Source: Ulota crispa (Eukaryota; Streptophyta; Bryopsida; Orthotrichales; Orthotrichaceae). From it: DNA of 64,000 nt. Location of the stretch: contig OY987246.1 of the NCBI GenBank assembly GCA_963920765.1, positions 14,318,868-14,382,867 on the forward strand, given 5' to 3'. This document shows, piece by piece, positions 1 through 64,000 of this stretch; the stretch's first letter is position 1; each line of letters starts with the position of its first letter. The position numbers and the translations under genes are program-made. Below the pieces are notes generated by a model, which searched no databases, was not told the DNA's origin, and was given only the letters and a program-made list of their open reading frames with translations.

Positions 1-339
1 TACTTGCAAGGTAGTGTTTTTTTTACATACCACCCATTTTATGTTGAAGGTGGTAGAATTTGACATTGAAGATATTGGCTTCTACACTAAGGAAATAATC
101 AATTTGGAGGCATAAGAGATTGTATGGACGCATGAAACAATAATTGCTTGGAGAATATACAAAGAAGGTATTTTGGCACACACAAGATTGAAATACATCA
201 CTTGAACCATGCTTTTTATTGAATATTGCAATTGTTTCACTTCAACAACAAAAGAATCATATACAAAATTGTATCCCATTTTTAATTTATTTTGTGTAAT
301 ACTTTGTACATTTGAGATTCTTGGTAGGGAATAGTTTAA

Positions 340-563
340 CCCCTGAAGGGCCCTTGGGCTCTAGAGATACGGTACTAAATACAGTTGCAATCAATATTCA
401 AAAGTTTGAATTAGCTAAAAATTAAGTGTTACAACCATACATATTGAAGGGTTGTATGATGGTGGATGAATAGTTTTTTTTGGAAAGCCCTCAAAGCAGC
501 TCAAATACAGCTGTATATGCAACCATACATACGGCCAGAGATTGCCAATGGGCTATTCAGGGG
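340..563. mobile_element. Small TTAA-flanked piggyBac-like MITE, left-arm copy
   Basis: A 224 bp segment is flanked on both sides by TTAA (336-339 and 564-567). It has inverted ends beginning CCCCTGAA, and the matching continues for about 20 bp with a few mismatches. A TTAA target and ends starting with CCC are the hallmark of piggyBac. It has no coding capacity. An identical mirrored copy lies in the right arm, so it was inserted before the arms were duplicated or homogenised. Confidence 0.7.
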
Positions 564-833
564 TTAATAAACTACCAAAAGCCATTTGGAATTCTAGGTA
601 GTATGGCTTATATAAAATAAAAAAATTTTGCCATCCAAAAAAAATTTGCCATCCCGTGAAAAGAACATTTACTGCCTTTAGTAGTACTAAAATGATCATC
701 AAATTACAAATATTACAAAATATAATGTTGCTTTTGAAATTCTACATGGATTTTTTCGTGCTAGGTGCAATTGTTGTAAATCATATGCCCATCATTATTT
801 TAAAAGAGAATTCAAAATCCTCTTGTTGTTGTA

Positions 834-1221
834 AGGTAGCAACACTCATAAGCGTGGATGTCCCCAATGGCGTGGCCTACGAGCCTGACACATAATTCAG
901 CCATTGTCAAGAACAAAAAAATGGTTTTGGGTGACAAAGTGGTAATTTTGGGTGATTGACATGATGGTTTTGAGTGCCCAATTTCACTATTCAAGAACTC
1001 CTCAAGTTAGTATTATGAACATATGAGCACACTAGATACTTCACTAAGAGTTGTTTTTAGCATCTCCTACTCACAACTATACAATTTTAGTGATTTTGGA
1101 CTTTGAAAAAAATTGAGACCAAGTGCTTACAATTGGAACTTTGAAATTGATGCCAATACGTTTGGTTTCCTTGACAATGTTTTTTTCAAAGTTCATCGGC
1201 TTGTGGGTTTAGCTACCTTAA
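834..1221. mobile_element. TA-flanked MITE with AGGTA ends, left-arm copy
   Basis: The left end reads AGGTAGCAACACTCATAAG and is preceded by TA. A degraded inverted end (GCTACCT followed by TA) lies near 1221. The same ends occur in the element at 10578-10891 and in the fragment at 28226-28420. The internal stretch 1065-1155 is matched, inverted, at 28331-28420. A TA target suggests a Tc1/mariner-like origin. The element is non-coding, and its mirror copy is at about 9348-9735. Confidence 0.5.
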
Positions 1222-1549
1222 TAGACAAGATTCCAACTTCATTCCCATAGGCGAGATATTTTGATGTACAACTCTACAATACAGTATGTAAATGGAGAAT
1301 GTTTCAGGATGGAATTGCAACAAATTTAGTAGAAACTCAAATACATTCATAGCAATAAATAATAAGCATGTAGTGCAACACTAAACATAAACAAGAGCTT
1401 ATTGGAGTGTATCAAGCCTTCATATTGTATAAGCATTATTCGTACATACATTGTTGCATTAGTTTTAATCCCAAGTTTTTAGTGTGGAAAAGCATTCACA
1501 TATATCTTGAACTAGTATAGGCACCCATCAGACCAACAGGACCCAAAAT

Positions 1550-2390
1550 GATTTCAAGCCCAATTAGGCAATTATGCAAAATATTTCCCTTGCAAGAAAT
1601 TAATTCTTACTTTTTATATATGCACTCCAATATCAAACTTTACCCAAAACATTTGTCTTTGTTTACAAAACATTCCCTTGCAATAAAGCATTTTTTGTTT
1701 TATACCCATAGAGTTTTTTACCCAAACAATATAACGAACTTCAATATTCACTCACGCAAGTTATCATTATTGTTTTGTTACCTTCATAACTTTTTTACCC
1801 GTGTAGTAATTATTCATGCAATTTTTTTATATGGGCAACCGCCAATTTGACGGGACGCAAAATAATTTCAAGCTCAATTATGCAAAATATTTTCATTGTT
1901 TTTTTTTTTTTTACTTTTCATCCATATAATCCAATCCCAAACATTACACATGCTAGTAAAATATTGGTTTTTGTTCACAAAACATTCCTTGCAGTGAAGC
2001 AGTTTTGGTCTTATACCCACATAGTATTTTACCTACACAATGAAAGGGCTACTATTTTCTTGTGGAAAAAAATATTATATGTTTTTTGTCACACAATACA
2101 ATAATTTCCCACACAAAATTTTTACATTTTTTTGTTTTTTACCTAGACAATTTTTTTACATTTTTATTTACCCACACATTTTTTTACATTTTTACTTACC
2201 TACACATTTTTTTACATTTTTACTTACCCACACATTTTTTTACATTTTTATATACCCACACATTCTTTCACCCATATCTTTTTTTTCACCCAAGCTTTTA
2301 CTTACGTAAGTTTTTACCTATGCAAGTTTTTTATCCAAATAGGTTTATTTACCAATGGGGTAAATATTCACCGTAAAAAGATCGCTAGGT
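1550..2390. repeat. Pyrimidine- and T-rich low-complexity tract with a 28 bp minisatellite
   Basis: The plus strand is very T- and C-rich, with repeated motifs such as TTTTTTACATTTTTA. Between about 2145 and 2285 a 28 bp unit containing ACCCACACATTTTTTTAC recurs about four times. Reading frames across it give only F/H/Y/T-rich peptides that mirror the repeat, so I do not call a gene. Confidence 0.7.
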
Positions 2391-3498
2391 GTGAAAATTT
2401 ACTTCATGAATATTTCGTAGGGTTGAATGTCAGGGTTTAAGGTGAAAAGTTAGGGTTTTGAGCACTTTTTATGAATGCGACTTTCATTAGGCGCGCTACG
2501 AAATATTGTGTCTCACTCTGTGTTGCAAGATTAACCCCTAAAGGCCCAAATAGTGTTTTATGGCAACATAGCAATTTTGGACAGCTCACTACAAATAGAT
2601 TTTTCAAATTTTTTCTTTGAAATTTTCACACATGATGTGTCCAAGGAGTAGCTGTAAGGCCCAACAAATTTCATAACTTTTGACTTCATGATTCAAAAGT
2701 TATTGCATGATATGTAGTTTTCTTTATTCAAGGGCAGCCTGGGCAGCTCAAAAAACTTCTTTAAAAATTACATTTTTTGATTTTTTTGTTTGAAATTGGT
2801 TCTTTAGATTTATATATATTCTTGGAAAGCTTTGAATCATTCAATTTTCATCAATGAGATGAAAGTTAAGAGGAGATTTTGTTTGCGGGCAATTATGGAT
2901 TCCCTACTCTAAAATAAACTTTTAAGTCCTATACTTTACTCAATTTTTAATATTTTGTAAAAAAAATAAAGCCAAAGTATGTAGATTGTTTATTACAACA
3001 TTTTGACCATTGGGATTGGAATTTTTGTTTTTCATAGTTAAATTCTTAACAATTTAGTGTTTTGTATCATTTCCTACTTTTTTTTACTTACTATTTTTTT
3101 CCTATGTGTTATACATTTCCAAATTATTTGAAATTTTTCAAGTTTGTACCTGACTTGCCTTGAATAATGAACACAAAAAATTACAACCATTTTGAAACTT
3201 TTTTCATACAAATATGACCTTGTGAAGTGCAGCTGCCCGGATTTTTGCAGGGACAAAAAACAACTTTTTGTCAATTCAAACTAAATCACCTAACAATCCA
3301 CATGGCACAAAATTCCAAATTTTTTTCCAAATCTTTGGATACTAGTGTACTACAAGATCTTATAGTTAGATGTGTCTAAAAATAACTTTTATCTAAAATT
3401 TGATACTTGCACTACAAATGGCAGTTTTGGAACAGTTTTGATGAAAACATAGTCAAAAGCCTTTAGGGGTTAAGGATTGGTCAGTGCTGTGATTGGGA
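2391..3498 (+). repeat. Copy of part of ATP11 intron 1, split by a TTAA element
   Basis: The segments 2391-2534 and 3470-3498 together match 7078-7250, which lies inside intron 1 of ATP11, in the same orientation. Identity is roughly 85-90 percent. The best-conserved part includes TTGAATGTCAGGGTTTAAGG. The homology is interrupted only by the element at 2535-3469. Homology stops before any exon on either side, so only an intronic segment was copied, or the rest has decayed. Confidence 0.8.
2535..3469. mobile_element. 935 bp TTAA-flanked piggyBac-like non-autonomous element
   Basis: The element starts CCCCTAAAGGC and ends with the exact inverse GCCTTTAGGGG. Each end is bordered by TTAA (2531-2534 and 3470-3473). 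The related sequence at 7211-7230 in ATP11 intron 1 carries a single TTAA (7217-7220) at the same place with no insert. That is the empty site and proves a precise insertion with TTAA duplication. No transposase reading frame is present. The termini resemble those of the 224 bp element at 340-563. Confidence 0.85.
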
Positions 3499-3600
3499 GA
3501 TATCTATGTTCATGCCCGCGCCCCCTTAGATGGAGAAATTTTCCGCCTCCTCAGGTTGATCCGTTTGGTGCTGCTTCCTCCTGTCAAGGTTTCCGCAGTG

Positions 3601-4224
3601 ATGGCGGCGGCCATTAAACCGAATTGGTGCTCAGAACTTGAGAATAAGTTACTTTAGTTGGAGAAGAGAGATAAGGAGAGGGAGGACAACCAAGAGAAGA
3701 GAAACAAGGAGATGAAGGAAATCTAGAGTAAATTGAGTCACATGGAGAAGAGAGATGAGGACAGTCAAAAGATCCAAGCCTCTATCCGCAAGAGCAACGA
3801 GGACATCATCCACGTGATTACTCCATTTCTTGGCACCAAAATTTATATAATCTCTGCTCAAATACTGAGAAGAGCCGCAGGTGCGGTTGGTGTAGAGCTG
3901 GCACAGAACCAAGGCAAGGAGCAAGGGTTACTGTACTATAGCAAAGACTTACCTCCTACTAACCTAAATCGTGCATGTCTTGCGTATATGGGGCAGGTTG
4001 ATTTGGCGGCCTTATATTGTTTAAAAAGGGATACTAAGGATATATTCCTAGCACGGAACACATGCACTCATGTTGAAACAGTCAAGGAGCTGATAGTAGT
4101 AGTGGAGCAGTGCTGGTTTGCATTTGAGAAGTTCCCGGTGTTGCAAACAAAATATGAGAAGCAGTGGATAGTGCCTGGACTAGTGTTAGATTTTAAATTT
4201 TTTTCACATCCTGTTTTTTTGTGA
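3601..4224 (+). pseudogene. Degenerate reading frame of unknown family
   Basis: From the ATG at 3601 one frame runs to a stop ending at 4224, broken by two in-frame stops near 3655 and 3725. The open C-terminal part from the ATG at 3739 is about 161 codons. The first third is charged and coiled-coil-like (repeated EKRDK/EKRNKE). The rest has a mixed composition, with a segment around RRAAGAVGVELAQNQGKEQG that looks like genuine protein. I do not recognise a family. Its place between the arms and next to copied ATP11 sequence fits a captured or abandoned gene fragment. Confidence 0.4.
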
Positions 4225-4925
4225 GGATCTTAGTTAGGGAACCTTTGTTTGCACAAAATTTTGATATTTATTTCACTCCCCATTATTTTGGTTAAACATT
4301 TTTATTGGGCTTAAATTTGTATTTGAACACCTATTTTTTGCAATAATATAGACTATGACACTTAGATTGGTTTTAAATTTTGAGTTTTTTTCACCTAATA
4401 TTATTTTTGTTAAGTTGCTTTTGCTTTGACTTTTTATCCAATATAACCTGGCCCCTTGAATACCTAACTACCTATACAAACCCATACTAGATACAATCTT
4501 GTGCATATGACAACTCCAAATCTTGTGCTCATATATTAGTTGTAAAATAATTAATGCCTTAGATTTGTAGTGTATCTTTAGGACTTTGAACATTTTCTTA
4601 GTTACTTGTAAGTTCATTATGATCTTTACCTTACATGAATGAAATCCTTGCTATATTAAGCCGCACGTCAATTCTAAAATGTGCTAAGTGATCCACCTGG
4701 GAGCCCTTGGTATAGAGTTTGCAATAGATTGAGCCCTCCTAAAATCAAATTGGATCTTCCATTGTAAATTAAGCTTAATGAATTTTATAGTATTTGACAT
4801 TTAATTAAATTTTTTGATTTGTTTGATATTGGACATTTTTGAAGAATGATTTATAGAATGACTCAATAAAATTTTGGGGAATTATTTTATGCCGAATTTG
4901 CTTTCAACCTAGAGTAGTTGAAAAA
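4225..4925. other. AT-rich intergenic stretch, no recognisable feature
   Basis: About 700 bp of AT-rich DNA without a long frame, terminal repeat or recognisable homology to other parts of the window. Confidence 0.6.
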
Positions 4926-4927
4926 TG

Positions 4928-5580
4928 ATGGAAAAATAGGAGGCTCATATTCTACTTAGGCTCTAAAACCGTCCACCTCCTCAAATGTACTTCATTTGTA
5001 CATGCTTTTTTTCATGGATTTCAAAATTGTACAAGTAGAGTACATTTGAGAAGGTGGACAGTTTTAGAGCCATATGGCCTTTCCACTTCAAAATTTCATA
5101 ACTAAATCCACAAAGCTCCAAAAAATATGAAACAACTTGGGTTACATGGCAATTCCTCTTGTCTTTCAAGGAAAACTTACTGAAATATAGTTCAAGAAGT
5201 TTCACCTCCCAAAATTTTGTTTCAGCCCTGAACAAAAGAGGCTCATAAACCAACCATCTAAGAGTTGAAACTGAATTTTGGGAAGGTGGAACTTCTTGAT
5301 ATCTTTTTCAGTAAATTCTCCTTGAAAGACAATAGGAATTGGCATTTAACTCAAGTTCTTTTGTATTTTTTAGAGCAATGTGGAATTAGTTATGAAATTT
5401 TGAAGTGGAAAGGTCATAGGGCTCTAAAATGGCGTACCTCCTCAAATGTATGCCCACTATACATTTCTAAAAGGCTAAGAATAAGGCATGTAGTGATGGG
5501 GTTCATTTGGGGAGGTGAGCGGTATTAGTGCCCTAGCGGAGTTTGAGCCTCTTATCTTAAATGGTTGGTTTATGAGCCTC
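4928..5580. repeat. Foldback element, about 650 bp, near-palindromic
   Basis: The left half (about 4940-5250) is the inverse of the right half (about 5265-5560) with moderate divergence. Paired landmarks are GCTCTAAAAC with GGTGGAC against the mirrored segments, and GAAATTTTGAAGTGG against CCACTTCAAAATTTC. A second nested pair, GGCTCATAAACCAACCAT (about 5230) and its inverse (about 5560), frames the centre. A diverged single-arm relative lies at about 20480-20660. It is non-coding. The whole can fold into one long hairpin. Confidence 0.8.
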
Positions 5581-5599
5581 TTACCTTCCATGTATCATC

Positions 5600-6170
5600 A
5601 ATTCCCTTAACTCCAAAACAACCCTGGAAATTCCCGAGCTTCTAGGAATTTGCTATAATTTGAACAAAAAGCCAACATTTTGATAAGTTGTATCAATTCT
5701 TTTTGAGTTGTAACCATGTAAAATCAAACTAGACATGTTAGAGATCACATTAGAAAAGAAATCACAACAATATCTCTTATGGATTGAAACTTTATAATGC
5801 TTGATCATGAGGGTGTTAAAACTGTGAAAGTCATTTGAGGTCTTTCAAGCTTCTTTTGACGTGTCAAATTTAAAAATCTGGTCACCAAAAAAATATGAGG
5901 TTAAAGGGCCTATCATGCATAACCCCAATCAATTTATGACTTTTCAAAATCTACTCTACATTATTTTTAAATGAGTTTCTAATGTGATTTTTTTTCAAAG
6001 ATCTAGTGTACTTGAGGCTCACTCCCAAGAGCCCTCAACACTACATAAAGTCAAGATTGCAATGGACACCCGTGCAAAAAATCTTGAATAGAAAAATCAT
6101 AATCAATCATTTGCAAAATCAAATTGTCGAAACTAAAGCTAAGTTCAAAAAGCATTATTCAAAAATAGAA
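5600..6170. repeat. Dispersed repeat, copy 1 (partner at 43.6-44.2 kb)
   Basis: This roughly 550 bp segment matches 43630-44180 in the same orientation at about 65-75 percent. Shared blocks include GCATAACCCCAAT, CAAGAGCCCT with AACACTA, and GCAAAAAATCTTGAATAGA. It has no coding content and no clear termini. It is an old transposon-derived repeat of unknown class. Confidence 0.65.
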
Positions 6171-6613
6171 ACTATAAAAAATAGTAATTTGATGAAGTTT
6201 TATTTAAGTTCAAAAATTGGTCGAGGACAAATTTTATCCTCAGGGTCGTTTTGGGGTTAAGTGAATCTCCCAAAACTTTCGAGATCTACGTTTCAAATTG
6301 TTTTCTACCGACCCTCTTGTTAGGTACGGCATTGCAAGCAACTCAGCGTTCGTCATAGAACTCCATATTATCACGTACAGTATAAAGTGTGTTGTTAGAG
6401 AAGTCCAGAGGGTCTTCATCGTCTGAATCAGATGCCTTGCTTTGTGCCGGAGCTCTATCGTGTTTTTCCAGTTTCTCGCCGTTTTACTTTTCTGCTCTGC
6501 AATCCACCACACCATCGCCGCACAGCTTCGTGTTCCGCGTCTTTCAACGCCCTAGCATTTTAGCCAAATCTCTGGTAAACGTTGTTGCAACGATCTTGCA
6601 AGGCGTCGTCCTC

Positions 6614-8700
6614 ATGAGCAACCTTTCTCGCTCCCGCAGATTGCTACCTCTTCTGCATCGCATTGCCGCAGGCGGTCAACTTTTAGGTATCAAGGCACCC
6701 TGTCACTTGGAGCGATCCATCTCCACCTCTACATCTCGAACTCTAAGCGACGACGACGTTGCATCATCACCGTGTCCGCAATTATGGAGCCGCGCCAATT
6801 TTGCGCGGTCCAAGTTTGCCAGCGGTTACACGGCACTTGCGCCGAAGAAATTGGACCAGATTATGAAGATCGAGACCGTGATTTTCTCGCCACCGGAAGA
6901 GATCGTTGAGATTTGGAATGATGTACGTCGAATAATTTCTACTCTCAGCACTTTCGTTTTTATTGTAGGTTTTAGCTTCCGAGCTTCGTCGCTTCTGGTT
7001 TTTTAGGTTAACTAGTCGGTTGAAGGTGGCAGTAGTGGATTTGTGGTTCTTTACTCCTGGCCTTAGATAGTGTGCAGCGGTGTGAACATTCATTTCATCA
7101 ATCTTCCGTAGGTTGAATGTCAGGGTTTAAGGTGGAAAGTTAGGGTTTTGAGCACTTGTTATGAGTGTGGCTTTCATTAGGTTACCAAATATTGTGTCTC
7201 ACTCTGCGTTGCAAGATTAAGGACTGGTCAGAGCTGTGATTGGGAGATAATTAAGGTGTGGTTTGCTTTGAGTCAACACTTACGCAAAAGCCGTTTTTCT
7301 CGATTTGAATGAGAAATCCACCTGGAGTTTCAGATGGTCAAAGTAGATATTGTTTTCCTTTTTCTTTCTTAGAAGCATTTTTCTTTCCGACCTCTTTGGA
7401 GTAGGCGTAACAAAATTCTAAGTACTCTTACTCATTCAATCTGAACTAGGTCATGTCTATTGTCATCCACATTGTTAGGTCTAAAATATAAACGCAGCCC
7501 CGATCATGCAAGGTACCATTACATTTTGACTTGGACCTCCGCTTCAAGTGGCCACATCCAATAAAGCAGGGGTACTTTTGTATGATTGTATTTGAGTGAT
7601 CTCTTGCTCTGGTCGTAAGCATTATTCAAAATGAGCATCCTCCTGCACTACCTGACATCTTTCCATATATTTGAGCGTTTTGGTGCATTCTTATGTATCA
7701 CATTTCTCTTTTCGGTGTCAAGGTTATTTAATCCGGCCTGTTGTGTATCTGGTCAGTATCATATTGGAAGAGGACATATAAGTGCCGTCATGGGGAGCGA
7801 ACTGTACAAAGCCTTCGAACAAAGGGCCAACGAATGGTACAGATGTCAAACCTTGGAAACGTGTTTTCTGGATGATTGTCCATCTTCTGCAACCTAGCCT
7901 TTTTTTTTCTCTCACTAATACATGTTGTTACAAAGCTTACTTTGCATACAATCTTGCAGAAAGAAAGCATTTCATTTGCTTATCATCTGAGTGATTTTTC
8001 CTTCGACTTGTGTGCAGTCCTCTCTTTGTGTTGCCTTTGAGGAAAGGCACTGGGTTCATTTCCGTTGTTGTGCAAGGTACACATCAACTCTTGCTTACAA
8101 ATTATTTAAACAGCTTTGATATATAAGTTCGTAGACAATAGCCACTTCACTGCCACAAGGTTTTAGGATCATCTAGGTAAGCGACAGTTTCTTTACTAAA
8201 GGCAATGTATCGAGCTTTGTCACAGTTGCTTCGTATCTGATGGCCATCGTGAGGTGACTGACAGCACAAATGCCTTATATGCTCTTCACGGCTTTGGAAG
8301 ACTACAGAAGTAGAGGGACTGAGGCTTCTCCCTACTTCACAGTGACCCATTTCACCGAGTTGGTTCCTACCAAGGGTCTAGTGTTGGTTAGGGGCGACAT
8401 TGTTTTCACCAGCAAGCTCTCTGATGACGAGGTATGCTTCTTTGCTGGTTTCTCACCAGTTGCCAAGTTCTCACGAGTGTGACTTGTCCCTGTCTTGCTA
8501 AAAAATGGAATGCTTACAGGTTTGTGTTTAGGACTGACGCTTCCTTGAATGGAATGCAGGCGGAATCACTGTTGAAGACTGCACATTCGTTCTACATCAA
8601 CGACGACAGATACAGGAAAGTGAAGCGCTTTAACAAAGACAGTCGAGAGTTTGACTTTAAAGAGGTTTTACAAGAGCTTAACATTCCACTTCAGGGCTAG
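6614..8700 (+). CDS. ATP11: ATP11-family mitochondrial F1-ATPase assembly factor, five exons
   Basis: ATP11 proteins bind the free F1 beta subunit in the mitochondrial matrix and keep it from aggregating until F1 is assembled. Exons are 6614-6922, 7757-7836, 8018-8076, 8265-8431 and 8560-8700, giving 251 residues. All four introns are GT-AG, and the frame is continuous when joined. Residues 1 to about 75 are rich in Arg and Ser with few acids, as in a mitochondrial presequence. The ATP11 domain follows with PKKLDQIMK, YHIGRGHISAVMGSELY, PLFVLPLRKGTGF, MPYMLFTALEDYRSRGT, LVRGDIVFTSKLSDDE and a C-terminal EFDFKEVLQELNIP. All are close to the plant homologue as I remember it. The ATG at 6614 is chosen because the presequence starts there. 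The gene appears intact although it lies between the two inverted arms. Intron 1 holds sequence that is also found at 2391-3498. Confidence 0.92.
7078..7250 (+). repeat. ATP11 intron 1 segment duplicated at 2.4-3.5 kb, empty TTAA site
   Basis: This 170 bp segment matches 2391-2534 joined to 3470-3498. The single TTAA at 7217-7220 marks where the 935 bp element entered the other copy. It is non-coding and spliced out of ATP11. Confidence 0.8.
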
Positions 8701-9347
8701 TGCTGGGAATGGCTGAAGTGATGCAATGAATTGTGAGTTATCCTAAACAATTCCTGGCTCAGAGACGAACAAGAACGAGGTTCAGGAGCACAATTCATTC
8801 GAAGCCTTCGTTTCTAGTGTCGGTAAGTTGCATGAAAATGTAGCATCATGCATGTCTTTTAGGTAAGGTTAACGTATGTAGTTCGGAAGGATGCTTTCTG
8901 GTGAGAGTATCTGCATGATAATTGACTTTATGCAAACGCGGGACTCAGCATCCTCCTAATATAATTTTACATTGTCTCAATACGCATGTAGTGTGTACAA
9001 CAACTCACGCAAATCCAATATCGATGCATTACCAAAGAAATTCAAGATATATGTGAAGATATATGTGAAAGCTTTTTCACACTAAAAACTTGGTATTGAA
9101 ACTTCATTGATGCAACAATGTATGTACGAATAATGCTTATACAATATGAAGGCTTGATACACTCCAATAAGCTCTTGTTTATGTTTAGTGTTGCACTACA
9201 TGCTTATTATTTATTGCTATGAATGTATTTGAGTTTCTACTAAATTTGTTGCAATTCCATCCTGAAACATTCTCCATTTACATACTGTATTGTAGAGTTG
9301 TACATCAAAATATCTCGCCTATGGGAATGAAGTTGGAATCTTGTCTA

Positions 9348-9735
9348 TTAAGGTAGCTAAACCCACAAGCCGATGAACTTTGAAAAAAACATTGTCAAGG
9401 AAACCAAACGTATTGGCATCAATTTCAAAGTTCCAATTGTAAGCACTTGGTCTCAATTTTTTTCAAAGTCCAAAATCACTAAAATTGTATAGTTGTGAGT
9501 AGGAGATGCTAAAAACAACTCTTAGTGAAGTATCTAGTGTGCTCATATGTTCATAATACTAACTTGAGGAGTTCTTGAATAGTGAAATTGGGCACTCAAA
9601 ACCATCATGTCAATCACCCAAAATTACCACTTTGTCACCCAAAACCATTTTTTTGTTCTTGACAATGGCTGAATTATGTGTCAGGCTCGTAGGCCACGCC
9701 ATTGGGGACATCCACGCTTATGAGTGTTGCTACCT
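9348..9735. mobile_element. TA-flanked MITE with AGGTA ends, right-arm copy
   Basis: Mirror image of the element at 834-1221 inside the right arm. No differences between the copies were noticed. Confidence 0.5.
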
Positions 9736-10005
9736 TACAACAACAAGAGGATTTTGAATTCTCTTTTAAAATAATGATGGGCATATGATTTACAACAATT
9801 GCACCTAGCACGAAAAAATCCATGTAGAATTTCAAAAGCAACATTATATTTTGTAATATTTGTAATTTGATGATCATTTTAGTACTACTAAAGGCAGTAA
9901 ATGTTCTTTTCACGAGATGGCAAATTTTTTTTGGATGGCAAAATTTTTTTATTTTATATAAGCCATACTACCTAGAATTCCAAATGGCTTTTGGTAGTTT
10001 ATTAA

Positions 10006-10229
10006 CCCCTGAATAGCCCATTGGCAATCTCTGGCCGTATGTATGGTTGCATATACAGCTGTATTTGAGCTGCTTTGAGGGCTTTCCAAAAAAAACTATT
10101 CATCCACCATCATACAACCCTTCAATATGTATGGTTGTAACACTTAATTTTTAGCTAATTCAAACTTTTGAATATTGATTGCAACTGTATTTAGTACCGT
10201 ATCTCTAGAGCCCAAGGGCCCTTCAGGGG
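10006..10229. mobile_element. Small TTAA-flanked piggyBac-like MITE, right-arm copy
   Basis: Mirror image of 340-563, flanked by TTAA at 10002-10005 and 10230-10233. No differences from the left copy were noticed. Confidence 0.7.
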
Positions 10230-10577
10230 TTAAACTATTCCCTACCAAGAATCTCAAATGTACAAAGTATTACACAAAATAAATTAAAAATGGGATACAA
10301 TTTTGTATATGATTCTTTTGTTGTTGAAGTGAAACAATTGCAATATTCAATAAAAAGCATGGTTCAAGTGATGTATTTCAATCTTGTGTGTGCCAAAATA
10401 CCTTCTTTGTATATTCTCCAAGCAATTATTGTTTCATGCGTCCATACAATCTCTTATGCCTCCAAATTGATTATTTCCTTAGTGTAGAAGCCAATATCTT
10501 CAATGTCAAATTCTACCACCTTCAACATAAAATGGGTGGTATGTAAAAAAAACACTACCTTGCAAGTACACTTACTA

Positions 10578-10891
10578 AGGTAAGAACACCCATAAGCATT
10601 AGTGTCCCCATAAGCATCACCTCTAAAATCTTGGAAAATCTATAGAAGTAAATAGATGTAATTACAAGAATGTACAACATGTGAACATGAAACCTTGGTG
10701 TTGGTTATGGGTACAATGGTAGTTTGCTCTTTAAAAATTCACAACTTATTTTGACAATATCCAAATAATACATTTGAAAGTGCAAACCCATTATTTTTCT
10801 GTTGCTACTAGAATCCTATAATTTGCTAGATGTTTATTAATAGTGATCATGTTCAAAACCTTTAAACTAACACTTATGGATGTTCCTACCT
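10578..10891. mobile_element. 314 bp TA-flanked MITE, Tc1/mariner-like
   Basis: The left end AGGTAAGAACACCCATAAG is mirrored at the right end (inverse of AGGTAGGAACATCCATAAG). TA dinucleotides flank both ends (10576-10577 and 10892-10893). The terminal repeat extends about 26 bp. It is related to the elements inside the arms and to the fragment at 28.2 kb. It lies immediately outside the right arm and is non-coding. Confidence 0.7.
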
Positions 10892-11151
10892 TAAGATGTA
10901 ATGGATGAAAACTATAAAAACCAACATTATCAACACTTTATGCCAATGAAAATCTATTTCCAATGGATCAAGGGAATGAGACTGTTGTAGGAAGAAAAAA
11001 AAGCACTGAATCAAAAGGAAGTTTAATGTGTCAATCTTAAATCCTCATTACATTTATTTTGAATTCACTACTCATTATAAGATATATAAACTAGGAGTCA
11101 AGACCAACACACGCATGTATTAACAAAATTTTGAGCCCACATTAGATTCTC

Positions 11152-11405
11152 GGGGAATGCTATGTTGTGAGCAAGGATCTGTGAGCAGTGAGTTTAGATT
11201 TTTTTTTTTGGTTAAAATATTGAATTCAACTTATAATTGAGTGCATAGGGCACTATGATTATGTATTTTAAACTTCCACATCTTGGAAAACTTGTCATTT
11301 TTTGAGATTTTCATTACCTTTAAGCTCAAAATTAGTTCTTGCTCATAGAATTTTTAGCTCACCGCTCACGGCTCACCATTTTACGCTCACAAAATGGCAT
11401 TGTCC
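11152..11405. mobile_element. MITE-like element with GTGAGC-rich inverted ends
   Basis: The left end GGGGAATGCTATGTTGTGAG and its neighbouring GTGAGCAGTGAGTTTAG are mirrored, with mismatches, by the segment 11350-11405 (inverse reads GGACAATGCCATTTTGTGAG). The span is about 254 bp. I could not settle a target duplication, so the class (hAT or Mutator) is open. Confidence 0.5.
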
Positions 11406-13070
11406 GTATAATTTGGATTATTTGCAATAGCATGTGTAAATGTGTACAATATACTAATAATGAAATTTGGTGTTTTGGTGCTTATAATATTATTTATCCT
11501 ATCATTCAACTCACTCTTATCCTCATTTAGTTAAGAACTAGTGTTCATGTTGACAATTAGTGTGAATGTTAAATACCAGTTTAGTGCAAATTGAATTTGC
11601 CAACATAAAATGTCAGTGGGCTTCAAACATAGAATTTGGTCTACAAGTTTCTCACCTTACAAGTTCCCCATTCCCTAGTGAATTGTTTTCGTTCACTCCT
11701 ACACCAAAAGTTTGAAGCACTTGTGAATTTGCAGTTAGGATTTTGGGCACAAGTCGAGATCTCAATATGTGAGACAACAATGAGGATGATAGATTGTCAA
11801 GTTGAGAGAAGCGCGCCTTGGGAACATACATGGTGTCTCGCTGCAATCATGCATTGCTAATAAAAATCGTCTTTGGTCTTGATCTTCACTTTTCAAATTT
11901 TCAATCTTCATATCTTCATGTCTTCAAATCGTCGTGTTTTAATAAAAACAATGAAAAAAATCACAAATAACAAGTCTTAGAAAAGCTGCGACATTTTTTC
12001 TAGTGCTGCAGATGGTTTAAACATCCAAATGCTAAATGTAATAGCAATTTGAAAAGCTCTTTTAACCTTCTAACATCTTTGTAAATTTCAACTTAATCTA
12101 AGCTATTGTCCAAAAGTTATGCGGATTCAAAATAGAGGCTCTTCTTCCTCCTTACAAACTAAACACAGCCTCTATAAACCTCTATAACTGTTGTTCTACA
12201 AATCACCTATAGAAATGTGATATCAATTTAGAAAGATAATACTATTGGCTATAACTCCTAAAATTTTCACTTCAAAATAAAACTCTGATCAAAAGTGTTA
12301 GTCAATCAAAGTGTGGGTCTCAATTTATTAGAGAGCACCCAAACCTTCAACTCCTATGTACTATAATTTCTTCAAACGATTCCAAATAGAATGATTGAAA
12401 ATAATACAAAAAGCTATAACTACAAACTATCACTCCTAAAACTTTGTGATGAAAATTTCTTACTGTCCAAAAGTTGTAGCTCTTCAAAATTTTAGCATTC
12501 TCATAACAAAATGGCAGCCACCTCCAATCTTTCACACCTTCATAACTTTCTTCTTCAAGCTTCAAATCTCAAGTTTAAGGACTTTTTAGAGAGTTAAGAC
12601 TGAGATGAACACTTCCTTTTAAATTTTGTTGCAAATTGATAAATAGATTATAAGCTATGGTTTGTCAAAGTTTTAGCCTTTCTTCATAGTTGGACTTTTT
12701 GACTCTAAAATTCAAACACTCATAACTTTTGCATCAAAACTCCAAATTAAACTTGCAAATTCATTTTGGAAAGGTAATTACACAAAAAACAACTCTTTCA
12801 AATTTCATTTCAAAATCATGTATATACAAAAAATTCTCTCTCTTTAAAGTTTTACAATTTCTCCCCTCTTCTCCTTAACACTCATATACTAACTTCTAAC
12901 AACTAAGGTATCTTTCTTCTATAATTTTGACCCTATTTAGGGTAGGGAGGTGGGGCACATCAGCCCATGCTCTTCTCTATCCTAACCCACCATAGATATC
13001 AAACCATTTTTTTTTTACACCTTTGCCATTGATTTCTAAATCCTTAGTATTTTTTATTTAAACAAAAGCA
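11406..13070. other. AT-rich intergenic DNA, no gene recognised
   Basis: This stretch has many short direct repetitions of phrases such as AAAATTTCACTTC and ATAACTTTC, typical of decayed transposon sequence. No frame is protein-like, and I found no defined terminal repeats. Confidence 0.6.
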
Positions 13071-13184
13071 AAATATATGAGCCTTCCAAAACATCTAAAT
13101 AAACATATAAAAATGATTAAATTACAAAGTAAACACCACCGTAAAGTGGCCACGTGCTCTTGCGGGCATATAATAGCATCAAAC

Positions 13185-13475
13185 GCTTATCTTCAGTTGC
13201 GAAATTGTGGACTTGGTTGGCCGGAGAAGCGGTTGTTTTTGGCCACCCGCCGGTCCGAGTTTGAATCTCATTGGATTTGTCAAACAATGATGATGGCCCA
13301 CGGTTTGGCAGCTAGTGAGGTAGGAAATTGGCTCAGCCAACCCGCTACCTACCCCCTTGAGCTGTGCATATGACAAGACGACGCAGTGCACTGGAATCTC
13401 TAGCCGCTGCGCTGTCACCAAACCGTGGTCCTTACCACGACCACCTCTTTTGCCACAACTGCTGATTTATTGAAA
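13185..13475 (+). mobile_element. Possible tRNA-derived SINE
   Basis: A GC-richer island in AT-rich DNA. The segment GAGTTTGAATCTC near 13257 resembles a polymerase III B box, and TGGTTGGCCGG about 45 bp upstream is a poor A box. The 3' part contains the pair GGTTTGGCAGCTAG and ACCAAACCGTGG. No poly-A tail or target duplication was established. Confidence 0.3.
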
Positions 13476-13679
13476 TCAATACAAACATAAATAAATAATA
13501 AATATCTACAACATGGAAAGATTTCTATCAGGACAACGCGCAAAAGTAAGTTTCTAAAGTTCACTCCTTACGTGAATCATGTTATGAATGAATTTCAGAG
13601 ATGAATCACCTTGCTGTGTACTAGACAATTCACAGAGATGAATTGCAACGTGAGTCACTTGAAAAAGTTTATGTATGAA

Positions 13680-13835
13680 GCCTCTATTAGTGTAGTTATT
13701 GAGAAAGAAAAAAAAGCAAGGGATAAAGGCAAGCATAAAAGGCAAGTAAAAAAGACGAGAAAAAAAGGCAAGCAAAAAGTCTAGAGAAAAAGGCAAACAA
13801 AAAAGGATTGAGAAAATGGCAAGCAAAAAGCTTAC
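13680..13835 (+). repeat. Purine-rich minisatellite, block 1
   Basis: Irregular repetition of units like AAAAAAGGCAAGCA and GAGAAAAAGGCAAG on the plus strand, almost free of pyrimidines. Related to the longer block at 14138-14390. Confidence 0.75.
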
Positions 13836-14137
13836 ACTAAATATTGTATTTAGGTTGTTTTGACAATTAGATTGCCTTACCTTGGAAAATTACCTCATGA
13901 CTCATCACTTGGACACTTATAGGTGCATGTAACTCTCTAAAAACTTGAAATTCACACCGTTTACAACTTGGAAGCTGTTATTTTTTTGGTCTAAAGCTTT
14001 GTTATTGTTGCTAGACATTTTAAAAGTTGTTTATTGCTGTAATTACTGATGAAGATCACTGTAGCAATAGAAAACATTTAAACAATATAAAATTTCAAGA
14101 AATTAGTCGGAGGCAACCTAAATGCAATATTCAGTGT

Positions 14138-14390
14138 AGAAAAAGGCGAGCAAAAAAGCTTAGAGGAAAAGGCGACACAAAAAAGCGACAAAAAAAGGCA
14201 ACAGAAAAAGGTGAGGGAGAAAGGCGACAGAAAAAGGTGAGGGAGAAAGGTGAGATAAAAAGGGGAGCAAAAAAGCTTAGAGGAAAAGGCAACAAAAAAA
14301 GGCGAAGGAGAAAGGCGACAGAAAAAGGCGAGGGAGAAAGGCGACAAAAAAAGGAGAGGGAGAAAGGTGAGAGAGAAAGGTGAGGACATG
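14138..14390 (+). repeat. Purine-rich minisatellite, block 2
   Basis: About 250 bp built from units such as AAAAAGGCGAGGGAGAAAGG and GCGACAGAAAAAGG, giving a long purine strand. The apparent frames on both strands (Lys/Arg/Glu-rich or Ser/Phe/Leu-rich) are products of the repeat and not genes. Such tracts can form triplex DNA. Confidence 0.8.
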
Positions 14391-14689
14391 TGTTTTTTTT
14401 TTGGGTAGTTTAAGGCCCAAATGCCTCAAAAAAAAAGGCTAGCTTCAAGCCTATAGAAAAAAAAAGGGTGAATTTTTTTCAAAAAATGCCAGATTGTAAT
14501 AATGAAAATCGCATTGTAGCCTAGGCTTTCATAAAACTCTTATCAAATTGAAAATTGATGCCATCATTTTTAAAATTATTTGAGCATTTTAAATTTTTTG
14601 AGGTGTTGTCTAATCCAATTCAATACAATATTTAAGTAATGGCAATGGTTATAATGATGTTTTCAAAAAATGATCAATGAATAGTTTTT

Positions 14690-16798
14690 ACCTACAAAAA
14701 GAATCCCATACTGCTCCAAAAATTCATGAGTTGGGGCCACCTCCAAAATAGGGACGGAGCCAGCAAGCTACAAACTATTTTCAAAAAATGCCACCCAAGC
14801 ATCGCTGAGAAAACTAAAAAAAAAAAACCCTGGTGAGGACAGAAGGCAGCTCTGTCTGAGGTGGCAGGGCACATTGCGGGCACAGTGCGGACAAGAGCAG
14901 GCATGTGCCCAGGAATGGCGGAGAGGGCGGACGCGTATGGCGAACCTTTGCATTCCCACGGAATCGTCGAAGCCGCCACACGACCACGGCGTCCATCCAT
15001 GCCACTGGAGTTTGCGAGCTCATGCAACTCAAAGCTTTCTGTGCCGAGTAAGCAACCAGCCATGGTGAGTGCTTACCAAACCTGAACAACCGAGAGCTCT
15101 TTTGTGAAAAAGGCAACTCAAGTACAACGCATCAGGACACTAATTGCATAATTTAGACCGTTAGACGGAGAAATTTGAGTGAAAGTGGCTTTGCGTGAGG
15201 TAAAATTGCCTCATTGGAAGCGAAATGTTAATGCTACACTGAAGAAGACGGGTGATAGCAGAACCTGACAAGACAAGCGTAATTTACCTCACCTTTTTCT
15301 GCAAATTTGGAGGTCGCGGGATGCGTGTCAACAGGGTTTTATCCATGCGGGATATTGGTTGCGTCTCGGCAAGTGGATCCTCGCCAAAAGCACCCCCCCT
15401 GCTCTCCGATCAAGTCACGATCGCCGGCGGGCTACGTTGCGAGATCCTCATAAGTTAGCGTAATCCACACTGTAACTTAATAGTAGTTGCAAGGAGCTCC
15501 CACACTTGCGCTGCTCTTTTTTCTTGCTGGCAGGCTTTCTCAATTTGCACGTCCACTTGCACAGCTGCCACATCCAATTTGCACTCTACTGAGAGTATTA
15601 CACATCATTCCCAATCCCTCTGTGGTGTATTGCAGCATTTTGGGAAAGCAGGCGAGCTATGAAATCACTGTTCTTGATCGTCCTTTGATTACCTGCAATT
15701 CTACTTGCTGCATCAGTAGCTTTGAAAATTGAGATCCACGGCGTGCGAGACAGTTTGAGGGAGGAATCGATGCATTTTGATCTCGGAGTGCTCCGACAGT
15801 TTTGCTTTCCACAACTCAGGTCCCTGTTCTTGGAGGTACGACTGTTCGCCTGCTTTGTTGACAGGAGCTTTTAGTAGGGTTTCTACGGTGCCTGCGTGCT
15901 TATTGCATTGAGATTCGTCTGTACATGAGACTTCGATGATTGATTGCTTGATTGCTCTTTTCCTGCTTCCAGGAGAAGCAATTGTTTAGTAGATGCCGAG
16001 ATGATTTAGTCTGCGGTGTTCGTCCAATGATCTTTGAATTTTGCCCGTTTGGAGCGAGATGTGCTGTAAGTGCAGAGAGCGTCATCCATGCACCCGCTCT
16101 GTTGACAGTCTGGTGGTGCAGTGGATCGGAATTGGTCGTCCATGTGATGTCACTCCACCAGAGTGCTAGCAGTGTGGGGGTGAGTAGAGGTTTAGGCCTG
16201 GACCACCAACAATGTAATGGTGTTGCAGATCAGCTGCATGCACAATCTCCCGAACTCGCTAGGACATCATCTAATCCCAAATACATATAGATTTTTTCTC
16301 ACGTTTGTCCTTTGGAGCTACGAGCCATGAGTAGGTCGAGGTTCGTTTTGCAACAGTTGACACGCATATGGCATATGTTTAGATCAATAGGACTAAGAAA
16401 CAGAATCTCAATAGAGCCCATATTCGGGGTGTTGGCAACTAAAGCACTGGATATGGAGAGCACGGTTTTACAAGTCTCATAACCTTGTCCTGGTCTTCTT
16501 CTTGAACAGTTGATTCAATCGAGATTCAACAATTGAGCTTGTGTCTGGTAATGAAAAGTACAGCCACAACATTCTTGCCCTTTCTGTGCTTCAACGTGTT
16601 AGATCTCGGAACAAAGCCCTACTTTCACGTTGCTTACTCCACTTGTGAGGTCGTGCTCTGTTTGTCAGGAAACCCTCAATAATCCGAACGTTATCATATG
16701 GTTTTGGTTTCTAATGGAGTGAATGTTTTCTTATGCAGGAATGCTCTAGTAACTAGGGCTGGACTGTAACAATCCCCTCTCTGATCTTACAAAAAAAG
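14690..16798 (+). other. Region upstream of BBD, possible promoter and leader
   Basis: About 2.1 kb with higher GC than the DNA to its left. It contains no frame I can support as a protein on either strand. Its position directly before the BBD start codon suggests promoter plus untranslated leader, perhaps with a leader intron. I could not identify a start site or TATA box with confidence. Confidence 0.4.
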
Positions 16799-18426
16799 AT
16801 GGCAACGACCGTGGTAGCCATGAGCATGTTGCCTACGACAAGCTTCCACCATAGAAACCACATGGCATTGACCTCTGTCACACATAACCGCGCACTCTTA
16901 CGAACCACAACATTCGGCGGCCCATCCACGCGCTTTTCGCCATACCCTGGCACCATGAAAGCAGCCACGTCCACAAAGCTGAACTCCAGCAGGTCGTTCA
17001 ACAACGAAAGCATGGCCGAGAATTTCAGCGAGAACGACGAAGACTACGCCGACTGTCACATCGTGGAAGCTCGGGAGGTTCGGAGCGGTCCCGATGGCTG
17101 CATCATCAAGATGCGGGACGGGAAGGTGCTCAGATGCGCGCACAACAACACCAAATCTGGAGCAGTGAACCCGGTGTATGATTCACAGCCAGCAATCGTT
17201 TTGCAACTCAACGATGGCTCCAACTTGCTTCTCCCCATCGTCGTGCTCGAATTGCCGAGTACGATGCTGTTGGAGGCTGTGAGAAATGTCCACATTGCTC
17301 GCCCTACTGTGTACCAAGTCATGAGCAAGATGCTGGAAGTCTCGGGATATCGTGTGAAGCTTGTTCGTGTGACGAAGAGAGTGAATGAGACTTACTTTGG
17401 CAGAGCTTATCTTGTCAAAGATGGCGATGGCAGTGCGCCTATGGTTAACCTTGACATCCGCCCCTCGGACGCAATCAACCTCGCTGTGCGGTGCAACATT
17501 CCCATCCAGGTTCGTACACCGTTCATTTCCTTCGTTACGGCATTTTTTGAATTCCTTTGGCAGAATGCATTGCTAATGGTATTGCAGCCTAGGTTTAGGG
17601 TTAACAAGAATCTTCTCGTTCTCTGGTTTCTAATTTACTACTTCCTCTGTCTCTGTAAAAGTATCCAAAAAGCTTCCTTGCAAAGGATTAACTGTGATTT
17701 TAGACGTTGTGCTAGTGACACATGCATTCTAGAATCAATGTACCATCTGCCAAATGTATGCAAAAATCTCCAGCTTTGATGTCCCAAATTCCATGCAAAA
17801 AGTACCATATTTTTGCATGTTGCCAGCTCCTCATTATTGATGATTTCATGATTAGTAGCAACAAAGGTGTTTCATATGGGCAAGGCCAAGCTTGCAAGGA
17901 GAGGAATGGCTCTCTAATCGCTTAACTTGCTCCCACCCATGAGATCATTGAACATGGCAAACACTTTCTCAGCGTTTGAAACCAACAAAAGGGAGCTTTT
18001 TAGTGGTACAAGAAATGTGACTAATTTGGAGTTCTTTAGAGGGACAGAGGGAGCAACAATTTGAACGGCTCAAACGTTGTGTAGCCTATTTATGTGTACT
18101 TAACAATACATCTGTTCTCACATTGTCATATGCTCCACCCGGCGTTCCTTTTGCAGGTGAGTAAGGAGCTGGCAATCAAAGACGGCGTCCGCATCGTCAA
18201 TAACCCTACAAAGCTCCCCTCGAGCATCACCATCAAAGGGCAAGTGGTCATGGACATGGACACGCCACTTTCCGGAGATTGCGATGACGCGCAAGAGTTC
18301 ATCATTCTTCGAAACATGCACATTGCAGCTGTGGAGGAGAGGTTCATCGACGCAGCCAAGCTACGCAATGAGCTCTCGCAGTTCAGGAATACTCTGAACT
18401 CATCATCGCAACAGACGCAGACCTAA
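16799..18426 (+). CDS. BBD: Bifunctional nuclease of the plant BBD/wound-responsive family
   Basis: BBD proteins are reported to have RNase and DNase activity and are linked to stress and abscisic acid responses. Exons 16799-17509 and 18157-18426 encode 326 residues, close to the Arabidopsis BBD1 length (about 325). The join is phase 0, CAG|gttcgt to gcag|GTGAGT. Residues 1 to about 65 are Ser/Thr-rich and lack the family domain. The bifunctional nuclease (DUF151) domain follows, with AREVRSGPDGCIIKMRDG, LPIVVLELPSTMLLEA, GRAYLV and the typical DIRPSDAINLAVRCNIPI. The C-terminal exon carries a UVR-like helix (IAAVEERFIDAAKLRNEL). The 647 bp intron contains a 413 bp Stowaway-like MITE. Catalytic behaviour and localisation are inferred from the family. 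Confidence 0.93.
17641..18053. mobile_element. Stowaway-like MITE inside the BBD intron
   Basis: The ends CTTCCTCTGTCTCTG and the inverse of CTCCCTCTGTCCCTC match the Stowaway terminus. TA precedes the left end, while the right flank reads CA, so the target duplication has decayed. Internal sequence is shared with the copies at 42689-43269 (same orientation) and 62138-62567 (opposite). It leaves the splice sites untouched. Confidence 0.85.
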
Positions 18427-20380
18427 ACTGAAAACTCCTCACTTAATAACCGTTCATCTCGTCATTTGTAGAAGCTTGTATGCATTGTCTCTAGCGACCA
18501 AATCAATCAGACAGAATAGTCAACATTCAAAAAGAAAGAATTTCTCTATGGCGCGGCAATCGAAGGCCATCCATGTACAAAGTAGGGGAGTTCGTCTTCA
18601 TCATCAAGCAAAGGTCGGCATACATATCAGACAACCTCGTCTTCTCCAAGGACGTCAAACTTTGTGCTCAGATCTGCACTCAACTCGCCCTAAACCGTCC
18701 ATTTTGAGATTGCAGGTGTACGTATACTACATAGAAAAGATCCAGGGCGATTATCAGACCAAGGAGCTGATGCGCATTCACAAAAAAACGATGCCAGTAG
18801 TTAGCCATAGTGATATTATACATTGTCTTGGCTAGTACCTATCCTAGGGATTTGTAGATCGCGAGGGGATCATGATCGAAATATGTTAATTTGTCGAAAT
18901 TTTTACACAATTCTTCCTCTAGGGAGTTCTGATCGTTAATTGGAGTCTCAAGATTGGGATACAATCACAATCACATTATTTGTATAAGAGTGACTTTCTG
19001 CCTGTGAAGTAACTGACTGCGTTGCTATCTCGATGCGGTAGAACAAACTTGTGCGTAAATTTTCACTGTGGCTGTTCAGCTCGAGCCAAAGAGGTAGGAC
19101 GCTTTGGGAGTGCCGCGCTTTCATCTACATCACTGCTACAATGAGAGGTCGAATATTCTAGATTCTGATTGTTGGACGTCGTTTTTGGTAAGTATGCATT
19201 TTGTTTTGTCGCATTCTCAATTTGCACATCCTGTGTTGTTAAGGTGTGATTGCAAATGTAGAAAAAACACTCGACTGGACACAGAGATAGAATGTATCGA
19301 ACGCTGTTCTTCGTAACTATGATAATATGATTCATCGAGCGTACAGTAATATGGAATGGCCAACATTCACCTCCAAAATTTAGGAAAACAAGATCCAGTG
19401 ACATACAGAGCTGACAAGAGCTAACAGTTTTAGCGGGAAGATTCAAACGAGGAGAAGGCTTTAACATAATAACCTATACAGAGGCAGGTGCTGAAGTGCC
19501 TCAGAGTCAGATCGCTTGTTGCCAGTTAGGACGAGATTGTTGATTGGTTTGGGTATGTTCACACTTGGTCTTAAGAGGGGTAGTAGCAAAGGAAAATTAG
19601 ATGCATTTGGACACACCTTTAAATTACATTCATATTGCTAATATCCCTCCTTACATCAAGTGTGAACGTACTTTGCAATGTTTATTTTGACTTTTTTTTG
19701 CAATAATTGCAAGGAGAGAGGAGTTTGAAAGAGTCGTCCATGCTTGCTACAATTGTATGACTTCAGAGCTAGCCACACGCTATTCTTCGCTTCAACTTCT
19801 GTTACGGCAATCGTGTCCTAAATCGAGAGTTCAAATCTTTTTGAAAAGAACTTTGTGGAGATAGGGTAGGTGAGAATTGGAAACCCCTTTTGAACATGAC
19901 AAGGGCTTTTGGCACACTAATTCTGCTGTGTTTGGTTGGTGTGTATGCTACTGGTGTTTTTATTATTATTTTCTTTGATTTTATCAGTCATTGCGTGTTT
20001 GAATCCATGGTTTCAAAATAAAAAGACGTAATGTAGTCCCTCTTTGTAAATTTTAATATGTAATACAAGTATATCAAAACTGAACTACTTAAAAGAGAGC
20101 TATATAGGTAATTCTAGATGGTTGATCCACTACCAATCTACTACAGATAAAGACTGAATGAATGTAATAAATGAGCTATGACTAAAATGTCTAATCTAGC
20201 ATTGTGGTTTTTATAATTTTTGTAGCTATGTACAATCTTGGTGATAGTTTTGCTAAACTTAGCCACATATGTGGACATTGGTGCAGTGTGGTCATTGCTT
20301 CAAAGTCTTGCACCCTTTGTAAAGAATTAAAAGTTGTGGCAAGAATTTCATGATTGTAAGGTAAAATTTGCAATTGCAAT
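18427..20380. other. BBD 3' flank and intergenic DNA
   Basis: No further gene is supported. The 3' untranslated region of BBD presumably occupies the first few hundred bases. A small 44-codon frame starting at the ATG near 18571 is not similar to anything I recognise. Confidence 0.5.
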
Positions 20381-20389
20381 AAGGAAAGA

Positions 20390-20700
20390 GGCTCAAATAC
20401 AATTTGGCTCTAAAAACATACATCAACTTAGAGGTGCATATTGGATTCACAAAAATACATATTGCATTATTAAAGGTACCAACTATGAACCTTTTAGAGT
20501 GTGGATGCTTTTAGAGCCATCACCATTTCAATTTCAAAAGTTCATGAATTATCCCACAAGAGTACAAAAAATATGAGACAACTTGTATTGAATCCTAATT
20601 CTATTTATCTTTTGATGAAAATCTATGGAAAGAATAATTCAAGGAGTCTAAGGGCTAACTTCCACGGGAAATCAAAATCAACTACAATGATTAGTGTTTT
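20390..20700. repeat. Diverged relative of the 4.9-5.6 kb foldback arm
   Basis: Shares the order of landmarks TTTTAGAGCCAT, CAAAAAATATGA and GACAACTTG with 5060-5200, at low identity. Only one arm is recognisable. No termini are visible. Confidence 0.5.
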
Positions 20701-20872
20701 TCAACTTTCAAAACAAAAACCTCCAATATTGTTGTGCTTTTTGCTAAAAACTTGCCAAAACATCATTTTTCAACACACTTCCATGTATGGTTTTGTTATT
20801 TGTTTGTAGTTTCCTTTGTTTCTCAATTCCAATCATCCATGGAGGTTGGCCCTATCTCCCAAAAAGTGCAAA

Positions 20873-20955
20873 TTAGCTAGTAAAGGATTGGGTTTAAGGA
20901 CCTCCTATCAGAGGCTCAATTTGGTTATGTGCTGGTAACCTAGTTCAAATCCTTA
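20873..20955 (+). mobile_element. Possible SINE head (polymerase III boxes)
   Basis: TTAGCTAGTAAAGG near 20873 resembles an A box, and AGTTCAAATCC near 20942 a B box, with tRNA-like spacing. The DNA right after it is occupied by the Harbinger-like MITE. The remaining body may be the segment from 21268 on. No target duplication was found. Confidence 0.35.
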
Positions 20956-21264
20956 GGCCTAGTTTAGATTAGCAACTTAACAAATTACAAAAAGTGGCAC
21001 CCTACCCAGTCTTTCATCTTGAGCACTTCCCCGTCATCCAAGAATATTGGAGAAGAGAGTTGCTACAAAGTAAGAGTGTTCATCTATCAAACAAAGCCAC
21101 CCTCTTAACAAGCGCCAAAACTTCACTAATTTGCCCGTTGACGTAGCTATATTGGTTGGTGACGTAGCAAATTGAAGTACTGGACAAACCTTAAATTTGA
21201 ACACTTCATTAATGAGTTTTGAAGTTTGAGATAATTTTGTCCAGTTGCTAGTCTGAACCGGGCC
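20956..21264. mobile_element. 309 bp Harbinger/Tourist-like MITE
   Basis: Ends GGCCTAGTTTAGATTAGCAA and the inverse of GGCCCGGTTCAGACTAGCAA are near-perfect inverted repeats. TTA flanks both sides (20953-20955 and 21265-21267), the classic PIF/Harbinger target. A sister copy is at 63518-63837. It is non-coding. Confidence 0.88.
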
Positions 21265-21299
21265 TTAAGCATTCAGCCACAGCCATAGACTCAACAATC

Positions 21300-21712
21300 T
21301 AAGGTAGACACACCCATTCCCGATCCCTCCCCAATCTTGCACCCTAGATTTGAGGCTTTCACCACACATTGTTGAACCCATAGTGGAGCAGTGAATGTCA
21401 CTTGCACAAGCAAATTCTGTGACATATCAGTAGTTGAGTTTTGCTATGAGGTAGTTGGGATTGGGACCCTCCACTGCCACTATGAGAACATAACCAAGTA
21501 GTTTCAAGGTTAGTCTAGAGTCGCTAATAATAAGGATCCTATGAACTGCAATTTTGCACTTTAATACAAAATAATCTACAATATTATTTTCCACAAAAAT
21601 TACATTCCATTGAAAGGCTAACCTTACGGTTTTTTTTCCAAAATTTTCCGAAACCTGGAGGTACCCCAAACCCTTAAACAGTCGGGAATGGGTATGTCTA
21701 CCTTAGCTCCCA
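21300..21712. repeat. Short inverted repeat pair around 21.3 and 21.7 kb
   Basis: TAAGGTAGACACACCCATTC (21300) is mirrored at about 21685-21709 with one or two mismatches. The intervening 350 bp are unremarkable. They may be the ends of another small element or of the SINE-like unit just upstream. Confidence 0.5.
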
Positions 21713-22156
21713 TGACCATGAGTCCCCATCAACGGTAGCGCCGTCGAGGTTGTCGCCGTCGCGCGCATCGTCGCCGTCGATACCTCCGTCGCCATCATCG
21801 TGACGGTAACAGAGATCGTCGTTCTCAGTTTCGTCGCCGGATTCAGTCCGAAACTGACACTTCACTTCTCTTCCCAACCCTCTCGATCGAGTCCATTGCT
21901 GACTCTGCTTGTCGACGTTCTTCGCAGTATTTGAACCTCTTCTTCCACCGATCATGAAGTGCGGTATTTCACGTCCAGCTCTTGCGATTGTATTCTTTCC
22001 CCCTTTGTCATCGATATTTAGTAAACCGCGCTTTTCTTGTGAACCTTGCAAGGACTTATTGAGAGCTGCATTGTGCTCGCACAGCATTGCAAGTGGAGTT
22101 TTCTCCCTCGTCGTTCATTAGTTCTTTTTTTCTGTAGTGCTTCTTCAATCGAGGAT

Positions 22157-23146
22157 ATGGCAGCTTTAGCAACGGGAGCCATAGCCGTACCAAGCTGTGG
22201 AATCGACTCGAGGTTTGCATTGCTGATTTCAAATATCAAGCCTTCATCGTCGAAACTGGCTTTCAAGAAGAGCATTCGAACCAGGACACTTCGTGTGAGA
22301 ACAACTACAGTCGCAGCCTCTCACCAGGCGAGTCATCCGTCGTCTACATTCCTATTTCTTTCATACATCTGTATTGTCAATCTATATCATCTATTTTGCG
22401 CGAAACGAATAGGTATTGGTACATTATTTATCGTCTTGAAGCTCTTATTCGATCCTTACAGAAGTTAAGCGCGGCCCTTGTCATAGACATTGCCGTTTTG
22501 GAATATTGCGTTGAAGAAATAGAGCATTTGATGCTTTATTTGTTGAATTTCTCCATGAAGCTGGTTTTAACCTTTTTGTTCACCTGCGTTATCTGCTACA
22601 TCTCTGCTGTTTTGCTCCACTAAATCCAGAAAAAAACGGCGCTGCCGACAGTGCATTATTTATCCTGGTAAAATCCTTCTTTGAGTTTGGAGGAGTTTAT
22701 CACGGACTTTGTCATAAGCAATGCCGCTTTGGAAAATCGTGTTAAAGAATAAAAGCTTTTGAAGTTATACATGTAAAATTTCACCATGTGTAGATGTAAG
22801 GCTTCGTTTGACCTTTTAGTTAGTATTTTGTGGATTGGCTGATCGGGTATGTTGATCAACTTTGCAGGTGACATTGGTCACTCCCGAGGGTGATAAGGTG
22901 GTGCACGTCTCCGAAGATGAATGCATTTTGGATGCAGCTGAAAAGCAAGGCATAGATTTGCCTCACATCTGTAAGTCGGGGGCTTGCTCCTCTTGTGTCG
23001 GACTTCTGAAGTCCGGAACATTGAACCAGGAAAATCAGAATTTCCTTAATGAAGCACAACTAGAAGCAGGATTCGTTCTCCTGTGCACCGCGTACCCGAT
23101 GTCAGATTGCGTCATTCAAACTCATCAAGAAGAGCAATTTTATTGA
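22157..23146 (+). CDS. Plant-type [2Fe-2S] ferredoxin, plastid precursor, two exons
   Basis: Ferredoxin accepts electrons from photosystem I or NADPH via FNR and passes them to stromal enzymes. Exons 22157-22327 and 22868-23146 give 149 residues. The first exon encodes a Ser/Ala/Arg/Thr-rich transit peptide with TVAAS near its end. The second starts VTLVTPEGD and carries the cluster ligands in CKSGACSSC, with the fourth Cys in FVLLCTAYP, then a usual C terminus (SDCVIQTH, EEQFY). The length fits the family. The intron as drawn uses a GC donor (CAG|gcgagt). A canonical alternative donor 24 bases upstream (CGT|gtgaga) also keeps the frame and would remove eight residues before the mature domain. 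The sequence resembles root-type or leaf-type ferredoxin and not the FdC forms, but I cannot assign the isoform. Confidence 0.93.
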
Positions 23147-24190
23147 TTGCATCAATGTTGAGATTATACCAGTGCTTAGAACAGAGACTTAGAGATAATT
23201 GGCTTGACGTGCGCGGATTGTTCAGCTATATACTACGTCTGACTTCCACAAGTGAAAGCTTGTAGCCTTGGAGATTTAGTGTTGCGTTGGTTGCCAGTGG
23301 TCTATGTCGGGGACCTTATAAAACGCAGGTAGGACATTCATTTCAAGTGCCCCTTCTTAGTGCCAGTCATCCTGCAGTGTAGAAAGTGGAGTTTATGCAG
23401 TGCAGAAACGGGTCTGAAGCATAGGTCGAAGTTCCTATCCAGCTGAGGGTATGGTAAGTTGAGTATTTGTCACAGTATTTAATTCCTTGCAATAAGAAGA
23501 AATTCCGGACCTACTTGCTCATTTGATTTCTGAATTAACCACCTCTACTAACTTTTCTTTGAATGTGTTGGGAGTCATTTCTGCTTGGTCTACAATATTT
23601 CGTGGCCTAGAGCCAATTACATCTCAATACGACTTGAAGTAACAATCTAAAGAGTTGAAACAACATCATGGACGATGCAATCAAGGGTGAGATAAGAACC
23701 TGAAAACAATCTGTCAAGACGTACAAATCCTCAAGCTGTTGCTTTGACTTGTTGTTGCAATTAAAAGCAGCTCAAAGAGTACGTAAGATGGTGTCAATGC
23801 AAACAAACAACGCCAACAACGGCGGTGTCAGCTCCGGCTTGCACAAGGAGATGATTTCAGAATCGCGTGTTCACAACTCTCCAACGGGGTAAGTGATCAC
23901 GTTGCGCCCAATTCGTAAACAAATCTCTAGTGAACATGCCTGCAAATAGCGGAACAGGAAAAAATTGCGAGGTCAAGCAGGAATCAGGGCTGGCCCATAG
24001 AAGAACATTTCAGGATCAGATTTTCGAAACTCGACTAGTGAGCGTGTTTGTGCTCAAATAACCTGCAAATTGTGGAGCAGGAATTGGGAGCTTTTAACAT
24101 CCTCAATGTAAAATTATCGTACAGTACTGGTACAAATAGAATAGAATACAAATGAGTGTAGTTGTTTTTCAATGAGCAAGACCTTCAAAT
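23147..24190. other. Convergent gap between ferredoxin and PWD
   Basis: About 1 kb between two genes that converge, so it should hold both 3' untranslated regions. The phrases AACCTGCAAATTGTGGAGCAGG and CATGCCTGCAAATAGCGGAA, near 24060 and 23935, look like a loose 125 bp duplication. No coding frame is supported. Confidence 0.5.
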
Positions 24191-27100
24191 TCAAGGCTGC
24201 GGTCGTGACTGCACAACGTAAACGTCTTCACCAACAATGAACCCCTCGATGTCCAGTGCAGAACGGAAATGCTGCTCCAGGAAGAACCCGACAGTAGCGA
24301 GACGCTGCCCGACTTGCTCTCGAAATCCGGAATCCGCAGAAAGAGCTTGACTGCTGTAATCCACCACGTGCTTCGCCACAGTGCCATCCGCTTCCGCACC
24401 GCTCGGCACCGCAACCTGGTGGCTAAAATTGGCAAACGAGAGCGTTTTGACGGTTCCATCGAACTTGTTAGCAGCCAGGCGCCATGGACTGCCCAAGGTC
24501 CCGGACGCGAGCGTCTGCCCCAACCCCACGGCCAACTCCGCCTGCAAGACTTTGGTGTCATGATCGATGGGGCTCACCGTGTGCAAGACGAAGCTGAGCT
24601 CGGGGGACAGAAGCTCCTGGACAAGGACGGCCATGGAGGCATCGCTCTGCAACACTCCTGAAATGCGCCGGCTCAGCACTGCCGGCTTGGAGAACAAGGA
24701 AGCCCACACTTGCGCGGTTGCTTTACGGAAGCTCTCCGGCTCCGAAAGCTTCACGTTGGCTATGGATTCGTGCGGCCCTGCTCCTGACATGCCAGCTAAG
24801 TCATCCACGTTCGCACTTGACCTTAATATCAACCTGGCAGAACTCGAAAATGCGCCTGAGGATGCAAGCCCATCCAGAACGGCGTCGGAGACCGGTTGGG
24901 AGGCTATAAGCGACCGTAATTCGGTGCAAACGCTGTCCAGATCCTCTAATGAAGCCGTCTGAACTCGTTCAACGAGTGCGTCAAACCTTTCCAAAGAGGA
25001 GCTTCGTTCAAGAGCGTCCTCCATAGCGCCGAATGGAATCACCTTCCCGCGGGGAACACGAAAGGAGGCGGGTATTCCCTGATCGCTGTGCACCGTCCTC
25101 GCCTGCTCCGTCAAGAGCGCCAATGCGCCGCAGACAGCTGCTTTGGAGCCAGAGTTTTCGGTTGTGGCTTCTGAGAGGTCGAGCACTGTTCCGATCGGGC
25201 TTCGAACGACCGAGTGCTGTACGGGATCTGCAACTTTGGATAAAGTGTTTAGCCTTATATACGAAGGACCGACCTCGTCATTCACCAAAGTCTCTTTTAG
25301 TTGTGACTTCGTCTCTTCTTTCGGCGGTACAAGATCGTATGGTCTGATGTGCACAAACTCAGAGGACGCCACGAATTCCACCGGCCGGTTCAGCAGGGGA
25401 CGCAGAGCGGCGATCTTGTCTTGGTCGTCGCATGTGACGAATACCACTTTCTCCTCACGAGCACGGACGCCCAAGTGTGACAAATGTGGGAGCTCGTGTT
25501 GGAGGATCACCCCTGCGACATTGGCGCCAGCGGCATTGACCTCTTCGTGGCAGTCTGCCTTCTTCACCAGGAGGATGAGAGGACCGATGACGGACGACGG
25601 TACAGCGCCGGGCATTAATCGATCAACTTCGATGAGCATGCCGGCAGCTCGTCCAGGCATAATGGCGTCGAATCCATCGCCTCCAACAAGCGCTCGGATG
25701 GCCTTGAGAAGGAGAGAGCATAGTTTTGACACTTGAAAGACCACGCTTGCTCGTACGTCCGCTTCGGCGTAAGTTTTCATGGCATTTTCCGGGATACCCA
25801 AGGCGTTGCCGAGGGTTTCGACGTAGCCAGGGTACCGATAGATTTGCAGCACTGTGTCGGAGTAGCTTGAAGCGAGCCGGCGTGCGCGGTTCACGGTTGC
25901 CTTGAGTCGTAGCGCCCACACCTTGGTGTCATTCGCGTTGAATGCGGAGACGACTGCTGTTGCAGACCATGCCAGAAGCTCGTTGTTGATGGCGATGCAT
26001 TCCGGTAGATCCAGTCCTGATAAACCCAGTTGTTGGATCCCCATCGCAAGGCTGGTCAAGGCGGGTGTCCACTGCGCCACTTTTCCGGTTCGCACTTCGT
26101 CCGCTAACCAGGACGCCCCCCCGCGGTCTTCGAACGCGTTCAGCATTCGGTTCAGGAACAGAAACGAGTAATCCTCCAACTCTAACTCAGCAAGGCGCCA
26201 TTTCTGCCAAGTGGCGACGGCTTCGTCCGACGAGTCGTTGCGAAGCCCGCTTTCTAGTCCCTTGGCCAAGATTTTACGTAAATTGTTCAAGGCGTGAATC
26301 GTGTCTAACAATGGCTCGATGATGTTTGCGCCGCTGATCTTCTCCAGCGCCTCCAACCGTTCCTTGCTCCACAGAAAATGCTCCAAAATGGCGTGATAGT
26401 CTCTGTCGATTGATGGACGCAGGGCTTCCAGCTGCTCGATCAAGCTTCCGGCATTGAAGAAATCCTTGAGTTCTGACACGAAGATCTTGAACTCCTTCAC
26501 AAACGCGTCGCCATACTCCCCCGGCGTATTAGTAATCCGCGCAAGCAACGCCTCCGTGGTCATTAAATCCTCCGGTCCTGCGCTACGGTGCAACTTGTTC
26601 TGCAGTTTGTGTGTAATCTCTTGCCGCAACTCCTCGGGGATGTCGTCCATGTTGAGTATCCTCGTCAACGCTGTGAACTCGGGCTTGAAGGATGGCAAAC
26701 AGAGGTGAATCTTGCGAATCACTACAAGCTCCCGCAAGCTGACGTCGCGCTGCGCGGAGATTCGTTCCAGCTCCACAAAGATCTGGCGAGAAACGTCGAT
26801 ATGCTTGTCAGGTGGGTAATGTTGACCATCCTCGTGGCACGCGATTCGGCCTGTGTTGATCCATTTGAGATACACCGCAATGTTGACGAGTGTCCTAAAC
26901 CTGTCTTTGACGGCTAGCTCGCCGGTCAAGAGCGTCCCTACGACCTCAAGCTTCTGCCACCAATTGCGCGCGTTCTTGTCGCCCTCGACTATCTGCAGTG
27001 CCGGCCCATCCAACCCCGTGACGTCCCACTTCTCACCCCTCTCTCCGCCTCCCTGCCATCGCCCTGCAAAGCCGGAAATCTCCTCTACTCTGTGCACAAA

Positions 27101-27884
27101 ATCGGCCCCCTGGGATTGTGCTTGCTCCTGTTCACCGCGCACCACTTGGAGATTTCTAGATCCAAATTGAAGGTCCTCATCGGTGCAATCCCAATGCGTA
27201 ACGATCTCAAACTCCCCCTCACTCGGTAGCGACAGGACGCGGTTCGGCCCTCCCTCCCACACGACATCGCCATTGTGGTTCACAATGATGTGCTTGTACT
27301 CTAAAGTCTCCTGCGGATTCGCTTCCAACTCCACCACCCACCCGGCCTCCGTCCATTGCAACGGCACCCGATCCTGCCACGCGCCTGTGCAGGACGCCGA
27401 ACCCATAATTTCATGCGACTCACCGAACTGCACCTGCTCCCGAATTGCCGATTCGATATCAAAACTTGGGAAGAACCAAAGCACATCAAAGCAATTCAAA
27501 AATCAATGAGGAACCAAAGAAGAGAGAAGTTAGGGTTACTGGCTCAAAATCTCCCCGAATGTGCACCTGATGCTCAATTCGCAGCCGCACTTTCACCTTC
27601 TTCTCAGATGTCACCATCAAACCAGCACGCGATGCTTGTTGTCGCTGCATCGTCGTCTTCGTCGTCGCCGTTCTTTTCCACTTCGAGCGACCGCCATCAC
27701 CGATTGCTGCGAATTTGATTGTTCCCGCCTTCGGCAATCCATTCCCTCGCAGCTCGCATTCGTGCAGTGGGATGATCCGGGCGGAAGCAGCAGCAGCAGC
27801 GGCCATGGCGAAAGACCTACAGGAACTCACCACGCTTCGGCGAAATCTTGGGATCCGCAAGCGGAGTGCACAAGGCAGCAGCAT
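24191..27884 (-). CDS. PWD: Phosphoglucan, water dikinase (PWD/GWD3), plastid
   Basis: PWD phosphorylates the C3 position of glucosyl units in starch already phosphorylated by GWD1, which opens granules for breakdown. Exon 1 is 27884-27567 and exon 2 is 27433-24191. The 133 bp intron has a CAG|gtgcac donor and a gagcag|GTG acceptor. The product is 1186 residues (Arabidopsis about 1196). An Arg-rich plastid transit peptide covers roughly residues 1-90. A CBM20 starch-binding domain follows (KVKVRLRIEHQ joined to VQFGESHEIMGS, with the intron inside the domain). The phosphohistidine region LPHLSHLGVRAR puts the catalytic His at residue 759. A PPDK-type nucleotide-binding domain follows, with LILRSSANVDDLAGMSGAG, and the protein ends VYVVQSRPQP. 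The second ATG at 27806 is possible. One short intron in a gene of this size is striking. The long exon is otherwise full-length and open, so I judge it functional. Confidence 0.95.
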
Positions 27885-28225
27885 CTTCTTCACCGCGAGT
27901 CGGACAGTGGAGATTGTGAAAGTTGCAGTTTATTTGCGATCGGTTGAGAGCATGCAGCGGCAATTTTGCACTGAGACGTGAGTTTTGTGCTGTCGCCAGT
28001 TGAAGCGCGCGCTTCGTGTGAACGGCAGGCAAGTCTGGACTTGACTGATGCCGGGCATGATTCAGTGACCGGGAGCGGGAGAGGGGGGAGGGCACCCATT
28101 TCCGGTACACACTCGTAGCAGTCCTCCACGTGGCAACTTTTGACAAGCTTTGAAGCTACCATGCTTATAACGACGAGCGGAACTGCGCGGGTTCGACCCG
28201 TTTTAGTCGGCTCAGTACAGTATAC
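27885..28225 (-). promoter_or_regulatory. Presumed PWD promoter and leader
   Basis: The 340 bp between the PWD start codon and the repeat fragment at 28226 must hold the proximal promoter and 5' leader. I see no clear TATA box. Position is the only evidence. Confidence 0.4.
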
Positions 28226-28420
28226 AGGAACACCCATAAGCGTGAGTTTAAGCATTACAGGGTATATACTTTGATCAAACAAGTTTGAAAATAATATTTG
28301 TAGGTTAATAAGAAGGAATGAAAACTATTGAGATCAGTTTCAAAGTCTCAATTGTAAGTATTTGTTCACAAAGATTTTTCAAAGTCCAAAATCACTAGAA
28401 ATCCATGGTCGTGAGTAGGG
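28226..28420. mobile_element. Fragment of the AGGTA-ended MITE found in the inverted arms
   Basis: It begins ACAGGAACACCCATAAGCG, the same terminus as the elements at 834 and 10578. The stretch 28331-28420 matches 1065-1155 inverted, including TTTCAAAGTCCAAAATCACT. The far end is not recognisable, so it looks truncated. It lies about 340 bp upstream of PWD. Confidence 0.6.
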
Positions 28421-29226
28421 TTTTTTTTTTTAATTAAGTGAATTTGCCTAGAGGCATAATTGATGAAATCTAGTGATACTAAATGACTTTGTAGGATTTT
28501 TTTAGGTGGAAAACATGGCAACAAAAATAAAATTGTAGAACACATTTGGCAATTTTTACATTGTGGAAGAGTGAAATGATGGCAGTGCAGAAATGAAATC
28601 TAGACTAAGGTCCTAGCTTTGAATATAGCATTTTGGGCTCAAAAAGTGGCACTCAAATATTTTTTGGAGTAAAATGGTGGCACTACAATAAAATTGCCAA
28701 AGTGTAGAAGGCACAACTACACAAATCTGAATGCAAAAGCACCAAAATCCAACAAATTTAGCCTGTCATGCCATACCGGCCCTATTCAGCTGAATGCATC
28801 CATTGTAGGAAACATTGATCATATGGAAAGGTTTCCAAGCTATAAACATCTTGAGAAAACATGCCAACTACCACGTTGAGGTTGTCATCTACCAATCGAT
28901 TCCTCACCTAGTCTTTCAAAAAGTCAGAGAAGAAAAACACCATTCATCCTCAATTGATCCAAGCACTTGGATCATGGCAATTTGGGCTAATTTGACATAT
29001 TCAGACATACTCTTGGCTTAGGCATTGTTAGCATCTATCAATTGCCAGAGGTGAGTGAGGGGATTAACTTTGTCCAAAGAGTCCATGGCTGCAGCAGCAT
29101 TTGAAATCATTGCCATTTTGAAGAGAGGTTGTTGAAGTCCCAACTCAAACCAGTCCAATAATGCAAGTATAAGGCACTTGTTCTCATCATTTCCTACCCA
29201 TTGAGCCTCTCCATTAGCAAAATTTT

Positions 29227-29463
29227 GAGCCCTCTAGAAGGCCCTTATGAATGCGTGCCCGCTACATAACGGAGGTAAAAAAACAATAAAATTAAAAATA
29301 AAAAAATTTAAAAAAAATTTAAAAATTTAAAAAAATTTAAAAAATTAGTGGTTATTATAGTGTGTCATATGATCTGACTGTGCAACAGAGGTCAAATTTG
29401 ACCTTTGAAATGATTAGAAATTTTCTCTATAAGCACATCTCTTAAGAGCCTTCTAGAAGGCTT
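29227..29463. mobile_element. 237 bp MITE nested in the hAT gene
   Basis: The left end GAGCCCTCTAGAAGGC is mirrored by GCCTTCTAGAAGGCTT at the right, with the repeat extending about 25 bp. The flanks carry AAATTTT on both sides (up to 29226 and from 29464), a 7-8 bp duplication as produced by hAT elements. The interior is very A/T-rich. Each end is itself palindromic around CTAGAAGG. Confidence 0.75.
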
Positions 29464-29981
29464 AAATTTTTCCTAACGCATAGAAATTCTTAAGCACATC
29501 AAGGTGCTTACGAAATGAAACTTTTGGAGTTGATTCTTGTAGCCAATACTGTGGGTACACAATTCCAAGAGCATCCATGATGGTTTGGGTTGAGAATCTT
29601 CCCTTCAGCTCTACAATCAATTGCTTTGCTACTATTGCACAATACAATCAAAGAATGTCCATCAACCATTAAAAAGGCAAAATTTACAAATTGAAAAAGT
29701 CCTAGAGATTATGAAACCTTTGCAATTCAATTTCACAATTGTAATCAGAATCAAAAGATATGAACATTACCAAAATCTATACTCCAAGTCAAAGTACATC
29801 AAAAAAGTACTGCAGTTATAAAACCTTGATTATTCAAATTCAAGCAAAAACAAGCACCTATCTCTAGACATTGAAGGCAAAATTAGCAGTAAAAAGAAAC
29901 AAAAGTAGAGAAAGAGGTGAAAAACCTATAAACAATTGAGGGAATACTTTCACGTCACGCTTGATCGGGCATGATCAAGCT

Positions 29982-30018
29982 TGATCTAACCGGGATCTAA
30001 CCGGGATCTAACCGGGAT
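29982..30018 (+). repeat. 11 bp tandem repeat GATCTAACCGG, three copies
   Basis: Three perfect units followed by GATCAAAA. It is preceded by overlapping GATCAAGCTTGATC palindromes. It lies in an intron of the hAT gene. Confidence 0.8.
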
Positions 30019-32043
30019 CAAAATAATACAAGTATGTATATCTTTACAATTTGCACAAACATTTGTGAAAAATTCAACTCCAACGGTATAACACAATGAA
30101 AAAATCACATAAGCCATTAATAAAGAAAGCAAATAATACTAGTTGTAAGAATTTATTAGATGTTTAAATAAAAAGAAAGTGGTAGATGAAACTTTTAGCA
30201 TACCTTTTGTGTCAACCTTCATATCAAAGATTATCTGAGCCCATCCCTCACAGCTACCCTTTTTTCCATCATGCATTGCTAGAATTAGCTCATTGCCTAC
30301 AATGAAGCATAAGTACTGCCCTTCAAGGTTCAAATCCATGTCACTCCACTTTAGCTGAATTTGATCATGGTCAATGTTAATCATATGCTGAAAACCCAAA
30401 AAATCATTTTCAAAGAATGCCTCAATGCTGATGTAGTTTGTAGACAACTTTGTGAGGCATGTTTGGAGAGCCCCTACAAAATTGCACATGTATATATCAC
30501 ATGTTTGGGCAAATTGAATGAGGGCATCTACCAACTTCAAGAGGGAAAGCACACATGCCATAGCAAGGGGATGATAAGGATCAACCAACTTATCCAAAAC
30601 AAGTTGAGCTTTCCTTTGCAAAACTTTCTACAAAACACAAGACATTAAGTAAGTTATTATATATTAGAGAGAAAGCATGCATAAACATCAAACATAGAAA
30701 AAGCTTGTAAAAAGAACTTCAACAACAAATACTCATAGACAAAGCATACATGGAGAAACTTCAGCCATAAACAATCATAGAAAAAACATGTACAATGAAA
30801 ATTTAAGCAAAAGAATTAGCTCAGATGATTACCTTTTCCTTCTTGTTGTTAGAATCCAATGTCATCTTGCCCATGACACTCTTGTATTCACTCATAAGAC
30901 ACCTCAAGGGAGCTATCAAGCTCATCCAACGAGTGGTTACATTCTTCAATAACTTCAAGCCCTTAGTATCCAAAAGAACTGCTAGAGTATGGAATTCTGC
31001 ATACTTTTTGAGACTGTGGGCAAAATACTTTTGAGTTACACCACAAACATCCTCAATTGCATGAAATTGGTCAAGGTTGGAAAGAGTCTTCATTGCCAAA
31101 TTTACACAATGAAGAATGCAATGTTGACCTTGCATAAATGGGGCAAACTTCTCCTTCAATTGGATTGTTACACCTATTTGATGTCCTTGCATTGTAGAAA
31201 CTCTATCTGCACCAAAACAGACTAGTTTTTTGGCTATAGTAGCTAAATCCAATCCACCCTGTGAAGCCAAAATTCCAACCAGCAAATCAGTCAAGCCATC
31301 AATTGTTGCACCATCACTGGCAACTTATTGTAATGCCACAAGAAAGGTGCCCTAGTCCAATTTTGCATAACATACACATGGACAGCTATGTAGCTTTTGT
31401 TGTCAACTCCAAATGTTTCATCACATGTCTTGGCAATAAAATCAGCATCAGTGATCTTTGCTTTCATTTTTTGCTGAACAAACGAGTACATGTGGGCTGC
31501 CATGATCCAAACAGAGCTATCTGACCAATGCATAGATGGCAAATTAGGCAAACCAAGGAAAGAATACATCTTGGACCTAGACTCAAACTCAAGCATTGAT
31601 TTTCTAACAGAAATTATTTGGAAGAGAGTGGCAAACTGTACACGTTTACGCTTTGACTCAACTAAATTGGAGTGATTGATTTGCTAAAGGCAGTAAACAA
31701 AAGCATATTTGCTTTAGGAGATTTCCGCTTTGCATGTCGCTTCAAGGTATTCAATCTTAGGCCCATATATAACAACCTCCTTCTTCCCAATGTTTGTGCA
31801 CACAAGGCACACAACCATGTGCAAAAGACCCTTAGCAGTGAGTTTCATCTTAGCCCAAGGGCATTGGGCAATCCACACCATCTAAAACTTGCTAGTTAGA
31901 TCATAATTTGGCCTTGACCTCTTTGGAGGAGGAATTTCATCTTCAAGCTCAGATTCCTCAAAATCATCAAGATCAAGCTCCTCCTTCTCCAAACTATTAG
32001 GATAATCAACATTGTCTCCAATGTTGAGAGACAAGGTCAACAT

Positions 32044-33560
32044 TATCTATTACACATACAAAGACAATCAAGTTACTTACTCTTGACACACATGAACAAT
32101 CAGCATACATACGGGACAAACAAATTAATAGCCAATTCATTAGGTACAATACTCTACTCCTCAATTTCAAGGAGGGAAACCCAAAATCTAATTAGAATGA
32201 GAGGAAAAACCTCAAAAAAATACATTAATTACTAAATTCAAATAGAAACCCTTCAACAACACTAAAATAGAACAAAGTAACATGAACAGTCGCATACCAC
32301 AAAATCTTTTTTACAAATAACCGATAAAAGCTACTTTTAATAAATTTTCTTAAAATTGTTTTCATTAATTAAATGTAAGAAAGTCCTCTGTCAACGGCCA
32401 CAAGATACAATTAACCTCACCACCAAAAGCACATGAACCAAGCTTCTTTGGAAATCTCTACTCACTATAAATTCAAAATCTAGCCCTAGTTTATCAACCA
32501 TCCAAGTAAAACAACATCAAAATGTACATGGAAGCTTAAACTAATGGAGATTGTTACAAGGAGAAAATGGCATTCTAAATGAATCACACTACATGGTTAA
32601 GATATTAGAAAACACTAATCATTATGGCCAAATTCAGACCACCATGCAAATAAACCCTAATCCTAAAGAACCAACCCGGTTTACAAGCTGTAGGCTCACA
32701 TCTAAAAAAATTGTGTTGATTATAGCAAAGTTCTTATACTCATCATATCCAAAATCCTCCTCAATGACGTGATCCAAGCTGTGGTTCACAAAACCCTTTG
32801 CAACATACAAAAGGCAACAAAAGCAATTTTAAAGAACTAAATAATTGCAAGTGCTGCCAGAAAAGGAACAAAAAATAGAATGAAAGAAAAAGAAAGAATC
32901 TAAGCTATTTTTCAGCTTCAGAATGTGATTGACCAAGCTCAGCATTACATGACCAACAACATGAAGGGCATGCCAGAAAGGGTGTGCCAAAGTTCTTAGA
33001 GTAGAAATTGTATTGTTCAATAATTTTTTTGTTTTTTTGTTAGCTACTCACACCATTAGATCAAACTTACAAATTTCAAAGACTCCTTCAATAGTTTCAA
33101 TTAATGTAGAGTCTACAATTACTTCAATGTAACAAATGTTTCAAATCATTTGGTAATAACAACAGAAAAGTGAAATCATGAAAATTCAAAGCTCTCCAAA
33201 GATTAAATGCTCAAATTACTTTAAGAAAACTCTAATTAGGCTAGAATCCTCACAAAATGCTTACATTCCTCAATTTAGGCTCTAAGTATATCACACTAAT
33301 GAATTGGATTACATTGAGTTGAAGTTTGACATCAATTGCTTCAAATGAAGTTGAAATCACTCAAGTTCACCCCAATTATGTTAATTTGTTGAAATAAGGC
33401 ACAAATTATGTCAAATTGCTCTTATTAGGCTCTATGCCTCACAATAAAATGGCATCCAAAACCAAAGAATTGACCATTCTCATTTCCCAAATTTACCAAT
33501 TTCAAAACACCAAAAATTCCTTCAATTAAAAAAATGTTTCAAATAATTTTTTAAAAATAG
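32044..33560. other. AT-rich DNA upstream of the hAT gene
   Basis: No protein-like frame. It may be the 5' part of the hAT element or older repeats. It repeats phrases such as CTCACAAAATGC and ATTGCTTCAAATG without an ordered array. Confidence 0.5.
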
Positions 33561-33870
33561 CACTACAAAAGTGATATCATGAAAGTCCAAAGAAATCATA
33601 AAATTTTGAAAAGCAATGAAATGTAAAGCACATACAAGCAATATACCTCTTTGATATCACAGTATGTGACTATTGTGATATCACCTCAACTTCAATGGTT
33701 ATTTTCTCATCATTTTCTATCACTAACACTCCATGGGTGATACTACAGAGATTTTTATAATATCATATAATTTCAAATGTGATATCAAAGATGTGCTTCT
33801 GATTTTAGTAATATGGTAGTATGATATCAGATTGGATCTATGATACTACACAAGAGCAGATGTATATTAC
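33561..33870. repeat. Cluster of GATATC-centred motifs
   Basis: GTGATATCA or close variants recur at least six times in about 300 bp in both orientations (near 33571, 33652, 33680, 33779 and 33815), interleaved with GTGATACTAC or ATGATACTAC. The stretch starts CACTACAAAA. Clustered short motifs in both orientations are typical of the subterminal binding sites of hAT and CACTA transposases. Confidence 0.55.
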
Positions 33871-34053
33871 AAAGGCTTTGATGACTTAGAAGTAGGACGA
33901 TCTTGAGTTTTGTTATTCATTATTAATGAAAGAAAAGGAATAAGATGATTAGAAGGAAATGAAAAAATAGGGAAATAAAAGAAAGGGGTCTTAGATGAAG
34001 TTTCTTATTTTGCATGTTGTGATTGTCTTCTATGCTCATTCAAGAAAAAAACC

Positions 34054-34661
34054 TCATAACATAGCAAGAGAGACCAAATTTGTGCAAAAACAAACAACAC
34101 AATAAAAACACACTAAACATAAAAAACTGACCTCTTCATGAAGTTCAAGCAGAATATTAGCAATGATTGATGCAGTATCTAAAACCTCCACTTGAATATC
34201 ATGCACCTCTGCCTGAGATTCTCCTAGCAATACCACTATCGAAGTAGGAGGGGTTGAACCAAACACAACACATGTCAAATTGAACACAACAAGGGTCTGA
34301 TCTTGGTCTCTGAATATGGACTCCCTTTCAGATCTCGGTGTTGTGTCTACAAACACAAGAGGATCATCTAGCAGTCAAGATTTTCTCATACTTTCTTGCT
34401 GTGAAGATTGAACGCCACAAGGTTGAAGCTCCTCTCCATTGTCTACATTGCGAGATGAACTCAAGAAAGATCAACCTGTGCCTCTCTCTCAAACTTTTTT
34501 TTACTCCTCTCTTCTGTCAAACGAGACTCCTGCAGCTTCTTGCAAGCCGCCACCTGAGCTAATTTTTTGTCACAAGCCTTCTTCTTCTCAGCCCTTAGAG
34601 CAATCTTTGCAACTATAGCTGCAACCTTTGCATTGCCCACCACAGGTATCTTAGGAGCCAT
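34054..34661 (-). pseudogene. Two small minus-strand frames of unknown origin
   Basis: An ATG at 34661 opens a 66-codon Lys/Ala/Glu-rich helical frame (starting MAPKIPVVGNAKVAAI). A second frame, 34356-34054, contains PRSERESIF and VEVLDTASIIANILLELHEE. Composition is protein-like but I recognise no family. They might be 5' exons of the hAT gene or a separate fragment. Confidence 0.3.
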
Positions 34662-36680
34662 ATCAACTAGTCAAAACACCCCAAGAACAACCAAGAAACA
34701 AGAATTAGTAACCAATAACAAAAGAGATGTAGAAATCTACAAAATTTGAAGCCCACCAAAATGAGATCCTAATCTAGGTAATAAAAATCTAAATCCAAGC
34801 AGAATAGCTTCTTTGCCTAACCACTATAAATGACAAATGAAGAAGGTGCAGGATACGAGCTCTACAAATGGAAAGGAAAAGAAAGCACAACACAAGGAAG
34901 AATGCTAGCTTTGTTTCCGAGAGTCTAGAACGCTCTCGTTGGGATGCGAGCTGAAGAATGGCTGGAACGGGATTGGACATGAAGTGCCAAGTTAGAATTT
35001 TAAATTGCTTGTCTCCTAAGCCGGACTCGGACTCAAATTGACAAGTGAGTTGTTGAGCACCGGCCGTCCAACAAACTAGCATTAGTAGAAAAACCCGTTG
35101 AATTCTACACTATTTTGTAATATTTCTGTGTTAGGACTTGCATTTCCTTAAACTCTGTTACTCCTATTTGTATTGTTTGCTTGCTTTTATGTTAAAATGA
35201 ACGTGATTTTGTTTCTCTTATGTTGCTAACATACCCTCCATGTTCATTAGTTTAGTTGCTTTAACGAGGATTCTATACCTTTTTTTTGTGGTTCAAAAAT
35301 AATTTTTTTTGTCTTGTATAGTTTTTAAAAACAAAAATTTGGTGACATAGAAGATGAACAGTAGATGTTCATTACTGCATGAAAACCAAAGGTTCTTGTG
35401 TTATTATAGTAACTTTCATTCATTCATCGTTCCCACACAATCACTTAAATAGAAAAAATATTCATCATCATCGAATGCAACTACTTTATGTTGTTTCCCT
35501 ACAATTTCCTGAAAAGTTGACGTCCATGACGTTGTCACACAAGAGTTTACAATACATTAATTCCTAGTAAATTAGGCCGGCTCCTCTAAAATTTGAAGTG
35601 CTGATAGTCTGGCACTTTTCACTTTTTAGTGTTTGAAAATAATTACTGATTCTGAATTTCATTTGTATGAACTATTTTTAATGGCAAATGGTTTCACAGA
35701 ACTTCTATATTTCATATCCACATTGTCATTGCCGTTTTTTTTGAGAATGTCCGTAAATCCTGAATGTAACAGTAGTTAACAATAAAAAATCATATGCAAG
35801 GGTAATGGTTGTTCAAACAACACCTCATCCACTTATAAGAATCCTTTGTGAGGTTCATGCCAATATACTCTAACTTTTATAGTTTGAAATGCACGTTTTT
35901 ATTCATTTTTCTGTTCATATATTAGTTTGTATTTGCTGCCGACATCAAACACAGCTTCTGTTCTTCATTTTACTTCTCCAGCAAAGGTGTCAAATTCATT
36001 TCTTAATCATTTCTACATACATGGCCATTTCCTTCATTTCTTGTTTGCAAAAAATAAGGTCATACAAGAATTAATTACACAACAGATTTCAGAACTCCGG
36101 AATAACACATATTGTAAAAATATGTATTCATTGTAATATAACATAGAGTTCCCTCTTCCTATATTAAAATGCCTATAGTAAGTGTAAACCCAAAAGAAAA
36201 TGAAGCTTGTAGTATTCAAACTCAATCACCCATTTGAATATATCCTCTTGAATTTCATTTGTCAAAGGTACAGTATTTCACTACCTCCAACATGAATTAT
36301 CACCCTCTCCAATAATAATAACTCACTCTTCTTGCCGCCAACTTTTGCAAGCGACTTTACACTAGATCAATACACCTTTTCCAGTGAAATCACCACACAC
36401 CCGTCATTGTCAAACACTTTGTACACTGATTATACAATTTCTATTTCGAATAATACATCTACTAAAACAATTTACTTTCCTTCACATAAGGACCCCAATA
36501 CATCAAAAAGTCACTATCATAAATATAATTCTGTAAGAAATTTAACTATATGGAGTACTTAACATTATTCAGTTCAAAACTCCTTCATTTACTACTTCCA
36601 CACTTTTCACTGGTTACACCTATTCACAATGGCCCCGGGTTTGGTAATACTACACTGTACCTGAACAAAGTGAATAATTA
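34662..36680. other. Intergenic DNA between hAT and CACTA elements
   Basis: AT-rich, with no gene supported. It presumably contains the 3' subterminal region and end of the CACTA element, but I could not find a convincing CACTA terminus. Confidence 0.45.
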
Positions 36681-36684
36681 ATGG

Positions 36685-39600
36685 CTACAGAATGCGTAAC
36701 TCTTGGTATTCTTTGTCTCTTCCTGTCGCTAACATGGCAATGTCTACCCTTACTTCCATTGTTTCCACACGCCTACCTCTAACATCAGTACCACATACCA
36801 CCTTCCAATCTTCTCCATTTAATCTCCTTCTTTCATTGTCGTCAAACAAAAATACTTGTTGGCATTGCCTTGGAAACGCAAATGAATGTTGGCCTAATGG
36901 TTCACAAGCACTGAAGTTTGCTAAGGTGAATCCGTACTTGTCTCTAACCACATTCGCGTTATCAACACCCGTGTTTGCAACCACCCATGAATAAACTAGT
37001 ACTATACAGCACTGGCTCCTGTAGTTCAATTCTAATATTTCTTGAATCCACCCTACAAATTCATTGCTTTTCCAACGTGGTGTTCCTCTACTATGCTTCC
37101 CTGTTTTGGAGATCAGAATGGATGCGGCCATTGCACTGTTGCATGTAACTTTGTCTTCCTTTGCACTTTGTACTCGTAGATGCATACCATTAGCATACAG
37201 TGTCCTATACCCGGTTCCTCTTGTCTCTGGAAGCTTTGTGAGTTCTATAGTGTCCTCTGAAGGCTTATCTGGCTTGTGCATGGCGCTTGATACTTCAGGG
37301 CCCACCCACACCAAGAATTCTGGCAAGTTCTGGCAGTCCTCTGGATATGTAATTTGCGATTTCTTTGAAGCTTGTTTTGAAAATTTTGGGGAAATACATG
37401 TTGTTCATGCACTCTATGTTCACAAGCTTCCATATATTTCCTAAACCCCCACAAATACCATTTAATATAGTCCTTTTGAAGGAACTTGAAAAGGATAATA
37501 ACATAAACTTGTCATTACATCAAAAACTAACTCATTAACATATACATCTATTATTTGTTTACATTTTCCTGGTATACTAAAGCACCTACATTTCACAAAA
37601 CGTTTCCAGCAAAAACTTATGAAGCAATTTTTCAAAAATAAAAATAAATATTAACAGTTCATATGAGAACTACATTACTAGAGGGTTTTGAACACAAAGT
37701 GTTGTTAAACTGCTTTAGCAGTACATCATATGACCTGCACAGTTTCATTAGGTACTCTTACTGCTTCCAAGGCTCAAGTTTGTCCAAGTTTGATAACACA
37801 AAGTTGTGTGACCACTCCAACATTTGCTTTGATAGTGGTCTTGAGAAACTACCCAATTGCACCGTCTCGTTGTTCATGCGCTGCTCTTCTTTTTCATCCC
37901 ATATGCAACGTGTTGTTCTTTCAAATTATTGAAGGTATTCAATACAGTACCCTAACGTCTCCGTCATCACATACCCTTTAGCCATGCTCCCATCAGGTCT
38001 TGCGTATGTTCTAACATACATTTTTAATGTCTCCATATACCTTTCCATTGGGTACATCCATCGATAGTGAACAGGTCCACATAAGTGTAACTCTTCCACC
38101 AAGTGTATCATCAAGTGTAACATGACATCCATGAATGTCGAAGGGAATTCCTTTTCCAACAAGCACAATGCAGCAGTGGAATCAGTCATGTCTGACTCAT
38201 GCTCGCAAATTTTTATCTCCCTCTTACATAGCCTTTGAAAAACTCTGCTCACTATCAGCACCGCCTTTTTTACTTTGTCTGTAAGCACATTCCTTACAAT
38301 TACAAAAAGGACCTACAGAAACAATACATCATTTCAAAATGATATGTTATTTCAATAGATGTATGGCATGTAACATAGCGTCACCTATTCATAACATTAA
38401 TTGTATATCATTATTTTAGAAATCATGAGAATACTTTAGTACAAAGACCTCTAGTAGAAGGTATAACAAAAACATCCAAGGCTCACTTTTGCATAACCTC
38501 TTCACGATTGTAAGTGTGCAACACGTACAATAAATTCTTGGACCGTAGAATTGAATTAGTAAGCAATCACTGTCACTTACTTGTTGGAGGAACACATGAT
38601 AGTTATGGGATTTCATGTATCTTAATTTCCCATCTTCTAGGCATTTGTGCAGTGCTCCAACAAAGTTACTAGGAGTTCTCAAAGATTTTACTATGTCCAT
38701 GAATACTGCTTTCTCGTTGGCCTTTAGAACATAAGGAGCTGTTGGTAATTGATACTCAGCCCCTCCACCCTCACCACATTCCATCCATAGTTCACGCCGA
38801 ATGTTCATAGACTCCTTGTCATGTCTACTCTCAATGGAATCCTTCATGCTCAATATTGTCTTTATCAAGTTCTTAGAGAGATTCTTCTCATAATGCATTG
38901 GATCCAGCAGATGTTGTATTTTCAACTTCTGTAACCACGCCCAAAACAAGAAGTTTCGTTAACACTAGTCTGAATAATTATCAAATTGTTATAGAACAAA
39001 TTATATATTTCATCTATCAACAATGGCACGTCAGTTCACATTTCAAACGTAAAGTCTTACAAAAATATATTGTAAAACAATGCTATACAAACTAATAAGC
39101 GACTCATTTTTTTTTCTAGACACAATACTGTACAAAATTCATTGCCATCCCTATGCCCATATAGTAGATTCATTTCTCACATGTCCCTCTCAACATGCCA
39201 ATTTCTGGATACAATATAATATTTATCAACTTGTAAGTTATTTTTATAGCAATAGTAAAAGGGATACATATAATATATACAAGTATTTTAGGCAATTTCA
39301 TATTTTTAACATGCTACTGGAGTCAAATAATCTGTTTTCATTGTAATAAACATACTCTAGCTTATGCTTCTTTAACATCACTATCTGAGTGTTCAATTCT
39401 ATCAAACTTGAATCATAAGAGATAATCATATTCGATGTCTGCACACAACTAACATGTTATCAATGTGCAACAGCAAAATATTATGTAGTTAACTACAAAT
39501 TGTTACACATTTGTGGAACATTATTCCTCTATAACAATTTTACATACCAGGTCGTTGATTTTTCCCATAATACTTCTACCTTCAGTTACACACATTTAAC

Positions 39601-41361
39601 TCTCCAACATATGTGAAGTAATTTTTGCGCTTAAATGAATTCACAAGGAATGGAAGTGGTATCTCAATGTCCAGTACAGCAATTGATGTAGTAGAGTCTT
39701 GCATTTAACGCCATGCCTGTGGACGGGGTCTTCATCTGCTCCTCTCCTTCCACCGTTAGCAACATATGTCTCTTGTTCCTTAGCACATAATTTAGAGTAT
39801 TCTGCACTCATCCTTGTTGGAGCTGAACGCCTTTCCACTTTCCCATCAAATTGAAGGTCCCTTCGATATGGATGTGCACGTCTTGTCCACCTTCTACTAC
39901 CTCCATAAACAAGCTTCTTTCCTTTACCTCTTCTTTGTGAATCAAGTGTATTCCTTGATGATGCACTTCTAGCATCTGTGTTTGGTCCACATACAATGCA
40001 TGCTTTGTATCCATGTGTACCCAACCCTGAAATTAATCCATAAGCCGGATAGTCTATAATAGTCCACATCAAAATCCCCCTAAGTGTAAATATCCGTGAT
40101 CCGTGGGGCTTTGAAAAGTCTTGGGCTTGTATTCCAATCCATAACTGTTGCAGCTCTTCAATAATTGGTTGTAAGAAAATGTCAATGTTCTCATTGGTTG
40201 GAGAAAGTTTTCCAGAAACTAGGATACTCAGTTGGATGAAGAAGTTTTTTGTAACTAAGTATGGGGGCAAATTGTATATGAGCATCAAAATTGGCCAAGT
40301 AGAATGATTGATACTATTGTGAGCAAATGGATTAACCCTGCCAAAGGACATCCCAAATCTCAAATTCCTGGCTTTAAGAAAGTGGGATCCACTTCTACAT
40401 CAACATGCTTCCATGCCGGACTATCTGCAACTGATTTCATGATATCCAGATTTGTGTTTGGATGCTCTAAATGATATGTAAGTAACTTTGCAATTTTTGG
40501 TGAATGGAACATGCGCAGCAATCTTGGAATAAGAGGAAAGTGACGTACCACTCTTGCTGGAACTACATTGGATCCTCATATAAATCTAGACTGTCCACAT
40601 CCATCAGCTGGACAGTGTGTTGCATTCTCTGTTGCACCTCGGAATAGCACACAACCATCAGGACAAGCATGGATAATATTGTAATGCAAACCCAGTTTCT
40701 TGACCATTTTCTTTGCCTTATAATGATTGCCTAGAAGCACGTTGTCAGATGGCAATAGAATGGTTGACAGATACTTCAAAAGTTTGTCAATGAAGGTATT
40801 ACAAATATCATGCACAACTGCCATGTTTAATAACACTATGGTTGTCAAAATAATTGTTGATTTCACACCACTATATACAGGCCTTGTAGCCTCCTCATAT
40901 AAGATGTTCATAGCCTCTGTTGAATCTAAGAGTAATTCCTCTATCCCGTGTTCTTCAACGTCTTTTGGCTCTTCCCGTAAACTGTCACCAACGTCAAAAG
41001 CGTCAAACATTTGTTGTTGTATGTTATGAAATGGGTCTATTTGGTCTTCATAATCATCTTGCGCATTACAATATTTACGTACATTCTCTTCTCCCGCAAC
41101 ATTACCTTCTTCATTGACCCAAACTCCTTTGTCAAGATATCTTCTTTTAGGGTCACCGCCTACCATGGATTGCATCAAGAATTGATCCCTCTTCTTCAAC
41201 CATAAGTGATCCCCTATTGTTTTTAAATTGAATCTTTTACCTCCGTGGCACTTCCTACAAGGGCAATGGAAGTTACTGTATGGTTTATCTCTACAAACCC
41301 TTATCTTCCTCTCAAAAATTAATTCTTTTCTTGGAACGTGGGTCAAGGACGTTGTTGGCAT
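36685..41361 (-). mobile_element. CACTA (En/Spm) transposase gene, Tnp2 type, decayed
   Basis: Read on the minus strand. 41361-40360 holds the N-terminal part with CPCRKCHGG, KKLGLHYNIIHACPDGCVLF, a Cys-rich knuckle ending CGQSRFI and RHFPLIPRLLRMFHS. 40363-39641 holds the Tnp2 domain (LRFGMSFGRVNPFAHNS, WPILMLIYNLPPYL, GYKACIVCG). 38949-38416 holds IQHLLDPMHYEKNLSKNL and SHNYHVFLQQ. 38288-37926 has the DUF4218-type segment (LHLCGPVHYRWMYPMERYM). 37326-36685 has the C-terminal DUF4216-like segment (RSQCCIVLVYSWV, DKYGFTLANFSACEPLGQHS). These segments occur in family order. An in-frame stop follows SRFI (about 40578) and a one-base frameshift lies near 40365. Gaps at 38950-39640 and between later segments are probably introns. 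It is no longer able to make a full transposase as read. Confidence 0.88.
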
Positions 41362-42688
41362 TCTGTATAGTAGTATTTGTAAACAAACAATGAATTTGAC
41401 ATAAAATAGATGTGAGTTTTACATTTTCAAAAACTCTTACATACAAATTAGTTACAGGATTTCATACTCTGCATATGTTATACCATATTACAGTCCTTGC
41501 TAGCACGTTATCCAACACATGTTGACTTTGCCTAACTGTAATGAACATAAAATATCATGGTAGCATTACTTCATTGTCACAAGTCTACATTTATTTACAA
41601 GACTTATGACTTCCACCCTACATATTTAAATTTTCATAATTGAAATCAACCAAGTACAACAAAATGTTAAATTTATCAATGACTCATTGTACTATATGAG
41701 CATTGAACATAAAATTGCCATACTAGATGCATTGAAAAGAGGGATTTATGCATTTCAATTTTACTATTCAATACAGTCTTTGAATAATTCCATTAAAACT
41801 AGCTCTTAGGCAACAAACCAATGCTACATCTCTAAAAATCCAAACTTGTAAATTCCACCTTTAGTCACCATTAATTCATTTGTCTATCTACTAAACTTCC
41901 AAAATAAATATAATATCAAATACGTAATGATGAACATGTAACTTATGATACAACCTGTAGGATATGGACTACTATTTGTGGAAGAAGGTATAGTTCAAAC
42001 TAATCTCATTTTCATTTATAATATGGGATTTCATAGTCTTAAATACAAGCATCACTTTCCTCCGGGAAATGTAGAAGTACACTACGGATGTAATTCAATG
42101 AAGTTTTATTCATCGACATAATAGAATTGCTAAATAACCCCCATACTCTATGAACACTGTCTATTGAACATTGAGATAGCTTTGAGTATAGAGTTTCATT
42201 TGCCGTTTCCTTTAGTTATTTCATGGCAGACGTACAATTGTAATCTTAAATTCTAACTTTTCCACTTTGTAGTGATTAGATCCTTACAAACTCATCTTGT
42301 AATAGCTATGAACTTATTTCACTATGCATTGCAACTTCTTTAACATGTTAGTTTCAATTCATCACTGGCCAAGTGCAACTACATCAAGAGATTAATGAAT
42401 GTTTTGTTAATTAGGACAAGATCATATTATACTAACGTATGTACAAGATAGATTTATTTGCTTGTCACAACTTTAGATTATGTATAGAAAAATGTCACAA
42501 CTAATGTAGTACATTGGAAAGAAGCTACGGTCTTAGCATATTCTCCACATCTAGTATTTGTACAACATAAATTTGTCATCATTAACATTGATAGTGGTGA
42601 CAGTAACGCATAATTCTACTACATGCACAAAAACTTTGGGTAAACATTCTTTACAACAATTCCTCTACATTGTTTTTGTTAACATATA
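41362..42688. other. CACTA interior between its two divergent genes, left part
   Basis: AT-rich, with no supported frame. By position it should contain the promoter or leader of the minus-strand transposase. Confidence 0.45.
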
Positions 42689-43269
42689 CTCCCTCTGTCC
42701 AAAATATAAAGCTCCAAAAAACTTCTCCATGAGGGATTCATTGTATTTTTAGTGAGTATGTTAATGACAAATGATCCAAGAATCAATATAGGACCTACCA
42801 AATATGTGCAAAATCTTAAGTTTTATGTTCACGTTTAGACATCTACATTCCATGCATTAAGGACCATCTTTGTGAGTAGTTTGAGAAGCCTTCTGGCTGC
42901 TCTTTATTTTAATCTATGTACTAATGTCACATGCTTTCTAGAATGAATGTACCATCTACCAAATCTGTGGAAAATCTCTAGCTTTCATGTTGCCGTTTGG
43001 GCACCAAAATTCAATTCAAAGACTATCATATTTGGACATGTTGCTACCTCCTTGTGATTGATGATTTATAGATGAGTTGCAAAAACAAAACCTCCTATAG
43101 ACAAGGCCAAGCTTGTTAGGAGAGAAATGCTCTTTAATTGCAATACTTGGCCCCTTTAGATCATTGGACATGACAAATGCTTTCTCAACATTTCAAAATA
43201 GCAAAAGGAAGCTTCTTAATTGGACAAGAGGTGCATCCAATTTCAAACTTTTTATTGGGACGGAGGGAG
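42689..43269. mobile_element. 581 bp Stowaway-like MITE
   Basis: CTCCCTCTGTCC at the left and its inverse (GGGACGGAGGGAG) at the right, flanked by TA on both sides (42687-42688 and 43270-43271). The interior is shared with the BBD-intron copy, including TCTAGAATGAATGTACCATC. It is inserted between the two CACTA genes. Confidence 0.9.
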
Positions 43270-43629
43270 TATTTTCCAAATCCAAATCAAATTTTGTATG
43301 CAATTCAGACGTAATTGTAATGGCCCCCTCATTATAACATTTGATTACAAATGTTTTATACATCAAATGGTAAAATTATGAAAATAAAACTTCACATTGT
43401 ACTTAGAAAGGCAGCTCATGGACTTCTACTTTATTGTTAAAAACCAAAGATGAACCCTACAATTGTATGTCATGCTCCAATTGTTTCGGAATCTAAGTTT
43501 ACCTTTACATTATATGAATCTATCATGCTTGTAAGGCATTGGAAATAATTAAGACATACAAAAGATTATGTCATTTGGAAAATTGCATTTGCAATTACAA
43601 AAATGTATATGACAATTCTACAAGGATTA

Positions 43630-44180
43630 TTCTTTGAAGTTTTATCCCCTTCACGCCCCTTGGATTTTGGAGTACCTCAAAATTTCCTTAAAAGTGAAAA
43701 ACATGACAATTTCATATTTTCAATTTTATCAAATTCCTTTAAATTGTAACCCTACATATTCAAAGTACGCATGTTATAGATTGCATGGACAATGGAATCT
43801 TAGCAATACCTCTTCTGCATTGATAGATTATAATGTTTGATCATAGGATTGGTAAAACTCTGAAAGTGATTTTAAGTCCTTCAATCCACTTTTCACATAA
43901 AAAAACCTAATATTTAGGCTACCAAAAAATTATAAGTACGTGAAGTACAACAAGCATAACCCCAATTACTTTAGGATATCTCAAAATACAATCTACAATT
44001 GTTTGAATTGAATATTTTAGATGATTTTATCTTTGAGCTCTTCTATACTTCAGGCTCATTTTCAAGAGCCCTGAACACTAGAAATTGAATGTTTACAATG
44101 AACAACCTTGCAAAAAATCTTGAATAGACAAATCATGTCAATCGACTTTGAGTATTGGACTTGTGATGTTGAAACTACAC
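43630..44180. repeat. Dispersed repeat, copy 2 (partner at 5.6-6.17 kb)
   Basis: Same order of conserved blocks as in 5600-6170, ending with GCAAAAAATCTTGAATAGA. Non-coding. Confidence 0.65.
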
Positions 44181-44555
44181 AACAATAAGAATTTTCATAT
44201 AAGAAAGACCTATAACAAAGTACTCAAGGAAATGTACGCATCTTTATTTTAAACTCAAAGGGACTTAGTTTCATGCCACTGGCTGTTGAGGGGTTTATGA
44301 AGTAGACCATCAATGCACAATTACCACCTTCTAGGGAAAGTGGTCAACAAAACTTCATGACAAAAGATTAAAAATAAACAAAAATAATTGTAACAATTGT
44401 TATATGTAAAGAAACAAGCCTTTCATGATTATGTGACACGTGGCAGCCTATACAATAGGGATCCATCATTTTAGTGGCACGTCTCATTGTGAGTAACATT
44501 TGAATTGTATAAGCTACACCTCTGCTAAATACTAAGACGTAGTTTCAAATCAAAG

Positions 44556-47500
44556 ATGACGGTGGGTGAAATGAATTCACCAAATTCTACAAATGAAGAT
44601 AGTCACATCACCAATTACGAGCTTCAAAGAAATCAAAACATAAAAGCTATCCACAACGCAGTTGAGGATCGCTTACTTGCTGCCGGTTTTACCAAAGCTC
44701 CGTCTTTTTGCGCTGTATTATCTACTGAGGCAACGCCAACCTTGACACTGAAGAGCACACCATCACATAGGAGTCGTCGCCGCGTACAAAAGGAAGTAGC
44801 GGTTGACTCAATTGCCGTGAGGAAGACCAGGAAACAAAAGGCGGCAACTTTGGCTGTGACCGCTGTCGCCACAAGCTCATCTGGCAATACTCTAGTTGCA
44901 AAGATTAAGAGAAACAAATCTTGTCATTGTCGTTTTGTTTTTTTGTTATTAGGTGTTTTCAAGGGAAGAAAAAGTGGCCGCCAACATCATACTAGTGTTG
45001 TAGTCTCATAGGCAAATATTTTGGTACTTTAAAAAGCTGAGCATTAAATACATTGCATGTTTAGCAAAAACATGTATTCTAGTATGGAAAAAGTTAGGTC
45101 AAGCGCTTCATTTCAGAGGTCACGAAAGGTAATGTTTCTAACAATACTTGCAACAAGGATTATCATGCTAGTGGAGTCAAAGCTATCTCTATTGTTGAAA
45201 GATGCTGCTTTGCTAAAAACTAATCTGCACAAGTAAATTGCGTGACACCAAGTAGCGGTGTTTTTGTCAACCTTTACGCATGTGTAGGTAATTGAACTTC
45301 TCAATTAGAGATTCATTATTCAAGTCACAATTGCATGTACGTGGAAAACGTTCTTGCAGAATGTCATTTTTTAGGGAGGAAGTATTTCAATGTTTTAGTT
45401 GTTTTAGTTGGGCACAGAACATGGATTTCACTTATCACTGGTTTCATTTTTACCTAGGTTCCCAATGTTTGTCGGAGTGTTTCAAAACTGACCTGAAGTG
45501 TGGTACTCTTATGTTGTTTTCAGTGGAAATCAAATATGCGGGTGTTACTATCTGTATCTGTGATGTTTAGTAACTACTATTACTCAAACCCTGTATTTGA
45601 AATAGTCGTAATTACAATCAAGTTTGAAAAAAACAACAAACATTGTTGATATGTTATGTATTATCATTTTCTAGAATTACTAATGAAATTCTGCTAGATT
45701 TGTCACTGTTTTGGACATTTTTGTTAAGAAACGTCATCATTACCGTTTTAGCAATTTCTGTTGGTTTCAAACAAGACACTTGTGTTTAGCACCTTCTCTT
45801 GCAAGTTACATGATGTTCATGTAATTCATTCCATGGTTTAAGTTTTGTAATAATAAATATTACCTTCATAAATACATGTGTGTGCAAGTAATATTGAAAT
45901 TAGGAACTAAAAATGAATTACATTTTCTTGTTTATGACTTACTGTTTTGAATAGGTAGTGGATGTATTTTGCAAGTGGTTGCAAAAACCAGTGAGACATG
46001 AAATGAAGGATTTCAGAGAGACTTCTAAAGAGATGCTCTTGCTGAATCTAAATGAAGAGGTGAATGTCATTGAAGGAGAGGATGATGTCCTCTCCTTGGA
46101 CAATACTAACCAAGGGGAGAAGTAGAAACTTCCATCTCAAGAGATGTAGCCCAACTATGAGGAGGCTGTCCCCAATGACAACAATGACCATAGACGTCAG
46201 AATTATGTGGAAGGAGCTCCGCGTCCACAAGAAGGCGGATAATTTGGTAGTCAATTTAGCCAAAGGCCTTCCCTGGATTGGGAAGACAACTACAAAAGTC
46301 AGTAAGCCCCGGGCCCCTCTAGATCATACCCCTCTGATTACCGGCGCCCTTAGTCGCCCCCACATTACGATGCATGTAGAGATAGCGATGGACGTGTTGG
46401 AAGTTACGAAGGCCCAAGCAGAAACTACAATGACCAATATGATTGTCCTAACCCTCGAGATAATGTCTAATTTCTTATTGTTGTTCATGTTATTCAAGTT
46501 TTTTTAAGTAATGCTTACAAACGTACGTTCTATGTTATGTTGCATCCTCATGGTTGTATTGTCTACGTTTTTGTTGCCCTTATGTATGCTTTCAAACATA
46601 TTGGGATGTTGTAAATGAAAGGAATAGAATGTTTGCAACGTCTTAGTTATGACTTGACGTTATGTTTAGTTACAAAAGGAAGTTGTCATAACAAGGTCTC
46701 TAAGCAAAGCAATGGTTTGTTAAATTGTAGTATTAACCTTGCTAACATACAACTTGAATGTTTTTGTCACGTTAGGGTCAGCTCTGTATCATTTGTATAG
46801 GGATTTTGAAATGATTCATATCAAAATAGAATGGCTCTACTAAAAACATATGACCATGTCACATGTCATTTGAAAATGTTAATCTTATGTTATGTAACAT
46901 TGACCAACTAAAATGTTGAAAGGAATGTGATTGTTATGTTGCGGAACTGCGTCATCATATCAGTTTACATCATATCCTTATGAAATACTAGTATAAACTA
47001 ACGTGCACTTTCAGAATTACTATGAATTGCAAGGTAGGGACTATGATCACCGTGATCGACTGGAAGAAGACGATAGAAGGTTTGAGCCACCAAGGTTTGA
47101 CAGGGGAATTGTGCGGGAATTAGAGCCGCAAAGTCATGGGAATTTCATGACTCCGGCATCTACCCCGTCCGGGCAAGGAAGCAAGCGTTTGCAAAGCCTT
47201 CCGCCTTTGCCTCCAAGAAATGTGCTTGACGCTGGACCACAGCAGCAAGACACATGGCAACCTCTGCAATTGGATAAGTTTGGAGAACCCATAGGTAAAA
47301 CAATTAAGCAATTCCATCTGGACCTAATGAAATTTGCAAAGGATATGAATCCTTCTGAAGGGTATGAAAAACAAACAACAGCAGCAAAAGAAAGACTTAT
47401 GGAGAGCATACTACATGATTATGAAATGTATGGCAAGTCTACAAAACTTAGCGGGAATTATCTAAAGATTGAGATAGGGGAGGCACTAATCCTATTCCGA

Positions 47501-49616
47501 TTTGCATTAAACTGCATGATTGACAAGGGGCTCCCCAAACCTTCTGACCTAAATGACGAACACTGGGATATTTTGGTAGAGAAGCAAAAGACTGCTAAGT
47601 TAAAGGAGAAGTCTAAGAGAATGGCAGACATTGCTAGAGGACAAGGGAGCAAGAACACCACAAAGAAAGCGCTAGAGGAGAGCATTATCCTTGATTTGGT
47701 TAGTTGACACACTATTAGTTATTCAGCAACTACTTCTTAAGGTTTGCAAATGGTATTCTAAGTGAGCATATGCCTTTAACTAAGTGTAAAAAACCAATGA
47801 TAAGTACTGGAAGTGATTGCAAATTTTTTTGGAGGAACTCATTAGTTTAACGTTCTTTGTGTGTATGGCATTTGAAATTGTTGAGCACTTCAATAATATT
47901 GTTAGTTCAATTTTTAGTTTCTCATCTAACTGATGCCCAATGTTGTCCTAAGTATTTTCTAGCCCAGTTGTTGGTACTTGATAAAACTCTGGTTTCTGCT
48001 GTTATTGCTTCATTGTTTAATTTATGTTGAAAAATATGATATATTACAAAAAAAGCAATGGCAACAAAATTCTGTTGTTTACGTAAATGGTATGGAAGTT
48101 GAAGCAGTTTTACTTCTCACAGCACTTTATGTTGACAAACATAATACTAAAGTCATTGTTAAAGGTTATGTTATAGTGTAACATCTGTTGATAGTGTTAA
48201 TAACAAATGTAGTTATGTTAAGAGCCCCTTAATTAGTAATCACATTGAATTGTTTGCCATGCATAATAACAACTTTATTGTAGGCAACACAACTTTGACG
48301 CGACCCAATTGATTGTGAGATCAAAGAGAGTCTTGACAAGGAGTGGACTGTTGTGCAAGAAGAAGCAGCAGAGAAGAGGAAATTGAAGGCAAAAGCAGTT
48401 GTTTTGAATGCGGCATTGGAAGCAATGAAAGAGTTGACCAACTGTGTTGAAGTGCTGGAGAATGTCTTCTAGAAATGGGAGGCCAACATGGAAATCTGGC
48501 AAGGCTTTTTTTCGAGTGAATGCTTAGCCCAAATTCAAGAACTCCTTGACGCTAAGCAAAAGCCTCCTATGAGACGTATTGTTGGCAAGCTATTTGCAGC
48601 TAAAGAGAAAGAGGTTGTTGCTAAGGAAAAGGGGCTAAAGAACTCCTTGAGCAGCAACGATAGCCCCATTTTGAGCTCTGACAGCTCCAATGAGGATGAG
48701 AGCGACTTGGTAAATAAATCAGAATCATCTAAGAGAGACGACGATGTTGGGAAGAACGTACCGGAAGTTATTGTTGTTTCACCAGAAGTTGCTATTACTT
48801 CCGCATCTAAAAAGCCATGACTTACTACTACACCAATTGTTGCAGACACGTCCTCAAAGCCCATTGCAGGCAACGTTCAAGAGTGCACAACAGATGCAAT
48901 TGCTGGTGCAACACCCACTCCTGTTAAGGGAAGTGGCACAATGAGCAATCCTGTCATGCTCACTAACCTTGTTCAAGGTACATCAGAGCAGAAGGGCAAG
49001 GAGAAATAGGTACATTTCATACATAGTTACAGACAATTTTTTAACAAAAACTGCCTGTCATAATGCTTAAAGACGTTTGATGTTTAACACAAAATACAAG
49101 TAATGAATGATTTATGTTGTTCTTTAGTAGATTATGTATTACAAGTTTGTTTATTGACTTTTGTATAGTTAACATAATTTCTACAACTAATAGAGCAATG
49201 AATATTAGCACAGGAGACTTTAAGGGTACATAGTAATTTATTTTTTGAAATGAGGTAATGCTATATAGATTTTTTTCTATGTAAATAATGTTTATGGATG
49301 AATGTGATTATAAGCTACAATGACCAATACACTTACAAATGATTATCATTTGTAGGACCACACGGTGATAATACAAGGTAGCATTGATAACAGCTCTTGA
49401 GGAGGGAAAATGCAGAAGCCTTTGCCGAACTCTGTCGAGGAACCTCTATTAATCAATGAGAGGACTCACAAAAAGCCAAAGAAAAGGGCCCAATCTGGCA
49501 AGAATACAAGGAATACGAGGAATAGTGCTAAGCGGGTCTTACTTAAGAAGAACAAGAACGATCATAAGGTAATTTCTTTACTCAAATATGTTGGCGTTCG
49601 TTTGAGAAACTATTGA
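44556..49616 (+). mobile_element. Second CACTA gene, Ptta/En/Spm-like, spliced and decayed
   Basis: This gene runs divergently from the transposase. Exon-like segments in order: 44556 to about 44960 (ATG, basic, Ser/Arg-rich, RSRRRVQKE); about 45956-46480 (VVDVFCKWLQKPVRHEMKD, then D/N/P/R/Y-rich); 47034-47707 (NYYELQGRDYDHRDRLEEDD, then the Ptta-like segment LNDEHWDILVEKQKTAKLKE and RMADIARGQGS); about 48284-49008 (coiled coil, then Ser/Asp-rich DSPILSSDSSNEDESD); and 49354-49570 (basic KKPKKRAQ). In-frame stops occur in the second and fourth segments. The Ptta-like domain is the known partner of Tnp2 transposases in plant CACTA elements and is thought to bind subterminal repeats. Exon limits are approximate. 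Confidence 0.75.
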
Positions 49617-52600
49617 GAATGTTTGTTTTATCTTCTTCAGGAATGCAGTGACTGCCAAAAGCAAGTAGTAAATTTGGCTAAAGTGTGCTTGAGGTGGTAA
49701 TGTACTTACTGAATATGGGATGTCAATTGCTCTTCTTGTACAATTGTTTAGCCAAGAAGTAAAAAATTTTATGTAGGTGTTGCTTATTATGAACTACACA
49801 ATAAAGTGTAGACTACTATCTTTATGCATTATAGAGAGGTATGTTATGAATCTATGTGCATATACGTTAGGAACCAAACAATACGCATTGGATGTATTAG
49901 CATCCGTTGACAATATGTTTGTCGTTCCACAAAAAGGAAAGTGAGGAGCTGTTCCACTGCAAGTGATTCAGTCCGGATTGTAAGTAGGCACTTACTGTCT
50001 AGATTCAAGAAATGGATATTTGATGTTCATTCTCAGAATGTGATGTTACATTAAGGAGTAATATCTAAATAGAATTGATTGGGAAGTTGTTGTTAGCAAT
50101 ATATCTCAATTCATGTAGAAATAACCTTTGTATTCATGAAATTCATGGCAAAGACACTCATATGTGGAAAGTTTTTACAGGTGCAGGGCATCAAGTACAG
50201 AGAATTAACTCTTTGGGACAAATCGAACCCCCAGAGGTTACTAGGGTTTTGCCTCAATTGTTGCACCTAGTTTTGACAAGGACAATGTGGTTATCCTTGA
50301 GGATATTTGTGTAAAGATGTTTTGCATCAGGTTACATAGAGTTGTGTTACCTACATTTGTGCTTCCATGCATGGAATTAGACAAGTCTGGGAAGGTCAAA
50401 TGTGGTACACTTGGCAAAGCTTTCAGCAAGAACTCCTATTTTTGGTGGCCTACTCCTGTGGAGGTATAGTACATTGCGCATATGCAGATTACTCTTGTTT
50501 TTTTTGTATTTCATGTTATTTCAAAGTTGGTGGAGAATTAAACGTTGGGGAATGAAGGTTTTTGGAATGCCTATGGTATACTAGTAGTTCTTGATAATAG
50601 TGTTTGTGTTTATTGGTTTGTAATGGTAATGGACCATCTATGTATATATAATGTTGGTAATACAACCAAGGTCGTACTTGTGTAATGTTCTAAGTAGATA
50701 TATTGATAAAAATGAGTAGTTTTGGAATGTGCATGTTTAATCAATTGGAAACAATTAAAGAATAAGATGGTGTGGATAAGTTTGTGGAAATATGGATTGA
50801 GAGGAACAGTAAAAATTGTAAACAAATAGTAGTGAATGTGATGAAACGAACTTAGCATGTATTAGTCAAAACTTACACCATAGCAATAACAATCTGAGGA
50901 ACTCTATCTTGTATCATTTTAGAATTCTGTAATTGTGAGATGTAGTAATTGTATGTAAACTTGAGGTAAACAAATTTTAATTGAGCCATTTATTTATGAA
51001 TGATAGTGAACAACTATTGGCAAAGCAAAAGTGCTGTTGTATGTTGTGCTCACATGTACACTGCAATCTATACATTTTACATTGAAATTGGTCTCATGGT
51101 TAGTGTAAAATAACAAACAAAGTGATACACGACAGTGACAAAGCGTTTCAATTATTCTGATAGTGTATATTGTAGTGAAATAATTTGTAATGAACATGTT
51201 TATTGAAGATGTATATGTTTGAAGATGGGTAGATTTCAATTACGATGACTACAGCACATTATAGTGCAAATACTAAGAAACCCGTTTGTTTTCAAATGCT
51301 ATTTATCAATTTGACAAGAGGAAGGTGGCCGTCATTACTATTTTGGAACTATTGTAGTACTTCATGTCTTATAATCTGGTATACTTACAGGAATACATAT
51401 GAGCTGATTCCGTGAATGTGTGTCTATTAAAGGATGGGTGAGTTTGGCAGGTGGGAGGACATCTATACCAATCTCCGAGTACAACTTCAAAGATTGTTTC
51501 AATGAAGGTGAGTATGGGTATATGGTAATCAAAGAAATTATTGAAATAGTAAATAAAGATTTGTGGTGGTGCCCAAGACATGAGTTTGAATTGTTGTTGT
51601 ACAAATGATCGATGTTGACTTATTGCCCTAGGTAATACCGTGTTAGAGTGTACCGGTTGCATATACGATGAAGTGGTCTACAGTATGGCAATAACAAGCG
51701 CAATTCATGTAAGATTATTATAACCAGGTTTATATGATTTACAAAATGGTAGGGAGTGTATCATAGAGAATTTTGTAGTCCATGATGCCTATGAGGGAGT
51801 TAACGAATTCAATACAAAGTTGTTACTTTGGGTCATTTTGTGAAAATATGTATTTCAGAAACAATAATGAGCACAGGTTGTGAATGAGAAGTTTTTTAAC
51901 ATGATGTGAACTATTGTAGTAGAGTGGAAAATAAAGCAACTATTGATGATAAAAGGTTTAAGAAACCATGTTTGTATTGCATACAAAGTAAGATTTGAGG
52001 ATGACTTCGTGTAGTTCTTTTGTGTTTGACGGTGTAGGTCTTATTGTAATGTTGTAGTATTAGTAGGAGTATGTTATGGCATGTACAGGAAATGGAGGTG
52101 GCCAAAAGCATCATTAATCAAGATATCTTTCATGCTGTTGATACAAAGGTATACTCTCACATTCTGGATGACTTTTTTTAATGTAAAGGTAAGTGTCTTC
52201 ATGTTTGCTTTTGAAGCATGTGCATAAATTAATTTTATTCACTGTTCAAATCAAGTCATGTTATGGCTAACGAGGAATTTGTGAGTCAAGGTGGAGAATG
52301 TGTAATGGTTTGTCAACGGCTTATGTACTGTTGATGGAGTTCCGATATTACATATGAGTATTGTTGGGAGTATGGACTGTGGCATACATGATATGTGAAA
52401 GAAGACGATGTTGAAGTAGCATCATTGCACAGTAGAAGTACAATGAGGGGAAGAAACGGTAGAAGAGAAGGTGAGGGATGCGATTTGAAGGCTAGATACG
52501 GAAAGAATGCAGTCAGTGAAGGTTATGATATGTCCCAAATGCTCATTCCCATGTTTTGAATTTAATCTAATTCCTCTGATTATGCCACTGAGAATTTTGT

Positions 52601-53330
52601 TATTAGCTGTTTTTATATTATTTGTAATGTAGAAGGAATAATCAGGTTTGCTGGAAGCAACCTACAGTGACAAAAGGCATTACATGCATTGTTGAGTTGT
52701 TTCTCAGAATGTGCAAATTGGGATAATTAATATTATCATTCAAGAATATATGGCTATGGATTTGTAATGTTTTGATGTTCTTGACGATACGGTATTGTTG
52801 TATCCAGTGAGCATGGAGCCACTGCTGCGATTTTGGGATAGTCAAATGCATGAAATAATGTAATCCCATGTAGCGGGAATAAGGCATTTTGCATATGAAT
52901 AAACAAAGACATACCCTAAAAACAGGAGCATACAATATATGTTGTGTGTACAAAAGTCCAAAATTGAAAGGCATGTTTTACATAGACCATGTTCCTTGCA
53001 ATGAAAGATTACTTGTTAACTATGTTCATGACCTCCACGTTCATAACACGGATGAAAGTAACAATTTTACAATCTTTGTTACTCAAAATGAGTACAACTA
53101 TTCAAATGCAGGACGCCAATACATAGCTCTTGCATAGTCATGTTTGAAAACAAGAACTTCTGTTTATATGAACAGGAAAAACATGTTTGCAACATCATTA
53201 ATTTGTTTGAATATGATGTCAGTGTCAAAAATAGCACAGCATGTGTCTCCAAACTCATAAAACACGGAACCCTAGCATACACGTACATGGTCGACACACG
53301 TCGTACTATTCAATGGAGATATATATAAAT
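49617..53330. other. Probable right part of the CACTA element, no gene
   Basis: About 3.7 kb without a protein-like frame. It has recurring TTGTAGTA, GTTGTAGTATTAG and GTGGAAA-type motifs that could be subterminal repeats. I did not find a matching CACTA terminus or a 3 bp target duplication. Confidence 0.4.
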
Positions 53331-53475
53331 AACAAGTGGACACTTCATCACAGACATGGGTTAGTCATGTTAATGCCGACATGGCAAGACTATATATGCC
53401 ATGCACATATATGGCAAGGCAACACCACTTCTGACATGGCCATGCCATGGCATTAATGACATGCCATTAATGACT
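53330..53475. repeat. ATGGCATG-rich palindromic cluster
   Basis: Within 145 bp, GACATGGC, GCCATGGC, CATATATGGCA and ATTAATGACATGCCATTAA recur in both orientations and can fold into several hairpins. It may mark an element end or a hairpin-forming MITE remnant. Confidence 0.55.
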
Positions 53476-54595
53476 TGCTAGAGGATCTAGAAATGCAGAC
53501 ACGTGTTTACACGCGTGGCGGAATGTGTGAGGTCTGGTACCTCAAAAGAAGGCAATGCACCTCCTATTTCCAAATGAAATCACGTTAAAAAGATGTTGTT
53601 ATAAACATAAACTTCAACAAAACAATCTGATGTCTTTATGTAAAATGGCAACGTCTTAAATAACAGGATTCCGTGTTCAAAACATGTAGTTTTGAACATG
53701 TTAGTCCACTAGTGTAGTACTGCAATGTTTGGCCAAGAGTGCAGACTAGCAATCAAGCGATCTAGTGCTACAACGTTTGGTCACAGTCCCTAAAGAGTGC
53801 GGACAATGCACAACAGATGGTTCACAACGGGTTGTTTGGAAGAGACCATGAAAAGGAACCTTGACCTTAACAAACCAAACCTCCATCATAACCCAAACCT
53901 CGATAAAGGAAATTCAAAAAACCAGCAAACAATCAAAGACATACCTTGATGTGCTTCCACTTGCAGACTGGCCAATATTACATATGCTGTCATTGAGAAG
54001 TGCTTGAACTTCCAAAACTAACCTCCACTAACTCCTCACTTACTTTCAGTCCTCCACTATCTCTCTCACACACCTCTACTACCTCTCTCACACACAGAAA
54101 TGAACGCAATGTACTTGTTGTGGCTACTACAATTGCATGAAGGACACATCAATGGCAACTTGAATACAATAAGCAACGCAGAGCAGGCATGAGAGCTTAC
54201 AAAGTATGCAACGGGCTAGCACACTTGTGAACGAGTTGTGGAGAGACGTTGGCGGCAGTCCACGGTAAAGGTGGCCTACCTTGGCTCCAAAACCTAACCC
54301 TAGAAGATCTAACAGCTCAAATTTGGCACCCCTAAACTAGATGGGGGTGCATGTTACAGAACTACTGGCACATTAAAGGAGGTGGTTTAGCTAGTTTAGG
54401 GTGTATAGGGTATGAGCTGGCCTAGCATTGTAGGCAATGTGGCACATCCACGTCACATATATTTGATATTTTTCTAAAGACCTGGTGCTAAGTATAAAAT
54501 TTTGGTGGAATTTGGCGGTTAAATACCTAAAAAAACCTTGACCCTAGCTAAAACTAACTCTAAACTCACCTTTGTCATCCAGATAACTAGCTTTG
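53476..54595. other. Intergenic DNA before the copia fossil
   Basis: A loose duplication of TACTGCAATGTTTGGCCAAG (53715) and TACAACGTTTGGTCACAG (53770) is followed by AGAGTGC in both. Short CACACACCTCTACTACCTCT repeats lie near 54060. No gene is supported. Confidence 0.45.
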
Positions 54596-55714
54596 GTTTT
54601 CATCCTATTACACTAAATGACGCCAAAGCAAGTTTCAACTAGCCCCAATGGTTAGAAGCCTTGAATGCTGAGTATTCTTTCCTTAGAAAGCATGGTGTCT
54701 TTGATCCTATAGTCACTAACCTCCCTAGTACGCATATTGGTTTCAAACTTATTTCTACCAAGAAACAAAATGCCCAAGGGCATGTCGTTCAGTACAAAGT
54801 TCATTTAGTTGCTATGAGTGCTCAAACCTCCCCCTTGAGAAGTTAGCGCAAGCACAACCGGGTTCTAACAAAACTAGAGAATGAGCTATAACAGCAAGAG
54901 GGTGGTTTTGGTTGTAGATTTCCAACTAAAGATGCCTTCCAAGCAATGGATCTTTACTAACAAGCCTACAACATACAATGATGAACAAAGAAGAGGACAA
55001 TCTACTCTAGTATCTCACACGTTGGGTTTTGGGGTTAATTGAAATGGTTACGTAAGGAATCATACCTCATCACGGGGGTTCACATTTCCCATGGCTTGGT
55101 CATGAATGGCCTCCATTCTCCTTTGTACGCGGCGCAAGTGGCAGTAGGCTGAGTGCGTTGCTGTTTTATTCTAAAAGATGAATAATCACAACACTCTAGT
55201 GGGTTGCTAAATTGACCCTTCTTAGCGGCCTGGTTTGCATGATTATCTTGTGACAAATAATCACAACATAAACCGGCCTCTAACTCACGGTTCAAGGATT
55301 ACACCAATTCCTTGAGGGAAGTCGGGGGTGTATCCTGGATGCCAGAGGCTACCTCCTTTCCTAGTTACTGGCAGGGTTATGACGTGTCGTGACTCTTTGT
55401 GCTCACCTATGACGTATTCCTAGTCCAAACAAAATAGGGGTCCTTACGAGTCTTGGAACAATTGTTAAATATTTACCCAAGACGAGGAAGTAAATGAGCT
55501 CAATTAAGGGCCTTATTAAGTCAACAATACCTCTAAAATTTGGAAAGCAAACCGGCTGGCGAGCAGGGGCGGAGTTCAAGGTTGGAGATGCCTTGATATT
55601 TGGCGACAGACTTGAGTACTAGCAGGGTTCGAGGTTCAGGGGCCGTCCCTCGCGGCAAAGGGAGCCGCCGCTACACGGCTTGTGAGCTTTGCCCCGACAC
55701 TGATCAAGGGGCGG

Positions 55715-56790
55715 ATAGCAAGGGTTGGTGACTAATGCGAGCTGCTGCAAGCTTTGAGGATGGGGCCGGCATGAGGGAATCTCGATTGAGCAGCTGTTGG
55801 ACTTGGAGAATGCAAGCTGGCGCTGTGGAATGTGAGCGGTTCGCGCAAGGCTGGTGACTGATGCGAGCTAGCTCAAGGGAATCTGAGTGAGCAACCACAA
55901 GCTTTGAGAATGCGAGCTAACTTGAGGGAACTTTGAGTGAGTGGCTACAAGCTTGAGAATGCAAACTGGTGACTGATGCGACTAGCTTGAGGGAATTTGG
56001 AGTGAGCATCCGTGAGCCCTAAAAAAATGCAAGCTAGTCTTGAGGGGGTTTGGCATGAGCAGCCATTGGTGACTAATGCGAGCTAGTTTGAGGGATTTTG
56101 GAGTGAGTAGCCATTGGTGACTAATGCGGGCTAGCTCAAGGGAATCCGGGTGAGTAGCTGCAGCTTTGAGGAAATGCGAGCTAGTCTCGAGGGAACTTTG
56201 AGTGAGTGGCTACAAGCCCTGAGGATGCGAGCTAGTGTTGGGGGAATTTGGTGTGAGCAATTGATGGTGGCTGATGTGAGCTAGTCTCGAGGGAACCTAG
56301 TGTGAGCAGCTGCTGGGCTCTGAGAATGCGAGCTAGTCTCAAGGGAGCTCTGAGTGAGTGGCTACAAACTTTGAGGCTGCGAGTTGGTATGTGAGCAGCT
56401 GATGGTGGCTGATGTGTGAGCTAGTCTCAAGGGAATCTAAGTGAGCAGCCACTGGACTCTAAGAATGCAAGCTAGTCTCAAGGAAACTCTAAATGAGTGG
56501 CTACGAGCTTGAGGATGCAAGCTAGTCTCAAAGGAATCTGAGTGAGCAGTTGTGAGCTCTGAGAATGCAAGCTAGCTCAAGGGAATTTGGATGAGTAGCT
56601 GTGGCTCTAAGTATGTGAGCTAGTCTGAGGGGAACTTGGAGTGGGTGGCTATGAGTTCTAAGAATGCAAGCTAATCTCGAGGGAACTTTGAATGAGTGGC
56701 TACAAGCTTGAAGATGCAAGCTAGTCTTGAGGGAATTTGAGTGAGTAGCTACGGCTCTGAGTGTGTGAGCTAGCTTGAGGGAACTCTAAG
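55715..56790. repeat. 50 bp minisatellite, about 20 copies
   Basis: The landmark GCRAGCTAGTCTCRAGGG recurs every 48-53 bp (for example near 55863, 55913, 56078, 56126, 56176, 56328, 56517, 56566, 56666 and 56716). It is followed in each unit by AGTGAGYRGCTR and GCTCTGAG variants. Units differ by about 10-25 percent. Apparent minus-strand frames rich in Leu/Ser/His/Arg merely reflect the unit. Confidence 0.9.
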
Positions 56791-58139
56791 TGAGTGGATT
56801 GGTGGCTGGGAACTAATCTCAATGGCGATGGCTGTCACAAGCTGTAACAAACTCAAGAGCAAGGGCAAGCCACAAGCCATGGGAGTTCAAATAGCAAGGT
56901 GACTTCTTAGAGAGTTCCAAGAGAATTGAGAGAGCTGGCTGAAGCTGAGCTGAAAGGATTCTAGTGAAGCTGCTAGGAGGGCTTGTTCTAGTAAGGGAGC
57001 TTGGCTCTGATAGTGGTCTGACAGGGTGAGGGTCTCGTGACAAGATATCCCACTGTGGGTTCAAAGACTTGACTTGACTATTTGAGTAACTGGGACTTCT
57101 AGGAAGTGTGGACAAGCGGCATCGCTAGGTCTTGGCCAACTTCCTAGGGGTTAGTACATCTACAGAAATGCTAAGCACTCTAACTCCACGGACATGCAAG
57201 GAGATACTCTAAACTCTTAAGTGGAATGGCACACAATGCTTCTCAAGGGGTAAGCTCACTAAGTGTGGGCTTCTAAGACTAAGGAGAAGTGAGGGTGCAA
57301 GTGGCAATGAGAGGAGATGGGACCAAATGATAGTAAGTGAACTAAAACATAAAGGAATGATCACAAGTGGTAAGAAGAGTGACAAGTGACCAAAGAATGT
57401 TTTTGGGAGGAGATGGGCCTCCCTTTATACTTTTGAGGGGGGGCCACCTCGGCCCTCTATCTAAGGGATCCATAGATTCCTTGAAATCTACCTAAAATCT
57501 AAGAAAAACCAAAAATGGATGAAATCTAGATGAATTTGCCATAACTTTTGGAACGTAGCTCCAAGCAACAAACAAACGGTGGCGTTGGATTCCTTGGACC
57601 TGAAATAGCCGATTTTGGTTGTTCACACTCCCAATTCCAAGCTACAAGGCATCGGAAAACTTGAATGAAGGGTTAGGGTTGGATGGATGAAAAACCCATA
57701 ATTGGGAGTTCATCCCAATTTGAGAAATTGATTTCCCAAGGTCTTCCAACATTGTTGGGGGAGCCAAGAAACACTCCTTACTTCCGCCAATTGGGCTCCA
57801 AATGGATACAATCTTGAACTTGGATATTGTGCACGTTCTCGAAATTGGATGGATGTTGTTGTTAGAGGCCTTGCCATTATTCAAACGACTTGAAACTTGG
57901 GGGATTTTTGCAAATCCTTGAGAAACTCTTCCATGAATTTTGGTGGCATTTTACTGCCATTTTTCAACCTCCTTTGACCAGGGTTGACTGGTAGCCTAGT
58001 AGGGTTAACTGCTTGGATTCAAGCTCTCTAAAAAGCAAAAGGTCTTGAAAACCTTGGGTGTGGACGCACCAAATTGACAATGTGACCTAGGCTAGGTGAC
58101 GTGACCCTTGGCCATGGCATAACTAATCTACTCATAAAT

Positions 58140-58275
58140 TAACCATCTCTAATTAGGCTAGTGGGGACTTTTGGAAGGGATCCCAAGCCCCTAGTAGCCA
58201 AACTTGAACTAACCCTCTCTAATTAGGTTAGTGGGGACTTTTGGAGGATATCCCAAGCCCCTAGTATGTGTGTCG
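58140..58275. repeat. Two-unit direct repeat of about 68 bp
   Basis: The segment containing CTCTAATTAGGCTAGTGGGG and ATCCCAAGCCCCTAGTA occurs twice in tandem with few differences. Confidence 0.85.
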
Positions 58276-59742
58276 CTCAAACTGACCAAAAACCACTAAA
58301 TCTCACTAAATTTCTCCTAATGACTTATCCAATGGAGTAGGGTAAATGGCGTACCGCTAACCATTTGATCTAACTAATCTAAATCAACATAAGTGGCTAT
58401 TCCACTCACATTAATGTCATTTCAAAGCTAAATAAAACAAAAAATGAATTCAGGACTTCTGGTGCTAAATCTGAAACTCACAATTGCCCAAGGCTTCGCT
58501 TAAAGACCTAGAGTAGATTATAACTTCACATATTCTCATGTTATGGACTTGGGCACTTTCCGCTACTTGTTAGGTATGGCTGTACAATACTCCTTAGACA
58601 CCCAACTCCTTAACGTCGTGATTGTCTACTTTTATGGTCCCTTAGATGTTGACATATATATTAGGCCCCCACATGACTTCCTCTTAGAGATCCCTCCAAA
58701 TGACACTCAAGGATCCTATTCTGGACTCAAACTCTAGAAAGCCCTCTATGATCTAAAACAAGCTGATAAGATGTGGTATAAGCACTTACAAGACTTCTTG
58801 CTTCACTATAAGTTCCAACATGATCAAACTCTACCATGTCTCTTCACTTTGAAGAAGACTACCGGTTTTGTTGTTATTGTAGTATATATGGATGACCTTA
58901 ACTTTGTAGGCACCTGGGACACTTGTAAGCATGTCATGAGCTTACTTACCACTCAATTTGAGATGAAGATGCTAGGTAAAAATACTTTCTACCTATGACT
59001 TCATGTGGCTTATTTACCGGATGGGAGTATTTTTCTCCATCAGACCACTTATACTCAAACTTTGTTGAAGAGGTTCTATATGGACCAAGCTAGTCCACTT
59101 TCCGCCTCCATGATGGAGCAAAGTAGAACATTTGATGATCCCTACCGTCCTTGCAAGGAGGAGGAGGAATTCTATGACAGGAACATGAACCTTGCAATCG
59201 TAGAAGCTCTTTTGTACTTGTCTACATACACACGCCCATATATTTTTTTGCCACAAGTGTGCTTGTTAGGCACAACCAGAAGCCAACAGTGCATCACTGG
59301 AATGGAGTCAAGCATTTACTCTAATATTGCAAAGACACAAAAGACTTGGGCCTGCACTACACCAAAGGTGGAACCCTAGAACTCACTAGGTACACTAGTG
59401 TTGGTTTCAATCATATTATCATATACTCATCGTTGACTTATTCATGGCATTGGAATGCAGCAATTCAATACTTTGGAGTAAGAGGTTCAATAGGTTTATA
59501 TTATAGAAACCTTTGCCATCATTCCATGGATTTTTCCCATTGGATTTTATCATGTGAATGGATTGTTAAAGGTGTTGTATTCTTTTTCCTTCATCAATGG
59601 TTTTATCCTTGATCATTAACAAGGTTTTCCCGGATAAAGTTTTAATGAGGCAACAATTGCATATCTTACAAGATTATGAGAATTATCATATAGAACATTG
59701 TTATTTAGGATTCCATGCAACTATGTGTCAAACAAGGAGGAA

Positions 59743-59981
59743 TGTTGAGATAAGTATTTTATTAATACGCTCTACACATAGTTAACTAGAGTTTACTAGA
59801 ATTTAATTTAGTAAAGGGATCCCATGGACTAAAAGTAGAGAAGGACTTTTACTTTCTATCTTTGGTCTTCCCTTGTGTATAGTAGGGAAACCCTACTTGG
59901 ATTATTACACTTGTTACTTTTTCTCCTTGCATACTTTGTTATATCTCTTTTGTGTCCTTATTGTGTTTTCTATTCCCAACA
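59743..59981 (+). repeat. Right long terminal repeat of the copia fossil (239 bp)
   Basis: It starts TGTTGAGATAAG right after a purine-rich AACAAGGAGGAA and ends TTCCCAACA, so it has the TG...CA form and a short inverted terminus (TGTTG/CAACA). Length and position fit a copia terminal repeat. No left partner was seen. Confidence 0.75.
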
Positions 59982-60209
59982 TTTTTTTTAGAGTTTGTAG
60001 CTCTGTCACAACAATAACTTTCTGATCCTAGTCATACCCAATCTTCTCCTAGTCATGCCCAACTCTATCCTAGTCATGCCTAACTCTATCCTAGTCATGC
60101 CCAATCCTAACTGACTAATAACTAATTGAACCATATTCTATAATTATATAGAGATTCTTATTGTTACTTGAGTATTTGAATGATTTAAGTTACAAATTGT
60201 GGGAGGTTT

Positions 60210-60760
60210 GTAACAATTGGCTCACTCCTTGTGCCTCCTTGGCCTTTTTTTCCCTCTTGCATCCGCAATGATGCTCCTTCTCCTCTACGCTCTGCTAGTC
60301 TTTTGTGCCCCTTGCGGCATGCAGAGCCGGCGCTCCAATTGTTGCTCTGCTTGGCCGCCTTTGCGCTCAAGTTGTTGTGCATCTAACTCATCTGCCTCAA
60401 TTCCTACATTTGGTTGTTGCTCGCATGGCGGACGCCCACCATTGCCGCTTGCTCTGTCACCTTTGTTGTCGCTTGCTGAGCCACCTTTGTTGCCGCTGGT
60501 TTTGCAACTTGCGCCACCTCCAAACTATACGTGTTGCATCACCTCACCTGGCTTTGAACGCCAACGCTGTTGCCAAAGAGTCATGTATAGCGACCTATGT
60601 TGCCCGCTTGCTTAGCCACCTTTGTTGCCGTAGGCTGTGCAACTTGCGCCCCCCCCCCTCCTTCTTCAAGCTCTACATGCTGCATCACCTCACCTGGCTT
60701 TGAATGCCAATAGTGTTGCCGAAGAGTCATGTATTGCAACCTATGTTGCCGCGCATGAAA
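60210..60760. repeat. GC-rich stretch with a 135 bp tandem duplication
   Basis: 60478-60605 and 60614-60752 are copies, sharing AGCCACCTTTGTTGCCG, GCATCACCTCACCTGGCTTT and GAAGAGTCATGTAT-type blocks. A run of nine or ten C lies at about 60650. Plus-strand frames rich in Leu/Cys/His are repeat-driven, so I do not call a gene. Confidence 0.75.
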
Positions 60761-61140
60761 AGAAGAAGACAAAGAGGAGAAAAATTATTCATCATCATAT
60801 TTGTAACAAGAGTGTACGAGAGATAGTATATAAGCAGCTATTGATAACTTACTTACTTACAAAGCAATGGCATTGCTGCTTTACTATAATATACAGATAA
60901 CATGAAAATATTAACATGCATGTGTAAGAGAGTATTAATAAGAATATATCCTTACATTCTCTCTTGCAAGAGTGTTTTTCTAAAAAGTTGTTATTGCATG
61001 TTGAATGTGAGGATTACTAGTTGCTCCTTGCCTCCTGTCACAGAAACGTCATAACATTCTGTAGCACTACCACTACCAGAGGCTGCCCTCCCTGGATGAA
61101 ACCTAGAAATGGATGAAATGGATGAAGCGTCAATTATTCA
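60761..61140. other. Intergenic DNA right of the duplication
   Basis: AT-rich, with no gene. The inverse strand from 60957 starts TGTAAGGATATATTCTTATT, which is in the style of a retrotransposon terminal repeat, but no matching limits were found. Confidence 0.4.
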
Positions 61141-61148
61141 TCCGGCCA

Positions 61149-61175
61149 GAAACCCTAATTATTTCTTATATATAT
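61149..61175 (+). promoter_or_regulatory. Telo-box plus TATA promoter-like pair
   Basis: AAACCCTAA (61150-61158) is followed 8 bp later by TATATATA (61167-61174). This spacing resembles promoters of plant housekeeping genes and ribosomal protein genes. The sequence downstream is C/T-rich with several CTTC motifs, as in a plant leader. It suggests a gene running rightwards. Confidence 0.5.
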
Positions 61176-61199
61176 TCCAAGTCGACCCACGCACAACTC

Positions 61200-62910
61200 A
61201 TCGTCCCTGCCTTTTGAGTTTGTTGCTATCGTAGTTGCATTTCTGTCACAACCTTCGTCTTCGCTGCAGTTTCTTTCCCCTTCGAGGAACACCAAGTTCT
61301 TCGCCGGGTCTTGAAAACTGATACACATGTATATTCAAGTTTCTTGTGATGTTCAGAAAGATTTCTTTTATGCGGTCGTTAGGACATTAAGGTCGTTTCG
61401 CTGTTTTTTCCCTCTTTTTTTTGAATTTGGCCGATGATTAAAAATGTATTTGCTACTCTTGATGGTCTCGGCCAGCTGATTATACACAATACCACTAAGA
61501 TCGATGAGGCCTGACGAACTCATTTTTTTTCATTCCCGGATCTGAGCTCTGCCTGTGAGGACAAATCCATGTATCATATATTTGTTACTGAATCCGGTTG
61601 TGGATCAAGATGTAACACCATATCTTCTCTCTGAGGCAACTCCTCCATATTCAGTGTTCGTAGTACTTTGTGTCTTGATTTTGAGTGCACAACGCACCCC
61701 GGGCGGTTCTGATCTTCAAGGATGAAACTGCCCTAAGCGTGTGCTAGAGAAACTGTTACCCGACCCTGAGTCGGTTGCAAAGCTGATTGATGGGTTGTGA
61801 AAGCCTGTCTCGTGTTACTTGCCTTATGTTTATTCCCGTATTGCAAGCGTCAATATGAGCAGGTACATGCTTGAAAAGAATAGGTTAGGGTTTCTCGGTG
61901 ATGACGACTTTAGATGACGAATCTGAGCTTAAGGGGCAAGTGACCGTTAGTGGAGCCGGCTGTGTGATGTTTTATTGTGTAGCCATGTGAAGCTGCGGGA
62001 TCTTGTTGTCCGCTGGCCTGCCAGTTGCTTTGAAGCATAAACGAGGCATTTGTCTGAGAGAATCATAATAATGTGTTGTAGTAATCTGGTGTGGAAACAT
62101 CTTTGAGAGGTGGTTGCCATATGGTACTGTTGACATACTCCCTCTGTCCCACTAAAAAGCTCGAAGTTAAACACATTTCTTGTACCACTAAAAAGCTCCC
62201 TTTTGCTGATTTCAAACGCTGGGAAAGCATCCGCCATGTTCAATGATCTCATGGGGGACAGGTTAACTGATTAGAGAACATTCCTCTTTCCTAGGAAGCT
62301 TGACTCTCTCCTAGCAAGCTTGACCTTGCCCATATGAGGTATCATTGTTTGCTACTAATGAGGAGCTGGCAGCATGCACAACCATGGTACTTTTTGCATG
62401 GAATTTGGGTGCCCAAAAAAGGCGACATCAAAACTATAAATTTTGCATACATTTGATAGATGGTATATTGATTTTAGAATGCATATGTCACTAGCACAAA
62501 GACTAAAAACATAGTTAAATCCTTTGCATGGAAGGTTTTAGGACGTTTTTAGAGGGAACAGAGGGAGCATTACTTCAGTGGACCTTAGCAAAAGGTCTTA
62601 CATCTTGCTATGTGCCACAACAGACACTTGAGACGTCCTTTCTTATGCAGTTTAGGTTTTTGTTAGGGTTTTTGTGACGTCCGCCTCACCTTTAAGGCCG
62701 AACATCGGAGCTGCTGGGCTTGAAACACCGCGGCAATAGCTTTTGTAAATGCTTTGAGGTGCATGGCAAGAGTGATGTGAATCCCTCCGGGATCTAGTGA
62801 TGTGATGACTGATCTACGAACCTCGATAGGGTTCCAATATTTTCATCCTATTTTGTTTTGAAAATAAATCTCATCCACGTATGTTTTGACTTTTGTACTA
62901 ACCGTAAGAA
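61200..62910 (+). other. Possible leader and intron region of an unidentified gene
   Basis: Downstream of the promoter-like pair, GC content is higher than in the DNA to its left. Short frames include one starting MTTLDDESELKGQ at about 61901, but no protein family is recognisable. A Stowaway-like MITE occupies 62138-62567. I cannot define exons. Confidence 0.3.
62138..62567. mobile_element. 430 bp Stowaway-like MITE, inverted relative to the BBD copy
   Basis: CTCCCTCTGTCCC at the left and its inverse at the right. TA precedes the left end and the right flank is CA. Reverse-complemented, the interior matches the BBD-intron element over most of its length (for example GCAAAGGATTTAACTATG and TTTGTGCTAGTGACATATGC). 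Confidence 0.85.
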
Positions 62911-62914
62911 GCAG

Positions 62915-63117
62915 CTTTGGACAGTGATGACCTGAACTTACCTACATTGCCTGAACTTGATGTTGAGAATTCAAAAGTTCCTGAGTCCATCGCTGCACTG
63001 GAAGGACTGTTTTGTAACGTCCAAACGAACCTAAACGAAAAAAATTGTGTTAATATGGGCTTTCAACCAGCCCTACATCACAAGTTATTTCAATTTGTAC
63101 GTCTTGCATTGCAGTAA
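62915..63117 (+). CDS. Possible coding exon, unknown product
   Basis: The open frame reads LDSDDLNLPTLPELDVEN, then SKVPESIAALEGLFCN, directly after a candidate acceptor (AAGCAG at about 62909-62914). The acidic, Leu/Pro-patterned sequence is more protein-like than its surroundings. No family is recognised. The 3' limit is uncertain: a GT lies at about 63017, otherwise the stop is at 63115-63117. The gene would extend towards the promoter at 61.15 kb. Confidence 0.35.
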
Positions 63118-63517
63118 TAATGCTAGCTTGCCCTAGTTCACACGCGATTTAGGTTCAGTCAATATACTATGGATCACAGTGTTCAAATATTATTTCAAAC
63201 AAACAGTGTGGCTCAAGTGACCAAAATTTCAGAGAGATTTTGCAAGCATTGACCTGAACTTCGGAATGTGCGAAGAATGTCGCAATGCGGAGACTTCACC
63301 ATCAAGTCTTTACACAAAAAAATCAAAATCCTTAGAAACAAAACAAAAGAATGTAAACTTTAACTTCATAATATTACATTATCGGTTACAGTTACCTCTT
63401 AACTTAGCAGTAAAATATATGTGTTACATTTCTACAAAATTGAACAAGTATGGCAGAAATTGAAGAAAAATGAATTGGTTTTTTCGAAGAAAAATGAATT
63501 GGTTTTTTCTAGTCTCA

Positions 63518-63837
63518 GGCCCGGTTCAAACTAGCAACCGGTTGAGACACAGAAATTGGCACACTATCTGGTGTTTTGCCCAATAGAAACTTTTAAGTGT
63601 AATTGTATGTCATCCAAGAGTATGCAAGTGAGCCTTTGGTAGACAAGTTTGGTACCACCCTTGGAGCAAGCCCCAAAACTTCACTATCTTTGCCATTGAT
63701 GTGATTATATTGATTAGTGCAGATGGATGTAAAAGTATCAAACAAACCCTTAGTTTGAACTCTGCAACTGGCAAAAGCCAAATTTCAACCAAACATGTTT
63801 GAGAAATTTTCAGCCGGTTGCTAGTTTGAACTAGGCC
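63518..63837. mobile_element. 320 bp Harbinger/Tourist-like MITE
   Basis: GGCCCGGTTCAAACTAGCAA and its near-exact inverse at the right end, flanked by TCA on both sides (63515-63517 and 63838-63840). Sister of 20956-21264. Confidence 0.88.
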
Positions 63838-64000
63838 TCAGCTGGTGTTTCACAAACCTACTCCAAATATTGTCTAATATTATCTTTGTGCACACTACAC
63901 TTAGGTTACTTTTGATGTTAGAAAGGCTCATACTTTTGTTGTCTTTGTTCATATTATATTCAGATTTTTCTTAAATAGGCTAACTTTTTACTTTGTGGTT

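Follow-up and report, generated by a model that had tools for sequence, protein, structure and literature searches.

A complete, spliced ATP11-type gene of Ulota crispa is enclosed by two near-identical inverted arms of at least 1459 bases, which, judged from the sequence, probably represent a recent inverted duplication with a single-copy spacer (rough probability 55%, a gene-conversion variant included). The original prediction had offered such a duplication as one of two readings, and it is the one that best fits the evidence, namely the near-identical arms, the step in identity at their inner edge and the diverged homology found there. All positions refer to the window, i.e., the whole stretch of 64,000 nucleotides that was analysed.

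Near-identical inverted arms enclose a 7,650-base interval

Comparison of the window with itself (blastn, word size 16, pairs of at least 200 bases) identifies one inverted pair of exceptional identity:

1-1459, minus strand: left arm, cut off by the window start; its inverted counterpart is 9110-10568
9110-10568, plus strand: right arm, starting about 0.4 kb past the ATP11 stop codon

Positions 1-1459 pair with the reverse complement of 9110-10568 without a gap and with 1 mismatch in 1459, in good agreement with the arms of at least 1460 bp, free of indels and differing by one substitution, that had been read from the sequence at first; the interval between them, put at about 7.6 kb in that reading, measures 7,650 bases. 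The sole mismatch lies at left position 654, which is C in the left arm and T in the right copy in the same orientation, giving an arm divergence with a 95% interval of 0.002-0.38%. The left arm contains eight homopolymer runs of 6-8 bases each, and because no indel separates the arms, these runs have equal lengths in the right arm. The second-longest inverted pair in the window covers only 628 bases at 75%, so the arm pairing is far beyond chance; the next-longest pairings of any orientation, 749 and 710 bases at 67% and 73%, lie inside one tandem array. The inverted arm pair is confirmed as a real feature of the sequence, and its length of at least 1459 bases is a lower bound, as the left arm reaches window base 1 and its outer limit lies beyond the window.

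An arm that runs off at base 1, combined with near-perfect identity that extends to the homopolymers, would also be produced by a misassembly, with the window start at or near a contig end in a repeat and one consensus placed twice. The left arm would then either not truly lie beside position 1460, or be a diverged arm whose own sequence was replaced by that of the right arm. Where contigs end in repeats, such a run-off is common. However, the difference at 654 argues mildly against such an artefact, being unexpected from a single consensus used twice unless made by polishing, and we regard misassembly as unlikely while leaving it some weight. A foldback chimera formed in the library through a missed adaptor was considered separately and rejected on the reasoning that such reads would be nearly spacerless, as opposed to the 7,650 bases present here.

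Elsewhere in the window, an inverted pair at 17641-18053 and 62138-62567 (75% over 452 bases) overlaps in part the frame of a gene with a Bifunctional nuclease (BFN) domain (16757-17776, plus strand, E 1.9e-17), and a degenerate tandem array at 55852-56797 has a unit of about 49 bases with longer periods of 139-152 bases.

The spacer carries a single complete ATP11-type gene

The interval between the arms contains the following gene:

6614-8700, plus strand: complete ATP11-type gene (F1-ATPase assembly factor) with five exons
6614-6922, 7757-7836, 8018-8076, 8265-8431 and 8560-8700, plus strand: ATP11 exons, the splicing of which gives a continuous frame to the stop

All introns are of the GT-AG type (4/4), and the predicted product has 251 amino acids plus the stop. 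Residues 74-241 match positions 86-270 of the 271-position Pfam ATP11 profile (E 3.7e-34), and the solved ATP11 relative 2p4f (PDB) also matches the product (E 8.1e-6). With five exons, GT-AG introns and an ATP11 domain, the gene between the arms is complete and spliced, as had been proposed. It is placed asymmetrically, its start codon lying 5.1 kb from the left inner edge. A tblastn search of the window revealed no second ATP11 copy, the five matches at E up to 1 being the gene's own exons. A passage of PMC7607909 states that loss of Atp11 is lethal in Arabidopsis.

When the two halves of the interior were compared with each other, no inverted homology was found except two matches that arise from a local inverted element at 4933-5582, which spans the dividing point. 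This element, about 0.65 kb long with arms of about 285 bases at 77% and a relative at 20.5 kb, is likely an old MITE. Another insert, of 0.94 kb at 2531-3473, carries 15-base inverted ends (TTAACCCCTAAAGGC) with TTAA on either side and is, judged by its TTAA site, presumably piggyBac-like. It splits a repeat of about 170 bases (2388-2530 and 3470-3502), of which an uninterrupted relative with a single TTAA (7079-7249) sits in ATP11 intron 1. A 165-codon frame at 3727-4221 (plus strand) reads protein-like but matches no Pfam profile with an E of 0.1 or less. Farther along the window, a 1,103-codon stop-to-stop frame at 24194-27502 (minus strand), apparently of one exon and with CBM_20, GWD1_pHisD and PPDK_N domains, represents a glucan/phosphoglucan water dikinase-like gene.

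Diverged inverted homology continues past the inner edge of the arms

The arms do not end cleanly at their inner edge, a feature absent from the first description of this locus. Instead, a short diverged inverted homology abuts the near-identical arm:

1460-1511, minus strand: left inner-edge block, with diverged homology to 9041-9109
9041-9109, plus strand: right inner-edge block, containing a 12-base tandem duplication at 9044-9067

Inward of 1459 and 9110, the likeness goes on in diverged form for about 52 bases on the left and about 69 bases on the right, and on both sides it ends at TTCAAG. The aligned core is identical at 44/48 positions, with a 5-base indel at the transition; if the tandem duplication is read in the other register, a 17-base exact block appears. 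This homology scores 76, and when the same 80 bases were shuffled 2,000 times, the highest score was 29. The step in identity, from 1 difference in 1459 in the arm to 4 in 48 at the edge, is marked (Fisher p = 4.4e-6, a somewhat flattering figure in that the boundary was picked after looking). Past 1511 and 9041 no homology was detected, the best score within 400 bases being 20, where 300 shuffles average 19, and this rules out arms that continue inward as an old decayed palindrome. Nor was another copy of the edge block found in the window, where the remaining matches are 11-15 bases long (E 0.5-0.7).

Identical inverted copies around a single-copy segment, as found here, are also what a staggered-break inversion of the ATP11 interval predicts, for the isochromatid or chromatid model described in PMC7584159 leaves inverted duplications at both ends of the inverted segment. 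The O7 duplications of Drosophila subobscura, the case treated in that account, resemble the present locus in that inverted duplications bound a segment. However, the model as presented there involves no diverged homology inside the arm edge, in contrast to the 44/48 found here, and the stagger would need to be at least 1.46 kb. An origin by staggered breaks appears improbable to us.

The arms look like ordinary intergenic sequence

The composition of the arms bears on whether they are ends of mobile elements. Features recognized in them are:

336-567, unstranded: MITE-like piece with TTAACCCCTGAA inverted ends, flanked by TTAA, within the left arm
10002-10233, unstranded: mirrored MITE-like piece within the right arm
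1066-1172 (right-arm copy 9397-9503), unstranded: dispersed-repeat segment of the arm

The MITE-like piece is at the same place in both arms and would therefore, most simply, predate the copying of the arm. Its TTAA is a candidate target duplication, and no empty site for 336-567 was seen. Besides the two arms themselves, the 64 kb contains a match at E 1e-3 to no more than 108 bases of the arm, which recur at 28313-28419 with about 80% identity. With E values up to 0.1 allowed, the right arm (9110-10568), which as its mirror copy was scanned also in place of the left arm, contains no Pfam domain. Searches with a 27-base exact arm pattern in viral_contigs and with a degenerate junction pattern in genome_contigs returned 0 matches each, in collections not expected to include this kind of genome. 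The arm looks like ordinary intergenic sequence and not like a coherent element end.

As a dispersed repeat makes up part of the arm, the two arms could be independent insertions, in opposite orientation, of one recently active repeat family. Against this, no more than the 108-base part recurs in the window, and fresh copies should match to their ends, whereas the last 50 bases or so differ by 8% plus indels. The inner ends were also compared with those of known insertion types. Long terminal repeats (LTRs) have TG...CA ends and, when paired, lie in direct orientation, but here the inner end reads CTTGAA and the arms are inverted. Helitrons end in CTRR followed by T, with a hairpin just upstream; a Helitron-like end, CTAG followed by T, is present on the left only, with a weak hairpin (fold z 0.50), and on the right CTRR is lacking and the hairpin has 7 base pairs (fold z -0.24), neither hairpin standing above shuffles. 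We consider a double insertion quite improbable. Neither simple staggered breaks nor a simple double insertion accounts for the diverged rim.

No transposase domain accompanies the arms

The other reading in the original prediction, a giant foldback or MULE-like element, takes the arms as very long terminal inverted repeats (TIRs) and the ATP11 gene as cargo. Symmetric, near-identical arms do surround the gene, and TIRs that are alike outside with a diverged inner rim might well give the picture seen here. In the literature, MULE and foldback transposons are likewise described with long inverted arms around an interior able to hold gene sequence (PMC3310237, PMC6446971; see also PMC4079207). 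However, a Pfam search for a transposase or its remnant in six frames of 1460-16700 (E up to 0.1) yielded only ATP11 plus a sub-cut-off HARP match (E 0.04), the sole match in 9044-16700 and located outside the right arm. The scans were run in the stretches 1460-6400, 6401-9043 and 9044-16700, and frames crossing the joins were not read through. The weight of this result is limited by the fact that non-autonomous elements need no transposase.

Arm length and content point in the same direction. MULE TIRs are typically 100-500 bases long according to a passage of PMC3310237, and the relevant part of PMC6446971 states 14-500 bases, with one case of 640 bases in a table; the arm here, at no less than 1459 bases, is longer than what is typical, and it contains the MITE-like piece and the dispersed repeat. 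With no transposase domain, an arm beyond the typical MULE TIR length and an arm made of ordinary repeats, the foldback or MULE-like element finds no support, and a transposon with ATP11 as cargo is, in our judgement, doubtful at best; the element ends, and with them the sites of any target duplication, would lie outside the window. Still less probable is the stronger form, in which a mobile foldback-type element has the arms as its long terminal repeats and flips or moves an intact, spliced, essential nuclear gene together with its promoter.

A transposon of another kind does occur in the window. At 36688-41418 (minus strand) lies a CACTA-type element with a Transposase_21 (tnp2) domain at 39644-40399 (E 1.1e-48) and sub-cut-off matches to DUF4216 at 36688-37404 and to Transpos_assoc at 40579-41418. 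Its tnp2 transposase, the glucan water dikinase domains and the presence of introns together make up a gene content that suggests a plant or alga.

A recent inverted duplication is the most likely origin

An inverted duplication with a single-copy spacer is recognized by near-identical inverted copies, inverted homology at the junction of spacer and arm, and a spacer that is neither palindromic nor duplicated nearby. Here the copies differ at 1 position in 1459, the junction homology is 44/48, and the spacer is single-copy and non-palindromic within the window. A kilobase-scale spacer, near-identical inverted copies and diverged edge homology together make the locus resemble the anatomy of a fold-back inverted duplication. 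This reading draws on the inner junction, the outer end of the duplication lying beyond the window. Most likely, the locus is an inverted duplication of ordinary kind and recent date, and its junction is informative.

The arms, the identity step, the diverged inverted edge homology and the intact gene are directly seen, and from them we infer a copying event, its direction and its age. At the outset, two short and already diverged repeat copies, now at 1460-1511 and 9041-9109, would have flanked the ATP11 neighbourhood in opposite orientation. After a break or stall on one side, possibly the left, the end there may have paired across 7.5 kb with its inverted relative, through either fold-back or strand invasion (break-induced replication, BIR). 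Outward copying would then have placed a mirror image of one flank, 1,459 bases or more in length, on the other. In a variant with the same outcome, longer diverged inverted repeats would have existed beforehand, and a single gene-conversion tract would have homogenised them to about 50 bases from the inner end. Fold-back, BIR and gene conversion leave the same picture here and cannot be told apart.

The substitution rate of plants is near 7e-9 per site per year. With divergence read at this rate, the arms would roughly date to tens of thousands of years, with an upper bound of a few hundred thousand, and the inner-edge block to perhaps a few million years.

Comparison with published inverted duplications

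The proposed recent inverted duplication at the ATP11 locus has counterparts in described systems. According to the part of PMC3907307 that treats human inverted-duplication junctions, a spacer is present at 21/21 sequenced junctions and measures 766-70,466 bases (median 3,428), a range that includes the 7.65 kb spacer found here. Inverted repeats of 296-330 bases, 82-95% identical, are given for 3/21 of these junctions, inverted microhomology of 2-8 bases for 13/21 and insertions for 5/21. These human inverted duplications with a disomic spacer, attributed to fold-back, thus share with our locus a kilobase-scale single-copy spacer and inverted homology at the spacer edge. However, the patient copy-number variants described there span megabases and are linked to terminal deletions, translocations or rings, whereas 1,459 bases of arm are visible here.

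For rearrangements at the PLP1 locus, passages of PMC4352052 discuss BIR, MMBIR and homeologous recombination at inverted repeats. Copying primed at similar inverted repeats is the shared element, yet the outcome described there is a duplication with an inverted triplication, a feature not seen at our locus. In yeast, as described in part of PMC8604942, switching of template between inverted repeats makes imperfect arms identical and flips spacers; the arms in that description are up to 16 bases long with short spacers, in contrast to the arms and spacer described above.

Consequences for the ATP11 interval

Recombination between the arms is predicted to be able to invert the ATP11 interval and leave the gene intact, and upon such a flip ATP11 would travel as a unit with the 5.1 kb of DNA upstream of it. 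With 1,459 bases or more and 99.9% identity, the arms are of sufficient length for inverted-repeat recombination. Should the reading proposed here not hold, the locus would be one more local segmental duplication. If it is real, a gene that is lethal when lost in Arabidopsis (Atp11; so stated in PMC7607909) would be placed in an invertible cassette, and the junction at this locus would be a clean, natural case in which to study how an inverted duplication is seeded from short diverged inverted homology.
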